Shown here: piece by piece, positions 1-64,000 of the stretch | Layout of the letters: every line of letters begins with the position of its first letter | Position numbering within the stretch: the stretch's first letter is position 1 | From: a virus | Length of the DNA: 64,000 nucleotides | IMG/VR virus record: IMGVR_UViG_3300024264_000023 | Span: 1 to 64,000 of that record | Direction: 5' to 3' (one strand) | The notes under the pieces: model-generated | The model's input: only the letters and a program-made list of their open reading frames with translations | Told to the model about the DNA's origin: nothing | Database searches by the model: none | Translations under genes and position numbers: made by a program

Positions 1-2
1 GA

Positions 3-539
3 ATTGATACTAGATGTATTAACTTCCTGTTACTTCATCCAGAACTGGTAACGCAAGAAACAAATGCAAGATCTATTACTACATTCTTTAATGCAATATC
101 AAGCTTTGATTCTTTTGAAGATAACCTTAGTATGATTCAGATGATTGGTGAAGGTAGTGTAGGTGATGCTTTTGCTTCTATGTTTACAACTTTTATTAAT
201 AACAAGCTTGATAAGCTGGTAACACCAAAAGATTTGTTGACTCATGATAATGAGGCATACATCTTAGGTGAGCTTAGAGGTTGTATTGGTAAAGATGATA
301 CATACCGTGCAGATATTGCATCTACTTTAGCTACAAGGCTTGGTAACTTCTCCGTTGTATATTCTCAAGATAATACAGTAGGTCAGAAAGTAACTGATAG
401 ACTTAAAGCATTATGTACTAAAGATTATTTTACTAATGATCTTAAGTATTTAATTGTACGTACCATATTTAATGGTAATAAAAAGAAGTTTAATAAACTA
501 ATGATGATCCCAGAGATTGTCCAAATGACAATGAAATAA
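3..539 (+). CDS. C-terminal part of a probable AAA+ (MoxR-like) ATPase, cut by window edge
   Basis: The frame is open from base 3 with no stop or convincing start before the ATG at 132, so this is the 3' end (178 residues) of a longer gene. The visible part reads like the C-terminal helical region of phage AAA+ ATPases of the MoxR/dynein-related kind, with the stretches TTFFNAISSFDSF, IQMIGEGSVGDAF and FTTFINNKLDKLVTPKDLL. Walker A and B would lie upstream, so ATPase activity cannot be confirmed here. It is the first gene of a tight rightward operon; its TAA is one base before the next ATG. Family assignment is from remembered similarity and is only moderately sure. Confidence 0.5.
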   Translation: MDTRCINFLLLHPELVTQETNARSITTFFNAISSFDSFEDNLSMIQMIGEGSVGDAFASMFTTFINNKLDKLVTPKDLLTHDNEAYILGELRGCIGKDDTYRADIASTLATRLGNFSVVYSQDNTVGQKVTDRLKALCTKDYFTNDLKYLIVRTIFNGNKKKFNKLMMIPEIVQMTMK

Positions 540-540
540 A

Positions 541-1578
541 ATGGCAAATAAATCAGTATATCAAGATTTTGATACTGATGCTTTAACTTACTTTGGACTA
601 GAACAGGACACTATTTATGGTGTCCTTTCTGGTTCAGGGGAGGTTAATAAAGTATTATGTACTCAAGATCAAACAACATATGAGAAAATAAACACTATAC
701 TAACTGTCCCAACAGAAGATGAACAAACTTTTAGAACTAAAAAGAAAGCTTTTATATTACCTAAGTGTAATGTATCTCAAGATAGATTAAAAGTAGCTCT
801 TAAAGAGCATGGTATAACTGTAACAAATGATTATGAATTAGCGGATCTAATTATAGGCCATGAAGATATATCAACTCACCGTTTAGAAAACGCTGACAAT
901 ATTCCTTCTACTATAATGATGAACAAGCTGTGGAATTATGAAACTACTAAAGGTAGACATCATGCAACACATCCTAAAGAAATAGCAATATATAATTCTG
1001 GCCTAGAAGTTATACTAACTCCTAAGCTTACAGAAAGTGTAAGATACTATGATTTAGATATTGAAACTAGTCTTTATGATGAGTGGATGTTAACCGGTAT
1101 GGCTGTAAATTTAGCTCATATAATTGATACCACAAATGTTAGTGTTATTGATCCTGAAACAGTATTATGTGCATCTGCAACAAAGATGATTCTTGATGAA
1201 CAACTTCTTAGTGATCTTAAAGTTCAGCTTGCTACATACGCTGAAGACAAAGCTTTAGCTCTTAAAATTGTACCTACAATAGACTATACAAAAAATTATC
1301 ATCTATTATGGCAATTTGCTCAAGACTGTAGTAATATTACATATGCAGATAATAGAGATAAAGATCTTAGGTACTGGCTAGAAGTATCAAACTTTTTAAA
1401 ATTTGAAAGAAAGAGTGCTCAGGATATGATACTATGGTTAGAAAAAGAAGAAAAACTTGATAAAGTATCATTTAGATATCTTGAGCCTATAGTAAGGAGA
1501 GAAATAAGCATTCACAACAGAGATCTTTATACATTTAAAGTAGCTGTTAAAAAAGAATATCAACAATATTTAAAATAA
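541..1578 (+). CDS. Conserved phage protein, paralogue of next gene (unknown function)
   Basis: 345 residues, no signal peptide or membrane segment. I do not recognise a named family. Residues about 68-112 contain AFILPKCNVSQDRLKVALKE followed by TVTNDYELADLIIG, a small alpha/beta pattern somewhat like a BRCT-type fold. The same pattern occurs in the following gene, so the two appear to share an N-terminal domain. The rest is mixed helix and strand with no visible catalytic signature. It starts one base after the AAA+-like gene and is followed six bases later by its relative. A joint role of this trio in replication or DNA processing is inference from position only. Confidence 0.75.
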   Translation: MANKSVYQDFDTDALTYFGLEQDTIYGVLSGSGEVNKVLCTQDQTTYEKINTILTVPTEDEQTFRTKKKAFILPKCNVSQDRLKVALKEHGITVTNDYELADLIIGHEDISTHRLENADNIPSTIMMNKLWNYETTKGRHHATHPKEIAIYNSGLEVILTPKLTESVRYYDLDIETSLYDEWMLTGMAVNLAHIIDTTNVSVIDPETVLCASATKMILDEQLLSDLKVQLATYAEDKALALKIVPTIDYTKNYHLLWQFAQDCSNITYADNRDKDLRYWLEVSNFLKFERKSAQDMILWLEKEEKLDKVSFRYLEPIVRREISIHNRDLYTFKVAVKKEYQQYLK

Positions 1579-1584
1579 AAAATT

Positions 1585-2727
1585 ATGAGACCAAAATACA
1601 GATTCCATATTGAATTATATGATGAGCATATAGATAGCAATGGTAAAATAAAACCATCAGGTATAAAATTTGATAAGCTTGAAGAGCAATGGCTATATAA
1701 TAAAAATGGTTGGCAAGTTGAAGCTGAAGATTTAGAAAAATTAGGTTTACCTTTAGTAGAGAGTGATCAAGAAATAGATCTGCAGGATAAAAATATATAT
1801 AGATTTCCTAAGATAACTTTGCCTAGACAAAAAATGGATTTAATGAAAGATAAATATAATTGTAAAGTTATTAGAGATATAACAAAAGCAGATATATCTA
1901 TAGTATCATTAAAATTATTTGACACCCTACTTGAAAGAACATGGGCTAGTTCTATACCATATCAGTCTTTGTTTCAAGTTGTAAAATGGATGAAAGCGGA
2001 TAAGAATGCATTTACTGATTTAGCAACAGCTAAAATACAAGAGTTTTTAAATGAAACTCCAACATTTAGTATGATAGACTTTAAAGTAAATAAGCATTGG
2101 AACGGCAGCAACCCTAAATTATATGATGAGGTAAATAAATATATGCTTGATGAAGATCTGAATAATGATGAAGGTAATGATTGGATATTACCTAAAAAAA
2201 GTGCAGAAGCTTTTAATAATCTTTTGCAGTCAACAAGTCAAATTGTATTTGATACTGATATTTCTAATATTATTGATGGTGAGCTAGCAGTAATAGAAAA
2301 TGATAAATATGAAGATATTGAAAAAATGATTCTAAGTACAGATATAGATAACAGATCTTTAGCAGTAGAAATGATGGCTAATTGTAATATAGAAAAATCA
2401 TTTGATGTAGTATCAGGATTATATTATTGGAAATATGATTGGTTTAAAAATACAAATAACTGGAATTCAGTTAATGTTAAAGCAATGCGTAATAGATTAA
2501 AAGCATATGAAGGAGTTCATAATACAACCACTATATATAGTTTTAATAATTACTTGTCATTATTAGCAAAAGATAGAAAATTAACAAGATTTGCAGTAGA
2601 TAGATCTAGAAAACAACTTTTAAATACTTTACTAGGGCCAATTGTTGGTGATAGTTCAGATATATTTAAAGTTGATTTAGATAATTTGTATATTGTAGAC
2701 AAAATAGAAGAAAACATAAATGAATAG
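1585..2727 (+). CDS. Conserved phage protein sharing an N-terminal domain with the previous gene
   Basis: 380 residues. The segment YRFPKITLPRQKMDLMKDKY, then CKVIRDITKADISIVS (about residues 72-112), lines up with ILPKCNVSQDRLKVALKEHG and TVTNDYELADLIIG in the upstream gene: a Lys/Leu-Pro start, a basic helix, a V-x-x-D turn, then A-D-hydrophobic. Beyond this the two diverge and no enzyme motif is seen. The C-terminal part is helical and rich in Lys and Asn. The gene overlaps the downstream nuclease gene by 8 nt. Ancient tandem duplication is the simplest explanation, but similarity outside the domain is too weak for me to prove by eye. Confidence 0.72.
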   Translation: MRPKYRFHIELYDEHIDSNGKIKPSGIKFDKLEEQWLYNKNGWQVEAEDLEKLGLPLVESDQEIDLQDKNIYRFPKITLPRQKMDLMKDKYNCKVIRDITKADISIVSLKLFDTLLERTWASSIPYQSLFQVVKWMKADKNAFTDLATAKIQEFLNETPTFSMIDFKVNKHWNGSNPKLYDEVNKYMLDEDLNNDEGNDWILPKKSAEAFNNLLQSTSQIVFDTDISNIIDGELAVIENDKYEDIEKMILSTDIDNRSLAVEMMANCNIEKSFDVVSGLYYWKYDWFKNTNNWNSVNVKAMRNRLKAYEGVHNTTTIYSFNNYLSLLAKDRKLTRFAVDRSRKQLLNTLLGPIVGDSSDIFKVDLDNLYIVDKIEENINE

Positions 2728-3715
2728 AAACTTTCAAAAAGAAGAGGAGTTTTATGCAAATAATAAATTTTGCTTTAGCTACTCTTCTTTAAACAAATTA
2801 TTATTTTCACCATTCTTATTTTATAAGGATTATATATTAAAGGACAAAGAGGTAAGAACAGATAAGCACTTAGTAGAAGGAAAGCTACTTCATTGTTTAT
2901 TGTTTGAACCTGATAATTTAAAAGATAAGTTTAGTATAACACCCAGCAAAGCACCATCAGATAGTGTTAGAAAGGTTTTAAAGAACATGTCTTTATATAC
3001 AGACGCAGAAAAGTTGTTTGATGTTCCGTCAGAAATAGTATTGGATTCACTCAAAGAAATGAATTTGTATCAGTCTCTAAAAACAGATGAGCAACGTATT
3101 GTTAAGATTATAAACACGGAGTTTGAACCTTACTGGGAATTTTTATCTAATACTAACGTTGATGTTGTTGATCAAGATACTTTATTAAGATGTAAAGATC
3201 AATCTGAAATTATTAAAAGTAACAGTGATGTTATGGCTATATTTGAAGAAGCACCTACAGATTTTGAATTAGATGATTATGAAACACACGCAGAAAAATA
3301 TCTAAGCTGTAAGTTAAAAGGGTTACCTTTTGGTTTACATGGTTATATAGATTTCTTTAGTATAGATCATAAAGAAAAAAAAGCTGTTATAACTGATTTA
3401 AAGACTACTGGTAAAACAATAAGTGACTTTAAGGAAACAGTAGACTTTTATAATTATTGGTTACAAGCAGCTATATACTGTAAGTTAGTATGGGACTCTA
3501 TGGAATCCGTAGATAACCGTGATGATTATACAATAGATTTCAAATTTGTTGTGATTGATAAGTATAATCAAACTTACGTATTTGATGTGTCTCAAGAAAC
3601 ATTAGGTGGTTGGGCAGAAGGTCTTGGTGGTGTATTAAAAGCTGCTGAGTATCATTATAATGAAAGAAACTACAGTCTACCATATGAATTCTTAGTAAAT
3701 AAAGTTAAATTATAG
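2720..3715 (+). CDS. PD-(D/E)XK nuclease of the RecB/RecE-like type
   Basis: 331 residues. The N-terminal FSYSSLNKLLFSPFLFYKDY and LVEGKLLHCLLFEP match the S-x-L...P..F and G..hH/LL signatures at the start of RecB/Cas4/exonuclease-VIII-like nucleases. The catalytic core is visible: D211 in GYIDFF, then D226-L-K228 in VITDLKTTGK, followed by the QAAIYCKL motif (Q-x3-Y) typical of RecB-family nucleases. Expected role: DNA end resection or recombination during phage replication, or host DNA degradation. It sits between two unknown proteins in the early operon and overlaps the upstream gene. No helicase domain is attached, so it acts alone or with a separate partner. Family confidence is high; the precise substrate is inference. 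Confidence 0.85.
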   Translation: MNRNFQKEEEFYANNKFCFSYSSLNKLLFSPFLFYKDYILKDKEVRTDKHLVEGKLLHCLLFEPDNLKDKFSITPSKAPSDSVRKVLKNMSLYTDAEKLFDVPSEIVLDSLKEMNLYQSLKTDEQRIVKIINTEFEPYWEFLSNTNVDVVDQDTLLRCKDQSEIIKSNSDVMAIFEEAPTDFELDDYETHAEKYLSCKLKGLPFGLHGYIDFFSIDHKEKKAVITDLKTTGKTISDFKETVDFYNYWLQAAIYCKLVWDSMESVDNRDDYTIDFKFVVIDKYNQTYVFDVSQETLGGWAEGLGGVLKAAEYHYNERNYSLPYEFLVNKVKL

Positions 3716-3716
3716 T

Positions 3717-4295
3717 ATGGGTGTTTACACAGACTATTTTCAAAAGAGTAAAGTTTTTATGTATCCATTACTTGGATATAAAAAAGGCATTGGACATGTT
3801 CCTAGGCAAACTTATATAGCCTTGGAAGATGTCTACTCTATTGATGATACAATGTTTATGTGTTTATATCAGACCCCTATGACTGAGAAATTTATATTGT
3901 TTTTAGAAAAGTATGTATTTTCCCATCAACATTTTTATAAGCATATAAAACTTAGTGAGAGAAGACACCTGATAGTTTATGATTTTACTCCATTAAAGTT
4001 TGATTATGATAACTTTATTAAAGGTAAGTATTCAAATATAAGTGTAGATAGTAAAATTAATATATTAGATTATTTTGGAGATGATGATAAAGTTTCTGAA
4101 TATGTTCATTCTTTTTTGTCACCGCAAGAAAGTCATGAAGAATATGCAGAGTTTTTAAATGTATCAGTAGAACAATTGAAAGATGTTCATGAGATATGTA
4201 CACCTCCAGATTTAGAAAAAGAAACCTTAGTTGATAATAATTATCTTTTAGCTAGGTTATTAGAAGATACTTCAATATCTTTGAGCAATAAATAA
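3717..4295 (+). CDS. Hypothetical phage protein
   Basis: 192 residues, start ATG immediately after the nuclease stop. Rich in aromatic residues (Tyr/Phe), especially in the first 110 residues, with no signal peptide and no recognisable domain. The C-terminal third has an HEEYAEFLNVSVEQLKDVHE stretch that looks like a small helical module and a Pro-Pro turn (CTPPDLEKE). Placement directly downstream of the PD-(D/E)XK nuclease and upstream of another small conserved protein suggests a role in DNA metabolism, but that is positional inference only. Confidence 0.7.
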   Translation: MGVYTDYFQKSKVFMYPLLGYKKGIGHVPRQTYIALEDVYSIDDTMFMCLYQTPMTEKFILFLEKYVFSHQHFYKHIKLSERRHLIVYDFTPLKFDYDNFIKGKYSNISVDSKINILDYFGDDDKVSEYVHSFLSPQESHEEYAEFLNVSVEQLKDVHEICTPPDLEKETLVDNNYLLARLLEDTSISLSNK

Positions 4296-4303
4296 AACCA
4301 ATT

Positions 4304-4723
4304 ATGGCACAAATAGGACAAAATATGATGCTGGTAAAATCAGTATTTAGAAATGTAAATTCATTTACATTAATTCCTGTGAGTTTAGACTCACCTTATA
4401 CAGAAGCTATGTTTGACCCTGCGTCAGGTATTTTAGCTGTCATCAGTAAAGTGATGAAACAATCTTATCATATGGTACCAAAGTTAGATGATAACGGAGA
4501 TCCTCAAAGATTAAAAGCACCAAATCCACAAACTGGTAAAACAGTTAAAGAAGAGAGAAGGTTAGTAGATACTTTCTCTGAGTTTTATCTTAATGATAAA
4601 GCTGATATAGAAACTTTTATTCATATGTTTGCTGTCAATGCTACAGAATTTGACTACACACAGTTCATGAATATAGATGTAAAGGAAACTAAAACATCTA
4701 ATTTAATTCTACCTGGTCAATAA
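4304..4723 (+). CDS. Small conserved phage protein closing the first operon segment
   Basis: 139 residues with a beta-rich first half (MMLVKSVFRNVNSFTLIPVS) and a charged middle segment (LDDNGDPQRLKAPNPQTGKT). No catalytic motif and no membrane segment. Compact, beta-strand-rich and in a replication operon, it could be a nucleic-acid-binding accessory protein, but I see no direct evidence for this. It is followed at once by a good intrinsic terminator, so it probably ends a transcription unit. Alternative function not excluded. Confidence 0.7.
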   Translation: MAQIGQNMMLVKSVFRNVNSFTLIPVSLDSPYTEAMFDPASGILAVISKVMKQSYHMVPKLDDNGDPQRLKAPNPQTGKTVKEERRLVDTFSEFYLNDKADIETFIHMFAVNATEFDYTQFMNIDVKETKTSNLILPGQ

Positions 4724-4754
4724 AGGTCTAATACTTTATTGATTTTTAAAAAGA

Positions 4755-4779
4755 AAGCTCATTGATTTGAGCTTTTTTT
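4755..4779 (+). terminator. Intrinsic terminator after the 139-aa gene
   Basis: Perfect 6-bp stem AAGCTC/GAGCTT with an 8-nt loop, followed by a run of T residues (4773-4779). It lies 32 nt past the stop at 4723 and before the ATG at 4799. The stem overlaps an upstream TTG that could otherwise be taken as the start of the next gene, which supports 4799 as the true start. Confidence 0.8.
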
Positions 4780-4798
4780 GGCTCTAATAAATTATATT

Positions 4799-5122
4799 AT
4801 GAAACAATTAAGGGAAGAAGAAATAATGGATATTAATATCCTAATAGCAATGAACAAGTGTATGGGTGAGCTAGCACATGGATTGCAATATATACATAGT
4901 CAAGAAGTCAAGAGAAAGATCAAACATGTGATTAGGACAGTTGACTTATATGAAAGAGAAATAGATAAAAAGTTAGAGCGTGATGGATCACCAGAAGCTG
5001 TAGAAAATATTTATGATTCTATTATGGATCTTATATTAGAAGCTAAAGTAGTAGCACTTAAAAATTATAAAGATGGAAACACTAATTCAAATGAGAGAGA
5101 GAGTAATGACTCTAGCTCTTAA
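4799..5122 (+). CDS. Small helical hypothetical protein
   Basis: 107 residues, strongly helical and charged, with a Ser/Asn/Glu-rich tail. ATG 4799 is preferred over the in-frame TTG at 4778 because that TTG falls inside the terminator T-run. No known domain. Its 3' end overlaps, in another frame, the short helix-turn-helix gene at 5073-5219, so the two are probably co-translated. Could be a partner or regulator for the DNA polymerase two genes on; that is inference. Confidence 0.65.
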   Translation: MKQLREEEIMDINILIAMNKCMGELAHGLQYIHSQEVKRKIKHVIRTVDLYEREIDKKLERDGSPEAVENIYDSIMDLILEAKVVALKNYKDGNTNSNERESNDSSS

Positions 5123-5219
5123 TAAATATAAAACTGTAAGAGGTGCAGCTAAAGCTTTAGGTATTACTGAAAGAACTTTACATACATTTAAAGATAAACT
5201 TAAAAAAACAAAAGAATGA
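5073..5219 (+). CDS. 48-aa Fis-type helix-turn-helix protein
   Basis: ATG 5073 to TGA 5219. The segment KYKTVRGAAKALGITERTLH followed by TFKDKLKK is a textbook Fis/NtrC C-terminal HTH: a helix, then A-A-x-x-L-G-I-x-x-x-T-L. The gene overlaps the end of the 107-aa gene in another frame by 50 nt, and its stop overlaps the start of the DNA polymerase gene (ATGA), so it is translationally coupled to the polymerase. With 48 residues it is essentially only the DNA-binding unit. Likely role: binding phage DNA to regulate transcription or mark an origin. A shorter start at 5106 is possible. Confidence 0.75.
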   Translation: METLIQMRERVMTLALNKYKTVRGAAKALGITERTLHTFKDKLKKTKE

Positions 5220-7207
5220 AGCATTGGGTAATGGATTATGAGACTTTATCTAATTGTTTCACCGGAGTATTTGAACATTATAAAACAAATGAAAGCAAAA
5301 CGTTTGTTGTTCATGATCTGAGAAATGATTTTGATGAGTTTATAGATTTTCTTGAACAAAACGTTACAAATAAAGAGTGGCATATATCATACAACGGTTT
5401 AGCCTTTGATGGTCAGATCACTCAATATATAATAGATAATCATTACTTATGGTGTGATCTTAAAGGATGTGAAATAGCTAATATAATCTATAGGTACGCA
5501 CAGTACTGTATTAATAAGTCTAATAACAAAGAGTTTATGGATTATCCTATATGGAAAATGCAGGTGGGTCAGATAGATCTATTTAAGTTACATCATTGGG
5601 ATAACCCGGCTAAACGTTCTAGTCTTAAGTGGATACAATACAGTATGGACTGGCAAAATATATTAGAAATGCCTATAGATCATACAGCTAAGATTAAAAC
5701 TCTTGAAGAAATTGATACTATAATTGAGTATAATGTTAATGATGTTAAATCAACTAAAGAAGTCTTTAATAGATCAAAATCACTGATAAAACTACGTAAA
5801 GAGTTGACAGATACATATAATATAAATCTGTATAGCGCCTCTGAACCAAGAATTAGTAAAGAACTTTTTGGTTATTATTTATCAGAAAAACTTAATATAC
5901 CAAAGAGGGACCTTAAACAAATGAGAACTCATAGAACTGTTATTAAAGTATCTGATATTTTATTACCATATATAACGTTTACATCTCAAGAGTTTAAAAC
6001 ACTACATGATAGGTTTAAATCTTTAGAGATAGATGCTACTAACTTAAAAGGTAGTTTTAAATATCATATAGATTATAAATCTGTAAAGACACATTTTGGT
6101 TTAGGTGGTGCACATGGTGCTGCTAGCAAAGGTGTTTATGAAAGTAGTGATGATATGTTAATTATGAGTTCAGATGTAACATCTTTTTACCCAAATTTAG
6201 CAATCAAAAACAAGTGGTCACCTGAGCATTTTCCAGTTGACCAGTTTTGTGATCAGTATGAATGGTTCTTTGAAGAGCGTAAGAAGATACCTAAGAGCAA
6301 TCCAATGAATTATGTATACAAGATTATACTTAATTCTACTTTTGGCCTTAGCAATGATGTAAACAGCTTCTTTTATGATCCAGAATTGTGTATGAAGATT
6401 ACAATTAATGGTCAACTAACATTAATGATGCTTTATGAACAAATAATGGAGCGTATACCGGGTGCTGTAGCTTTATTACAAAACACAGATGGCGTAGAGA
6501 CTATAATACCAAGAGAGCACTATGATTTATATATGCAAATATGTGAAGAATGGGAGGAGAAAACTAATTTAAACTTAGAACATGATGAATATCAAAAGCT
6601 TGTTTTATCTGATGTAAATAATTACATTGGTGTAAACAACTACATAGATGTTGACATAACAAAGTTTAGAGAAGTTAAACAGTCTTTACCTCATTATTTG
6701 TTTAAAGTTAAAAATGATAAATTTAGTTATGCCCCTGTTAAACTTAAGGGTAGATTTGATTTTCACAACTTACAGTTGCATAAGAATAAGTCTAAGTTGG
6801 TTATACCAAAAGCTATATATGCTTTTTTTGTAAAAAACATACTACCTGAAGACTATTTAGAACAAAATAAAAACATTCTAGATTATTGTATAGGTGGTAA
6901 ATCAAAGGGTAATTGGCAGCAAGTAGCAAGATATGTTAAGGATGGCAAATACACTGAAGATAAATTACAAAAAATCAATAGATATTTTATATCTAAAGAT
7001 GGAGTAAAGATTGTAAAAGTTAACAAAAATGATGATCGTGAAATACAACTAGAGGCCGGCAAGTGGTTACAAAGTTTATTTAATGATATGCAAGTAGAAC
7101 CTAAATGGGAAAACTATAATATTAATAAGCTTTATTATCTGCAAGCAATTGAGTCAGAGATAAATAGTATATTATCAGTGTCATCAAATCAATTAAAATT
7201 ATTTTAA
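5216..7207 (+). CDS. Family B DNA polymerase with 3'-5' exonuclease domain
   Basis: 663 residues; replicates phage DNA. Exonuclease motifs: ExoI D7-Y-E9, ExoII N60-G-L-A-F-D65, ExoIII Y172-N-V-N-D176. Polymerase motif A is SSDVTSFYPN (D320), motif B is K369-x3-N373-STFG, motif C is QNTDG (D425). Two oddities: the first acid of the usual D-T-D in motif C is Asn (N423), and only about 49 residues separate motifs A and B, where phi29 polymerase has more than 100. The C-terminal 230 residues are phage-specific. The start is fixed by the ATGA overlap with the HTH gene. The short length and missing insertions resemble the compact family B enzymes of some crAss-like and related phages, but I cannot tell from this gene alone whether it is protein-primed. 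Confidence 0.92.
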   Translation: MKHWVMDYETLSNCFTGVFEHYKTNESKTFVVHDLRNDFDEFIDFLEQNVTNKEWHISYNGLAFDGQITQYIIDNHYLWCDLKGCEIANIIYRYAQYCINKSNNKEFMDYPIWKMQVGQIDLFKLHHWDNPAKRSSLKWIQYSMDWQNILEMPIDHTAKIKTLEEIDTIIEYNVNDVKSTKEVFNRSKSLIKLRKELTDTYNINLYSASEPRISKELFGYYLSEKLNIPKRDLKQMRTHRTVIKVSDILLPYITFTSQEFKTLHDRFKSLEIDATNLKGSFKYHIDYKSVKTHFGLGGAHGAASKGVYESSDDMLIMSSDVTSFYPNLAIKNKWSPEHFPVDQFCDQYEWFFEERKKIPKSNPMNYVYKIILNSTFGLSNDVNSFFYDPELCMKITINGQLTLMMLYEQIMERIPGAVALLQNTDGVETIIPREHYDLYMQICEEWEEKTNLNLEHDEYQKLVLSDVNNYIGVNNYIDVDITKFREVKQSLPHYLFKVKNDKFSYAPVKLKGRFDFHNLQLHKNKSKLVIPKAIYAFFVKNILPEDYLEQNKNILDYCIGGKSKGNWQQVARYVKDGKYTEDKLQKINRYFISKDGVKIVKVNKNDDREIQLEAGKWLQSLFNDMQVEPKWENYNINKLYYLQAIESEINSILSVSSNQLKLF

Positions 7208-7211
7208 ACAT

Positions 7212-7571
7212 ATGGATTATTTTGAATTAGAATGTGCAGTTGAAAACTGGGCAGAAGAAAAAGGTATTCTTGCTAAAGCTACACCAATGGCCCAGTCATT
7301 GAAAACATTAGAAGAAACAACAGAACTTATTACGGCTATCAATAATGATGACCGTGAAGAGATTATAGATGCTATGGGTGACATTATGGTCACCTTGATT
7401 ATTCAAGCTAAGATGCAAAATCTTAGTTTAGAAGAGTGCCTTGAAAGTGCTTACAATGTAATTACAAAACGTACAGGTAAAATGATTAATGGTCAATTTG
7501 TAAAGGACATTGAAGTAAAAGATATAGATATTATATCTGGTACTGAGTCAGCTTACATAAAAAATGATTAA
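7212..7571 (+). CDS. mazG: MazG-type nucleoside triphosphate pyrophosphohydrolase
   Basis: 119 residues, a single MazG domain. The metal-binding signature is complete: E34-E35-x-x-E38 followed by E50-x-x-D53 in EIIDAMGD. MazG enzymes hydrolyse (d)NTPs to (d)NMPs; phage copies are linked to nucleotide pool control or (p)ppGpp handling. It lies directly after the DNA polymerase and overlaps the next gene by 8 nt, consistent with nucleotide supply for replication. Substrate specificity cannot be read from the sequence. A second probable nucleotide hydrolase of another family sits at the end of this block. Confidence 0.85.
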   Translation: MDYFELECAVENWAEEKGILAKATPMAQSLKTLEETTELITAINNDDREEIIDAMGDIMVTLIIQAKMQNLSLEECLESAYNVITKRTGKMINGQFVKDIEVKDIDIISGTESAYIKND

Positions 7572-8406
7572 GGTACAAAAAACAACAACTCTTATAACTA
7601 AACCAAATAACAATAGTGCTAACTGCATAGCCCCAAACCTCATATATGGTTGTTTTGGTGGCTGTGTAGATACCTACTGTTATATGTCTAGGTATAATGG
7701 TAAAAGAGTTTTTGTAAATAGAAACGTTGATCAAATATTTAAGTCTGTTGTTGATTGGGAAAAAAGTTACTATAAAGTGCCTGATCAACAAGACCCAATA
7801 TACACAATGGTTGACATTGCTTGTAATACAGATTTAGTACTGATGCAGAAACATGTGAGGAAAGCAGGAATTTCTTTATATGATTACTTGCTTATGTATG
7901 ATAAACATAAAAATCTTAATACAACAATGGCTACAAAGTACCCAGGACTATTAACGTTAGACGTTAGTAATTTTAACAAGCCTCCAAGAGTTCGTGTTAG
8001 TCTTATGCCTCAGAAGTATTCTAATATATTAGAACCTAAGATGCAAAAGATAGAAAGCCGTATAGCTGATGTTAACCGTCTCAAGCAGTTGGGATGGGAA
8101 GTACATTGTAATTACAGCCCTCTTGTATTTTATCCCGGATGGAAAGAAGAGTATGATAATCTTTTTAAACAGGTAAAAGAACTAGCAGGTATAAATAAAT
8201 GTGAGGTAATTGCTTTAACCAATCATAAGAACCAAATGATTAAAGCATCACCAGAAGCGCAGGAACTAATGAGGCGTTCTTATGAAGTTAAAAATCAATC
8301 AGGCGTTATGAGGTATCCTTTAGAACATAAAGGCAGGCTAATCAATGAATTCAAGGATATATACAAGAAGTATTTTCCTTTAAACACAATAAGATATATA
8401 TTTTAA
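7564..8406 (+). CDS. Radical SAM protein, spore photoproduct lyase-like
   Basis: 280 residues. Residues 26-41 contain NLIYGCFGGCVDTYCYM, the probable 4Fe-4S/SAM site with C30, C34 and C39. Downstream stretches RVRVSLMPQKYSNILEPK, LGWEVHCNYSPLVFYPGW and DIACNTD match the conserved body of the spore photoproduct lyase family. That family repairs UV thymine dimers through a SAM-derived radical. The Cys spacing here is C-x3-C-x4-C instead of canonical C-x3-C-x2-C, so cluster binding or activity may differ; an additional C21 is nearby. Likely a light-damage repair or nucleotide-modifying enzyme of the phage. Family moderately sure, reaction unsure. Confidence 0.75.
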   Translation: MIKVQKTTTLITKPNNNSANCIAPNLIYGCFGGCVDTYCYMSRYNGKRVFVNRNVDQIFKSVVDWEKSYYKVPDQQDPIYTMVDIACNTDLVLMQKHVRKAGISLYDYLLMYDKHKNLNTTMATKYPGLLTLDVSNFNKPPRVRVSLMPQKYSNILEPKMQKIESRIADVNRLKQLGWEVHCNYSPLVFYPGWKEEYDNLFKQVKELAGINKCEVIALTNHKNQMIKASPEAQELMRRSYEVKNQSGVMRYPLEHKGRLINEFKDIYKKYFPLNTIRYIF

Positions 8407-8437
8407 TTTGCTGAGTCAGATTAATTTATTATATTTA
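8407..8437 (+). promoter_or_regulatory. Bacteroidota-type promoter for the DUF932 gene
   Basis: TTTG at 8407-8410 and TATATTTA at 8430-8437 (7 of 8 to TAnnTTTG, counting the free positions) are separated by 19 bp, the preferred spacing of the Bacteroidota housekeeping promoter. The ATG of the next gene follows 21 nt later. The -33 element starts at the stop region of the upstream gene, so this would start a new transcript inside the block. Confidence 0.6.
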
Positions 8438-8457
8438 CACTTAATAAGTTTATAATT

Positions 8458-9339
8458 ATGGGATATAAAAAACCAACAGAAGTGACTAAAGCATTTCTAA
8501 AAAGTCAACCTTTACCTAACCATGGTAAATCTTACACAGTCATATCACACAAAGAAGTGATAGACAACACTATGAATCTTCTTAATGCAAGTGGATTCAC
8601 TATAATAAAAGAAGTCTATAGATCTAATATGAATGCTAATGTAGCACAAGGTATCTATCATTTAAGACCTATTAATCCTGTTGATAGCAGTATAATGGAA
8701 GAAGAAGAACTAGGTATGATGTTCTCTTGGACTAACTCTTATGATAAAAGTACAAGGTTTCAGTGTGCTATAGGAGCTTATGTTAAAGTATGTTCAAACG
8801 GAATGGTTGCTGGTGATATGATGAATTACACTAGAAAGCATACCGGAACAGCTAATATGGACACTAAGTTACATATGACAGATCAAATCAAGAATGCTGA
8901 AGTATATTATAAAAGATTAATAAATGATAAAGAATATCTTAAGTCTGTTGAACTTAGCTGTAAACAACAGTCAGAGTTGGTAGGAAGATTATTTATTGAT
9001 GAAGATATAATAGACACACAACAAGTATCTATGATAAAGAAAGAAATGGATAAACCATCTTTTGATTATGGTCAGAGTAATAACAGTGCGTGGGCTTTTT
9101 ATAATCATGTAACGCATGCATTAAAGAAAGCACATCCAAGAGACTGGTTATCAGATCAAAAAGACTTTCATGATTTTGTAACTGCTGAAGTTATAAATAA
9201 GAACTTATATGCTAATCTAGAAGTTAACACCAATGTTAATGACATAGATATAGTTATGGAAGATATTGTTGAAGTTCCAATTGATATAGATATAACAGAA
9301 AAAGTATTAGTTCAAGAAATGTACATGGGTAGAATATGA
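8458..9339 (+). CDS. DUF932-family phage protein
   Basis: 293 residues. The central region FQCAIGAYVKVCSNGMVAGD with a following KHTG resembles the DUF932 (phage/plasmid-like protein) core, which typically reads ...VCsNG...H. The family is common in phages and plasmids of many hosts and has no settled biochemical role. The C-terminal 40 residues are very acidic (Asp/Glu/Val/Ile repeats). The gene has its own host-type promoter and overlaps a membrane microprotein gene by ATGA, so it probably starts a sub-operon of small genes. Confidence 0.75.
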   Translation: MGYKKPTEVTKAFLKSQPLPNHGKSYTVISHKEVIDNTMNLLNASGFTIIKEVYRSNMNANVAQGIYHLRPINPVDSSIMEEEELGMMFSWTNSYDKSTRFQCAIGAYVKVCSNGMVAGDMMNYTRKHTGTANMDTKLHMTDQIKNAEVYYKRLINDKEYLKSVELSCKQQSELVGRLFIDEDIIDTQQVSMIKKEMDKPSFDYGQSNNSAWAFYNHVTHALKKAHPRDWLSDQKDFHDFVTAEVINKNLYANLEVNTNVNDIDIVMEDIVEVPIDIDITEKVLVQEMYMGRI

Positions 9340-9419
9340 GCCCAGGATTAAGAATACTTTTTTTAATTATTATAATATATATAATATGGATCCTAAAAGG
9401 TAGAAAGTTAGGTGAATAA
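9336..9419 (+). CDS. 27-aa single-pass membrane microprotein
   Basis: ATG overlaps the DUF932 stop (ATGA), and its TAA overlaps the next ATG (TAATG). The peptide begins MSPGLRI, has an uninterrupted hydrophobic segment LFLIIIIYIIWIL (13 residues, with flanking hydrophobics enough to span a membrane) and ends with a basic KGRKLGE tail. Coupled overlaps on both sides support it as a real gene despite the length. Function unknown; it may act at the inner membrane during takeover or lysis timing. Confidence 0.6.
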   Translation: MSPGLRILFLIIIIYIIWILKGRKLGE

Positions 9420-9469
9420 TGATGGGGCCAAACCAACTGCATGTTATACATGTAGGCCCCTACACCTAA
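9419..9469 (+). CDS. Possible 16-aa peptide coding region overlapping a strong hairpin
   Basis: ATG ATG start at 9419 in a TAATG overlap with the preceding microprotein; the peptide reads MMGPNQLHVIHVGPYT. Almost the whole coding region folds into a hairpin (listed separately). Either this is a leader-type peptide whose translation melts the hairpin and controls the next gene (ATG 9480), or the open frame is accidental and only the RNA structure matters. I cannot decide from one sequence. Confidence 0.35.
   Translation: MMGPNQLHVIHVGPYT
9424..9460 (+). promoter_or_regulatory. Two-stage RNA hairpin upstream of the 72-aa gene
   Basis: Inner stem CTGCATGT (9437-9444) pairs with ACATGTAG (9448-9455) across a TAT loop, with one G-T pair. 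An outer stem GGGGC (9424-9428) pairs with GCCCC (9456-9460), leaving an 8-nt one-sided bulge (9429-9436). It is much more GC-rich than its surroundings. No T-run follows, so it is not a terminator; it lies 20 nt before the next ATG and could modulate translation or mRNA stability. Confidence 0.55.
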
Positions 9470-9479
9470 TTAAGTAAAT

Positions 9480-9698
9480 ATGGACTGGACTAAAACACAA
9501 CTTACAGAACCTGAGCAAAGAGCACAGAGCATATATAATAATATGGGTCCTACAGATGGACTTATACACATCCTACAGTTGCGTTATACTTGTGAAGAAA
9601 TGCCTTTTGAAACATTAGTAAAATACTGGAAAGAAGTAGAGACTGTGTTTAGGACTATAAGAGGAAAAAAAAATATAAATGTTAGAGATTGGTTATGA
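9480..9698 (+). CDS. Small hypothetical protein (72 aa)
   Basis: Soluble, helical, no recognised family. It contains the acidic/aromatic stretch MPFETLVKYWKEVETVFRTI and ends VRDWL. Its stop overlaps the start of the next gene (ATGA). Upstream is the GC-rich hairpin at 9424-9460. Confidence 0.6.
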   Translation: MDWTKTQLTEPEQRAQSIYNNMGPTDGLIHILQLRYTCEEMPFETLVKYWKEVETVFRTIRGKKNINVRDWL

Positions 9699-9886
9699 AA
9701 AAATTCATAGAGTTTGCATTAATATGGTACAGTCAGCAAATGGCAATACCATTTTGGGTAATCGGACATGTACATCTAAGTATAAATACATATAAAGATA
9801 TTCATGAGATTATAGCTAGCTTAGGTTTAAACCTACTCGTAGCTGTTGGATTCATAATTGACTATCGTAAAAATAAAAATAAATAA
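9695..9886 (+). CDS. Small membrane protein (63 aa)
   Basis: The ATG at 9695 forms an ATGA overlap with the previous stop and is preferred to the TTG six bases earlier. There are two hydrophobic segments: about residues 6-26 (ALIWYSQQMAIPFWVIG) and 38-54 (IIASLGLNLLVAVGFII), with a basic RKNKNK tail. Probably an inner-membrane protein with two spans. Function unknown. Confidence 0.6.
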   Translation: MKKFIEFALIWYSQQMAIPFWVIGHVHLSINTYKDIHEIIASLGLNLLVAVGFIIDYRKNKNK

Positions 9887-9890
9887 ACTT

Positions 9891-10106
9891 ATGCATGAAT
9901 TATTTGATATATGCGTTGAGGTGTTATACTGGATAGCAGATATAACTGGCTTAACATATAAGGAAGCTAATATTTGGATTTTTGTAATTATTCATCCCAT
10001 AGTTACTGTGGCTTTATTTGCAATAGTGATTTGGCAAAGGAATAAAATTAATCGTAAAGTAAAGACAAATGACAAAGAAAGAAAAAAGAGAACAAGAAAG
10101 ATATAA
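9891..10106 (+). CDS. Small membrane protein with basic tail (71 aa)
   Basis: ATG 9891 is chosen over an upstream TTG inside the previous gene. A hydrophobic span WIFVIIHPIVTVALFAIVIW (about residues 29-48) is followed by a Lys/Arg-rich cytoplasmic-type tail. The N-terminal helix (ELFDICVEVLYWIADI) is amphipathic. Its 3' end overlaps the next gene by 38 nt in another frame. Function unknown. Confidence 0.6.
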   Translation: MHELFDICVEVLYWIADITGLTYKEANIWIFVIIHPIVTVALFAIVIWQRNKINRKVKTNDKERKKRTRKI

Positions 10107-10275
10107 TAAAGCAGGTATAAACTTTATACCTTGCAGTGAAGATAGTCAAATTTACAGCTGGCAAAGAACTAATAGGAAAGCAACATCTCGTGCTGCAAAT
10201 GGTCCATGTGGAGCATATGAAGTTAGAAAGATTGAAGATGTTATGGCTGAAAGAAGGAAAAAGAAAAAGAAATGA
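10069..10275 (+). CDS. Small basic hypothetical protein (68 aa)
   Basis: Lys/Arg at both ends (TKKEKREQER at the start, ERRKKKKK at the end), with a central uncharged segment containing two Cys residues. No family recognised. It overlaps the preceding gene by 38 nt, and its stop overlaps the next start (ATGA). A nucleic-acid-binding role is possible from charge alone. Confidence 0.55.
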   Translation: MTKKEKREQERYNKAGINFIPCSEDSQIYSWQRTNRKATSRAANGPCGAYEVRKIEDVMAERRKKKKK

Positions 10276-10583
10276 TAAAAAAAGAATGGCTATTTATGGA
10301 TAAAGCTGAAAAAAGAAAAGATACTCCAGTATTTACTGGTGTTCTTAAATACTTCCCGGATGCTATTATGGAAATAGCAAGAGTTTCCTTACAAGGAAAC
10401 AAACAACATCACCCTGATAAACCATTACATTGGGATCGTAATAAGTCTAATGATGATTTTGATGCATTAGCTAGACATCTTATAGATGCAGGAACAATTG
10501 ATGATGACGGAATACGTCATACAGCAAAGGTTGCTTGGCGTGCACTTGCATGTTTACAAAAAGAATTGGAAGATCAAAAATAA
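10272..10583 (+). CDS. DUF5664 / dATP-dGTP diphosphohydrolase N-terminal-type protein
   Basis: 103 residues. The core PVFTGVLKYFPDAIMEIARV, then GNKQHHPDKPLHWDR, DALARHLID and HTAKVAWRALACLQKELE, matches the family known as DUF5664 or dATP/dGTP diphosphohydrolase N-terminal domain. The His, Trp and Asp residues (QHHPD, HWDR, RHLID) are the conserved ones. The family is frequent in phages and linked to purine deoxynucleotide handling, including in phages that use 2-aminoadenine. No purZ-like gene is in this window, so base modification is not implied. It ends one base before the convergent leftward block. A second start (M9) is possible. Confidence 0.7.
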   Translation: MIKKEWLFMDKAEKRKDTPVFTGVLKYFPDAIMEIARVSLQGNKQHHPDKPLHWDRNKSNDDFDALARHLIDAGTIDDDGIRHTAKVAWRALACLQKELEDQK

Positions 10584-10584
10584 C

Positions 10585-10764
10585 TTACTTGTTATACTGA
10601 TCTTTCATTATACCATTCATTGTACCCAATACAGTTGAATCTTGGGCAACCTTAAAACCGCCTTTACCTGTACTTTTATTAGTAACTACTGAGCCACCAG
10701 CCCTAACTTTAGGACTGTGTGGACTCATAGGGTTACTTGCACTATTTGTTTTTACTTTACTCAT
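10585..10764 (-). CDS. Small basic Gly-rich protein at the end of the fibre operon (59 aa)
   Basis: Read on the minus strand from ATG 10764 to TAA 10585. It starts MSKVKTNSASNPMSPHSPKV and continues RAGGSVV...GKGGFKVAQDS. The ATG overlaps the stop of the 1219-aa fibre gene (TAATG), so it is coupled to it. Low complexity with GG pairs after basic residues, like other small virion-block proteins here. It ends at 10585, facing the rightward gene ending at 10583. Function unknown; possibly a minor virion or assembly protein. Confidence 0.65.
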   Translation of the reverse strand: MSKVKTNSASNPMSPHSPKVRAGGSVVTNKSTGKGGFKVAQDSTVLGTMNGIMKDQYNK

Positions 10765-13700
10765 TATAAAATTGTTACTTGACCCGTAAATATATTTACT
10801 TGCACTGATGTTCCATCACCTGCATTAAATGCATTACCTGTTGCGGTACCAGTATTATTAAAAGGAGGACCATTAAATATTTCTATTTGATCTGCAGGAT
10901 TACTAGGATCTTCTTTAAATATTCTAAGAGTAGCTGCATCACCATGGGCACTTGCAACCCATGTAAGAGCCGGATCAATAGAAAATGGTTGACCTAATAC
11001 ATAACCTGAACCTGGTCTTGTTACAGAATCTATAGATACTATAGATTGATTATTTCCAGCTGTTGCATTCATAGTTACAAAAACTGAACATCCACTATCT
11101 CCACCACTTATAAAATATTCTGCTCTAGTTGTTGGGTTTCCAGCACCACTAAATAAACTTTGAGCATAACCAGCACCGCCACTATTTAAAGTTACACCGG
11201 TAACTTCTCCATTAGGACCTATTGAACTAATTGTACCTGTGGCTTGTGTTGTAGCACGTGTTTTGGCCCAATTATCTCCTGCAATATAAAAAATTATATT
11301 ACCATCTATACTATTAGCAGCTATCTGTTGTATAACACCTGCTTGAAGTCTTTGCGCTCCTGTAGAACTCCAAAGTGTATCTACATTATTTGTTGCTTTA
11401 ACATATCCTCCATCGTAGTTATAAATTGTGTTAGATTTAGACCCTGTAGCACCACGTGGTGTATAATCAATATTAGCAGAACTCATTATACTAGGTGATC
11501 CATTAACTCCTAGTCCAGTTTGTGCATTGTTAGTTGGTCTAGTCCAAGTTCTACCATTTGGTCCAGTTAGATATCCAAGTGAAGGAGAATAACTATCTAA
11601 ACTGTATCTTCTAACTGCTGTGTTTGTAGTACCATTTGCTGGATTTTGTATACCATTATTAGAAGTAGAGGTTCTTAGTAAATTATAAACTTCTGTTCCA
11701 CCAGCAGCATTTGTGATAGCAGCATATATTTTAAATGCACCATCATTACACTGATGAGCAGACCCATTATTTGGTGCTAAAGGTATTGCTGATATAGCAA
11801 AAGGAGCATAACCAATATCTTCATTTTGAATTACATAAGTTAAATTACCTGTTACAGCATTTACACCTGATAAACCAAAAGCAATATTTATTGTATTAGC
11901 ATCAAAAATTATAGTATCACCTATTGATATATTATCATTAGCAGGATAAGACATAGGGTGAGCTACAATATTTGGTGTTACTGATTCAACGATACTTGAA
12001 TTAACTTGATAACCAGCAGTTAAATATACTAATTGAAATGTTGAATTTGCAACACCTGGATATGTTCCACCACTCGGTGAAACATTCAATACTTCATTAT
12101 TGTTATTTAGTCCTGAATTGCTTAGGTTACCAGGTTGAGATGTAAATTGAGTTAATCTTCTTCCTTGACTAGTATAATTTCCCATCCAGTTTTGTGGTGA
12201 AGGAAAAGGTATAGGGTTCCATGTACCTCCAGTAGCTCCATATACAGGTAAATTTGTATTAGCTCTGAAAGGAAACAGTGCATTTGTAGATGTTCCTGTT
12301 GCTTGCTCACTTGACACCTGAAATTCAAATCTATTTAATATATCTAAAGCTGCAGTTACATTAAAAATGTACTCGCTCTTACAAGTTACATCTACATCTT
12401 GAAGTGTAAATCTAAATTGCTGATTACCAGATGGAACAGAAGGTTGATCAAAAGTAAACTGCCATGGTGCTGGTACATCTTTTTGTATTGTTGATCCTGC
12501 TGGAAGACCTGCTATCCAAGTTGTACCACCATCAAGAGAATATTCTGTTGTAAGTGTTACGTCAGTATATGCATTATCTGGGTCACAATAATCACCCACC
12601 CACTGATAAGGTGAACCTGCAGGATCAGTAAATAAAGGTGCAGTTGATGCTGCTCCACAAGGTTGATTAGCTCCTTGATAAACAGCAAATGATGGTACAT
12701 CACAAACACAACTTATATTATATGTTGTTGTTGCTTCTTTTTCACATGTACCGTCACTAACTTTCCATGTAAATGATCCTGTTCCACAATAGTTTATAGC
12801 AGGAACAAAATCATAAACACCAGTAGCTGAATTCAAATTAACTGTACCATGTGATGCTGGAGGTGCAGTTACAATACTCCAAGTTAATGGATCACCATCA
12901 GGATCTGAGGCTGTTAAAGTTTGACCTGTTAAAGTTGTATCTTCTACTAAACTAATAGTAGTGTTTTGTACAATAGGGCATTGATTAAGAGGTTGTATTT
13001 CACAGCAAGCATCCCACCATATAATTTGATTACCTGCAGCATCTATACGTAAAATATAATGAAATTTTACAGCTACTCCTTGTAGCCAAAATCCACCAGA
13101 TTGATTAGTTGGTATATAAGGAAAACCATTAACAGCATCACCAGACCAAGTTGTTCTCACAGTCTGTGTAGTTCCTCCATTAACACCTGTAAATAGTAAA
13201 TAGTCTAAAGGTATATTAGGGCTATCTGCAACAAAAACAAAATAACCTTCATCTGCATTCAAAAGATTATTTGGTCTAATTGCTCTAAAAGCAGTCGGAA
13301 TAGTAACTTGCATATAACCATTATACTTATCTACATCCCAGTTTGTTATACCTAGACCTGGATCTATTAAATCCCAACCTAATTCTGGTACAATACTAAG
13401 TGCATCTCTCCATCTAACCACATTGGCTGAAGCAGGGTCTCTTACTAGAACTTGTGTAAGAGTATCATCTTGATTTACATCATCTAAAAATAGTTCTTTA
13501 GTTTGTTGTAGTTCACCGTCATTAATAACTTTAGTTGCAGGAGTTCCTGAATCACCATCTTGTATTAATAAAGAACAACCTAATGTATTAGAGTTAGGTG
13601 TCCATAATGGTATTCTATAGATTTCACATTGTTCTCCTACAATTGCTGCAGGGTTATCTTCCCAAGAGAATGTTACTCCATCAGAGATAAGAATCTGATC

Positions 13701-14423
13701 TGCTGTTCCAATAGGTAACTCTTGTTTTAAATTGTTTACATTTCCTTGCCATAGACTTCCATAAGTTAAAGCTTCTACAACATCATCATCTGACCATATT
13801 ACTCTTCCGTCACCTAAACCTACAAGTACTTGAGATAGTTGACCAACATTTCCTTGTGAATCTGTAATAGGCCCACTAAGTACAATGTTTGAGTTTAAAG
13901 TTGTAGTTGTAGGAGGTACTGTAGCCATGGTTAAACTACCATGCTGTACATTTACTAATGCAGTAAATGTAACTCCATCCATTGTGAAATTTGAATCATC
14001 TTCTAATACACCGCCAGGACCAACTATAACTATACGGTCTTCTGTTAGTGTTGGAGTTGTTATAGTACCTTCTACATATAAATCACCTGCTATATTGATA
14101 GTATCACCTATAGCATTTTGAGTTATGATAGAATCCATTAAGGTATCCCATGCACATGACCCTTCAGGTGTAGTATAAACAGGAACAAAACCAAGTTTAC
14201 CTTCACCCGGTTTTGTTCTAGTTAAATTTTCTGTAGCTTCACAAACAAGATCTCCCCACTTTACAACAAAAGGTTCCATCTTAGGATTATAAACAGCACC
14301 AGTATTTAAACTACTGTTCTGATAAAGCTTACCAAATTCAAAATGATCTCTCATTTTGTCTAGTTTCTTTTTCTTTTTATTCCTTTTTAATAGTCCTAAG
14401 ACCTCTTGTATATAAACACTCAT
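10764..14423 (-). CDS. Large fibre/appendage protein with Ig/cadherin-like domain
   Basis: 1219 residues. The first 20 residues (YIQEVLGLLKRNKKKKK) resemble the start of the 908-aa protein and more loosely the 397-aa one, suggesting a shared attachment peptide. After a beta-rich region, about residues 480-575 form a cadherin-like/Big-type domain: EDTTLTGQTLTASDPDGDPL then VYDFVPAINYCGTGSFTWKV. The DPDGDP turn is a typical calcium-binding element. The C-terminal 180 residues hold two G-x-GY-type beta repeats (SGGAGYAQ, PGSGYVLG) common in phage tail proteins. Probably a host-recognition fibre or tailspike. No enzymatic site is seen. Leftward, between the 908-aa fibre and a small coupled gene. 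Confidence 0.75.
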   Translation of the reverse strand: MSVYIQEVLGLLKRNKKKKKLDKMRDHFEFGKLYQNSSLNTGAVYNPKMEPFVVKWGDLVCEATENLTRTKPGEGKLGFVPVYTTPEGSCAWDTLMDSIITQNAIGDTINIAGDLYVEGTITTPTLTEDRIVIVGPGGVLEDDSNFTMDGVTFTALVNVQHGSLTMATVPPTTTTLNSNIVLSGPITDSQGNVGQLSQVLVGLGDGRVIWSDDDVVEALTYGSLWQGNVNNLKQELPIGTADQILISDGVTFSWEDNPAAIVGEQCEIYRIPLWTPNSNTLGCSLLIQDGDSGTPATKVINDGELQQTKELFLDDVNQDDTLTQVLVRDPASANVVRWRDALSIVPELGWDLIDPGLGITNWDVDKYNGYMQVTIPTAFRAIRPNNLLNADEGYFVFVADSPNIPLDYLLFTGVNGGTTQTVRTTWSGDAVNGFPYIPTNQSGGFWLQGVAVKFHYILRIDAAGNQIIWWDACCEIQPLNQCPIVQNTTISLVEDTTLTGQTLTASDPDGDPLTWSIVTAPPASHGTVNLNSATGVYDFVPAINYCGTGSFTWKVSDGTCEKEATTTYNISCVCDVPSFAVYQGANQPCGAASTAPLFTDPAGSPYQWVGDYCDPDNAYTDVTLTTEYSLDGGTTWIAGLPAGSTIQKDVPAPWQFTFDQPSVPSGNQQFRFTLQDVDVTCKSEYIFNVTAALDILNRFEFQVSSEQATGTSTNALFPFRANTNLPVYGATGGTWNPIPFPSPQNWMGNYTSQGRRLTQFTSQPGNLSNSGLNNNNEVLNVSPSGGTYPGVANSTFQLVYLTAGYQVNSSIVESVTPNIVAHPMSYPANDNISIGDTIIFDANTINIAFGLSGVNAVTGNLTYVIQNEDIGYAPFAISAIPLAPNNGSAHQCNDGAFKIYAAITNAAGGTEVYNLLRTSTSNNGIQNPANGTTNTAVRRYSLDSYSPSLGYLTGPNGRTWTRPTNNAQTGLGVNGSPSIMSSANIDYTPRGATGSKSNTIYNYDGGYVKATNNVDTLWSSTGAQRLQAGVIQQIAANSIDGNIIFYIAGDNWAKTRATTQATGTISSIGPNGEVTGVTLNSGGAGYAQSLFSGAGNPTTRAEYFISGGDSGCSVFVTMNATAGNNQSIVSIDSVTRPGSGYVLGQPFSIDPALTWVASAHGDAATLRIFKEDPSNPADQIEIFNGPPFNNTGTATGNAFNAGDGTSVQVNIFTGQVTIL

Positions 14424-14475
14424 TGTTTTTTATTTTATTGTTTATTTTTTATTTAGACTAATATCATTAGACTTA

Positions 14476-17202
14476 TTACGGTTCTACTCTTGGATTGTAG
14501 AATCTTATTTCTATATTACCTTGAGATATTCCTTTAGTACTGCCAGTAAAATCTTCTTCTAGAAAATCTAGATAAACAGCATTTTCAGTAGGTGTTAATT
14601 CCCACTCTCTAAAAAAGATTTCTGCAGGACGTGTACCTTCTATTATTTCTGATCTACCATTTGCCATGACCCACGGAAATTTACTAGTTTCACATCTTGT
14701 ACTTGTGTCTCCTGGTGCATGTATAAGAATTTTATATACTGCTGTTCCTCCTTGCCAAGTGAACTGACATCCTGTATCATTTGATAATTCTTGAACTGAA
14801 ATTGGAGCTCCTTTAGGATGATTGAAACGTGCAACATAAGATGTATAGTTTACTCCACTACCGCCTGTACCATTTGATGCTGCAGTAAGTCTACCTTGAG
14901 CATCAACTTCAATATTAGCATTTGTATAAACCCCTGGGGTAACAGATGTGTTTTCTAAATCTATAGTTAGTTTATCTGTAGCAACAGTGCTTGTTGCAAT
15001 TCCTACACCACCTGCTAGTAAAGCTGTATCTCCATCAGCAACAACTTGCCCTGTTCCAATATCACCTGTTAATGTCCACCCTGCAGTTGAATTAGTCCAA
15101 GGTACATTAACAACTAGTTGATCACTAGAATTAAATTGAACTCCATAAGTTCTTTTTTCTACTTCCGTGACAGGGTTTGATCCTTGTGATTGTACAACAT
15201 CACTAAATAATTTACCAATACCAAGAACGGTTGATGACATTTTTGGTACAGCTGCAGCGCTAGGTAATGTAATTGTTTTAACATTTACTGCATTTACGTG
15301 ACCAGTTGTATCTTGTATAATACTATCTACTACTGTAAAAGTACCTCCGGCTATAGGAGATGCTGTAGATGTTGTATCAGTTCTTGTTGTATCATCATGA
15401 TCAATATCTAATTGTATGTCAGTTCCAACAAGTGTTACGCTTGTACTTATCTTATCTAGACCTCTAAACTGAACTTCTACTCCGTCTGTTACAGGTTCAA
15501 TACCTGTACCATCACCAATTGTCCAACTAGACATACTACCTCCAGATGTTGACCAAGGTACGTTTACTACTAATTGATCATCTGAATTAAATTGAACACC
15601 GTATGTTCTATCTTTAACAGTTGATACTGCCTCAGCTGCTTCAAGCTGTACTGTATCATCCCATAATTTACCTGTTCCAGTTACCGTAGATGTCATCACT
15701 GGTACTGCTGCAGGAATAACAGGGAATGTTTCTAATGCACCATCACCTCTAACATATTGAGCTGGTACCCCTTGAAAATTTAAAGTTAAGAAAGGTGTGG
15801 TAGTTGAATTTGCTACAGAAGGTACTATTGCATCTGCTATTCCTGGCGTTACATCACAATTAAAATCTGTTACTGTCCCTGTCCCTACAGAAGGGAATGT
15901 TTGTAAAGTTCCTGTACCATCTATATATTGTTGTGCAGTACCTGCACCTGTAAATGAAAGAGTACCTGACCCTGTTACAGGAGATCCTGAAACAACAAAT
16001 GCAGGGGGTGCTGATAAACCAACACTAGTAACGGAACCAGAACCACCAGAAGCGTCTATAGTTACTCCATTACCTGCTTGTGTTAATGTTATATTAGTTC
16101 CTGCATTTAAAAATAATGTACTAAGAACACTGTTTGAATCCTCTAAGTTGACTGCATAGTTTGTACCACCAGACTGTTGACCACTAAGAGTATATGTTGT
16201 ATTATTATCTATAGAACTTATTTGTACTGTATCGTTACCCTGATCTGTTAATGTAATGTTATTACCAGCTTCAAGAATTACTTTATCTAATGAGCCGTCT
16301 GATCCAGTTAAATCTATAGAATAGTTTACACCAGCAGCACCGCTTCCTTGACCACTTAAATCATATGTAGTATTACTTGCTGCAGCAGGTGTTGGTAGAG
16401 TTACTGTTTTAAAGTTTACTTCTGTAGGGTGCCCAGTTGCATCTTGAATTATTTTGTCAACAACCTCAAATGAAGCACCAAATGCAGGTGATTCAGATGA
16501 TGCTGTATCTATTCTAGTTGTATCAAGGTGAGTAATAGTTATTTTCTCCGGGTTACCTCCAGCTAATGATAGTGCAGTACGTATTTTTGGGCCTCCGTCA
16601 AAAACAACTACTTCATTACTTTCTACAGTTCCTGTTATAAAACCATCACTAATTCTCCAACCGGCAAATAAGATTGGAAAGGTTTCTAGGTTTCCAGCAC
16701 CATTAACATACTGAGTTGCATTACCTAAATAATTAAATGTAAGAATACCAGAAGTTGTAATAGGACCTCCAGAGACTGCAATTGCATTTCCATTAGTATC
16801 AGCGTCTATACTAGTAACAGTTCCATCAAACTCATCAGAACTACTTATAGTTATAGCATTAGAGCCATCATCGGTTAAAGTAATATTATTACCCTCAATA
16901 AGTTTTACTATATCAACAGTACCATCTGATCCGGTAAGTATTAAATTAACACCACCTTTGAATCCTTCACTACTATAATCATAAGTAGTATTTGAACCAA
17001 CACCAATAGCTTCAGCCAACTGCTTGACTGAAATTAATTCTTGTTCAAGTTTTGGCAAGTATGCCATTACATTTAAGGAACTATCTTGTTTTGTTGATAG
17101 AATTAAAAAATCCTCTTTACCATCTTTATCAAGATCATAAGGGTTTGGTGCATATTTTTTCTTGGCAAATAATCCAATTACGTCTTGCAGTAGTGAGCCC
17201 AT
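14476..17202 (-). CDS. Fibre/appendage protein built from beta repeats
   Basis: 908 residues. Starts with LLQDVIGLFAKKKYAPNPYD, related to the N-terminus of the 1219-aa protein. The body is repetitive: a unit of about 50 residues ending GNNITLTDDGSNAITISS occurs near residue 55, again as GNNITLTDQGNDTVQISS near 275, and in weaker form near 335 (GTNITLTQAGNGVTI). A second unit, GVQFNSDDQLVVNVPW, occurs twice, as does VVD(K/S)IIQD(A/T)TGH. This indicates duplicated beta-solenoid or beta-helical segments. The C-terminal domain (last 130 residues, ending GNIEIRFYNPRVEP) may be the receptor-binding tip. Probably a trimeric fibre; no enzymatic motif is visible. Confidence 0.75.
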   Translation of the reverse strand: MGSLLQDVIGLFAKKKYAPNPYDLDKDGKEDFLILSTKQDSSLNVMAYLPKLEQELISVKQLAEAIGVGSNTTYDYSSEGFKGGVNLILTGSDGTVDIVKLIEGNNITLTDDGSNAITISSSDEFDGTVTSIDADTNGNAIAVSGGPITTSGILTFNYLGNATQYVNGAGNLETFPILFAGWRISDGFITGTVESNEVVVFDGGPKIRTALSLAGGNPEKITITHLDTTRIDTASSESPAFGASFEVVDKIIQDATGHPTEVNFKTVTLPTPAAASNTTYDLSGQGSGAAGVNYSIDLTGSDGSLDKVILEAGNNITLTDQGNDTVQISSIDNNTTYTLSGQQSGGTNYAVNLEDSNSVLSTLFLNAGTNITLTQAGNGVTIDASGGSGSVTSVGLSAPPAFVVSGSPVTGSGTLSFTGAGTAQQYIDGTGTLQTFPSVGTGTVTDFNCDVTPGIADAIVPSVANSTTTPFLTLNFQGVPAQYVRGDGALETFPVIPAAVPVMTSTVTGTGKLWDDTVQLEAAEAVSTVKDRTYGVQFNSDDQLVVNVPWSTSGGSMSSWTIGDGTGIEPVTDGVEVQFRGLDKISTSVTLVGTDIQLDIDHDDTTRTDTTSTASPIAGGTFTVVDSIIQDTTGHVNAVNVKTITLPSAAAVPKMSSTVLGIGKLFSDVVQSQGSNPVTEVEKRTYGVQFNSSDQLVVNVPWTNSTAGWTLTGDIGTGQVVADGDTALLAGGVGIATSTVATDKLTIDLENTSVTPGVYTNANIEVDAQGRLTAASNGTGGSGVNYTSYVARFNHPKGAPISVQELSNDTGCQFTWQGGTAVYKILIHAPGDTSTRCETSKFPWVMANGRSEIIEGTRPAEIFFREWELTPTENAVYLDFLEEDFTGSTKGISQGNIEIRFYNPRVEP

Positions 17203-17212
17203 TGTTTTTTGT

Positions 17213-17557
17213 TTATAAGTACACTGCAGATAGTTTTACACCTACCTGAAGTGAACATGTTATTGTTATGTTACCATCAACATCATTAAAAGCGTCAACT
17301 TCAAAAGGACCTAAAAACCCTGTCTCACCATTAGCTATTGCTAATATAGCATTTTCTTTTGTCAAAGTACCTAATAATGGATCAATAACTGTAGTTACAA
17401 CAGGTATAACTGTTGCAGTAATTGAGTCACCACTATTGTTTTGCACATAAAAAAATTCTTTACCTGTATTTGCTAAAGTATCTCCTTTAGGATCAGGTAT
17501 GACTGATGTGGGTTGTAAGCCTGATTGACTTATCTGTTGTGCTGTTAATATTGCCAT
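17213..17557 (-). CDS. Small beta-rich virion protein (114 aa)
   Basis: Begins MAILTAQQISQSGLQPTSVI, followed by GDTLANTGKEFFYVQNNSGD and a beta-sandwich-like body. This pattern (TPQ-type start, then N-x-G-x-x-F-x-x-V-x-N) is familiar from small phage structural proteins encoded near head or tail genes. No membrane segment. Most likely a decoration or adaptor protein, by similarity of pattern; the exact role is uncertain. Ten bases separate it from the 908-aa fibre gene downstream. Confidence 0.65.
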   Translation of the reverse strand: MAILTAQQISQSGLQPTSVIPDPKGDTLANTGKEFFYVQNNSGDSITATVIPVVTTVIDPLLGTLTKENAILAIANGETGFLGPFEVDAFNDVDGNITITCSLQVGVKLSAVYL

Positions 17558-17567
17558 AGTATTTAAT

Positions 17568-17795
17568 TTATTTTTTTCCTTTTCTATAGCCGTTTTTAAA
17601 TGCAGCTGATTGAACTGGCTCAGAAGCTTTTGTAGATGATCTTTTTATTTCAACACCTTGTGCCGCTAAACGCATTCTAGTTGCCGTAGCAGTTGCATTT
17701 TTTTTAGCCTGAATTCTTGCTGGTATAGATGTTGGATCATAATATCCATTTTCTATTTTTCCGTTTCCCTCTGGGAATGATATTTTTTTTGCCAT
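17568..17795 (-). CDS. Small basic protein (75 aa)
   Basis: High in Lys, Arg and Ala: MAKKISFPEGNGKIENGYYD, then ATATATRMRLAAQG, ending NGYRKGKK. No family recognised. It lies between a short Gly-rich gene and the beta-rich 114-aa gene in the leftward late block. Charge suggests a DNA- or protein-packing minor virion component, but this is inference. Confidence 0.6.
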   Translation of the reverse strand: MAKKISFPEGNGKIENGYYDPTSIPARIQAKKNATATATRMRLAAQGVEIKRSSTKASEPVQSAAFKNGYRKGKK

Positions 17796-17797
17796 GA

Positions 17798-17983
17798 TTA
17801 TTTTCCTTTTTTAAGACCTGTTAAAACACAACCACCTCTTTTTGCATAACCCATAAGTCCTCCACCATCAGCATATGAAGTCATTCTTGCTTTGGCTGCT
17901 GTTTCTTCACCACCTTTTTGTTTGTATCCTTTAGCTTTTAAAGCATTAAATAATGCTTGTCCACCTTTTTTTCCATTACCCAT
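17798..17983 (-). CDS. Gly/Lys-rich small protein (61 aa)
   Basis: Starts MGNGKKGGQALFNALKAKGY and carries repeated basic-then-GG motifs (GKKGG, KQKGG, ADGGG, AKRGG). The same KxGG pattern recurs in many larger virion proteins in this window. No known domain. Two bases separate it from the next gene. Perhaps a packaged minor protein or a processing substrate. Confidence 0.6.
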   Translation of the reverse strand: MGNGKKGGQALFNALKAKGYKQKGGEETAAKARMTSYADGGGLMGYAKRGGCVLTGLKKGK

Positions 17984-17995
17984 AATTTATATTTT

Positions 17996-18463
17996 TTAAT
18001 TTTTATTACTTATTGCTTTAAATTTTTCAGCTCCTCTAGAACCAAAATATGCTACATAAACTGTTATTAATAATGACTTTAATAAGTCTACCCATACTGA
18101 GTCTACTTCAAAGTCAATATCAGAGCTGTCCAATAACATAAATATTACCATTGACATGGTTAAAAATATCAAGGTCATTGGTCTTGTATTCTTACTAAGC
18201 CAAGAATCAGAACTCATATCACTGACCCAACGCTTACTTACTTCTTGCATCTCTACCATATCTTGTTCAAGTAGTTTTAATGCATGCTCTTTATCTACTG
18301 GAGATAAAGCTGGTTCTTTTTCTATTAAAGATTTAACCATACCTAAAACACCTGCATCAGGAAGTAACTCCCCGGCAAGACCAAGTATACTAGGAACTTT
18401 CTTTGTAAGGAACTGTCCTACTTTAGTATCTTTAAATTTCTTTTTAGGTTTTTTATCACTCAT
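17996..18463 (-). CDS. Holin of the 3TM type
   Basis: 155 residues. N-terminal basic cytoplasmic region, then the signature DSWLSKNTRPMTLIFLTMSM leading into a first span (about residues 95-113), an acidic outside loop (DSSDIDFEVDS) and a second span with a YFGSRGAEK end (about 123-147). The WLSKNxRP...YFGSRGxEK pattern matches the 3TM holin family of gene-transfer-agent and phage origin. A short hydrophobic stretch near residue 25-45 could be the third span. Role: permeabilise the inner membrane at lysis. It sits between fibre genes. A second, unrelated holin is encoded at 23543-23956. Confidence 0.8.
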   Translation of the reverse strand: MSDKKPKKKFKDTKVGQFLTKKVPSILGLAGELLPDAGVLGMVKSLIEKEPALSPVDKEHALKLLEQDMVEMQEVSKRWVSDMSSDSWLSKNTRPMTLIFLTMSMVIFMLLDSSDIDFEVDSVWVDLLKSLLITVYVAYFGSRGAEKFKAISNKN

Positions 18464-18472
18464 CTTTTTAGT

Positions 18473-19666
18473 TTAAGGGTAAATTCTTATTTCTAATGGT
18501 GTATCAAGTAAAATACTATCATCTGCTATAGCTGCGTTTACAACTAAATTAGTAGTGATAGTAAAACCATTCCCACTTACATTAATAATATTAGCAATGT
18601 TTGGATGATTTTTAAATACTTGTGCAATGTTTATAGTCACTTTACTTGGATCAACTGATGTTGACCAAGTTGCAGTATAGCGTCCAACGCTAGGTCTTGA
18701 CCATGATAAAGTTCTTCCTGTATCATTATAAATGACATTCTCTGTAGGTGCACTGTTACCTAGCTGAGTTACTTGAGATACATATGCCTCATAGTAATGA
18801 GATAATCCCATAGCCACAGACTTAGGATTAGCTGTTGAACCCAAAGGAACACCGGTTATAACTTCTATACCATTACGTCCCCACATTAAAACATTATCTG
18901 ATTCAGATACAGAAAAACCTGGACCTGCTCCACCTGGATTTTCATCATATACATTAAAGGTAGTCATACCACCACTAGAAGATATTGTTACTTCATTTGA
19001 GCCATTATCTGATATTGATACATTAGTTCCTGCAAAAAGCTTTACATTGCTTAATGATCCATCTGAACCATCAAGCTTTAAGTTTACATGTTGAGGTCCT
19101 CCAGTTGATTGACCTGCACTTGAAAGGGTATAAGTCACACCACCTGAGCTTGTAGCATTAATAGTAATTTGATCAGGTGTTTCTGCTATAGTAATATTAT
19201 TTCCAGCTATTATAGATTTAAAATTAAGTGTTTCACCAACTTTGTTTTTCCATAATCCAAAGCCTGTACCTACATTAGCTGCTAAATTAGGTTCTCCTAT
19301 TGTATCAATTTCTACATAATCATTATCAGCTGACTCAGCCAAAGTTAGATTAGGACTCATAGATTTTAATGTGCGGAAATATACAGTACATTCTCCTGTT
19401 ACTGGATCAGTCTCTGTCTTCTGATATACTGTAGCAATATCTCCAGAAGGTTTTTCCGGTGTGTTCTTATAGTCACACTTAGTTCCTTCTACTTTAAAAT
19501 CTTTTATTTTGATTAGCTTAACTGATTTATAAGGTATAGGGGATGCAACACCAGTCATATCGGGTTGTTCATTCCATTTACCTAATACAAGAACATCATC
19601 TCTTTCAGCAACTTTAGAGAACTTGTTTTGTCTAATTAAACTTAATATGTCTGTTAAAATGTTCAT
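18473..19666 (-). CDS. Short fibre/appendage protein (397 aa)
   Basis: Starts MNILTDILSLIRQNKFSKVA, loosely like the N-termini of the 908- and 1219-aa proteins, and has the same repeat unit as the 908-aa protein: TYTLSSAGQSTGG then GTNVSISDNGSNEVTISS near residues 170-230. The end (TPLEIRIYP) also parallels the end of the 908-aa protein. Together these suggest a family of fibres made by duplication, sharing attachment ends and differing in the tip. The middle GGAGPGFSVSESDNVLMWGR region is unique. No enzymatic motif. Likely a virion surface fibre. Confidence 0.7.
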   Translation of the reverse strand: MNILTDILSLIRQNKFSKVAERDDVLVLGKWNEQPDMTGVASPIPYKSVKLIKIKDFKVEGTKCDYKNTPEKPSGDIATVYQKTETDPVTGECTVYFRTLKSMSPNLTLAESADNDYVEIDTIGEPNLAANVGTGFGLWKNKVGETLNFKSIIAGNNITIAETPDQITINATSSGGVTYTLSSAGQSTGGPQHVNLKLDGSDGSLSNVKLFAGTNVSISDNGSNEVTISSSGGMTTFNVYDENPGGAGPGFSVSESDNVLMWGRNGIEVITGVPLGSTANPKSVAMGLSHYYEAYVSQVTQLGNSAPTENVIYNDTGRTLSWSRPSVGRYTATWSTSVDPSKVTINIAQVFKNHPNIANIINVSGNGFTITTNLVVNAAIADDSILLDTPLEIRIYP

Positions 19667-19672
19667 ATAGTG

Positions 19673-19906
19673 TTATCCTGAGTGGGTCCAACCACCTCGT
19701 TTATAAGATTGCAATTTTTCAGTTCCATCAGCTTTTGATACTACTCTTTTAGCGTCTCCACCTTTAGTCATCTTTTGCTCCATTGAACTAAGCATAATAT
19801 TATCTAATGCAGATTCTCCGCCATTAGCCATTCTACATAATAGTTTTGATTTCTGTCTTGTTACTTTTTGAGGATTAAGTCCTCCACCTTTCTTTTTATA
19901 TTTCAT
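19673..19906 (-). CDS. Small Gly/Lys-rich protein (77 aa)
   Basis: The ATG at 19906 is used because it forms an ATGA overlap with the preceding 49-aa gene; an upstream TTG is less likely. The protein has basic-GG motifs (KKKGGGLNP, MANGGES, MTKGGDA, YKRGGWT) like other small late proteins here. A single Cys. No known domain. Confidence 0.6.
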   Translation of the reverse strand: MKYKKKGGGLNPQKVTRQKSKLLCRMANGGESALDNIMLSSMEQKMTKGGDAKRVVSKADGTEKLQSYKRGGWTHSG

Positions 19907-20052
19907 GATACATCTAACGTTAATGTGCAAATAAGTAAATAAGCTTTTACTGTAGTATAGTTATATGTTTCATCAGGTCTCATTATTTCCCAGCCTAAAG
20001 CTAGTCTATCATGTGGCCAATGAAACGCTATCTCTAGTTCCCAATCTCCCAT
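19903..20052 (-). CDS. Conserved-looking 49-aa protein
   Basis: ATG 20052 overlaps the stop of the Cys-rich 33-aa gene (TAATG), and the stop overlaps the next ATG (ATGA). Contains AFHWPHDRLALGWEIM followed by a hydrophobic tail KAYLLICTLTLDVS. The H-W-P-H-D-R-x-A-L-G-W core looks like a constrained motif; I have an impression of similar short proteins in other phages of this type but cannot name a family. The hydrophobic end may be membrane-associated. Coupling on both sides supports it as a gene. Confidence 0.6.
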   Translation of the reverse strand: MGDWELEIAFHWPHDRLALGWEIMRPDETYNYTTVKAYLLICTLTLDVS

Positions 20053-20153
20053 TATATCTTACTTTTAGTTTTTTTACAAAGACCTTGACGGCAGTGCCCT
20101 AAGCATATTTTACCCCTTGACAACCATTGTATTAATAAACATACTTGTCTCAT
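20052..20153 (-). CDS. 33-aa Cys/His-rich microprotein
   Basis: MRQVCLLIQWLSRGKICLGH, then CRQGLCKKTKSKI. Cysteines at 5, 17, 21 and 26 and His20 could form a small metal site. The ATG follows the previous stop directly (TAGATG) and the stop overlaps the next ATG (TAATG). Too short for domain assignment. Confidence 0.5.
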   Translation of the reverse strand: MRQVCLLIQWLSRGKICLGHCRQGLCKKTKSKI

Positions 20154-20318
20154 CTATTTCTTTTTTCCTTTAATAGCTTTGACTACAGCTTTAGTTCTTT
20201 TCTTGGTTTCTTTAGCACCCGCAATAACTTTTTCATCAACTTCTGTTTTAGACCAAACCCATTTCCAATAGTCTTGTAAGCTAAAAGTCCATAACACATG
20301 TAATATTTTTTTAATCAT
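20154..20318 (-). CDS. 54-aa basic protein, first gene of the leftward fibre/lysis operon
   Basis: Starts MIKKILHVLWTFSLQDYWKW (aromatic amphipathic head) and ends in a Lys-rich tail (KKRTKAVVKAIKGKKK). First open frame left of the divergent control region, with a leftward GTATATTA motif 29 nt upstream. The amphipathic head plus basic tail could bind membrane or nucleic acid. No family recognised. Confidence 0.6.
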   Translation of the reverse strand: MIKKILHVLWTFSLQDYWKWVWSKTEVDEKVIAGAKETKKRTKAVVKAIKGKKK

Positions 20319-20358
20319 CGTATTTAATTTTAAAGTACTATACTAATAATATACAAAT

Positions 20359-20377
20359 TTTGATTAACCTAATCAAA
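20359..20377. repeat. Perfect palindrome, candidate operator
   Basis: TTTGATTA-ACC-TAATCAAA: two 8-bp arms with a 3-bp centre, no mismatches. The left arm contains the promoter -33 element, so a dimeric protein bound here would block or modulate the RNR promoter and perhaps the leftward one. Confidence 0.6.
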
Positions 20378-20393
20378 TATATTGGTATATTTG
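20359..20393 (+). promoter_or_regulatory. Bacteroidota-type promoter driving the RNR operon
   Basis: TTTG (20359-20362) and an exact TAnnTTTG match, TATATTTG (20386-20393), are separated by 23 bp, at the upper end of the usual range. Predicted start is near 20400, about 65 nt before the first ATG at 20464. Confidence 0.65.
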
Positions 20394-20463
20394 TCTACAG
20401 TCAGGTAGATAACTATATAAGTAATATACAAAAATTCTGACAAAAACCTTTAATTAATATTTT

Positions 20464-20652
20464 ATGAGTAAAGTAAATCCTTTAGTATTTAAAAATAGAT
20501 TTAACATTGAGTTTTTACCAACAGAAACACTGCTTGGTTTTAAAACTGTAAACTGTGAAGTTTTATGTGATGATGATAAATACCGTTGGGTCAACGGTTT
20601 AGAGATAGGTCTTATATTTTTAACATTATCTTTTGTGAATATTAGGTTATAA
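20464..20652 (+). CDS. Small hypothetical protein at the head of the RNR operon (62 aa)
   Basis: Contains RFNIEFLPTETLLGFKTVNC and CDDDKYRWVNGLEIGLIFLT. Beta-rich, with a D-D-D-K turn, and a hydrophobic end that is probably not a true membrane span. No family recognised. It is transcribed from the promoter at 20359-20393; a hairpin separates it from nrdB. Being first in the nucleotide-reduction operon, it may be a regulator or simply a leader gene. Confidence 0.6.
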   Translation: MSKVNPLVFKNRFNIEFLPTETLLGFKTVNCEVLCDDDKYRWVNGLEIGLIFLTLSFVNIRL

Positions 20653-20697
20653 TCCTTTCATATAAGACAATTTTTTTTTAAATTATATCTATCTAAC

Positions 20698-20731
20698 AGC
20701 TGCATTCTTCCAAAGAGGGGTGCAGCTTTTT
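20698..20731 (+). terminator. Terminator or attenuator just before nrdB
   Basis: Perfect 7-bp stem AGCTGCA/TGCAGCT with a 16-nt loop containing CTTCC and GAGGGG, which may pair further, followed by five T (20727-20731). It lies between two genes of the same direction, only 20 nt before the nrdB ATG. I see no strong promoter after it, so partial read-through (attenuation) of the RNR genes is likely. Confidence 0.7.
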
Positions 20732-20751
20732 AATCCTTAATAAATTATACA

Positions 20752-21732
20752 ATGAACAAAGACATCTTTAAGCCCAGAGTAAACATATTGCCTTATGAAT
20801 ATCCACAACTATTAGCATACAAAGATGCAATTAGACACTCCTACTGGATTGATACAGAATTCAACTTTACAGAAGACATACAAGACTTTAAAGTCACTAT
20901 ATCAAATGGAGAAAAAGATGTCATTAAAAAAACAATGCTTGCTATTGCACAAATAGAAGTTAATGTTAAAACCTTTTGGGGAGATCTTTATAAGAGAATG
21001 CCAATCACAGAAGTGGGTGATGTAGGCTTTACTTTTGCTGAGTCAGAAGTAAGACATAAAGATGCCTACGCCAGACTGCTTAGAATACTAGGATTAGAAA
21101 AAGAATTTCAATCAGTAGTTGAGGTACCTGCAATAGAGGGTAGACTTAAGTACTTAAAAAAGTACCTAGATGGTACACGTTCTAGAGACAATAAGATGTA
21201 TACTAAGTCTGTATTGCTATTCTCTTTATTTATAGAGCACGTAAGTTTGTTTAGTCAGTTCTTAATTATGATGAGCTTTAACAAAGAAAAGAATGTACTT
21301 AAAGGTATATCTAATGTTGTTGAGGCTACTAGTAAGGAAGAAGAGATACACGGTAACTTTGGTGCTGAGATTATTAATATAATCAAAAGAGAAAATCCAG
21401 AATGGTTTGACCAAGAGTTTGAAGATCTGATTGATTCAGCATGTAGAAAAGCATATAGAGCAGAGTGTGGTATACTTGATTGGATCTTTGAGAAAGGTGA
21501 GCTTAGCTTCTTACCCCAGAATACAATACAACACTTTATAAAAAACAGATTCAATAACTCTTTAGAAAAGATAGGTATGAAATCTATTTTTGAGGTAGAT
21601 GAAGAACTATTAAAATCAGTAGAATGGTTTGACATAGAAATAACAGGCACCAAAGAAGGAGACTTCTTTTACAAGAAGAGTGTTGACTATAACAAGAAAA
21701 GTAAGAGCATCACAGTTGATGATTTATTTTAA
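20752..21732 (+). CDS. nrdB: Class I ribonucleotide reductase small (beta) subunit
   Basis: 326 residues; carries the di-iron tyrosyl radical cofactor for reduction of ribonucleotides. Visible ligands and radical site: E99-V-R-H102-K-D-A-Y106 (E-x2-H with the radical Tyr four after the His) and the second-half E-E-x-I-H motif in SKEEEIHGNF. The early IDTEFNF segment supplies the first acid. Length is slightly shorter than bacterial NrdB but complete. It is followed 11 bases later by nrdA, the reverse of the usual bacterial gene order. Provides dNTPs for phage replication. Preceded by an attenuator-like hairpin. Confidence 0.95.
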   Translation: MNKDIFKPRVNILPYEYPQLLAYKDAIRHSYWIDTEFNFTEDIQDFKVTISNGEKDVIKKTMLAIAQIEVNVKTFWGDLYKRMPITEVGDVGFTFAESEVRHKDAYARLLRILGLEKEFQSVVEVPAIEGRLKYLKKYLDGTRSRDNKMYTKSVLLFSLFIEHVSLFSQFLIMMSFNKEKNVLKGISNVVEATSKEEEIHGNFGAEIINIIKRENPEWFDQEFEDLIDSACRKAYRAECGILDWIFEKGELSFLPQNTIQHFIKNRFNNSLEKIGMKSIFEVDEELLKSVEWFDIEITGTKEGDFFYKKSVDYNKKSKSITVDDLF

Positions 21733-21743
21733 AAACAAAACCA

Positions 21744-23369
21744 ATGGAATATAATAAGTACTACTGGCTGAATGAAGACAGCCGCACATTTTTATCAAGA
21801 GGGTATATATCAGAAAGCCCTGAACAAAGAATCAAAGACATTGCTATTAAAGCAGAAAAGTATTTGAATATAAAAGGCTTTGCAGAAAAGTTTGAGGATT
21901 ATATGGCAAGAGGGTTTTACTCTTTGTCTACTCCTGTATGGATTAACTTTGGTAAACAAAAAGGTTTACCTATAAGCTGCTACGGATCTAACGTTGATGA
22001 TAACTTAGATAGCATATTAAATGCAGGCCGTGAAATTGGAATGATGAGTAAATATGGTGGAGGTACAAGTGCTTTTATTGGTAACATTAGAGCAAGAGGA
22101 ACTGAAATATCTACAGGTGGTTTTGCTGATGGTCCAGTGCACTATGCTAAGATTTATGATACTGTAGTGGACGTTTGCAAGCAGTCTGAGGCCAGACGTG
22201 GTGCTTGTGCAGTATACCTACCCGTTGAGCATGCGGATATCTTAGAGTTCTTAGATATTGGTACAGAGGGTAATCCTATACAAAATTTACAGTATGGTGT
22301 TACAGTTACTGATCAGTGGATGCAAGAGATGAAAGATGGTGATAAGAGCAAGCGTAAAGTATGGGCTAAGATCATTCAGAACAGAAGTGAGTTTGGGTTT
22401 CCTTATATTATGTTTAAAGATAACTCTAACAATAATTCTCCTTATAAAGAACTTGGTATGGAGATTACAGCATCTAATCTATGTTCAGAGATCCAGCTTC
22501 CTACTGATAGTTATAACTCTTTTGTATGTTGTCTTGGTTCTATTAACTTATTACACTGGGACCTTATAAAAGAAACGGATGCAATTGAAACATATGTATA
22601 TTTCTTAAACGCAGTAATGGATGAATTCATTATTAAGTCTGAGACTATGCCGGGTATGAAGAGAGCGTTTAACTTTGCTGAGAAGCATAGAGCAATTGGT
22701 CTTGGTGTATTGGGATACCACTCTTTGTTTCAATCTAAGCTTCTTGAGTTTGACTCATTACAAGCTAAAGGATTAAACAGTGAGATCTTTAGAACACTTA
22801 AAGATAGAAGTGAGATTGCTTCTAGAGAGTTGCATAATGTGTATGGATACACATCTCTTAGAGAAGGGTATGCTAACACTACTCTTATGGCCATTGCTCC
22901 TACTAAGTCTAGTTCATTTATACACGGTGCTGTGTCTATGGGTATAGAACCTATTAAGTCTAACTACTTTATTAAGGACCTTGCTAAGTCTAAGACTATT
23001 TACAAGAACCCATTTTTAGAAGAGGAACTTGAGAAGTATGGTCTAAATACAGACAAGACTTGGAAATCTATCCTAAAGAAAGATGGTAGTGTACAACACT
23101 TAGATTTTCCTACTAAAGCAGTGTTCAAGTCTTTTGTTGAGATATCTCCAAAAGAGCTTGTACTCCAGGCGGCACAAAGACAAAAGTATATTGATCAGTC
23201 ACAGTCATTAAACTTGATGATAGATCCATCTGTCTCAGCTAAGGATATTAATAAGTTATATATGTATGCTTGGGAAGAAGGTGTGAAAACTTTATACTAT
23301 CAATTTAGTAAAAGCAGTGCACAAGACTTTGCAAGAAACATTTTAGAATGTAGTAGTTGTGAAGGTTAG
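21744..23369 (+). CDS. nrdA: Class I ribonucleotide reductase large (alpha) subunit, short form
   Basis: 541 residues, against about 750 for E. coli NrdA: there is no N-terminal ATP-cone, so dATP inhibition is probably lost. Catalytic residues are present: first redox Cys C79 (in ISCYGSN), N245-L-C247-S-E249, second redox Cys in FVCCLGS (C262/C263), radical-transfer tyrosines Y518-Y519 and a C-terminal CSSCEG (C536/C539) pair for thioredoxin or glutaredoxin reduction. The barrel is therefore complete. It pairs with the nrdB just upstream. Its end overlaps the next gene by 11 nt. Confidence 0.95.
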   Translation: MEYNKYYWLNEDSRTFLSRGYISESPEQRIKDIAIKAEKYLNIKGFAEKFEDYMARGFYSLSTPVWINFGKQKGLPISCYGSNVDDNLDSILNAGREIGMMSKYGGGTSAFIGNIRARGTEISTGGFADGPVHYAKIYDTVVDVCKQSEARRGACAVYLPVEHADILEFLDIGTEGNPIQNLQYGVTVTDQWMQEMKDGDKSKRKVWAKIIQNRSEFGFPYIMFKDNSNNNSPYKELGMEITASNLCSEIQLPTDSYNSFVCCLGSINLLHWDLIKETDAIETYVYFLNAVMDEFIIKSETMPGMKRAFNFAEKHRAIGLGVLGYHSLFQSKLLEFDSLQAKGLNSEIFRTLKDRSEIASRELHNVYGYTSLREGYANTTLMAIAPTKSSSFIHGAVSMGIEPIKSNYFIKDLAKSKTIYKNPFLEEELEKYGLNTDKTWKSILKKDGSVQHLDFPTKAVFKSFVEISPKELVLQAAQRQKYIDQSQSLNLMIDPSVSAKDINKLYMYAWEEGVKTLYYQFSKSSAQDFARNILECSSCEG

Positions 23370-23553
23370 GTTATTATTACTGTTGGTTTGCCTAGGTTGC
23401 AAGCCACAGTATAACCCTGATAAGGATCCGGATGTACTAGACTGGTATGTAGATGAAGGAGAGCTTATTATTTATACTAAGCAAGACTCAATACAAGATG
23501 CATATGATAGAGCTAAATATATTGACTCATTAAAAAAGGACTCTATTTTCTAG
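23359..23553 (+). CDS. Small predicted lipoprotein (64 aa), GTG start
   Basis: A GTG start inside the end of nrdA gives (V/M)KVRLLLLLVCLGCKPQYNP: a basic n-region, Leu-rich core, then L-G-C as a lipobox, with mature Cys at residue 14. The mature part is 51 residues, acidic and soluble (PDVLDWYVDEGELIIYTKQD). No family recognised. Possible roles are an outer-membrane spanin-like partner for the holin next door, or superinfection exclusion; both are inference. Its last 11 nt overlap the convergent holin gene, and it carries the leftward terminator within its 3' end. Confidence 0.6.
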   Translation: MKVRLLLLLVCLGCKPQYNPDKDPDVLDWYVDEGELIIYTKQDSIQDAYDRAKYIDSLKKDSIF

Positions 23554-23560
23554 GTCCTTT
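23532..23560 (-). terminator. Leftward terminator embedded in two convergent gene ends
   Basis: Arms AAAGGAC (23535-23541) and GTCCTTT (23554-23560) with a 12-nt loop. Read leftward the hairpin is followed by six T (minus strand of 23537-23532), a good intrinsic terminator for the holin transcript. For rightward transcripts there is no clear T-run after the stem. It overlaps the coding ends of both neighbouring genes. Confidence 0.65.
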
Positions 23561-23956
23561 GTGGTTATCAATTCTATCTAGGATTTTATTAAGCTCATCT
23601 GTTTTTATCAGCCCAGCCATAGAAGCATTCTTTAGTGCACTTATAATTTGAAGTACCATAAAGGGAACTATAATTACCTCGGATAGCCAACCTGTACCTG
23701 CAAAACCTTTTTCTATCATAAGAATAACGGTCAGGATGGCTAACCATGTAAAAGTATTTTTTGTTATTCTTAGAGCTTTATATGTTTTAAACCCTTCTCT
23801 TTTACAGCCTGCCCAAACTCCAAATATACCATCTAACCATAATACTGAACAAACAGCTAAGTATTGTTCCATGTTTTCCATTGATAAATCAAAAAAGTAC
23901 GTACATAAATACGTACAAAATGCTGTTATGCTCACTATGAATAATTTAGTTGTCAT
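23543..23956 (-). CDS. Phage holin (Holin_4-like)
   Basis: 137 residues with four hydrophobic segments at about 4-22, 33-49, 68-85 and 92-110, and a charged C-terminal tail (IKTDELNKILDRIDNHKG). The DGIFGVWAGCKREGFKTYKA loop between spans 2 and 3 is typical of the phage holin 4 (TcdE-like) family. Role: pores in the host inner membrane for lysis. It is transcribed leftward from its own intergenic region, which contains a GTATATTA motif, downstream of the giant virion genes. It coexists with a different holin type at 17996-18463. Confidence 0.75.
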   Translation of the reverse strand: MTTKLFIVSITAFCTYLCTYFFDLSMENMEQYLAVCSVLWLDGIFGVWAGCKREGFKTYKALRITKNTFTWLAILTVILMIEKGFAGTGWLSEVIIVPFMVLQIISALKNASMAGLIKTDELNKILDRIDNHKGPRK

Positions 23957-24049
23957 TGATTAATCTCATTTTGCTTTAATCCAAAAGGTTTATACTATAA
24001 TATACATAAATTATACGTCATACCTAGGATTTAAACCTGTTAATTTGTC
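23957..24049 (-). promoter_or_regulatory. Intergenic region with leftward GTATATTA motif
   Basis: 93 bp between the 1915-aa gene stop and the holin start. On the minus strand it holds TATGTATATTATAGTATA (core 23998-24005), matching copies at 20347 and 52994, followed by AAACCTTTTGG about 30 nt before the ATG. No convincing Bacteroidota TTTG/TAnnTTTG pair is seen, so this may be a phage-specific promoter. Confidence 0.4.
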
Positions 24050-27000
24050 TTATTTAATATAGAAGCTTTCAAGTTTTTCAAAGTTTTTCCATTTTTGTAA
24101 AGTATATAATACAGGAACTACATCATAGAAGTTTTTTTCTAGCTTCCACATACCTTTCTTAGGTTTGTTTTGATATACATATTTACTGTTTTCTCTAAAT
24201 TCTTTATCACTATAAACTAGTAAACCAAATCCAGTACCAAAAGTAAGGTCAAGTAATTCACCCAACTCTCCAAGAGTTCTTGTAGCAGCTATAGGAGATT
24301 TTAACATCTGATATACCTGTTGGTAACCACCTAGTGTAGGTAAAGGGTTAAATAAAACCATCTCTTTATAAGTTCTGTTTGCTTGATAAGCCCCAAAGTT
24401 TCTAAGCTTTTTAACAAGGATAGGGTCATCATCATCTCCACCAACTAAAGTCTCATCTAGGATATGAATAATCAGAAGTATCATTGCTTCACCCAATGTT
24501 CTATATACATTTTTAAGCATCATGTTTGCTTTACCCTCATCGTATCTTCCATCTACAAGTCCGTACTCCTCTTTAAATGATTTACCTAACTCTGCTAAAC
24601 CAAACTTAGCCATACCCCTTTCACCAGTTACAGCAGTTTTTCGTATATGATTTAAAAACTTAAGTGCAGATGTATATCTACCTTCTAACCAACCTAAGTT
24701 TTGATCATAATAATTTTCTTGAAACCTTGCTCTAAAAGCAGGCATAACCCACTTGTGAAACTGAGCCATTAATATACCTGTAAAGTTATTTTGAATAACC
24801 ATTCTATCTTCTCTAGCATAGTTACCGTGTATCTGTTTATTTACTTCACGTATATTATTTCTCATTTCAAATCTCCAGCTATCTGTATATTCTGTAGTAG
24901 ATCCATCTTTATTAATAATTGTATCATAGCCTTCTCGCATAGTTACTTTACCTGTTGACTGATCAAAGTCTAAAGCATCAACTAGATTTAGAGAATCTTC
25001 ACCATTAGATATTTGTGTACCTAATAACATAGCCATACCCACAGTACTTTGAACTTTGTATTCAGCACCCTGGTTAAAAGAGTAACCAAAGTTTGTGAAT
25101 CTTGACCATAAAGTATCACCATCACCTAACCCAAATTGTTCTCTTATATCTGCATCATCATCCATCATTCTAAAAAACTGAACTATTGCTTCATATTTAT
25201 TAAGTGCTTTATCTGGATCATAGTTGCCTCTTTTTATTTGTAAATTATTACCGGTTATTACTCTACCTGTAAAATCTGCTGCTGACTCAACAGCATTAGC
25301 TGTTCTCTCTATCATACCTTGGGTACCCATAGTATAAAACATCTTAGTAGCTTCAGTATAATCTCCTGCTGTATAAAATAAACCACCGGCAGCTTCTATG
25401 TAATTGTTAATTTGACCCAGAGTCAAGTTATTAAAGTTACCAAATATGTTAAAAGCCACATAAGATAATGAGGATAGATTAATTAATCCACCGGCTAACT
25501 TATCTACAGCACCTTTAGTTATTTTATCGTTATCATAGTAAACCATTTTCATCCAATGATGAGCACGTTTTTCTGCATTACTTTGCAAACCAGTTTGACT
25601 ATCTCTACCTACAACTGTATTCACAAATCCTTGTGATCCTTGTTTTATTTTTGCAATTAACTCAAGCGCTGTACCTGGTTCTTTATAAGCTCTCATCTTT
25701 AAAGCTTGTACCATTGCTTGTAATGTGTCTTCTATTTGACCCATCACCTCAAAGTTTTCTGCCATACTTGCAAACTTAACTAAACTTTTAGTCATGTCTG
25801 TACTAACTTCACCCAGTGTAGGTTGTGATCTTAACTTGGCTGCTTCAGCTTCTAATACTGCTCTTTCTTTTTTATATTGGTCAACATTAATACCACCCTG
25901 CATTCTTTTATCTTTAAGATCTTGAATGTCTTCATATACTTTTTCAAGTTGTCCTTCTACCCTTGGGTTACCAGTGTAAAATACAGGAAGAGTATCTACT
26001 AATTTTCCCTGTTCATTTAAGAGAACAACCTTTTGCTCTGATGTTTCAGTAAATAAGTTCTTTATACTTCCTAAAAACTTAGGTATCATTCTAGCAAAGA
26101 AAGATGGTTTAGTCATTACCTCATCCACAAAGTTATTAGCAATAACAGGCACCTTACCTAGCATTTGCATTCTTTGACTTCTTGGTAGTTTTTTAAGCAA
26201 GTCCTCATAATGCTCAACAAACTTTAAGTAATATTGCTTTCTAGCTTCTCCCAACTGATCTGTTGGGTTCATTATAGCTTCATACTTAGGGTTAATTAAA
26301 CTAGCGCCTGTATCAGATCTTTTATCTTTAACCTCAACATAATCAGGCTTTACAGCATCAAAATTTTTATTTTCTTTTATAGCTCCAGTTGGTTCTCTGT
26401 TAGCATCTTTAAAAGTTTTTGTATACTCTACTTTATAATAGTATTTACTTTTATATACATCATAAGCAGTTTGTGGGACACCTGGTTTTTTAATCCAAGT
26501 AACACCCTCTCCATTAGACCAGACTTGAGCATACTCATAGTTTTTTCTAACGTCAATAAACTCTTGTGTATATTGGTGGAATGTTCCTGAAGTTAAAACA
26601 CCATCCTCTAGTTTTTCAGCTTGCATAAAATCAGCAAAAGCTTTTTTATCTCTATAGAGTTCTTTATTCTTTTCTATTTGAATAGGGTCAGCATTAGCTA
26701 AAGAATAAATAGGGAAATATTTTCTTGGTTTACCATTAGCATCGTAGAGTTTATCTCTCAATGCCTTCTTTTCATTTAGGTAATTTTGACCTATTCTTGT
26801 TGTATAGAATCCTGTAAATTTTTTGTCATCATTAAACTCAAGCATAAAATCATATAACCTTTGAAGATCTTTTTCACCTGAGAGTTCTAGTAGTGTTTTA
26901 CCAGCATCTAATATATCTGCTTTTCTAGCTTGAACTCTATCTAAGAATTCTTGCTTTTTAAACTTAAATATTTTATCCATAGTTGCAAGAATGACATCTT

Positions 27001-29797
27001 TTGATGTTGCTAAATCCTTGGCATAAAGTTCTGAGTTAGATATATCAGGTACAAGATTAAATAACTCATCCAAATCATCAAGAGTAATTGTCTGTCCTGA
27101 ATGTGACTGTATGACTGTTTCAGCATCTGTCTTTTTTCCTTTCTTTGCAAAAGCTCTAATTACAGTAGCAACATAATCAAGTATAGCTGTTTTAATTATA
27201 CCTCTGTTAGCACCTACTTCTGATACAATATCATTACCAAGTAGTTGAGTAAGTTCAATATTAATACTACCTAATAATGATCTTTGTGTTGCATTTAATT
27301 CTTTGTTGGCTTCTATAGCATGAAGCCCCTCAAATGTTGAAAGGAATCTATTAAAGTTTAATATATATGTTATGTATTCTTTTTTACTTTGATTCTTAGG
27401 GTCAGTAGCATATTCTTTAAATGACTTCATCTGTCTTAGAGCATCCTGTAACAATCTTGTGTACACTCTAGACTGTGATATAGGACCTTCTTGTTTAGCA
27501 AGAGCTATGTAACTCAATGTACTTGCTATTTCTTCTTGCACATCTTCTTTTGATCTATCTCTATATATGTTTTCCTTTAATAAATCTTCTACTTCTTGTT
27601 TACTTTTTAAAGCTTTTTCATATGTTTCTAAGGCACCAAGAACGGTTCCTTGTTCAGGATATTCTAAAGGATCAACAGTATCAGCAAAATTTTCAGCAGA
27701 TTCTATATCTTGCTCAGCATTATAAATTTGTTCTGCTGCGTCTTTAAGGACTTGTTCTGATATCTCTTGTTCTGCTAAGTTTGTATCTATAGCCGGTATT
27801 AAAACATTGACCTTTTCTGCATTTTGTTTATACCCATGTGGCTCATTACCGTCAAACCTTATTTTCTTACCATTATAAGAAATCAGCAGACTAGCAACAT
27901 TACCAACACCATACTCAATATCATAGCCCATATTTTCAACCATTCTTTGTAAAAGGTTTACTTCTAAAGCATCTAGTGTTTTAAGAGTTAAGGACTTTGT
28001 ATCAGTAAGTTTTGCATACATACTTGTTTCTGCCAGAGTTACCTTATCTACATTGTATGGATTTTTCTTATCACCATACAGTATACCCATATCTTTAGTA
28101 GAAGTAAATATTCCCTTAGCCCAAGTCTTTGGATTTGTTTTTAAAACGTTTGATTCAGTTAATTGTATTTGTAAAATCTTAAGTTGTCCGGTTGATGCAA
28201 CCAAGACTATGTCTGCTTTAGAAGCTATCTCTGAATATGCGTCATGAAAAACAACATTAGTCAACATTACATCTCCTTGACTTTTAACTGTATTAACCTG
28301 ATTTACTATATTACTAAAAGCCTGCTTAGCTACATCAGTTTCTATATTTGTAATCTTATCAGATATCTTATCAAAAGATTCATGAGATGCAATAGCATCT
28401 AACATTGTACTTAAATCATTTTTAATAAGCTGTTGTTCTTTAGTTTCTTCTCTACCAAGCGCTTCTTTAGCTGATATAAAAGGTTTTTTGCTGGTAAGAC
28501 TATAATATTTACCGTCTTCTTTATTCAAAATAACCAAGTCATCACTGTTAAAAGTAACTCCTTCTGAGGCAGACAAAGTATCTGATTCCTCTTTAGCACT
28601 TTGAACATTGTGAAATAATCTATCAATCATTCTTCTCTGTAAAACCCCACCTTCTTTTTTTGCTACATTGACTATCTTTTGTTTTTCAGGTGATAGGCTA
28701 TATCTTATTCTACCATTAACAGGTGTATCTAGTTTAAATGATATACCATCTGTATTAAGCAATCTAGCAATGTCACTTAAGGTTGCTTTATCAGATATAT
28801 TATTTACTTCAAGAACACGCCCTGTAATTACCTCATTGAGGTTTTTAATAATTTTAGAAAACCACTCTAAAAATTGTTTTATTTTATCAGTAAAACTTTT
28901 AGTTGGGGTATTCTCATACTCATTATTAAAATGTCTAGATAGTGCTTGTGTTACAATTTCTAATTGAACATCAGCTTCTGTAAATCTTCTTTTACCACGG
29001 TAAGCATCTTTTATTTGTTGAGTCATTTCAGGAAAATTCCTTTGTGCTTCATTTAATAAAGAATTAAATAGATCTTCATTATCTAGTTTTACAGCATCTA
29101 TGAAAGGGTGTAATACTTCTTCTATTGCTATTTCATCTGTTACTCTGCCATTTATTAGTATAGCAGTACCATCCAAATAAAATGAGTTTATTTTACTAAA
29201 TGGAACTTTTGCTTTTTTCCATTGAGGTATACTAGCATAAAGATTCTCTGCATCCTTTACTGACATTAACTTAACATTAATTCCAGGAAACATTCTCATT
29301 AAATGTGAAACTACTTTTCTTGCTCTAGGTTTATCCCATGCTCTAGAGGATTCTAACATGTCAGTTGCAGAAAAAATAGACGGGTTAATAGATACAGAAA
29401 ATGTTTTTTTTGTTTTAGCTATATCTATAGACTCAACAGGTATGTTATTTATTTCAAGATACCTATTTAACCTTCTAACATTAGAGTCTATAAGTCTTTG
29501 GCTTGGTTGTAATGTATCTGTATCAGTATTATTAATATAGTACTTACCCCCAAAGCTATGTATTATTTTTAGCCTTCTAAGATTATTTAATAATGCAACA
29601 CCAAACTCTTCTTGCTTCAAGTTAAAAAGAACTTTTTTATTAGCAATCATGTTTTGCGCTTCAACAACAGTAGGTATAGCATCACCCTTTGAAAGTCTCT
29701 GATATTGATTTATTACATTATTTGTTATAATATCAGTCTTATAAACTTTCTTTAAGTTTTTATACGTTGTTAGATTTTTATTGTGACACTTTCCCAT
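24050..29797 (-). CDS. Large virion protein following the virion RNA polymerase (1915 aa)
   Basis: Large late protein, probably packaged and ejected with the polymerase. Near residue 226 is EEVLHPFIDA: a metalloprotease-like region in which the first His of HExxH is Glu (E226-E-V-L-H230). Near 529-545 is KADIVLVASTGQLKILQIQL, shaped like a PD-(D/E)XK core (D529...) but with Q543-I-Q545 where (D/E)-x-K is expected. Both active sites look dead. The middle is long, helical and charged. The C-terminal 450 residues contain hydrophobic helices (SYVAFNIFGNFNNLTLGQIN, AMILLIIHILDETLVGG) that could contact membrane. It lies four bases after the giant polymerase gene. No other domain recognised. Confidence 0.7.
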   Translation of the reverse strand: MGKCHNKNLTTYKNLKKVYKTDIITNNVINQYQRLSKGDAIPTVVEAQNMIANKKVLFNLKQEEFGVALLNNLRRLKIIHSFGGKYYINNTDTDTLQPSQRLIDSNVRRLNRYLEINNIPVESIDIAKTKKTFSVSINPSIFSATDMLESSRAWDKPRARKVVSHLMRMFPGINVKLMSVKDAENLYASIPQWKKAKVPFSKINSFYLDGTAILINGRVTDEIAIEEVLHPFIDAVKLDNEDLFNSLLNEAQRNFPEMTQQIKDAYRGKRRFTEADVQLEIVTQALSRHFNNEYENTPTKSFTDKIKQFLEWFSKIIKNLNEVITGRVLEVNNISDKATLSDIARLLNTDGISFKLDTPVNGRIRYSLSPEKQKIVNVAKKEGGVLQRRMIDRLFHNVQSAKEESDTLSASEGVTFNSDDLVILNKEDGKYYSLTSKKPFISAKEALGREETKEQQLIKNDLSTMLDAIASHESFDKISDKITNIETDVAKQAFSNIVNQVNTVKSQGDVMLTNVVFHDAYSEIASKADIVLVASTGQLKILQIQLTESNVLKTNPKTWAKGIFTSTKDMGILYGDKKNPYNVDKVTLAETSMYAKLTDTKSLTLKTLDALEVNLLQRMVENMGYDIEYGVGNVASLLISYNGKKIRFDGNEPHGYKQNAEKVNVLIPAIDTNLAEQEISEQVLKDAAEQIYNAEQDIESAENFADTVDPLEYPEQGTVLGALETYEKALKSKQEVEDLLKENIYRDRSKEDVQEEIASTLSYIALAKQEGPISQSRVYTRLLQDALRQMKSFKEYATDPKNQSKKEYITYILNFNRFLSTFEGLHAIEANKELNATQRSLLGSINIELTQLLGNDIVSEVGANRGIIKTAILDYVATVIRAFAKKGKKTDAETVIQSHSGQTITLDDLDELFNLVPDISNSELYAKDLATSKDVILATMDKIFKFKKQEFLDRVQARKADILDAGKTLLELSGEKDLQRLYDFMLEFNDDKKFTGFYTTRIGQNYLNEKKALRDKLYDANGKPRKYFPIYSLANADPIQIEKNKELYRDKKAFADFMQAEKLEDGVLTSGTFHQYTQEFIDVRKNYEYAQVWSNGEGVTWIKKPGVPQTAYDVYKSKYYYKVEYTKTFKDANREPTGAIKENKNFDAVKPDYVEVKDKRSDTGASLINPKYEAIMNPTDQLGEARKQYYLKFVEHYEDLLKKLPRSQRMQMLGKVPVIANNFVDEVMTKPSFFARMIPKFLGSIKNLFTETSEQKVVLLNEQGKLVDTLPVFYTGNPRVEGQLEKVYEDIQDLKDKRMQGGINVDQYKKERAVLEAEAAKLRSQPTLGEVSTDMTKSLVKFASMAENFEVMGQIEDTLQAMVQALKMRAYKEPGTALELIAKIKQGSQGFVNTVVGRDSQTGLQSNAEKRAHHWMKMVYYDNDKITKGAVDKLAGGLINLSSLSYVAFNIFGNFNNLTLGQINNYIEAAGGLFYTAGDYTEATKMFYTMGTQGMIERTANAVESAADFTGRVITGNNLQIKRGNYDPDKALNKYEAIVQFFRMMDDDADIREQFGLGDGDTLWSRFTNFGYSFNQGAEYKVQSTVGMAMLLGTQISNGEDSLNLVDALDFDQSTGKVTMREGYDTIINKDGSTTEYTDSWRFEMRNNIREVNKQIHGNYAREDRMVIQNNFTGILMAQFHKWVMPAFRARFQENYYDQNLGWLEGRYTSALKFLNHIRKTAVTGERGMAKFGLAELGKSFKEEYGLVDGRYDEGKANMMLKNVYRTLGEAMILLIIHILDETLVGGDDDDPILVKKLRNFGAYQANRTYKEMVLFNPLPTLGGYQQVYQMLKSPIAATRTLGELGELLDLTFGTGFGLLVYSDKEFRENSKYVYQNKPKKGMWKLEKNFYDVVPVLYTLQKWKNFEKLESFYIK

Positions 29798-29800
29798 ATT

Positions 29801-32800
29801 CTATAAATTACATCTTTTGATTTCTTCTAAGAAATTTTTAATTTTTTCCTCTTCTGTTTTCCCTTCATATGACAATGTTTCATTTTCATATAATGCTGTA
29901 AGATCTTTCAAAGATACAATATTATTATCAGCCAGGTTTTTTCTCATCTCAGTAAACTCATCTGCTATGTATGGAGCATTAATTGTTTCATTATAGAATA
30001 CTGTTATTAATGGATACTTGTCTTCTAAAGCTGCATCAAATAAATCTAATTGTTCATTTTGTTTTGAAGTTAGCTCAGGCATATTATTTTCAGCTGATAA
30101 AATACCTTCTGTCTCTGTTTTAATATTAGCTTGTTCTCTTGATTGTGTTGCTGGTTGAGTAGATCTATAAGCATCAGCTAAAGATTCAATAAACCAATCT
30201 TGACCACCTGTTTCCCAAACTGTATTTTGTTTAGTAGGTTGGTGAGTAGAAGAACTTATCCAATCAACACCTCCTTTTTCAGTTATTGAAGAAATTAACC
30301 TAGGGTGTTGCTCTAACTTAGCTGATATTAAATCTACCATCAACCTATAGTTATTACTATTTTCCTTAGTGGGTTTAGTCCTAGCTTCAGACTTATCTTT
30401 TAATGCCTGATAAGCTGCCTCAACATCTTTATAGTTTTTACCGTTAAAAGTTATAGGGTAAGACTCTGCAAGGTTACCTTTAGACTTAGCTAATTCCGTA
30501 GGATTAGTAAGCGCTGCTGCTAAACCTTTAGCATTAGAAGATATTTCAACCTTACTAGTTTGTTCTGTAGGAGTTGTTAAGCTTTCTAAAAGTGTATCAG
30601 CATTTACCTGTGCAATGTTAACTGGAACAGCAGCTGAATCTATTTGAAATTCTACACTGTCTTCTGTAGCAGATACATTTGCACTTTCAGTTCTAAGTGC
30701 ACGGGCTGATATAGATTTTGATCTATCTAAATTAAGATTTTCAATATCCAATGAATCAATAACTTGATCTATACCAAGCATGTCTTCTATATTACCTATA
30801 ATATCAGTTTTATTACTAATATTATTTCTAACTGTTGCATATGTATCTCTAGCACCAAACATAAACCCTATTGCATTTTGATAATTTGACCCCATAAATG
30901 GAACTTCATCATACATAAATGATGTGCTTTTTTCTTGATCTTCCCTTAGTAAAAATAATTTGTTTGATCTTTCTACTCCAAATCCAGTATCTGTTTCAGT
31001 ATAATACCTTAAGTATTTTGGTTGATTTTCAAAAACAAATGCACCATCAACCTGTGAGTTCTTAGGGGCAGATAATGTTAACACACCGTCTTTACTTAGT
31101 GCTGTTTTACCTTTAATTGAAGTTTGTGTATCTGAAGAACCATCAACGTCTGTCCTAACCTCTTTAAAAGTAAGATTAAACATACCAACATTAGATGATA
31201 AGTATCCATTTTCAAACTCATTAAATAACTCATCTTTTGTTAAACCAAAAGCATCCTTGTAATCTTTATCATTAAGTAAAGACTCTTTGGCAGTCTCTAT
31301 TTGTTGTAGATAAGAATCCATTACAAAAGGAGATATTGCTTCTAATAAGCTATCTTTAGAAAGCTGCAAACCATCTTTAACCATAATGTAATTTACAATT
31401 GTTGAGGCATCTTTTCTTGTTGCAGGGTTACCATACAATTTTGCAAATGAGGTTTGAAGATCTATCTTCTGGAGTTTATTTAAATTTCTCCATGTATTAG
31501 CAGCTAAAATATTAATTCCTGTTTTGTTAGACTCTGCATTCACAGGTAACTGTGTAACAAATGATTTAAGAAAAAAGTTATCATTGTCTGCAGCATTTAA
31601 TCTTCTAATAGAATCATAAATATTTTGAGCATCTACCATAGGGTATATAAGCTTATTGCTTAATGTTCCTGCATCTTTATCTTGTGTATTTGCATTGTTA
31701 TGCATATACGCTTTTATAGTAAAGTAAGAAAGCATATCCCTTCTAATCTTCTGCTCTGTCTCTTCATTAAAAGTTATAGCATCTACAGCAAATGACTTTT
31801 CAAGTTTTTCATAAAGTTCATTAAATACAGGAGTTGCTGTTAAGAATACTTGTGGTAAAAGCTCATTTGTTATCTCATTAAAGATATCTAAATTTTGTTT
31901 TACAAAACTATTTTCCAAAATACGGGATATATCAATTACTGGATTTTCTCCAATTTTTTCTATTGCACCTATTTTCTGTAGATCTTTTTTTATTGATGCT
32001 ATGTCAGCAAAGTTTTTACCTAGTCCTGCACTACCTGATATACCAGTTAATGAATTCATATTACCAATAAATTCATTTATAGTATTTACTGTAGATAAAA
32101 TTTCTAGCAGTTCTAGCTCTTGTTTAAAAGAACCACCACCTTCAACTAAACCACCAAGATCTTCTCTAGTTTTTATTCCTGTAGATAAATCTATACCTAA
32201 TATTTTTCCATCTTTTATTTGACCCTGCTTAAATGCTAGCTCCTGATTAACAAGACCTTTAAACCCTGCATCAAACTTCTGTATTTTATTAGATGCTTGT
32301 TCAAATAGATCTCTGGCTATTTTTGAATTTAATATAAGTATTGCGTCAGACAACGGAATTCCTAAAGCAACCATTGTTACAGCTCTTGGTACTGCTTGTT
32401 TGTGCATACCAAGCTTTGACATAAAGTTCTCTTTAGAGTTATCAGTAAGCATTGTTATTATAGCAGATATAGTATCCTGCTTTCTTTTACCTTCAGTAGT
32501 AGTAGCTGTGTCAAATCCAGTATATGGTTTATTCAGAATACTAAACTGTAACTCTCCAGGTAACTTTATCTTATACTCACTTAATAAACTAATGGCTAAG
32601 TTTGGAGATACAGCTCTACCAATTGCTGCACCTTTATTATTAATAAATGATATTACTTTACCATTGATATCATCTACATCAACCTCAGAACCATTCATAG
32701 ATTGAGTGTAGCCTGGTGCAAATTTTTCTAAACTTGCATATGCTTCTTTTACTGCATCTAGTGTAGCCGGGGTATAAGAAATATCTTGTACTGCCTCATT

Positions 32801-35800
32801 ACCCATAAGTGCATATCTCATATTAAGCACTGCATTATTAATTGGTGCTTCATATGGCTCACCATATTCTTCTTTATATTTTTGATACTGAGCTTTGGTT
32901 ACAGGAAGCCCTAGTCTTGTTACAGCCTTTAGCGCATCATCAGTAAACATTTGATCTATAATAAAATTATCATCATAGCTGTCCTCCAATCTTGAACCTT
33001 GAACTTTAAAAGACTTTAATGCTTCAGCATAGATTGTGTCTTGTTTAACTTTTGTATTAATATATTCAACATAATCCTTATACTGTCTACCTTGTGTAGC
33101 ACCATATTGGAAAAACTTCTTCTCTTCTTTTGAATAATAGTATTCTAATATTTGAGTATATACTTTGTCAATATCAAAATCCGCACCTGATACTTCCACA
33201 AGTTCAGCTGCAAACATTGCTGAAGAACCATAATAAACAGGCATAAAATCTACAAGTTTTATATTCATTGTAGAATGATTATCTTGTGATGGTATACGCA
33301 CAGCAAACATTTTTGCAATCATCTCTGGTATAGCACCACCTTTTTCTGCAACCTTTTCAAATACATCTTTGAAGTGAGCAGGCATCATACTTTCTGAATA
33401 ACGTTGTTTTGTTGATCTACCTTTATCATCAAACTCTTGTAGACCATATCTAAGTCTATCTATTACAACTATACCTTCTTTAGGTATTTGTTTTTGGGCT
33501 AACTCAGCCATAGAGAATTGCTTAACGTCTAAAGCTTTCATTCTAACTGCATCAGATTCTCTTATTACTTCATGTCTAAGAGGTAAGAATTTACTATTAC
33601 CTGCTTCATCTTTTATTTCTTCAACACTAAATACTCTTCTATATATATTATTTCCAAAGTCAGAAACCAAAGCCAAACCATGACCTGGTATTTTTTCCTG
33701 GAACACCCCTTTGGTAAAGTAACTTAAAAATAACTGTTCTGCTTTTGCAATAGCCAATGGATTGTTAAAGTCAAACTTAGGTTGTCCTGATACAGGATCA
33801 ATACTAAAAAACTCAATAACATTACTACTAGATTTAGATGCTTTTAAAGAATTGATTGCATAACTTAAGAATGATGCAAGGTCGGGTGTAAGATTGTTTC
33901 TTTCTTTACTTACATTAAACTCTGACATAACTCCATCAAAAGTAAATACTAAATTTCTTTTATTTTTAAATTTAAGAACAACTCTTTTCTTCAATGCATC
34001 ATTATAGAATGCTTTAACTTTCTTTATATTAGTAAGAGCTGGATAACCCGGTATGTTTACCTGTTGAGAATCCTCTTGCTCATTTGTAGCTAATAGTTTT
34101 ATTTGACTTACTTCAGTAACAGAATTTTTATTACTTGGATTTACAACTTGTAATCCAAAATCTTTAGCACTTATTATAGAAGATGGCTCTGATATACTTT
34201 CATCTAAAAGCTGTACATTTTTCTTAGCCATTTTCTGTGCACTTACAGGTGTTGCAATTGCTACATTACCTGTATTTCTTTGAATAGTCTCAAGATCTTC
34301 TCTTAGTTTGTGAAGCTCTGGTCTTAACGGGTTTTCTTCCCAAATAACATTACCGTCATTATCTTTCTTTCCTGTATCTATAGATGTAAATGAGGGTGAT
34401 AAAACAAAAGCAGACATTTTAATAAACTGCTCACCGTCAAAATGAACAAACTTTTTAGAGTTTAACATCCCGTCTGTTTGTATTAACCCTCCTTCATCAA
34501 AGATATCACTTGATGTAATTCTTTCTCCTCGTTCTATTTTAGTTATAACATCAGCTTGTGACTTAGTTAATTTACCTAAACCAAACCAAAAGTTTCTAAA
34601 TGCTTTAGTAGTTAAATAAACCTGTGCATCTGCTCTTTCAATACCTTGACCAGTAAACCAAGAGTTTAAAATAGGATCATCAAATGTTAACACTGATATG
34701 TTTTCAGTCATGGTATCAACACCTAAATTGGTATCAACCATATTAGTATATACATTATCAAATGCTGCATTCTGACCCTTAGCTCTTTTAATCTTATCAA
34801 CAGAGTCTTTAAGTATTAATGCTTGATCACCAAGAAGAAGTTCATTTATAGATTTTGTATTTATATAATCATTGAAAAATATCTGTCTTAAGTTATAATC
34901 TAAATCTTTTCTTAAGTTTAGTTTTTCTGCAGCAGCTACAGCATTTGCTCTATCTACACCAGTTCTGTCTTGAACTATACCAGATTTTATTTCATTAGAT
35001 ATTTTATTATCTATTTTAAGAGTATCATATAAAGACTTAAATCTTTTATACTTAATTTCTAAATTGTTTCTTAACTGATCTTTAAATTGTTTTTCTGATA
35101 ATTCATTATTTTTTAATGCTTCTTTAAAAGTAAGATGCTTTTCAAGAGTTTCTCCAACTTTTTGTTGAGCAGAAACCTCTAAAGATTTCCTTAACTCTTC
35201 AGAAATTAAATCTGAATTATTTACAAAACTAAGTTTTCTATCATCATATCCTTTGTATGAATCTTTTGTTCTGTTTTCACCCTGTTCTCTAACAATTCTA
35301 TCATACTCATTTTTTACAAAATCAAATGATGCATCTATTATGGTGTCTGTTATATCTGCATTTTTACCAGATACTGCAATTGTAACTGGTAGTGTTGTCA
35401 TATCATTAGTATTAGATGACTCTAGAATTCTTATCTGAATAGGAGAGGTGGCTATTTGTTCAACTAAACCAGTTTCTTGGTTTACTACAACAGACTTTTT
35501 AAGCTTATTTGTTTTTGGATTAAAGTCTAATGTATAGTTGTTAATTAAATTTGCCATAAACTGACCGGCTGTAAAGCTTCCATACTCTGTTGTATTCAAC
35601 ACTCCACTGATATATTGATCATAATCAACATCTCTATCTAATGTTTTAACTTCTGCAACACCAGATACTCTTTGTACTGATAGCATATTAGCATCAGACA
35701 TTGCTTTAAACTTATCATTATTTAAAAGATAATTATTTGATAAGTATTCTTTTTCTGATAACTCTTGTAATTTTGCCGGATAATTTAATTCCTTTATTCT

Positions 35801-38800
35801 TTTCAAATGATATGTAGGCTTCTGATGAGCATTCACTAAATCACCATTTACATTTTTAAATACGGATAAACCAATACTCTCATCAAATATGGCATTGTTA
35901 ACTGCCATGGACTTTAGTCTACCTGCTGCACCTTTCTCATCACTATATAGTTCATGAGCTGTCTCTTTGCTTTTTATAATCTCAGATATAAAATAAAGTT
36001 GCTCAGCTGTAATTGGTTCTGCATTTGTGTTTAATGATAAAAGTAATTCTTGATCAGGATGTTTTTCATTTGTACCATTAGACTTTAGTATGCTAAATTT
36101 TATATATTGTGGTGATAAACTTATACCTGTATTATCAAATATTTGTTTAGCTGCATTTTTACTTGAGTCATCTAATTTCTGGTCATTAAACTTTTTACCA
36201 CTTAATAATACTTGTCTAAGACTACTTACTGATTTTACTGCAGAGTTTCTTTCTTTTGGTTTTATCTTCCACTCTTGTAATAATGAAGTGTAAGCTTGAC
36301 TCCATAAAGACAACTGTGTATTTGCATCATCTCTTTCTGCAGCAGAGAAAGTAATTAAACTTCCGTTATTGTCTGTCTTTTGAAATAACCATTCAACTTT
36401 AAAATTGCTAAATGCTTTAAGCTGATTAAACAAAATACTATTCTTAATCTTGGTAGGTAACACCATATCTGATACTGACTCACCCATAGTTATACCTAAG
36501 TCAGTAAATATCTTGTTAACTGCTGCTTTTGTATCTGGATTTGACGTAGAAAATAAAGCTAAAGACTGAACAATTTCCATGGGTTCAGTTCTACCCTCCA
36601 TAGCTTTCATAATACCGTTGTAAGTATTATATACATTTATAGGTACAATCAACTTTTCTTCTCTATTATCTTTTCTTGTTATAGTTGTGTTACCAAATAT
36701 ATCTGACTCAGCTCTTGTTATTGTAGCTAAATACTTTCTAAAGTAAGATGATAATGAGCTAAAGCTTCCATTAAGGTATGCTTCTTTACCATACTGAGTT
36801 ACATTTCTTAGACCTTGATCTTGTTCAAGGCTATCTGCTTCCTCAACCTCTTCTGCTTTTTGGAAGTCTATTGTATCCAAAACATCAAAAGCAGCTTTAT
36901 AATAAGGTGACTCAGTTAGGTCTTCATAACTATTAGAGTATATAAAAGAATCTGTAATTTTTTGTAACAGTTTAGATCTTTCACCATCATTCATATTGCT
37001 TTGATTAGATGGATTGTCAACACTATACAACCACTCAAAGTCATCTAATATTTCTGACATTCTATCTTCTCTAGAGACTTTAGGGTCTTGTTGCTGTCTC
37101 TCTACAAATGTAGCCGCCATAGTTAAAACTATATTATTAGCTACACTACTATCCAAAAACAGTTGTCCTTTACTTGTTCCTACTTGTACTTGCTCATATG
37201 GAATAACAGCATTTGCTATTACTATCTCATTGCTATAGTTATCTGTAAATTCATTTGATACTGATTCAGCCTGTGCGTATCTACCAGAGTCTATATTTTC
37301 ATATAAACTTTGCAATTGAGTTTTAGTATACTTAGAGAATATACCTTTTATCCAATCAAGAAGTTTTGTAAACCATGACTTAACAACAGAATCTGTATTT
37401 GTATCTCTTGGGTTTAATTTAAATTTATTAAACTCATCCGCCATATATTCTTCATAGAAAAGATTTTGTAATTCTTTTAGACTTAGATTATCATATTGCT
37501 CAGATGTATTTTTAAATTTCTGTAATTCTTTAGTAAATGATTTATTTTCTTTTCTTAGCTTAGATCTTACTTCTTTTCTAGCAATTGCTCTTAACTTAAC
37601 TTGTTCTTCTGGTGTTAATAACAATCTGTATACTGCGTGAAATGCCTCATGGTATTTAAATGGGTTACTTGCACCAGTATATATTGTTCCACCTATTTTA
37701 AGATTTCCTGCCAATGCATTCATGTTCAATGCAAAGCCACCTACTCTTACACCACCTTTTAAAAGATTACTTCCTAATACATTTATATCAGCAAGAGTAA
37801 TAGAATCAGGTAAGTTATTTTGTGCCCATACAGTGAAGTCATTTAAAGATTGTACATCCTCTGCTGTAAAATTTGTAACTACTTTATTTGAAATCAGCTT
37901 ATCTCTAGCTTGTTTAAGTTTTTGATATACCGGGTCATTTCTTAATGCTTTTGTTAATCCTCTAGCACCCACTTCTTTTTTAGTGGTGTCTTCTATTTCT
38001 TTTAATTTTACATTAAGTTGATCTAATGGGCTCTGTGTTATAGATGCTAAGTCTATAGAGCCATCTGTTGACGTTGCCGTTTTTTCTTCCCCAACAGGAA
38101 TAGGGTTTCCTTCTGCATCAGTGAATGCCAGTGTTTCAGTAAAGACTGCGTTTGTAGTAATCTTATCTCCTAGATTGAGTATTTTATTAGTGTTATCTTC
38201 TGCAGATAAATTTACATCTTTATCAAAGCTTGCTTGATTAGCAGCACTTGTAGTTTCAAAATTTAATTTAGAGTTACGTCTGACTCTAGGACTAAGCTTT
38301 GTACCAAGGGATTCTAATGTAGTTTGTACATCAGCGTTTAATGATAATGATGTTGTAAATTGATTCAAAGAAATATTTACAGTATCATAACCAGCAACAT
38401 CTAAGTCAGCATTAATCTTTTTCAATAAGTCATTCAGTTGCTTCAAAGGATCTGATGAAGCTTTAATTTCTGAAAGCTCTAGATATGTAGTTGTTATTTT
38501 ACTTCTATTTTTTTCTACTACTGCACGTATTTTTCCAAAGGGTGCAACATTAATAGTAACATCAAATCCAGGAACCATTGCTATCCTGATACTCTTATTA
38601 TTTTCTAGATTAAATACATCAATTTCTTGACCAACAGTTTGTTGTGTCTGACCATTAATATAATTTCCTTTTTCATTAATTGAAGGCTTTATATTTTTTT
38701 CTTTATTTCCTTCCTTCAGTTCAATAACCTTATCCATCATTCCAGTTACAAACTGGCTAATAATGGTTTTGTCTTGACCAATAGTCTTAGCAGTTGCTAA

Positions 38801-41800
38801 TGTATAAACTCCATTAGGTTGTTTAATAACATACTGATATCTTTCAGTATAACCTAAAGTGTTAGGACCTAGCATTTTACTCCACAAGCCATTTTGTAAA
38901 CCTTCCTTAGCTTCTTTTTCTAATACTTTAAGTTCATCATCTATTAGATTGCTTATTACTTCTGGTTCACCAACGGATTCTCCATTCTTATCTCTAGTAA
39001 TATCATAAATAAGAATACCACCTTTTCCATCTGAAGAAAGACCTGCTTTATAAAAGTCACTTAATACTGTTAATGGGTTGTCTGTATTATAATCAGGGTA
39101 ACCATCTTCTCTTACAATTGAAAAACCATTCTCCTTCAAACTTTCAAAAGTAATTTCAGTTATACCTGAAGCGTATTGTTTATTTAAGAAGTTTACTAAA
39201 ACATCTTTTCTAGTTGTAGAATCAATTGCTTTTGCAAGCTCTTGTTCAATTGTTGTTTTAGATGTATCTACATTAAATATATTTTTAGCCAGATCTGTAG
39301 ACATTGTAGAAGGTGTGAATTCATTTACACCCACTTTATATATATAAGAACTATTTGCAATGTTACCTATAATGCCATTATTCTTATCACTAATAGGTTG
39401 CAACCCTACGGCTTGTAATTTTTGGTTAACTTCAAGAAGAGTAAGCTCATCTTTAATTCTTATCTGTATATTATAAGGTTCCCCTTTTGTAAGTATGTAT
39501 TTATTTGGTTGAGCTACACCACCATAGCTAAATTGTGTTGCTGCTTTATTAGGATTAGGTTTTACATCAATTACTAAATTATTATAAACATTATCAGTTA
39601 GGTTGTTTATAATCCAGCTTAAACGTTTTTCAGCACTTTCCTTTGATTCACCTGCGTTTTCTCTTACATAAATATTAGCAATGTTATCTGCTGTTATCTT
39701 AGCAGTACCATCAGGAACTTTATCAACAATAAGTTTTTCATCATAGTAACGCTCACTAAAATCTAATTCAGACTCTGTTATTGCTTTTTGTTTTCTGTCA
39801 GCATAAGGTTTACCATAATCTTCTGGAGTAACTAACTGAATGTTATCTCCTAAAGGTCTATTTACTGCAACTCTAAATTCTTCTCCTGTAACTTTATCAT
39901 ATACAAATTGACCTCTTATAAGTGTAAGGCCATCAAACTTAAACGTAGAACCATCTGAATATTCTTCTTCTAGTATAGTAAACTGATCTAAAGCTGCTCT
40001 AGCATTGTTGTAAACACCTTGACCAGATATTGCATCTAATTGTACTGCTGATAAATCTGATCCATTGTTGTTTATTATTTTATATAATTTTTGATCTTCA
40101 TCAGCTACATCTATTGATATAACTCTGAAATTAACTCCATCACCACCCTTAATGGCTTTTAAATTACTTTTCTTATTGATATTCCTGTTTGTAAAAATAT
40201 CATAAGATAAATCTAGCTGTTTTAATATATCTTCTATAATAGGATTTTCAATAGCTTCTCTACTATCTAGATACTCTTGGAAACCTTTTTCTTCATCTAT
40301 ATCTCCTGCAGATGGTATTCTTGACCTTTCAACTAAATTGCCATATTCTTCAACTGTAGTTGAATAACCTTTTGCCCATACTCTCTTTATAGCAATAAAA
40401 GCTTTTTTAATTTTAAGAGCCTCGTTTGTTGCTGACCATTGTGAAAAATCTAATGGGTCTGAGGACTTGTCATTAGCTCTGTATTTTAGATACTGCTGTT
40501 TAAGTATTTCATTTAAGATGTTTGAATCAACTTGTTCATCTACCTCAACATCTATTCCAGCTTGTTGTAGTGTTTCTTCAATATCTAATATTTCTGCATT
40601 TGCCACAGCTTCATCAGATACTTCACTCTTTCTTTCTTGTTGAACTTTTACACCAATGTAATTTTTAATTATTGCTACTGCTTTTGCTAATGACTCAGCA
40701 TCTTTTATAACATTTGGATTTAAACGTCTGCCGTTTTGTATAAGCTTACCTTCATTTACTCCTTGAAGTAAATCCTCTAAACTTATTTCATCTTGTAAAA
40801 ATTCTCTTGCAAAGCTTTCTTCCATTAGAATATCTACTTCAGCTAATCCATTTAATAATTTAGTTTTTTCAACACTATCTATAAATGCTTCAGTCTGTCT
40901 TTTATATATTGTCTTTCTATTTTTATATATATACTCAAGATATTCCGTGGCTCTTTCTTCTAATTGCTCTTGGACTTTTGGATTAGTTAAAAGGTCAACT
41001 GATTTACTATATGCAGAAGCATCTTCTTGTAAGGCTACATGATCAGTAATTAAAGTTAAAGCTTCTTTTATCTTACCGTAGTCTACAAAATCACTAGACT
41101 TGTCTGCTAATGCTTCAATATAGTTTTTAAATGCTGTATCTAAACCAGATGTTTTTACTTTGTTTCTAGCAAAGTAACCTTTCTTTGTTAAGTTTTTAGG
41201 ATCAGTAAATATCTTAAGATACTTTTCTAATGCTTTCTTTTTCTTTTGTTTTTTTGATTTTAATTTATTCCCTTCTGTAGTATCCTCATATGCGTCTATC
41301 TCTGTTTCTAAAGTTTTGATCTCTTGTTCTATTGTATCTTTAGTGTATAGTAATCTTATATCAGTTGCTCCTTGATTGGCAATAAGTGGTTCTGTTTCTA
41401 GTCTATTTTCTATTTCAGACTGTCTTATTGCTGCATTTTTAAAAGACTCATTAGTAAACATATAAAGCAATTTTGTTTGCTCATATGCTTGAAGTTTAAA
41501 AGACTCTTTAATAAACTCCTCAGTACCTGGATCAAACTGTTTAGGATCATATTTAGTTGGAAAAATACCACCTAGATTATCAGTAACAGTTTTTCCAAAA
41601 GAATCTATTCTTTCTAATTGAGTTGATATTTTATTTCTTAATGATTTAGCACTTCTACCGCTTCCTTTAAATGCATCAACTAACTCTTTATCATTTAGTT
41701 TATTTAAATTAACAAGATTGTCTTTTAAAAATACAATAGATCCTGTATCAAATGCTTTTTTTAATGCATCAAACTCAGCAAAATTTCTATTATCAAAATA

Positions 41801-43810
41801 CTCTTTCTTATCACCCATTGCAATATTTAAGTTCATAAGACCTTGTTGTTGTTTTTGCAAAGTCAACTTCAATTGGTTCTCACTTAATATAGCTTCTAAT
41901 GGTTTTTCAGCATTCATCTGCTGATCATTAATCTTATTGATGTAATTGACAACATCGTCTACTGCTTTTTCTCTTGCAGCATTATACTCAGTATAAGGAT
42001 CTGCTGCTGTCTCACCTTCTTTAACTGTACTTTTATTATAAATAGATTGGCCTTTTCTGAATATAGCAGGCATTCCCTGAAATAATACTTGTTGGTAAGG
42101 ACCAGCTAAACCACCCATAAAAAATCCAGATGCAAATACTTCTGCCCCTTCTTTTGAAAATACATTACCTACAGCCTGCTGACCAAAAGCACCATAGGTA
42201 GATGGTGCACCTGCTAAAGGATCTCTTAATAAAGAACTATAATATCCAATAGTAGCAGCAGATATTGCTTCCTGAGAAACTTCTTGTACACCTTCAGCCA
42301 AATTAGCTGCTGCATACTTTAACATCTGACTACCTAATACTTTAGGAACACCTTTCCAGCCTTGAGTTTTAAATGCTAAATTTAGTTCTTGAGGTATACG
42401 TTTAAATAAATACTTTTCTGCTTTTATTGCTTTACCACCTGTTCCTCTTAAAACTCTTTGTGCTTCTTGATTTAGTTTTCTTTGCCAACCCCCAAATGCA
42501 TTTTTTAATACTATTCTATTTGATGCATGTATAATTAAGAAGTTTCTCATTTGAGCTTTGAAAGCTCCTTCAGCAGCTTTTATTCTTGTATTTTTAGCTT
42601 GCTCTTCTGTAATACCTTTTCCGGCTCCATTCTTATAATTGAAATAATTTAAACCATTCATTTCAATTTGATTAAATACCATACCTGCTTCCATTTTAGA
42701 CTCAGACATTGAAGCATTAACCATTCTCATATCTCTATAAAACGCACCAAATACATGTGTATTCTTTCCTATGTTAAGTAAATTCTTTGCTGTGTTACCT
42801 GTAGTCTTCCAGTTTTTAATAGCATGAGTTAACTCTGGTGCTACAAATTTTAATCCTGCTGAAGCAACACCTCTTGATACATTATAAAAACTTCTTGCAT
42901 TCTCAATATTTTTTAGTGTTTTTACTAAATCTCTTGATGCCTTTGCTGCTCTAGATACGTCAAAAAGATTACCTAGTTTTCTTAAGTTGTTTAGAGTGCC
43001 AGCCCCAAATGCAGCCCAGCTACTACCTCCACTTGGTAGGGTACCAGCAGCTGCAGCCGCAGCCATTATAACTTCTTCAAAGGCTACTGATGCTACAATC
43101 CCTGCAGTATAACCAAAATTAAGACCTAAGTTTCCTGCTTTACCAATAAAAGAACCATCAGTACTACCTCCTATTCTCATTGCATCTTCCATTTCATATG
43201 CGGAAGTTAAATCTGGAGAACTCAAATAATCATCACCATCAAAGAAATCCGCAATTGATCTGTAACTTGATACAAATCCTGTACCAGCAAGATGTTGAAA
43301 CTGCTCCCATCCTCTTTGCCATCCATCATAAGCTGTCATGTTTTGATTATAGACATCATCCATATCTGCATATGGTGTAAAGCCTATATCACCAAAAGCT
43401 TCTGACTGATACTGTCTATCAAAATTTAAAGATCTAACATTTTCAAATATAGGTTTCCCTAAAGCACCCTCTTCCTTTACCATAGGAGACCCGATTGATT
43501 TTATCAGGCTATCCATTTGAGACTCATAAGTATCAGTATTCTGATTTGGTAGAGTTGAGAATGTAGGAGAAGGTAGGTCACTATTAATATTACCCATATT
43601 AATAGGTCCAAATTTATCTATATCAGTTTGATAAGCAGATATCATATTTTTATACTCATCACTGACAGCTGTTGGATCATCATCCATTATATCAGTAATA
43701 GATACATAAGGCTTAGATGAATCAATAGGATTCAAAGCTGTAGTATCTGCTAGTATTTGATCTGTTAAGTTATTCCCTGAACTAGGTAAATTTTTGTTTA
43801 CTTCTTCCAT
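29801..43810 (-). CDS. Giant virion RNA polymerase polyprotein (crAss-like), 4669 aa
   Basis: A 14-kb uninterrupted frame. Visible parts: (1) residues 1-480, Gly/Ala-rich with hydrophobic helices (about 225-260), like internal ejection proteins; (2) charged coiled regions to about 2000; (3) a metallopeptidase motif KYHEAFHAVYRLLLTPEEQ with H2054-E-x-x-H2058 and a downstream acid in YEEYMADEF; (4) an RNA polymerase region with segments near 3190 (ATPVSAQKMAKKNV) and 3250 (VTEVSQIKLLATNEQ), then RIPSQDNHSTMNIKLVDF and GADFDIDKVY, where D3544-F-D-I-D3548 is the Mg-binding loop of crAss-like/YonO-type RNA polymerases; (5) at about 4445-4545 a NADAR/YbiA-like region (FNGKNYKDVEAAYQALK). It is expected to be packaged and to transcribe early genes after ejection, as shown for phi14:2 gp66 (about 2180 aa). 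This copy is more than twice that size. Confidence 0.88.
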   Translation of the reverse strand: MEEVNKNLPSSGNNLTDQILADTTALNPIDSSKPYVSITDIMDDDPTAVSDEYKNMISAYQTDIDKFGPINMGNINSDLPSPTFSTLPNQNTDTYESQMDSLIKSIGSPMVKEEGALGKPIFENVRSLNFDRQYQSEAFGDIGFTPYADMDDVYNQNMTAYDGWQRGWEQFQHLAGTGFVSSYRSIADFFDGDDYLSSPDLTSAYEMEDAMRIGGSTDGSFIGKAGNLGLNFGYTAGIVASVAFEEVIMAAAAAAGTLPSGGSSWAAFGAGTLNNLRKLGNLFDVSRAAKASRDLVKTLKNIENARSFYNVSRGVASAGLKFVAPELTHAIKNWKTTGNTAKNLLNIGKNTHVFGAFYRDMRMVNASMSESKMEAGMVFNQIEMNGLNYFNYKNGAGKGITEEQAKNTRIKAAEGAFKAQMRNFLIIHASNRIVLKNAFGGWQRKLNQEAQRVLRGTGGKAIKAEKYLFKRIPQELNLAFKTQGWKGVPKVLGSQMLKYAAANLAEGVQEVSQEAISAATIGYYSSLLRDPLAGAPSTYGAFGQQAVGNVFSKEGAEVFASGFFMGGLAGPYQQVLFQGMPAIFRKGQSIYNKSTVKEGETAADPYTEYNAAREKAVDDVVNYINKINDQQMNAEKPLEAILSENQLKLTLQKQQQGLMNLNIAMGDKKEYFDNRNFAEFDALKKAFDTGSIVFLKDNLVNLNKLNDKELVDAFKGSGRSAKSLRNKISTQLERIDSFGKTVTDNLGGIFPTKYDPKQFDPGTEEFIKESFKLQAYEQTKLLYMFTNESFKNAAIRQSEIENRLETEPLIANQGATDIRLLYTKDTIEQEIKTLETEIDAYEDTTEGNKLKSKKQKKKKALEKYLKIFTDPKNLTKKGYFARNKVKTSGLDTAFKNYIEALADKSSDFVDYGKIKEALTLITDHVALQEDASAYSKSVDLLTNPKVQEQLEERATEYLEYIYKNRKTIYKRQTEAFIDSVEKTKLLNGLAEVDILMEESFAREFLQDEISLEDLLQGVNEGKLIQNGRRLNPNVIKDAESLAKAVAIIKNYIGVKVQQERKSEVSDEAVANAEILDIEETLQQAGIDVEVDEQVDSNILNEILKQQYLKYRANDKSSDPLDFSQWSATNEALKIKKAFIAIKRVWAKGYSTTVEEYGNLVERSRIPSAGDIDEEKGFQEYLDSREAIENPIIEDILKQLDLSYDIFTNRNINKKSNLKAIKGGDGVNFRVISIDVADEDQKLYKIINNNGSDLSAVQLDAISGQGVYNNARAALDQFTILEEEYSDGSTFKFDGLTLIRGQFVYDKVTGEEFRVAVNRPLGDNIQLVTPEDYGKPYADRKQKAITESELDFSERYYDEKLIVDKVPDGTAKITADNIANIYVRENAGESKESAEKRLSWIINNLTDNVYNNLVIDVKPNPNKAATQFSYGGVAQPNKYILTKGEPYNIQIRIKDELTLLEVNQKLQAVGLQPISDKNNGIIGNIANSSYIYKVGVNEFTPSTMSTDLAKNIFNVDTSKTTIEQELAKAIDSTTRKDVLVNFLNKQYASGITEITFESLKENGFSIVREDGYPDYNTDNPLTVLSDFYKAGLSSDGKGGILIYDITRDKNGESVGEPEVISNLIDDELKVLEKEAKEGLQNGLWSKMLGPNTLGYTERYQYVIKQPNGVYTLATAKTIGQDKTIISQFVTGMMDKVIELKEGNKEKNIKPSINEKGNYINGQTQQTVGQEIDVFNLENNKSIRIAMVPGFDVTINVAPFGKIRAVVEKNRSKITTTYLELSEIKASSDPLKQLNDLLKKINADLDVAGYDTVNISLNQFTTSLSLNADVQTTLESLGTKLSPRVRRNSKLNFETTSAANQASFDKDVNLSAEDNTNKILNLGDKITTNAVFTETLAFTDAEGNPIPVGEEKTATSTDGSIDLASITQSPLDQLNVKLKEIEDTTKKEVGARGLTKALRNDPVYQKLKQARDKLISNKVVTNFTAEDVQSLNDFTVWAQNNLPDSITLADINVLGSNLLKGGVRVGGFALNMNALAGNLKIGGTIYTGASNPFKYHEAFHAVYRLLLTPEEQVKLRAIARKEVRSKLRKENKSFTKELQKFKNTSEQYDNLSLKELQNLFYEEYMADEFNKFKLNPRDTNTDSVVKSWFTKLLDWIKGIFSKYTKTQLQSLYENIDSGRYAQAESVSNEFTDNYSNEIVIANAVIPYEQVQVGTSKGQLFLDSSVANNIVLTMAATFVERQQQDPKVSREDRMSEILDDFEWLYSVDNPSNQSNMNDGERSKLLQKITDSFIYSNSYEDLTESPYYKAAFDVLDTIDFQKAEEVEEADSLEQDQGLRNVTQYGKEAYLNGSFSSLSSYFRKYLATITRAESDIFGNTTITRKDNREEKLIVPINVYNTYNGIMKAMEGRTEPMEIVQSLALFSTSNPDTKAAVNKIFTDLGITMGESVSDMVLPTKIKNSILFNQLKAFSNFKVEWLFQKTDNNGSLITFSAAERDDANTQLSLWSQAYTSLLQEWKIKPKERNSAVKSVSSLRQVLLSGKKFNDQKLDDSSKNAAKQIFDNTGISLSPQYIKFSILKSNGTNEKHPDQELLLSLNTNAEPITAEQLYFISEIIKSKETAHELYSDEKGAAGRLKSMAVNNAIFDESIGLSVFKNVNGDLVNAHQKPTYHLKRIKELNYPAKLQELSEKEYLSNNYLLNNDKFKAMSDANMLSVQRVSGVAEVKTLDRDVDYDQYISGVLNTTEYGSFTAGQFMANLINNYTLDFNPKTNKLKKSVVVNQETGLVEQIATSPIQIRILESSNTNDMTTLPVTIAVSGKNADITDTIIDASFDFVKNEYDRIVREQGENRTKDSYKGYDDRKLSFVNNSDLISEELRKSLEVSAQQKVGETLEKHLTFKEALKNNELSEKQFKDQLRNNLEIKYKRFKSLYDTLKIDNKISNEIKSGIVQDRTGVDRANAVAAAEKLNLRKDLDYNLRQIFFNDYINTKSINELLLGDQALILKDSVDKIKRAKGQNAAFDNVYTNMVDTNLGVDTMTENISVLTFDDPILNSWFTGQGIERADAQVYLTTKAFRNFWFGLGKLTKSQADVITKIERGERITSSDIFDEGGLIQTDGMLNSKKFVHFDGEQFIKMSAFVLSPSFTSIDTGKKDNDGNVIWEENPLRPELHKLREDLETIQRNTGNVAIATPVSAQKMAKKNVQLLDESISEPSSIISAKDFGLQVVNPSNKNSVTEVSQIKLLATNEQEDSQQVNIPGYPALTNIKKVKAFYNDALKKRVVLKFKNKRNLVFTFDGVMSEFNVSKERNNLTPDLASFLSYAINSLKASKSSSNVIEFFSIDPVSGQPKFDFNNPLAIAKAEQLFLSYFTKGVFQEKIPGHGLALVSDFGNNIYRRVFSVEEIKDEAGNSKFLPLRHEVIRESDAVRMKALDVKQFSMAELAQKQIPKEGIVVIDRLRYGLQEFDDKGRSTKQRYSESMMPAHFKDVFEKVAEKGGAIPEMIAKMFAVRIPSQDNHSTMNIKLVDFMPVYYGSSAMFAAELVEVSGADFDIDKVYTQILEYYYSKEEKKFFQYGATQGRQYKDYVEYINTKVKQDTIYAEALKSFKVQGSRLEDSYDDNFIIDQMFTDDALKAVTRLGLPVTKAQYQKYKEEYGEPYEAPINNAVLNMRYALMGNEAVQDISYTPATLDAVKEAYASLEKFAPGYTQSMNGSEVDVDDINGKVISFINNKGAAIGRAVSPNLAISLLSEYKIKLPGELQFSILNKPYTGFDTATTTEGKRKQDTISAIITMLTDNSKENFMSKLGMHKQAVPRAVTMVALGIPLSDAILILNSKIARDLFEQASNKIQKFDAGFKGLVNQELAFKQGQIKDGKILGIDLSTGIKTREDLGGLVEGGGSFKQELELLEILSTVNTINEFIGNMNSLTGISGSAGLGKNFADIASIKKDLQKIGAIEKIGENPVIDISRILENSFVKQNLDIFNEITNELLPQVFLTATPVFNELYEKLEKSFAVDAITFNEETEQKIRRDMLSYFTIKAYMHNNANTQDKDAGTLSNKLIYPMVDAQNIYDSIRRLNAADNDNFFLKSFVTQLPVNAESNKTGINILAANTWRNLNKLQKIDLQTSFAKLYGNPATRKDASTIVNYIMVKDGLQLSKDSLLEAISPFVMDSYLQQIETAKESLLNDKDYKDAFGLTKDELFNEFENGYLSSNVGMFNLTFKEVRTDVDGSSDTQTSIKGKTALSKDGVLTLSAPKNSQVDGAFVFENQPKYLRYYTETDTGFGVERSNKLFLLREDQEKSTSFMYDEVPFMGSNYQNAIGFMFGARDTYATVRNNISNKTDIIGNIEDMLGIDQVIDSLDIENLNLDRSKSISARALRTESANVSATEDSVEFQIDSAAVPVNIAQVNADTLLESLTTPTEQTSKVEISSNAKGLAAALTNPTELAKSKGNLAESYPITFNGKNYKDVEAAYQALKDKSEARTKPTKENSNNYRLMVDLISAKLEQHPRLISSITEKGGVDWISSSTHQPTKQNTVWETGGQDWFIESLADAYRSTQPATQSREQANIKTETEGILSAENNMPELTSKQNEQLDLFDAALEDKYPLITVFYNETINAPYIADEFTEMRKNLADNNIVSLKDLTALYENETLSYEGKTEEEKIKNFLEEIKRCNL

Positions 43811-43820
43811 GTTGATTTAC

Positions 43821-46800
43821 TTATTCGTTTGTTTTGCTATTAATTTTAGCAAAGTCTAATGCTTGTTGATATTGGCGTTCATATTCTGCTTCTGACAAAC
43901 CTGGGTTGTTAGTCTTAAATCCTTCTATCCATTTTACTTTAGAAAGATCTTTAGCTCTCATATCATACATTTTAAGATTATTGTTACTATTGGTTAACTC
44001 AAGCACTTGTTTAATATTATTATATTTTTCATTAAGACCTACAGTATAATTCTCTCCTGGATCATAAATAATATTTTGAACAATTTGTTTAGTTTTATAT
44101 TGCTTTGCTGAATTATTAGATGTAGGGTCATAGGTATTAACATTCATTGTTACTTGAATCTTACCGGGAACAATCTCTTTAAATATAACATTACCCGGAG
44201 AAAATATTTGACCTGGTATTGAATACTTAAATGTTCCGTTTTCACTTAAATCTAATCTTTTTTTAATGTTTGAACCCTCAGCACTTTTTGCATAGCTGCC
44301 CGGACTAATATCTTTATCTCTTGGAAATAAAAACACAAACCCTTCTTTATTCATTTTTTTTGCTATTATATACTGATCAGCATTAAGAGGAGAAGCACCA
44401 CCATCAGGGTCTAAAGCTTCTATAAATTTTTGGTCTATTTCAGATATTTTATATCCTGCCATAGGAGTTGAAATTTTTTTACCTTCATCATCAAATCTAT
44501 CTGGACCAATATTTTGAAAGTATTCTATTTTATATTTTGAATCTACATCTCCTCCTTTTAGTACTAATTCATTAAATAAAATTCTTCCTGCTATAGCTTC
44601 ATTACTAGTTACATCTGGAGCTAAAATATTAATATCAGTTATATCTTCTATTGTATTTGGCAATTCCATAATTACCCCACCTATTTGAGTTGGATCTGCA
44701 TAAGTTTGTCTAAACTGATTGATCATTGTATTTGTTACTCTTTCTGCATCAGAATTTGGTAAAGGGGTGCCATTGGTATAAACGCTTTCTGTTTGTGTAA
44801 AACCCATGTTAGTTCCAGGAAGACCTAATACTTGTCTTTGTATTTGCAAATATGTTTTATAGTCTTGAGACCCAAAATTTTTCTGCATCTGTGTGACAAG
44901 CTTATCATATATATACGCAGACTTACCTTTAATAGCATCTTCATCTGGTTTATTCACTATCACTGGAACAGGCATTGTTCCTGTCGAAGCCTTCACAGGA
45001 AGTAATGTCACTTGTTTGTCATACCAATCTGGATTACTATCCCCATCACTTGTTTGACCAAAGCCTTCTCCATCAAAGTTTTCTATTTCCCCTTTAAGAG
45101 CCATATCTCTGAATTTTTTCATGTACTCATTTCTAGGCATGACTCTCTTAATACCATTATCAATTACATATGGTGTTGGATAGTTTAATTCAGTAATCAT
45201 TTTTTTAAAATCCTTATCCGTTTCTTGAATGGCTGCTGATGCTGCTGTAGCATTATTATAAAATGCTTCACCATTTTTTACAACCATTTGATTAAAAAGC
45301 TTTTCATCCTCAAAGTATCCTTGTTGAGATGGATTTGTAGGATCAGAGTTATAAAGTTTATTTTGAATTAGTCTGTAATCAGTTTGATTATCATCATCTG
45401 TATTTCTAACTCCATCATCTCCTATTAACCAGTTGGGATGTTGTTGATATACATTCTCTTCATTGTCTGGTGAAAAATAATCAGTCATTTCTGTGAATAT
45501 TCTGTCTATAGCAGCATAGTTTTGTAACTTGTCTGAATCTTCTTCTTGCTGAGTCTTTGGGTTATAAACTTTTTGTTTAGTAGCTAAAAATTCTTTAAGT
45601 CTTTTAGAATTCATTTGCTCCATAACAGGCTCATCTACTGTTCCTGTATTAATAGTATAAGTTTCAGCGCCAGGATATCTTGCAGCAAACATATCTACAA
45701 TAAGATCATTCTTGCGTGACATCATCTGCTTTTGCTTAGTAGCTATTGCATTTTCATTTTCATTTATATAATTATCTTTTATTATTTCACCATCATCATC
45801 AAGTTGAAATATAGAGGAAGTTGTATTACCATATGTAGTTGTTGATCTAGATCTATTTCTTTCTGTTTTACTACTGTTATCACCCTTATTGGCTTTTTCA
45901 ATTGCACCTTTTAATTGTTCTAAAGCTACATCTTCTTCATACTGTTGTTGACTTAATTTAAATGACTCTTCATAGTCTTGTTTAGATTGTTCACTGTCAA
46001 AGTAAGCTCTTGTTTTAATTTCATTTAATGTATATCGGTGTTTTAGCTCATCTTGCTTTAATTGATTTACTTCTAATTCAGTACTAGAGTCTAAATATGA
46101 ATACTGGCGTGCAGCTTCCATAGTATCTTGCATCATATATTGTTGGCCTAACATTGCGTATGCCTTACTCAGTGATGCGGTATTATCAACATCATTCATT
46201 GCTAAAAACTCTGATCCTTGTAACTTTCTGTCTAAGTCTGCTTGTAATTGTTCTACTGCTGATTTATTATTTTCAAGTATAGTTTTTTCTGCAGGTAATA
46301 AACCTGAACCTCCTCTTACAGATTCCCAAGTAACCGTGGCATTTCGTCTTTTGTCTATATCTTTTTTTAGATCCTCTTGTTGGTTAAAGTTAATCTCTTC
46401 TAATACTTTAAGTTGTTCACTAGCCCAAAGTTGTAAGCCTTCTTGTTTTGATTGAACACCTCCTGCTTCTAATGCATTATTAGCAAATCTCATGCTTTCT
46501 ACATATGTTCTTGTATCATACCATTGTCTTACTCTAGGATCATCTAGTAGATCTGTCATAATCATATTCCTTGCTAGACCTTCTATAAGTTTACCATTCT
46601 TATCAGTGATTAAAAAATTACCAGCACCTTTTCCATCTTTATCTCCAAAACTTGGATACTCAACCGTCATTGTGAGACCCTTCTCTTTTAAATAATCTTT
46701 AGCTGTTCTTACTAAATCAGCATCTTCAACAAACTTAGGTAAAGCCATACCTAAAGTTGCAGCTCTATCTGCCTCTTGAAACTCTTGCATTCTAAATTGC

Positions 46801-47231
46801 ATTGCTTCCATAGCAATAGGGTTAAACTTTTGACGTACTTCAAAGTCTGCACTATTAGCCAGTTGGCTAGCATATCTTAATTGATCTTTATAAGTAGAAG
46901 TATATACTATATCTTTTACAACACGCTCATCTTCAAAAAAAGGAGCAAACACCCCTTTAGCTGCATTTACGTTTTGTTGTATGGAAAAATCTAATCCAGA
47001 TATCTTTTGTAATTTTGGAGTTAGATCTTCTATAAACTGTTTTTGAAACTGTCTATTTTCTTCTTGACTTAAATCAGAATACATTCTGCTATATGTATCA
47101 TTAGCAGCCTCCCAACCAGATAAATATTTACTTTCTCTTGCATCCAATGTTGCAGAGAGAAACTTATAATCAGGTGTAAATGATTTAATCTCTGGGTAAA
47201 AATTCTTTTCTCCTTTTAAAAATGTAGCCAT
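43821..47231 (-). CDS. Large virion (cargo/ejection-type) protein, 1136 aa
   Basis: Helical, charged, no signal peptide. Start MATFLKGEKNFYPEIKSFTP, then a long Gln/Glu/Ala-rich coiled-coil region (about 100-480, including KQDYEESFKLSQQQYEEDVA) and a mixed C-terminal half. No enzymatic motif seen. In crAss-like phages, proteins of this size and composition encoded beside the RNA polymerase are packaged cargo proteins; the same role here is inferred from position (immediately upstream of the polymerase gene) and composition. Confidence 0.6.
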   Translation of the reverse strand: MATFLKGEKNFYPEIKSFTPDYKFLSATLDARESKYLSGWEAANDTYSRMYSDLSQEENRQFQKQFIEDLTPKLQKISGLDFSIQQNVNAAKGVFAPFFEDERVVKDIVYTSTYKDQLRYASQLANSADFEVRQKFNPIAMEAMQFRMQEFQEADRAATLGMALPKFVEDADLVRTAKDYLKEKGLTMTVEYPSFGDKDGKGAGNFLITDKNGKLIEGLARNMIMTDLLDDPRVRQWYDTRTYVESMRFANNALEAGGVQSKQEGLQLWASEQLKVLEEINFNQQEDLKKDIDKRRNATVTWESVRGGSGLLPAEKTILENNKSAVEQLQADLDRKLQGSEFLAMNDVDNTASLSKAYAMLGQQYMMQDTMEAARQYSYLDSSTELEVNQLKQDELKHRYTLNEIKTRAYFDSEQSKQDYEESFKLSQQQYEEDVALEQLKGAIEKANKGDNSSKTERNRSRSTTTYGNTTSSIFQLDDDGEIIKDNYINENENAIATKQKQMMSRKNDLIVDMFAARYPGAETYTINTGTVDEPVMEQMNSKRLKEFLATKQKVYNPKTQQEEDSDKLQNYAAIDRIFTEMTDYFSPDNEENVYQQHPNWLIGDDGVRNTDDDNQTDYRLIQNKLYNSDPTNPSQQGYFEDEKLFNQMVVKNGEAFYNNATAASAAIQETDKDFKKMITELNYPTPYVIDNGIKRVMPRNEYMKKFRDMALKGEIENFDGEGFGQTSDGDSNPDWYDKQVTLLPVKASTGTMPVPVIVNKPDEDAIKGKSAYIYDKLVTQMQKNFGSQDYKTYLQIQRQVLGLPGTNMGFTQTESVYTNGTPLPNSDAERVTNTMINQFRQTYADPTQIGGVIMELPNTIEDITDINILAPDVTSNEAIAGRILFNELVLKGGDVDSKYKIEYFQNIGPDRFDDEGKKISTPMAGYKISEIDQKFIEALDPDGGASPLNADQYIIAKKMNKEGFVFLFPRDKDISPGSYAKSAEGSNIKKRLDLSENGTFKYSIPGQIFSPGNVIFKEIVPGKIQVTMNVNTYDPTSNNSAKQYKTKQIVQNIIYDPGENYTVGLNEKYNNIKQVLELTNSNNNLKMYDMRAKDLSKVKWIEGFKTNNPGLSEAEYERQYQQALDFAKINSKTNE

Positions 47232-47254
47232 AATTCAAATTTACTATAATTTAT

Positions 47255-47284
47255 AAGGTTTACCTACCAAAATAAATAAACCTT
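47255..47284 (-). other. Inverted repeat in a late intergenic gap
   Basis: AAGGTTTA (47255-47262) and TAAACCTT (47277-47284) form 8-bp arms with a 14-nt loop, between the 949-aa and 1136-aa genes. No T-run follows in the leftward direction, so termination is unlikely. It may be a processing or regulatory hairpin; 23 nt separate its distal arm from the next ATG. Confidence 0.4.
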
Positions 47285-47290
47285 TAATGT

Positions 47291-50140
47291 TTATATCCCC
47301 ATCTTACCTGTATAGAAAGGGTTTGCAAAACGTTTCATGCTACCACCTTTCTTACCAACTGTTGTATTTGGTACTGTAACTGAAGGAATATTAAAATCAT
47401 TATTATCTTCTTCAGATGAAGGATTTCTTCTTTCTGTTTTTTTACCTGTTAAAGGTGTGCCATCTAAGAAATATTGATTCATTTTCATCCTCTCATCTAC
47501 TGTAGCATTGGGATAAAGTTCAGATGTTTTTTTATCAATCTCTATCAGCCTATCTTGTCTTATCTGCCAATCCTCACGGTCATCCTTATTTACTGCAAAA
47601 GGTTTATCTGCTTTTTTAACTTGCATACCACCAATGCTTGGATCTATTTCCATGTAGTCTTTAAGCATATTTAAATTATATGTATTTGCTCTGTTTGTAA
47701 TAGCATCATTATATAATTTATTAGATTCCTTTTTATCCCAGTTTTCAAAATCAACAAATCTTTGCAATGCTCTTACACTGCCATCATACTCTGCATCTTG
47801 TTGTTTAGCATTAAAAACTCCTGTTCTTAAATTAAGATCAGCTTGCGTTCTTGCAGCATTATTCATAATGCCTACATTATTAGTATTAGTACCAGCAATT
47901 GCTTTTACTGCTTCTTCTGCACCTTTACCAAATGCATTTGTACCAGCCACACTACCTTTACCATATCCTCTAAGGTTTTTCATATATTGACCAGTATTTG
48001 CATTTATTGCATTTACTTTCGCAGTCCAATCATCAAGAACATAGTTTATTCTTTCTTGTGGTAGTTTAGTCACATTAGGCATAAACAACGGATTCTCTAA
48101 TGAGTTTTGTGTTGCTATATTATTTAGGTCTTGCCACCACCAATCAGGCATTGGTTGTTTTTCTGTTATTATGTCTCCACTACTTGCTGGTGTTCTTTCA
48201 TCTTCAACACTAGCATTTAATATATTTGGTTTCTGTACACGTACATATGTTCTACCTTTATTAAAAGTATCAAAACCTAATTTGCCATCTACACATGTTC
48301 CTGGTCTATCTCCACTACATGGGAATAATATTCTAGGTTTACTTTTTGCATCTTTTCCAAATATCTCATAATGGTTTTTATTTTCTATTTCTTGCATTAA
48401 AGTCTGTGCCTGAGTCCAATGTGCTTTATATTTTCTAGCTTGATCATTTACAGGTTTACCATTCTTCCATAAACCTGACTTCATTTGATAATTAAATTCA
48501 GGCATCATAGTTTTTAGATCATCACCATAACGTAAATTAAAATCAGCTTCGGCTTCAGGAGTTGTAAAGTCACCACCAAAAGAATTAGACTCTTCTCCCA
48601 TCCAACCTTGAGACATAGGTCTATCCTGATTGGAATACATTCCTTTTCTTATTCTAACATTATTATCATTTGATCCTTCATATACAGAATTTAAAGATGC
48701 ATCTTCATCACTAATAACACTTACACTACCTGTTCCTTTTGTTTCTAGTTGTTTCTGTTCATTCTGAACAAAATTTTCAAACTTGTTAGCAGGTAAAACT
48801 TCTATAGCTTCATAGTTTGTAACACCTTGTGTTTCATCTCTAGTGGCAACAATTTTATAACCATTATTTATAGCATCTTCAAACTCTTGCCATTGAGGAT
48901 GTGTTTTTGGTAAAGGGTTTTCATCAATAGCTTTTGCTGTTGAAGTAGTAACACCAGTACCTGAATCATCTATAGCACCATCTTCAACATCAGTTTTAGC
49001 TTCTGTATCTGGTTGAACTGTTGGCTGAACTGTTTCTTGCTCTTCAAATTCTATATCTTCAGTTCTATATAATTCTGGAATATTACCTGTTCCCTTAACG
49101 GTCATTGCTAATTGCATAGCAGCTGATTTACTTAGAGGAGGGGTACCATCATCAAATACCCAAACCTTACCATCAAAAGTAGGATCTTTAACACCTTTAG
49201 GCCATTCTTGACCTTTACGCTTAGCATATTCAGAAGCTTTTTCCCCACCTTTTTGAAACTCTGCAGCTGGAGCTTGACCCATTTCTTCTGGTGTTGGTTG
49301 GATCTGACTATTAGGATCTGACATCTGTGGATCAACAACTTCTTGTTGCTGTGGTTGTCCATCTATGTTTTCCATCATAGCTTGCATCTGCAACATTTTT
49401 TGCTGTTGCTCTGGTGGTAGTGATGCTAATAATTCTAACTCTTGTTTTTGTCTTGTTGATTCTTCTACTGTAGCGGCAAACTCAATTGGGTCAATACCTT
49501 TTTCTACTAAGTATGGATATGATGCTAAAGGCACTCCATCTTCAAAATTCTTTTTGACTTCTTGACCAAAGGCTAGCTTTGACAAGTTACTCATATTTTT
49601 CTTAAGCATTAATTCAGCACTTGTAGTTGATATAATATCAGCATACTGATCATTAATAACTCCGTAAAAAGGATTGAGTTGATATCTTTTAGATACTTGT
49701 GCTGGTGTTATTTTTTTTCTGCTTTCTATACCAAACTCAGCAAGCTCATTTCTGTCCATTTTTAATCCTGCAGTATCAGAATAAATAAAAGACTGCTCAG
49801 GCAAATACATTGGTACACCTCCGCTTGAGTGTCTTGGTCCAGTAATACTGTATAAACCAAATTGACCATCACCACTTAAATCTGTTAGTACAGTCTCCCC
49901 ACCTTCAGCTTCAATGTTTGCTTCATCCCTAGGTACACTAGATAAACTATATCTAACTGAATCATCTAAATCATTGTTAAAGTTTGTTTGTCCATAGTAT
50001 TCTTGTGGTGTTGTAATTAAACCATAGTCTGCTTGATCGCCAGTTACCATTCCACCATCTCTCTTTAAAGCTTTTTTCTTTACTTTGCCATCAACTATAT
50101 GGAAGCCTTTAGGTAATTTGTTTATTCTAACTTTTGCCAT
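47291..50140 (-). CDS. Large virion (cargo-type) protein with GG motifs, 949 aa
   Basis: Starts MAKVRINKLPKGFHIVDGKV, followed by KRDGGMVTG. The segment EAEGGETVLTDLSG then ITGPRHSSGGVPMYLPEQSF and IYSDTAGLKM is a pattern I associate with a family of Bacteroidota phage virion proteins, including crAss-like ones. Middle: Gln-rich helix (LPPEQQQKMLQMQAMMEN) and acidic low-complexity linkers. C-terminal part helical, ending KKGGSMKRFANPFYTGK. No catalytic motif seen. Role in ejection or as packaged cargo is inferred. Two bases separate it from the upstream 945-aa gene. Confidence 0.62.
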   Translation of the reverse strand: MAKVRINKLPKGFHIVDGKVKKKALKRDGGMVTGDQADYGLITTPQEYYGQTNFNNDLDDSVRYSLSSVPRDEANIEAEGGETVLTDLSGDGQFGLYSITGPRHSSGGVPMYLPEQSFIYSDTAGLKMDRNELAEFGIESRKKITPAQVSKRYQLNPFYGVINDQYADIISTTSAELMLKKNMSNLSKLAFGQEVKKNFEDGVPLASYPYLVEKGIDPIEFAATVEESTRQKQELELLASLPPEQQQKMLQMQAMMENIDGQPQQQEVVDPQMSDPNSQIQPTPEEMGQAPAAEFQKGGEKASEYAKRKGQEWPKGVKDPTFDGKVWVFDDGTPPLSKSAAMQLAMTVKGTGNIPELYRTEDIEFEEQETVQPTVQPDTEAKTDVEDGAIDDSGTGVTTSTAKAIDENPLPKTHPQWQEFEDAINNGYKIVATRDETQGVTNYEAIEVLPANKFENFVQNEQKQLETKGTGSVSVISDEDASLNSVYEGSNDNNVRIRKGMYSNQDRPMSQGWMGEESNSFGGDFTTPEAEADFNLRYGDDLKTMMPEFNYQMKSGLWKNGKPVNDQARKYKAHWTQAQTLMQEIENKNHYEIFGKDAKSKPRILFPCSGDRPGTCVDGKLGFDTFNKGRTYVRVQKPNILNASVEDERTPASSGDIITEKQPMPDWWWQDLNNIATQNSLENPLFMPNVTKLPQERINYVLDDWTAKVNAINANTGQYMKNLRGYGKGSVAGTNAFGKGAEEAVKAIAGTNTNNVGIMNNAARTQADLNLRTGVFNAKQQDAEYDGSVRALQRFVDFENWDKKESNKLYNDAITNRANTYNLNMLKDYMEIDPSIGGMQVKKADKPFAVNKDDREDWQIRQDRLIEIDKKTSELYPNATVDERMKMNQYFLDGTPLTGKKTERRNPSSEEDNNDFNIPSVTVPNTTVGKKGGSMKRFANPFYTGKMGI

Positions 50141-50142
50141 AA

Positions 50143-52980
50143 TTATAATATTTCTATGTCAGCACCTGCTGCTATTAGTGCAGCTAGTGTATCATTATCA
50201 ACTTCTATTTCCCCACCACCTTGCATTTCATCTTTATGAAGGTAACCTAATTTTTTCATTCTTTCATGATCAGCTGGTTCATTAGCTTTATATCCTTTAC
50301 CTGATTCTGGATCAAACATCATGTGTACTTTAAACTCACCGCCCTTTTTTGCAGTTCCGGTTGCTCCACCAAACTGTGTAGGAGACCCTTGAAAGTTCAT
50401 ATAATAACCAGTTGTTCTTTCGGCTTCTCCTTGTAAACGTCCATCATTTAAACCATAATAACCTTCACTCATAGGATCAGACATCTTAGTATCATAAGCA
50501 AAATCAGCACCACCCATCAACTCAAGCTTATCATATTGTCTTTTAAAATCACGCTCTGCTATCCTTCTATTAATAAAACCAGCTCCTTTAACAGCAAAAC
50601 TTGACATTGCTGTAGCAGCATTGTATAATGGACTGTCTGCAATAGCATCTAATGTCCCACTTAAAGGATTTGACACACTAGCTTTTGGTAAAGTTATATC
50701 ATTAAATTTATCATCTGCAGTTCTAACAGGTGGTTGAGCAGGTTGTTGAGCAGGTTGTGTTGAAGCATTACTTGATTTTCTTGAAGGTGTAGTATTCATT
50801 AAATCCTCCATATAGTTTGTTTGACCAGAATTTTTCATCATATCCTGTAGACTATCTGTATAAGGATTAAAGTCTGATCCACCCATATCATACTCAGCTC
50901 CATCTTCACCATACATCCAGTCAGGAAGATTGTATTGTGCTTTTGGTAAAGACTGCTCACCACCTCTAGCTTTTTTTGCTGCAGCTCTATATAGGTCTTG
51001 CATAGTAGCAATTTCTTCAGGTGTTTTACCAACTGTTGTTTGACCTAGCTCTCTATTGTATTCCTCAAACGTTTGACCATTAATCATTTTGTTTACAGTA
51101 GTACCTAAAATACCTGCTTTTTCTGTATTAGAATTTGCAACATTTTTATCTGTTTCTGTTTGCCATTCATTAAATTGAGTTTGTGCCCAATCTTTAATTT
51201 TCATTTGATTCTCTGGTTCAAATACACCTTCTGTATTTACATCGTACTTATAATAAGATGGTAGCTTATTAGACCATTCTTCTTGTCTATCATTATATCC
51301 TGAAAATGCACTTTTTGCATCTGCAAACATACTTACACCTGTTTGTATTGTATCTAAAAATATATTTGTTTTAGGTGGTGGCATTAAAGGAGCTAAACCT
51401 AAAGTAGGATCAACACCACTGTAATACTCAACAGCTCTATTAATATTCTTATCTAAATATTTATTATCAATATCTTTTTCATCAGGTAGATAAACACCAT
51501 TTACATATTGATTTTCTCCACCAACTGCAAAATTTCTAGGTTCTCCGCCTGTTGGGAAATATTCAGAATTGATACCTGAATTGTTTAGCATATCTATAAT
51601 ACCTTTTCTTTTATCTGCTTGATTCAAATAATCTACATCTATCATATTAGATTTTACATCTGTAGGTATATCTTTTCTTTTTAAGAATTCATCAAGAAGA
51701 CTACTTCTACCTTGTTCATTTCCTAAAAGATCTTCTGTCAAATTCCCTCTTCTGCTTTCTATTAATCTTTCAATGACATCTGTTGGTATGTCATCTCTAT
51801 CTATCATATGTTTTATGTCAAGATCTTCAAATTCAGCAATCTCATCAAAGTAATCTTGTCTTTTCATGTTATCAAGAAACTCACGTGCTTCTGATTTTGC
51901 TGCTGCTGATTCAGCTGATTCTGCTGCTCTTGCTGCTTTATCTTGTTTAAATAAATCAAGAAAGTCCTCTATCTCTTTTCTCTCAACAGCATCCATATCT
52001 ATATCTACATCATCCAAACTTTGCTTCATTGCATCAAGCATGTTGAAGTCATCAGGTAGTTCTTTTCCTGCAGACTTAAATTGATTTACTACATCTTCAG
52101 TTTTATTAATAAGACCAGGTAGAATTTTTTTACCACCTTTTTTAGCACCTTTCTGTAATAAATTTTTTACAACACCTGCACCAAAATATGTAGTAGGATC
52201 TAATAGCATATCTGTTGCCATTGCTCCCCAAAAATTATCTACACCTAATGATTTAGATACACCCTCTTGAGACGGGTCATCATCTAATATAGTAGTGTTA
52301 CGTATATCTGGTATAATATTACCCCAATCAAATGTACCATCTCCTTTGTCAAAAACTCCTTGTACACCTTCTCTTATAAAGTTAGCAGGTATACCTAATA
52401 TCTGTAATGCATCATCAGCCATATATAAAGGATTGATTTGATACAACGCATTATCTGTTAATTTTTTTAAAAATGATCTATTATCTGCTTTTACAGTAAC
52501 TTCATCTAGTTCTTGCATTTCAATGTCACCATCTTTATTTTGCCAGTAATCATCAATTGTTTCTGTACCATACTGTGCTGTTGGCATCATCATCTGCTCT
52601 TCAGGAGATTCTTGCTGATTTTGAGTTTGTAAACTTTCATTCCTTGCAAGTAATTGAGGATTGTTGGTTACTTGCTCAGGCTGTGAAGGTTGATTAGATT
52701 CTTCAATGGATTCAAATAAAGCTATTATTTGTTCTTCTTTCATTCCTGCAACCATCAATGCTTGCGCAATCATCTGAGAATCAACTTGATTTTCTAGCAG
52801 ACCTGAAATAACATCTTTAGGATCTTGACCTTCTTGAACTGATTGACTTATGACTTTAGTTATTTCCATAACCTTTGGATCAACCTGTGGTTGCTGCGTT
52901 TGCTGCTGCATCCCAGGTTGCTCAGGTATCATCTGTCCTCCTTGTTGTTTTAAACTTTTTTTGTTTACTTTCAAACCCAT
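50143..52980 (-). CDS. Large virion (cargo-type) protein, 945 aa
   Basis: Begins MGLKVNKKSLKQQGGQMIPE, a basic leader with GG, then a Gln-rich helical region (about 10-130), an acidic coiled region (about 300-470, DLFKQDKAARAAESAESAAA) and a C-terminal part with ARGGEQSLPKAQYNLPDW and KKGGEFKVHMMFDPESGKGY. The LPKAQ and KxGG elements recur in neighbouring virion proteins. No enzyme motif identified. Probably an internal virion or ejection protein; unnamed family. Confidence 0.6.
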   Translation of the reverse strand: MGLKVNKKSLKQQGGQMIPEQPGMQQQTQQPQVDPKVMEITKVISQSVQEGQDPKDVISGLLENQVDSQMIAQALMVAGMKEEQIIALFESIEESNQPSQPEQVTNNPQLLARNESLQTQNQQESPEEQMMMPTAQYGTETIDDYWQNKDGDIEMQELDEVTVKADNRSFLKKLTDNALYQINPLYMADDALQILGIPANFIREGVQGVFDKGDGTFDWGNIIPDIRNTTILDDDPSQEGVSKSLGVDNFWGAMATDMLLDPTTYFGAGVVKNLLQKGAKKGGKKILPGLINKTEDVVNQFKSAGKELPDDFNMLDAMKQSLDDVDIDMDAVERKEIEDFLDLFKQDKAARAAESAESAAAKSEAREFLDNMKRQDYFDEIAEFEDLDIKHMIDRDDIPTDVIERLIESRRGNLTEDLLGNEQGRSSLLDEFLKRKDIPTDVKSNMIDVDYLNQADKRKGIIDMLNNSGINSEYFPTGGEPRNFAVGGENQYVNGVYLPDEKDIDNKYLDKNINRAVEYYSGVDPTLGLAPLMPPPKTNIFLDTIQTGVSMFADAKSAFSGYNDRQEEWSNKLPSYYKYDVNTEGVFEPENQMKIKDWAQTQFNEWQTETDKNVANSNTEKAGILGTTVNKMINGQTFEEYNRELGQTTVGKTPEEIATMQDLYRAAAKKARGGEQSLPKAQYNLPDWMYGEDGAEYDMGGSDFNPYTDSLQDMMKNSGQTNYMEDLMNTTPSRKSSNASTQPAQQPAQPPVRTADDKFNDITLPKASVSNPLSGTLDAIADSPLYNAATAMSSFAVKGAGFINRRIAERDFKRQYDKLELMGGADFAYDTKMSDPMSEGYYGLNDGRLQGEAERTTGYYMNFQGSPTQFGGATGTAKKGGEFKVHMMFDPESGKGYKANEPADHERMKKLGYLHKDEMQGGGEIEVDNDTLAALIAAGADIEIL

Positions 52981-53034
52981 AATATTATATTATTAATATA
53001 CAAATAATTACTTAGAATCACTAATTTTAAAGGT
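52981..53034 (-). promoter_or_regulatory. Intergenic gap with leftward GTATATTA motif
   Basis: 54 bp before the 945-aa gene. On the minus strand it contains ATTTGTATATTAATAATATA (core 52994-53001), matching the copies at 20347, 20422 and 23998, and further upstream TTAAACCTTTAA next to the stop of the 1464-aa gene. Candidate internal late promoter. Confidence 0.4.
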
Positions 53035-56000
53035 TTAAGAACGCTTAGAAATCTCAGTCATTATATAATTTGCAGGAGTCATACCTAATGCTTTAGCCTC
53101 TGCATAATTGATTCTATTTAATTTATCATAATTTTTTTTATCTTCATTTGATCCAACAAAACCACCATTTACATATGTCTTATATCTACTATATGGATTA
53201 CTCTCACCACCTGTTTTTAGTTTTGGTTTAATAAATGCATTATAGTTTCCCATAAATCTTTCTTTATGATCAGCATTTGTTTTGTTATAAAATTTCATGT
53301 AATAGTCATACATTGCATTTGGATCTTGTAAGCTAGGTAAACTCTCAGGAGATCTAGCATATTGCATTCTAGCAGTAGCCATTCCCGCTAATTCATCTCC
53401 TGCTTTTAATACGTTGTTCATATTTGATGGATCTAAGCCCATTGAACTTAACCAATCAAACATCTTTTTTTGTTGAGCTGTATATCTATTATTTTCTCCT
53501 CTAGGATCAAACAAATCATTATAAGCTGCATCATCTATGGACATTGGACCTCTTGTATAATTTCTACCATATGCACCAGAATTTCCTCCATATGAATTTT
53601 CCATAGCAGCAGTCATTAACAACAATGCTTCTAAATTTGAATCATTATCTGAATTAGCAACTACCGTGCTTAATGCAGTATTTAATTTTTCTCTTCTTTG
53701 TTTAGACTCATCATCAATATCAAAATATGGATCATATCCGGTTGGTCCCCCTTTTTGTTTTATAGGCAACTGACCACTTTCTTGTAACTCCTTAACAGTA
53801 TACGCTCCACCTATTACTGGTGCTGCCATATATGTTTTATTTAAAATATCTTTTATTGCTTTTCTAACATTACTGTTTTCTAAATTTGCAGTTCTTGGGG
53901 CATTGGGCATTAGATACTGACCTGGTTTTAAAAATTGTTCTGCATCTAAACTTGAGAATAAATGCTGGATATCATAATTTGCACCTGTACCTCTAAAATC
54001 TTTTCCTGCTTCCTTTGACCAATTTGCTATAGCATCTGTTAGTTTTGCAACTTGTTCATCTGTTACATTATCCCCTGATTTTAATCCTGCATTTTTTTCT
54101 AACCAGTTAAGTGCTTTTCTAAACCTTACTTGTTGCTCCCATGGTCTACTTAAATATTCTACATCTAATGCTGGATTATTATCAACAAGTCTTAATTTTG
54201 GGTGTCTATATAGATCACTTCCTTGTTGACCTACATTACTAAACATATGTTCTATTTCATGCTCTAGTACTCCTAATACATTTTCTTTAGTAAGGTGTGG
54301 CTTTCTTGGGTCAATAGTAATTTTACCTCTAGTATATAATCCACCAGCAGTACCATCTAGTTTATCAAAAGAAAGAGTAGAATTTTCAAACTCTTTTATA
54401 TAATCATCAATATAACCTGTTATTTCATCTTTGCTACGTCCAGTAGCTTCCATATTGTTTTTTATAAACTTATCAGAAAGTAATCTTTTTCTAGTTGCCT
54501 TAGCTATGTCTGAAATTTCTTGTTGTGTAGGTATAAGATGATCATACTCAACTACATCAAATTCACCATCTACAACTTTCATAAATTGTTTTTCTTCTAT
54601 ACTTGGTAAATTTTTAAATTCAAAGTCATCAACGCTTTTAAAAAAATTTTTTACTGTTGGTATAAATTCATCAGCTTTCTTTAGTATGCCTTTGATTATA
54701 GCTTTTCCACGTTGAGCTTGTGGTAAATCACCACCATGTTTCAATTTACTTTTTAGTATTTGTTCAGACATATCCCATCCTTGTTCTGCTGCTATTCTAT
54801 CTAAGTTACCAGCTATGTCTCTAAATGATTGACTATCATACCAATTTTTAAATCCACTATCTTTAATAAACCAATTTTCAACTTGTCCATGTCCTGGAAA
54901 ATCTAATATAGTTGCATGACCTGCATAGGGTTGCCAAAGACCTTCTGTACCTTTACCTGCTAAGTCAGTAGATTTGTAAAACAGTTGACTCTTACCATTT
55001 GGTAATGGGACATTAACAATAGATCTACCACCTTGATTACCTAAATACTGTACGTTCTCACCTACTAAATCTTCTATCTTATATCCCATATCATCAGCAT
55101 ACTTTCCTTGTGCTTTAAGCATATCTAAAGCATTTTGGACAGTACCATCATCCATCTTTATAGAACCATAATGTGTAGGAGATTCTAACTTTCTAATAGG
55201 AAGCATTTCATAAAGACCTTTCTTACTAGTGTTACTAACAGCTTTAACTACATTATCTGAATTTTTTGCTACATTATCTATTTTTCCAAAAACACTTGGT
55301 GCCCATTCTTTTGCTTTTTTTAATAATGCTGTTACTATACTTTTACCTTTTTGAGCAGTTGGTAATTCTTTTCCATATCTTGCATTTAATACATCAAAGC
55401 TTTTTTCCGGAGTTTTACTGTCTGATATAGTATTAAACATTTCTAGTATCTGATCATCCGTATAAATTTCCTGTAGTTGTTTATACTGTCCACTTTTTTT
55501 CATTATCTCAATCATCTCAGGAGTTACCTTTGAATCAAATATACTAGGTAAGTTTTTGTCTATGTTTCTTTCACTACTTCTACCAAAGTCTTCATCCTCT
55601 TCATAAAAATATCTTGTAGCATTTATTCTTGATCTTGTTTCTGTATCTCTATTTAAGTATCTGGCACGGTTAATTCTTTCTTGAATAACTTCCTTATCAT
55701 TAGGTGTTAATCCTTCAGACTTTAATAATTCATTAAGTTCTTTTTCATCTTCCTTTAAACGTTTTATTCCTTGTTTACCATATTTTTTAATTAGTCTACG
55801 GTCAGATAAAGGTATATTACTTGCCTTAAAATAACCCTTGTTATCAGGATTACCATCATCAGTAAAATGTGATAATTCATGAACAAGAACACTATCGTAA
55901 CCATTACCTATTACATACTCTTCCATTGCTGAAGGGTTCATTGTTACTTGTCCATTAATATACTGTCCCAGAAATCCATCAACTTCTTTATCAACTATAT

Positions 56001-57429
56001 TTACATCATCAAAATTGCTTCTTGCAAGCTTAACTTTATTTTTAAATTCCTCTGAACTAGAACTAGCATTTAACATTTGATTATGCATTGGTGAATTTGC
56101 CCAGTTAGTCATGAATTCAATTTGCTTTGTTGGAGTAGAAGTGCTTCCAGCATCTTGGAATGATGGGAGGTATTTTCCTAATTCCATTACATCTTGAGTT
56201 GTTGGTAAATATTCTTTTAATTTTTTGTATAAATTTGAGGGAATATCAGTAACACTTTTAATATCACCATATTTAATGTTTAAGGCATCTATTGGGTTAA
56301 GAAAATTTTCCATTACTTTTTTAGATAGACTAGTCTCATCTTTAGGATTAAATACTCCCACAACGCTTGGTTTACCCTTTTCTCCATCACTCGCTAATCC
56401 TCTAACTTTAGAGTAAAAAGTATTTTTTTCTGGAGTAGAAGAAAAATCATAAGAGTCATATATAGTTATGTCTCCTGTATTGGGATCTTGCTCATAACTA
56501 ACTCTACCAAACGTTGTAGCTGCTGCTAGCTCTGGTGATAGGAGACTGCCTGCAAGCATATCTATAGAAGACATATTAAGACTGTTAAGATCTTTTTCAA
56601 TTTCAGGACCATAATCTATATATTGTGTACCTCCTTTTGTTTGCCCTGTTCTTTTAATTGCATTTAAAACACTTCTTTTAAGTTGCTCATTTGCATGATA
56701 AGTTGAATCTTCAAAACTATATTTATCATAACCTGTTAATTTATTAAAAATAAGCTGACTTGCATTTTGTGGCAAAGGTGTCACTGCTCTTACAAGATTA
56801 GGTGGACTAACCAAACTTGCTAATGGCATCAATGTTTGGGCTGGACTATTATAGCTTATATTAGATGCAACACCACCACGTTGTTTTTCTTTTAATACAT
56901 CTGTTCCATCTTTATAATTTTCTGCAAACCATTGGGCTATCTCATCAGTAGGAAACTTAATTCCTTGGGATCTACCTTTTTTTCTATCAAACATTAAATT
57001 GCCATCATCTCCTTCAACAACTAAAGGGTAAACCATACTGTCTCCAGACTCCATAAAATGTGTTGAAGGATCTGTTTGTCCTTCTAAATAAAACTCTGGA
57101 TTTTTTTCATAAAGTCTTTGTACCCAACGTTTATCCATATTAGCATTAAATGTAGAATCAATATATTTTTTATTTAACTCTACACCTTTTTGAGCCATAG
57201 GAAACTCATCAACATAATCTGCATTTTTAAAATAGTGTTCACTACCAGGCATCATCATTGTTCCCGGACCAACATTAGGTTGAGCCCACACTGGATATTC
57301 TACATCTTGCATAGTAATGTGATTACCTTCAATGCGTGTATTTTTTCCTGGATGATTCCATTGTCCTTTTGGATCAACAATTATTTCATTTGGTCCACCT
57401 GGTAATCCTATGCTTTTATTTTTTCTCAT
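53035..57429 (-). CDS. Multi-domain virion protein: two HExxH motifs and lysozyme-like C-terminus, 1464 aa
   Basis: Modules in order: an N-terminal virion-type region (residues 1-190, WAQPNVGPGTMMMPGSEHYF, then FPMAQKG at 76-82); a first metalloprotease-like site VLVHELSHFTDDGN (H517-E-x-x-H521); a linker LPTAQKGKSIVTALLKKAKE at 689; an unknown globular region to about 900; a second linker LPQAQRGKAIIKGILKKADE at 902; a second site VLEHEIEHMFSNVG (H1057-E-x-x-H1061); and a C-terminal lysozyme/transglycosylase-like domain with MTAAMENSYGGNSGAYGRNY, probable catalytic Glu E1277. It ends in a GG-rich tail. The parts fit a virion protein that degrades peptidoglycan during entry and may process itself or partners. 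Start fixed by the TAATG overlap with the muzzle-like gene. Confidence 0.7.
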   Translation of the reverse strand: MRKNKSIGLPGGPNEIIVDPKGQWNHPGKNTRIEGNHITMQDVEYPVWAQPNVGPGTMMMPGSEHYFKNADYVDEFPMAQKGVELNKKYIDSTFNANMDKRWVQRLYEKNPEFYLEGQTDPSTHFMESGDSMVYPLVVEGDDGNLMFDRKKGRSQGIKFPTDEIAQWFAENYKDGTDVLKEKQRGGVASNISYNSPAQTLMPLASLVSPPNLVRAVTPLPQNASQLIFNKLTGYDKYSFEDSTYHANEQLKRSVLNAIKRTGQTKGGTQYIDYGPEIEKDLNSLNMSSIDMLAGSLLSPELAAATTFGRVSYEQDPNTGDITIYDSYDFSSTPEKNTFYSKVRGLASDGEKGKPSVVGVFNPKDETSLSKKVMENFLNPIDALNIKYGDIKSVTDIPSNLYKKLKEYLPTTQDVMELGKYLPSFQDAGSTSTPTKQIEFMTNWANSPMHNQMLNASSSSEEFKNKVKLARSNFDDVNIVDKEVDGFLGQYINGQVTMNPSAMEEYVIGNGYDSVLVHELSHFTDDGNPDNKGYFKASNIPLSDRRLIKKYGKQGIKRLKEDEKELNELLKSEGLTPNDKEVIQERINRARYLNRDTETRSRINATRYFYEEDEDFGRSSERNIDKNLPSIFDSKVTPEMIEIMKKSGQYKQLQEIYTDDQILEMFNTISDSKTPEKSFDVLNARYGKELPTAQKGKSIVTALLKKAKEWAPSVFGKIDNVAKNSDNVVKAVSNTSKKGLYEMLPIRKLESPTHYGSIKMDDGTVQNALDMLKAQGKYADDMGYKIEDLVGENVQYLGNQGGRSIVNVPLPNGKSQLFYKSTDLAGKGTEGLWQPYAGHATILDFPGHGQVENWFIKDSGFKNWYDSQSFRDIAGNLDRIAAEQGWDMSEQILKSKLKHGGDLPQAQRGKAIIKGILKKADEFIPTVKNFFKSVDDFEFKNLPSIEEKQFMKVVDGEFDVVEYDHLIPTQQEISDIAKATRKRLLSDKFIKNNMEATGRSKDEITGYIDDYIKEFENSTLSFDKLDGTAGGLYTRGKITIDPRKPHLTKENVLGVLEHEIEHMFSNVGQQGSDLYRHPKLRLVDNNPALDVEYLSRPWEQQVRFRKALNWLEKNAGLKSGDNVTDEQVAKLTDAIANWSKEAGKDFRGTGANYDIQHLFSSLDAEQFLKPGQYLMPNAPRTANLENSNVRKAIKDILNKTYMAAPVIGGAYTVKELQESGQLPIKQKGGPTGYDPYFDIDDESKQRREKLNTALSTVVANSDNDSNLEALLLMTAAMENSYGGNSGAYGRNYTRGPMSIDDAAYNDLFDPRGENNRYTAQQKKMFDWLSSMGLDPSNMNNVLKAGDELAGMATARMQYARSPESLPSLQDPNAMYDYYMKFYNKTNADHKERFMGNYNAFIKPKLKTGGESNPYSRYKTYVNGGFVGSNEDKKNYDKLNRINYAEAKALGMTPANYIMTEISKRS

Positions 57430-60400
57430 TATCTTTTTGATAGTAATAATTTAGTATTGTCTAATCTCAATAGCATTTTTCTATTCCCTGATTCTTGTCT
57501 TCTTAATAAAACATGATTAGAATAATGCCTAAACTTTTTATGTTGAGTAGGACTCTTAAAGTAATTTAAATTAGTTTGATTTAAAGGTCTAATATATCCA
57601 TTACATTGTGTATCAAATACAGATTGTTCTGAGTTAGTAAATTCACCTCTATCATTTGTAATATCATAAAACTGATTTATTCTAAACTTGTGTTCTACTT
57701 TACTAGAAAGAACAGTTATATCATTAGGACTAACTATTGGATATGCATTTTCTGCCCATGGATCATTAAAGGGTTGCATTTCTATATTCAATAATCCTGA
57801 TACCTGCTCTGTATTATAAATAATTGCTTTATCAAAATTAAATAAAAGATCTTCCCATTTGTCCCCTCCACACATATTGTATTCTGGTTCTCCTTTATAA
57901 ACAAATGTTTCCAACTGATATTCTATACTTCTAATAGTATTTACTGACTGACCTGTATTTGATATCAACTCTATTTCCCACGGGAAACTTTCACCATAGT
58001 AATTAGCAAATAAATCACACCTTACGTTATGTCTCCAGAATGAACCAACTTGGTAATTAGCTTGTACAAAGTCTGCATAATAATAATTACATAAAGGTGG
58101 TGTTGGGTCAACCCAAGTTGGATCACCTATTAAACCTAGTTCAGGAAAAGTATCAGGGCAACTGCCTAGTGAAGTTGTTGTAGTACCTGTTGGCCCCGGA
58201 GGACAGTCAGGACATACAACCTGTCTACAGATAGGTGGATTTACATCAGTACATGTTCCTGTAGGATCTGTATAAAATCCGTTAGTAGCATTTGGATATA
58301 CCAGTGTATAGCCTGCCGGACAATCACAACTAAATGGAATAGTACAAACTTGACCTGCTATTTGTTGTGCTGTAGCCTGTAATGATGCAGGATTACTTGC
58401 ATTCATTATAAATTGATTAGGTCCGGGTGTTTGTGTGGTAGCATTATAGTATGCATTAGCTGGACCCGCACCAGCACCAACTGTTATTTGATCAATAATA
58501 GTGGCATTACCTGGACCATTTGCATTAGGCCCTACAAAGACAGACATTAATTCTTGATTGACTGGACCCCCTGCTCCAGGTATTACATTTGGACTTTGTA
58601 AAGCATTAAAACTTTGTGGAGTTAATGTAGCGTTACCTGAAGTAATTGTATTACCATCTGTCACTACAATTAAAACTTGTCTAAAGAAAGGGTCAGCACT
58701 TCTTGCTGGATAGTTAGCAGCATAAGCTGATCCGGCTTTATTATTAAGCTGTGCTAATCCATTATTTCTTGCAAGTTGTGCATTGGTCTGCTGCTGTATA
58801 CCATTTGTACCTGACCAGTTATTTTGGAACCAAGTTCTTGCTTGAGCTCCAGTAACAGCTCCTAACATAGACTGCCCTGTCCCTGTTGGATTACCTTGAG
58901 CACTATTAGTAGCCCAAGCTAAAAAACCTATTTGCATAGTGTTTGCAGTTAATGCTGCTTGTATAGAAGGATCATTTATAAAAGCTACTAACCAAGTCAA
59001 TTCTGCATCTGCTAAACTGTTTGTCCCAGGATTTGGATTACCTGTACTACCAGATGCATCTATAGCAATCACAATATCTAATAAACAATTTTGTGGACCA
59101 CCGGTAACAGTTGCAGGTATATCATCTACTGTTACTGTTTGTGGTTCAGTTATATTTATAATATCCTCACACAACCCAGTTGTTGAATTAAAGGTATAAC
59201 CTGGAGGACATTGTGGTACATCAGTTGTTATAGTTTTTGTTGTAAAGAAATGATTTATACTTGGCAATGCAAATTCTGGATGCCAATCATGAAATGAAAT
59301 CCAAGCTTTTGCTTTTGGATCATAGCTTATAGTCCATGAACAATCATCAAAATATATTGGATCCCCTATCTCAACAGCAACTACATTACCACCTAAAGTA
59401 ATATCAATAGGTGTAGTTAATCTATCTGTAAATGTTGCTCTTACTACGTACTGAGATTTCATTGAATAGTCTTTTTTCATAAAATAGACTATATCATCAT
59501 TTGGATCATACATGACTTGACAACCAACACCAACTACTGGATTGTCTATCCACTTTGTTGTTTCTGCCTCTGGAAATTGTTTTAAAAATTTAGATGGTAA
59601 ATATTTATTAAACCACCATTTCATCCCCATGTTTGATATGGCTACCAAGCCACTACCCGGAGTATATTGAAATATTTTACCTTGAGCTTGTGATATAAAA
59701 AATAAACCTGCTGCTGTATTTATAACACCACGTTGATTTTCTAATGATCCATACTCATTTGATAAATCACTATTTACTATATTTTGTAAAGCTTGTTTAA
59801 ACAATCCACCATCTCCTATTGTTATTTTAGTACCGGCATCTGTTTTTAAACTATCTACACCCTGAAATAATTGTGGTGATTGATAAGGGAAAAACATTAA
59901 TGCTCCGGTCTTACTGAAAGGTTTTATAACAGATACTTTATTTTTAAAGTCCTTATAATTAGCAAATAGATACTGTCTCCAGTAATCTCTTCTATCTTCT
60001 TCTTCAGCACGTAAGGAATATATTAATCTCTTAGGATAATTGACATAACAATTTTCTGCAACGTATGGGTCGTAGTCTTTTGTTTGCAGCTCTGCAAACG
60101 TACTGTTTTGGCTAATAAATTTAGATGGGCTTAAAGACTCATCATACTTATAAAAGTTATCAAATTTTTCTATTTCAGCATGAAACAAATCATCTAAATC
60201 ATTGTAATCATACTTGTCATAAAATCTTCTTTCTTTTGGTTCTTCCCAATCTCTATATGGTAAGTTAATTTCTGTTTCAACATAAAAGTCATTTACCCCG
60301 TTTATGTGACTATACATATATGCACGGTTCATAGCAAATGCACTATTTAAACCATCAGAAGTAAAAAGTGATAGTAAGTTCCATCCACAAGTATCACCTC

Positions 60401-63400
60401 TATCTAAGTAATATAATTCATTTGGTAAAGTCTCATCAATATCATTACCACCAAACAATTCATTAAATCCAAAAGAACTTATTGTAGTGGCCATACCAGC
60501 CATATCAAACTTTCTACTGTTAAGCCAAAACCTTGGAAAGGGTACATTGTACCTTAAGTAATAATCATATGGGTATCCATCATACTGACCAATTAAAAAG
60601 TCAGTAAAGATTGGCATAATAGATTTTTCGGTGTAGTGAGAAATAAATACATCACCACTAAATAAAGCTTTACTTGTATATTTAAAATTAGCTGGATCTG
60701 ATTGATCTACTTTTTCTACACAACCTCTTTGCTGTATTTGTTTTATACCATCAAGCTGCCCATATTGATTATCCATATTAAACTTTAATGCACCATACAA
60801 TGCAGATATAGGTTTTTTAAACGGACCTTCTGGGTTTTTCAAATTGCTCTGCCAATTTGGTGTTGATGCAGAACCATTACTATTAAAGAATCCACCTAAA
60901 GCAAATCTAGATTTATCTTCTACACCATAGTTTGAAGATATATTATCTTTAGTTGAAATTGCTACAGTAGTAGGTCTAAATAAATTATTTATTTTATATT
61001 TATTTTGATCAAATGTTTGGAATGAAGAGCCTATATAATTAGCTGCTTCATTTAATGTTCTAAATGTTATGTTTAAAGGATGGGCATTAAAATCATTATA
61101 GAAACCATATGAATTATATTTTAAAACATGTTCCTGAAAAGAATTTAGGTTATATAATAAATCTATTATTTCTTGACCTCCAACTGCAATATTTTTTTGG
61201 AGTAATGCAAAACCAAAAGCTTTTTTAAATAAATTTCCCAGGTTTGATTCTGAAGTATCTAATGTTACTCCTTCTTGAGAACCACCACCCATAAGACCAC
61301 CATTAGCAGTAGAACCAGTATCTGACATGTTATCTATAGCCAACTGATTTAGTCTTTCTTTTGTACTGTCTCCAAACCCGGTTAAATCTGCTACATCTTG
61401 AATACCACCAGTAAACAAATCCATAAGACCACCTAACCAGCCTCCAAGGCCACCACCTTGACTATTCACATAGCTATTAATAGCATCATTAGCTAATGTA
61501 TGTGCACCACCACCTTTTACACTATTATCACCATCACCACCCTTATGACTGCTAATATTACCTGTTGTGCTAGCAGTTGCAACACCTCCTGGAGATGCAG
61601 CCGTTGCAAAGTCATTCCAAGTTCCACCACCTCCACCTCTTTCCTCAATCTTCCATTCAGGGTATGCATTGTTTATACCCTGAACTGGCAATGCTTTAGT
61701 GTCTGGTGTACCATTAATATTTCTTAAAGCATAACCTACACCTATTAATGCACTAATTATAGCACTAATATTTCTTAGTAATTTAAACTGAGGGTGCTTT
61801 TCTGATGGTTTAAAGTAACCTGATGATTCTCCGGTTATCTTACCATAGAATACTGTTTCATATGCATTTAAATATGGCTTAGTAAACATTAAGTCTGGAG
61901 AATGAAATGTAAAAACATCTTCTCTAAAACCTGATAGAGGTGGAAAATCACTAATTGCAGAACCAGAAAATGGACCACCATTATCACAACCTTTTGTTTT
62001 TCTAACTGTTGTATGAAACACATCAGGTCTTAAATCATTAAAAGGGTAATTAGGATATAAACCTTGAGCATCACCAATTAAATTTTCAGTATCTGGCAAA
62101 TCATACTCACGCATGTTTTTGAACATTCCTTTAGCAAGTATAGTTCTATTCCCTAATCTAGATCCTCTGAGTAATTCATAACCTACTATATTTGTAATAG
62201 GACTACCATCATTATATACAGGTCTTTTTATATTTGAAAATTCTACACCTAATATGTATATACCTGTATCTGTGCCATCTGTTAAACCTAGTACAGGGTT
62301 AATCATTTCATTAGGCATTTTATGGTGCCTAATAAATTCACCGCATAAGTCTGCACCTGGATCAAATTCATTTGACCAAGTATGTGAGCTTGAATTCCAT
62401 ATTTCAGGTTGCTTATCAGGATACTTTTCTGTAGATTGCCAATAAGCCATTTCTCCCCTAGCTATTATTGTTGATCCATCTTCTTGTTGTTCACTAACTA
62501 AAGCACCTACGGTACTTGTGTTATAAACTTTAAATAAAGGATCTCCTGCAGGATCTAATGTATTAGGACCAGATATTATATCTCTTTCATTTTTAATATC
62601 TCCATTTGGTAATGTATAATCCTTAGATGCTCTACCTGGTATATGATATGACGAAGATCTTTCACCTGTGTTATATATCCATCTAATAAAAAATGCATAC
62701 TGCTCATCTCGCATGTATCCTAATTTATTACCTGAGTTTATATAGTAATCATTAGTTACCTCATTAATAACCCAATTGGTTTTTATATTATTTGCAATGG
62801 GTTGGTAATTAAAATCAAATTGTTCAGTTGGACCTTGTCTTATAAGATAATCATTAACAACGTACATTGCCTCTGATTTTTCATATGCTGGAGACTGTCT
62901 GAATATTTCTTGTATAGGTATAGATATAAGTGAATCATCTATATAGTCTATATTTATATGTTTTGACTCAGTGCTATAGTTACCTACAAGTTTTGTAAAT
63001 ATTTGCCCTTGTTGTCTTATGAGCAATACTAAATCAAAATAAAAGTAATCTTTATCTAGACCATCAATTTCTAAATCAAGTGATCCATTACTACCTCTAT
63101 GTGACCATATAGTCTGAATGTTTGATATTCCTATGTAGTCTGATATAACTTGATCATTCTCAGTATAAGCTATATAAGCTTGATAAGCTCCGTTTATAAT
63201 AGTACCTCCATCAGTTGCTTTAGTAAGTTTAAGACAAGGTGTATCTACTAGAGGGTGTAATCTTATTTTTTCACAATCTAAAAAAGAAGTATCCTCGTAA
63301 ATAATACACGGATCACCAGGAGCTGATACTATATCTTGTATGTAAGGAACATCATCTATATTCATTGAGCGTGATGGATTGTTACCATCATCCCAATACA

Positions 63401-63830
63401 CTTGCCAAGAGCAGTCAAAATTTTCTTTTGCTGCACCGCTAACTAAAAACTTTTTATTAAAATTTAAACATGGATCATTAACTATTGTCTCATACTTACA
63501 TTCACTATCATCAAATCTTCCTATTTCTGAACTAATATTATCTGTAGAATATACAATCCACTCATCACCATATCTATGTATAGCACCTATAATAGTATAA
63601 GGTATAACACCACATTGTAAATTAGCTGGCTCATTACCAATAATACCTAGATCACCATCTGAACTATTATTTGCTGCATTAATAGCATGGTACCAAGTAT
63701 CATTTTTTTCAAAAGATGGTGTTACATCTTTATTCATTCCTTTGGTAAACATATTAGTATTTACACTAGAACTACTTTGAGATGATGCTTGTGTTGCTTT
63801 AGCTTTTGATGTAGACTTCTTCTTTGCCAT
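57429..63830 (-). CDS. Muzzle-like tail protein with inserted VWA domain, 2133 aa
   Basis: The N-terminal region FTKGMNKDVTPSFEKNDTWY, HAINAANN, YTIIGAIHRYGDEWIVYSTD and CSWQVYWDDGNNPSRSMNID follows the pattern of the crAss-like muzzle protein (KG-NKD start, then IIG, then VYW-D-x-NP-R-x-x-NI), which closes the tail end. Gly-rich low complexity near 710-860. From about 1585 to 1830 lies a von Willebrand factor A domain: DIVIAIDASGSTG gives a complete MIDAS D1591-x-S1593-x-S1595, with D1725 in VVTDGN. It is flanked by Cys-rich CPPGYTFNSTTGLCED and CDCPAGYTLVYPN segments. The C-terminal 300 residues return to a tail-like sequence. The VWA is probably surface-exposed and may bind host protein or glycan. 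Muzzle assignment is by pattern. Confidence 0.75.
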   Translation of the reverse strand: MAKKKSTSKAKATQASSQSSSSVNTNMFTKGMNKDVTPSFEKNDTWYHAINAANNSSDGDLGIIGNEPANLQCGVIPYTIIGAIHRYGDEWIVYSTDNISSEIGRFDDSECKYETIVNDPCLNFNKKFLVSGAAKENFDCSWQVYWDDGNNPSRSMNIDDVPYIQDIVSAPGDPCIIYEDTSFLDCEKIRLHPLVDTPCLKLTKATDGGTIINGAYQAYIAYTENDQVISDYIGISNIQTIWSHRGSNGSLDLEIDGLDKDYFYFDLVLLIRQQGQIFTKLVGNYSTESKHINIDYIDDSLISIPIQEIFRQSPAYEKSEAMYVVNDYLIRQGPTEQFDFNYQPIANNIKTNWVINEVTNDYYINSGNKLGYMRDEQYAFFIRWIYNTGERSSSYHIPGRASKDYTLPNGDIKNERDIISGPNTLDPAGDPLFKVYNTSTVGALVSEQQEDGSTIIARGEMAYWQSTEKYPDKQPEIWNSSSHTWSNEFDPGADLCGEFIRHHKMPNEMINPVLGLTDGTDTGIYILGVEFSNIKRPVYNDGSPITNIVGYELLRGSRLGNRTILAKGMFKNMREYDLPDTENLIGDAQGLYPNYPFNDLRPDVFHTTVRKTKGCDNGGPFSGSAISDFPPLSGFREDVFTFHSPDLMFTKPYLNAYETVFYGKITGESSGYFKPSEKHPQFKLLRNISAIISALIGVGYALRNINGTPDTKALPVQGINNAYPEWKIEERGGGGGTWNDFATAASPGGVATASTTGNISSHKGGDGDNSVKGGGAHTLANDAINSYVNSQGGGLGGWLGGLMDLFTGGIQDVADLTGFGDSTKERLNQLAIDNMSDTGSTANGGLMGGGSQEGVTLDTSESNLGNLFKKAFGFALLQKNIAVGGQEIIDLLYNLNSFQEHVLKYNSYGFYNDFNAHPLNITFRTLNEAANYIGSSFQTFDQNKYKINNLFRPTTVAISTKDNISSNYGVEDKSRFALGGFFNSNGSASTPNWQSNLKNPEGPFKKPISALYGALKFNMDNQYGQLDGIKQIQQRGCVEKVDQSDPANFKYTSKALFSGDVFISHYTEKSIMPIFTDFLIGQYDGYPYDYYLRYNVPFPRFWLNSRKFDMAGMATTISSFGFNELFGGNDIDETLPNELYYLDRGDTCGWNLLSLFTSDGLNSAFAMNRAYMYSHINGVNDFYVETEINLPYRDWEEPKERRFYDKYDYNDLDDLFHAEIEKFDNFYKYDESLSPSKFISQNSTFAELQTKDYDPYVAENCYVNYPKRLIYSLRAEEEDRRDYWRQYLFANYKDFKNKVSVIKPFSKTGALMFFPYQSPQLFQGVDSLKTDAGTKITIGDGGLFKQALQNIVNSDLSNEYGSLENQRGVINTAAGLFFISQAQGKIFQYTPGSGLVAISNMGMKWWFNKYLPSKFLKQFPEAETTKWIDNPVVGVGCQVMYDPNDDIVYFMKKDYSMKSQYVVRATFTDRLTTPIDITLGGNVVAVEIGDPIYFDDCSWTISYDPKAKAWISFHDWHPEFALPSINHFFTTKTITTDVPQCPPGYTFNSTTGLCEDIINITEPQTVTVDDIPATVTGGPQNCLLDIVIAIDASGSTGNPNPGTNSLADAELTWLVAFINDPSIQAALTANTMQIGFLAWATNSAQGNPTGTGQSMLGAVTGAQARTWFQNNWSGTNGIQQQTNAQLARNNGLAQLNNKAGSAYAANYPARSADPFFRQVLIVVTDGNTITSGNATLTPQSFNALQSPNVIPGAGGPVNQELMSVFVGPNANGPGNATIIDQITVGAGAGPANAYYNATTQTPGPNQFIMNASNPASLQATAQQIAGQVCTIPFSCDCPAGYTLVYPNATNGFYTDPTGTCTDVNPPICRQVVCPDCPPGPTGTTTTSLGSCPDTFPELGLIGDPTWVDPTPPLCNYYYADFVQANYQVGSFWRHNVRCDLFANYYGESFPWEIELISNTGQSVNTIRSIEYQLETFVYKGEPEYNMCGGDKWEDLLFNFDKAIIYNTEQVSGLLNIEMQPFNDPWAENAYPIVSPNDITVLSSKVEHKFRINQFYDITNDRGEFTNSEQSVFDTQCNGYIRPLNQTNLNYFKSPTQHKKFRHYSNHVLLRRQESGNRKMLLRLDNTKLLLSKR

Positions 63831-63850
63831 AACTAGTTAAATATATTTTA

Positions 63851-64000
63851 TTAATTATATCCAGTTGTAGTAGCAGATGTACCATTACTGTTTATTACTG
63901 CTGGTCCAGATACTTGAGGATTTGCAGGAGCATAACTTAAAAACATATTATAATAATTATGATATTGAGCTCTTCTATTCATTGTCCATACTTTTCTCAT
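63851..64000 (-). CDS. C-terminal part of a virion-block gene, cut at window edge
   Basis: 49 codons plus TAA, open to base 64000, where an ATG happens to lie at the very edge (MRKVWTMNRRAQYHNYYNMF, then SYAPANPQVSGPAVINSNGT). It could be complete from that ATG or the end of a longer protein. Ser/Thr/Asn-rich tail, no domain. It lies just upstream of the muzzle-like gene in the leftward late block. Confidence 0.45.
   Translation of the reverse strand: MRKVWTMNRRAQYHNYYNMFLSYAPANPQVSGPAVINSNGTSATTTGYN

Follow-up and report, generated by a model that had tools for sequence, protein, structure and literature searches.

A candidate late promoter class of marine crass-like phages, one copy of which faces the ribonucleotide reductase promoter and might silence it in cis

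Which signals in a short spacer between divergent phage genes could set the order in which those genes are read? This question is raised by the region upstream of the ribonucleotide reductase genes in a stretch of 64,000 nucleotides, referred to here as the window, which makes up most of a 71,757-base phage record. The label 'marine' is taken from named kin found in seawater; the record itself bears no such label. A rightward block (132–10583) contains the DNA polymerase at 5216–7207. A spore-photoproduct-lyase-like protein is encoded at 7564–8406 inside this replication block (Pfam SPL, 7e-15). In the rest of the window the ORFs run mostly leftward, and some are giant. The genes that matter for the locus are as follows.

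20154–20318, minus strand: 54-aa ORF, the first late-strand gene here, for which relatives have similar ORFs in this position; no PHROGs match
20752–21732, plus strand: ribonucleotide reductase small subunit (phrog_86, 9e-64)
21744–23369, plus strand: ribonucleotide reductase large subunit (phrog_84, 2e-140)
29801–43810, minus strand: 4669-aa late protein with a crass-like virion RNA polymerase domain (SGADFDIDKVY at aa 3543)

The 4669-aa ORF aligns with gp66 of Cellulophaga phage phi14:2, the catalytic subunit of its virion RNA polymerase (BLASTP 5e-9, 488 aligned columns), and SGADFDID, which contains the DFDID hallmark of crass-like virion RNA polymerases, is present in 7/7 genomes. A phmmer search of PDB sequences with the virion RNA polymerase gave no match. 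The domain lies towards the C-terminus of the 4669-aa protein, and the phi14:2 subunit is far smaller (2180 aa). The Pfam families CrAss_Ring_1 and CrAss_Ring_2 were found in G001, a close relative, and not in the window; the portal evidence likewise comes from G001, whose portal matches crass-like portals. Because of the polymerase domain together with the tail ring proteins and portal of G001, the phage is, on these sequence grounds, crass-like.

For the reductase locus, we compared the window with 80 loci (the best 80 of 481 relatives), giving 81 sequences. From the counts of the -7 box, the palindrome, the PWM matches and copy 2 described below, 22 of the 81 were excluded. Four of these (L019, L051, L052, L057) are contigs that end near the reductase gene, and 18 are loci without the element upstream; those examined among the 18, L058 not being one of them, have a coding gene directly upstream. 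The remaining 59 loci were thinned at 93% similarity to 21 non-redundant representatives.

The preliminary description regarded the 145-nt spacer as a divergent control region between nucleotide synthesis and structural or lysis genes. The comparison supports this view, the rightward -7 box being conserved in nearly all representatives. The signals on which the description relied are listed here.

20359–20362, plus strand: candidate -33 box TTTG, weak (23-nt spacing; TTG at 17–23 nt in 2/21 representatives)
20374–20393, no strand: second dyad CAAATATATTGGTATATTTG, two facing TATATTTG boxes with perfect 8-bp arms
20386–20393, plus strand: host-type -7 box TATATTTG (TAnnTTTG in 20/21 representatives)

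At 20359–20377 the palindrome TTTGATTAACCTAATCAAA is present as claimed; its 8-bp arms match perfectly around a 3-nt loop. It had been read as the operator of a repressor over the reductase promoter, possibly the 48-aa HTH protein encoded at 5073–5219, and both the perfect arms at this place and the presence of a small HTH-like protein in the phage speak for that reading. Its conservation speaks against it. The exact palindrome occurs in 9 of the 59 loci and 2 of the 21 representatives, all carriers being the closest relatives, and the sister lineages L022 and L061 lack it and retain the -7 box and both leftward elements. The preliminary description had itself made conservation in relatives decisive, and with 2/21 the conserved operator fails. 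Repeats of this kind also arise readily by chance: in dinucleotide shuffles of the AT-rich spacer, a perfect 8-bp-arm repeat appeared in 433/2000 (22%) when the loop was allowed up to 12 nt, and in 203/2000 with a loop of up to 4 nt. The real spacer holds two such repeats (loop ≤12), and the whole 64-kb window has 24 such places. As to the proposed partner, the HTH protein was found in 5/10 related genomes (the window's own, G001, G002, G004 and G007), and none of the palindrome-bearing loci belongs to the last four, whose loci are L008, L014, L029 and L073. Since the HTH-bearing relatives lack the palindrome, the two do not travel together, and we rejected the protein as its partner. Poor conservation and frequent chance occurrence lead us to rule out the palindromic operator, which we hold to be very improbable.

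The dyad at 20374–20393 is kept in the window, L022, L060 and L061 and is better conserved than the palindrome. The leftward motifs reported on the other strand were confirmed, with a leftward TATATTTG at 20381–20374. A second inverted repeat reported at the predicted start is also present (20394–20398 / 20405–20409), but its arms are only 5 bp long. This 5-bp stem (20394–20409), near the start of the rightward RNA, shows compensatory changes, with TCTAC/GTAGA in the window and TCTTG/CAAGA in L060.

Promoters of the Bacteroidota primary sigma factor carry a -33 TTTG/TTG and a -7 TAnnTTTG, 17–23 nt apart, and transcription starts about 7 nt past such -7 boxes. The rightward promoter resembles them in its -7 box; the exception among the 21 representatives is L021, which has TATCTTCG. 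It differs from them in the -33 box, missing in 19/21. The -33 element that the palindrome was said to cover is present in the window as TTTG and is kept in few relatives. The promoter had been called an exact match: TTTG and TATATTTG are both there, but they are 23 nt apart, and since this is the extreme of the range, 'exact match' is generous. A CTG lies 18 nt from the -7 box in 8/21 representatives.

The strongest signal within the spacer is one that the preliminary description did not list. It is a 21-nt direct repeat (20337–20357 / 20412–20432), identical at 18/21 positions with 75-nt spacing, a level reached by 0/150 shuffles. Read leftward, the repeat is TTTGTATATTA-n(3–7)-TATAg, and we refer to its two occurrences as copies 1 and 2 of the late element.

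20338–20357, minus strand: late element copy 1, TTTGTATATTATTAGTATAG (PWM 28.7 bits; 22.7 bits without the switch sites)
20413–20432, minus strand: late element copy 2, TTTGTATATTACTTATATAG (PWM 26.1 bits; 19.8 bits without the switch sites)
52985–53004, minus strand: further late-promoter element (PWM 29.2 bits), upstream of the ORF at 50143–52980

Across seven related genomes, the exact 11-mer TTTGTATATTA has 34 matches, 3 intragenic and 31 intergenic, with the caveat that sites in related genomes are orthologous and not independent. All 31 intergenic matches are on the late strand and precede late ORFs; the distance to the next called start is at most 104 nt for 30 of them and 139 nt for the remaining one. 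In ten records, 43 matches have the majority orientation and 4 the other; a reversed control gave 6. The same signal emerges from an unseeded count of intergenic 9-mers in the seven genomes, in which TGTATATTA and TTTGTATAT occur 35 times on the late strand versus 0 on the other, the strongest strand excess of all 9-mers. Scanning with the PWM added further, weaker sites, again mostly intergenic and on the late strand. A weak AATATACATA at 23999–24008 was dropped as a late site, as it is not among the PWM matches of at least 9 bits. The site at 52985–53004 has counterparts in G001, G003, G005, G006 and G007. With its downstream ORF (50143–52980), tblastn against named phages gave no match, and a scan of viral contigs yielded only 3 loci.

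An unlinked operon gives the same picture. Upstream of a 191-aa late ORF, which has no PHROGs match, we collected 80 loci (L124–L203, the best 80 of 238 relatives). Among these best 80, the exact 11-mer lies within 100 nt upstream of the ORF in 78/80 loci (19/21 non-redundant), GTATATT lies within 80 nt upstream in 80/80, and the 11-mer has 0 occurrences on the opposite strand and 0 in the coding part. The 21 representatives inspected carry a G+C-rich stem and a T run directly upstream of the element. Such an arrangement, in which an operon is preceded by a terminator and then a conserved -10-like block, is in sequence what a promoter looks like. In L124–L203, upstream of position 601, the terminator-like stem and the late promoter stand back to back.

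Taken together, these data indicate that the late element is very probably a promoter-type signal of the late strand. It would consist of one -10-like block and no conserved -33, as single-element late promoters do in other lytic phages, and the leftward late genes would be served by it. It was not enriched in the four named crass-like phages phi14:2, phi17:2, crAss001 and Lbo-JY46, and G010 has only one exact TTTGTATATTA match, so the element appears bound to a lineage. Our literature search, which covered sources other than the main phi14:2 paper, found no description of a crass late promoter, and the element apparently represents an undescribed, phage-specific promoter class. Host-type promoters are also seen on the late strand: the textbook example TTG-N19-TATCTTTG lies on the minus strand at about 7165 of L001 (record position 70665), and promoters of this type occur in G001, G003, G007 and G008. 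Because they stand near late-type promoters, the genes of the late strand appear to be served by promoters of two classes.

We then ask which factor could read the late promoter. Profiles of sigma-70 regions 2 and 4 (PF04542, PF04545, PF08281) gave no match over the cut-off in 10 genomes, several of whose records are fragments, and such profiles would miss very divergent sigma factors. Given this result, the late factor may be a protein that has diverged strongly, one unlike sigma factors, or else the phage's own polymerase. According to parts of PMC8375218 and of the review PMC10136315, the late genes of crass-like phages are the last to start and the host polymerase probably reads them, and the virion polymerase reads earlier genes; those parts contain no late-promoter motif. 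A different reading is that TTTGTATATTA is the binding site of a phage late activator beside an ordinary promoter, and not a core contacted by polymerase. The failure to find a sigma factor in the 10 genomes would suit it, as would the sequence downstream of the 11-mer, which differs between sites, and the view that host RNAP reads crassvirus late genes (the same parts of PMC8375218 and PMC10136315). However, the site lists hold no TAnnTTTG box at a fixed distance from the element, and by the ORF calls the element can be as close as 11–14 nt to the start, so that a core promoter further downstream would hardly fit. We consider the activator site unlikely. In our preferred model, a phage factor would direct a polymerase towards the single-element late promoter, in a way similar to gp36 of phiEco32.

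At the reductase locus, the two copies differ in position. Copy 1 ends 19 nt upstream of the 54-aa ORF, is conserved in relatives, and would start the leftward genes. Copy 2 faces the rightward promoter, and because the rightward start is presumed to lie about 7 nt past the -7 box, it would cover the early transcribed bases. With a PWM built without the switch sites, 21/21 representatives have at least one leftward match of at least 8 bits and 8/21 have two; a rightward match of at least 8 bits occurs in 4/21, a score that 9% of block-shuffled sequences also attain. The 10-mer core of copy 2 is exact in 14 representatives, has one mismatch in 2 and is absent from 5 (L017, L021, L026, L027, L034); its TATAg half downstream is poorly kept. 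The exact 10-mer turns up in 0.1% of shuffles. Spacing is fixed as well as sequence: of the 14 exact cores, nine begin 17–19 nt after the -7 box and the other five exactly 30 nt after it, and nine representatives keep the core 75–76 nt from copy 1. What the aligned DNA shows directly is the elements with their orientation, conservation and fixed spacing; from these we infer the promoter nature of the element, its time of firing, the polymerase involved and the interference.

We consider it likely that the spacer marks a middle/late boundary, where a host-type promoter drives the reductase and phage late promoters fire leftward, copy 2 interfering. A polymerase bound at copy 2 (20432–20413), or starting from it, would occlude or collide with transcription directed at the reductase; the late promoter may thus occlude the reductase promoter. 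If late polymerase blocks the reductase in this way, switching on the late genes would switch the reductase off. That copy 2 actually silences the reductase is a tentative proposal; so is its extension, that marine crass-like phages possess their own late promoter class and a face-to-face copy that might silence nucleotide synthesis in cis with no repressor.

Copy 2 could instead be a relic. In L006, L053 and L037 an extra leftward gene, which the window lacks, starts beyond copy 2, and there copy 2 is placed as the promoter of that gene. This position speaks for copy 2 as a leftward promoter and against its being a signal in the leader of the rightward RNA. The gene may have been deleted in the lineage of the window, leaving a promoter that silences nothing, and its presence in three representatives, together with the absence of copy 2 from 5/21 and its mismatch in 2, fits this account. 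Its absence from 5/21 also means that, as a reductase silencer, copy 2 would be dispensable. Yet the core is exact in 11/18 representatives without the gene, at a fixed distance from the -7 box, and 9 of these 11 keep the 75–76 nt spacing to copy 1 despite changed DNA in between. We therefore regard a mere relic as somewhat unlikely and retain interference by copy 2 as our working model.

Rightward transcription has a further potential control point. From an expected start near 20400, the host-type promoter would produce a short leader with a small ORF and run into a terminator before the reductase.

20464–20652, plus strand: 62-aa ORF lying between the promoter and the terminator; some relatives, e.g. 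L008, lack it
20698–20732, plus strand: intrinsic terminator with T tract, upstream of the ribonucleotide reductase (covariation; z -4.3)

The hairpin of the window folds with -19.2 kcal/mol (z -4.3); for a longer segment of L008 the fold is no more stable than expected (z -0.03). In an alignment of 18 of 25 representatives, picked by eye as alignable, 8/12 pairs have changes on both sides with pairing kept, and the G+C-rich stem, T run and compensatory pairing are those of an intrinsic terminator. In L008, which lacks the 62-aa ORF, the order is simply promoter, leader, terminator, gene, as in an attenuator. A conserved TTnnTAnATT block stands just before the terminator, itself a possible attenuator; as a repeated promoter the TTnnTAAATT block was rejected, for it does not recur systematically upstream of other genes.

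The reductase might accordingly be controlled mainly by attenuation at 20698–20732, through antitermination or leader translation, with divergent promoters unregulated beyond timing. In its favour, relatives carry the covarying terminator behind the promoter and ahead of the reductase start codon, whether or not they have the 62-aa ORF. But Rfam offers no known riboswitch, its single match (20646–20727, Enterococcus sRNA EF3314_EF3315) scoring 24.6 bits against a gathering score of 100, so that we do not take it as real, and the terminator may merely end the leader or 62-aa transcript while the reductase is read from another start. We judge control mainly by attenuation to be rather improbable, and interference at copy 2 remains our preferred reading.

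A compact, strongly conserved element of this kind predicts start sites, and would allow late operons to be found in uncultured genomes by sequence alone. It could also serve as bait to find the protein, sigma-like or an activator, that acts there. Should copy 2 silence the reductase, the locus would be a temporal switch that works without a repressor.

The locus can be compared with several known systems. The leftward late element does not fit the Bacteroidota primary-sigma consensus. In phiEco32-type late promoters, transcription starts 6–8 nt downstream of the element. According to excerpts of PMC8948821, the middle/late promoters of phiEco32 are single elements (tAATGTAtA) used by the host core enzyme with the phage sigma gp36; as there, our phage has one conserved -10-like block before several late operons and no -35 element. 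The sequence is different, as is the host phylum judged by the phage's kin, and unlike phiEco32 with its gp36, the 10 genomes hold no sigma homologue over the cut-off.

The layout resembles that of phi14:2, with rightward replication and nucleotide genes and leftward structural genes including a giant RNA polymerase protein. The late element of the window is not enriched in phi14:2, phi17:2, crAss001 or Lbo-JY46. The proposed order agrees with the crass-like programme of phi14:2 and crAss001, in which late genes are expressed last, according to the available parts of PMC8375218 and PMC10136315.

Promoter pairs that face each other form the last comparison. Phage 186 and others have convergent promoters with transcriptional interference. 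Unlike the phage 186 type, the promoters here seem to belong to two classes, one host-type and one phage late, and their interference is putative; as in that type, two opposed promoters are found, with start regions that are predicted to overlap.
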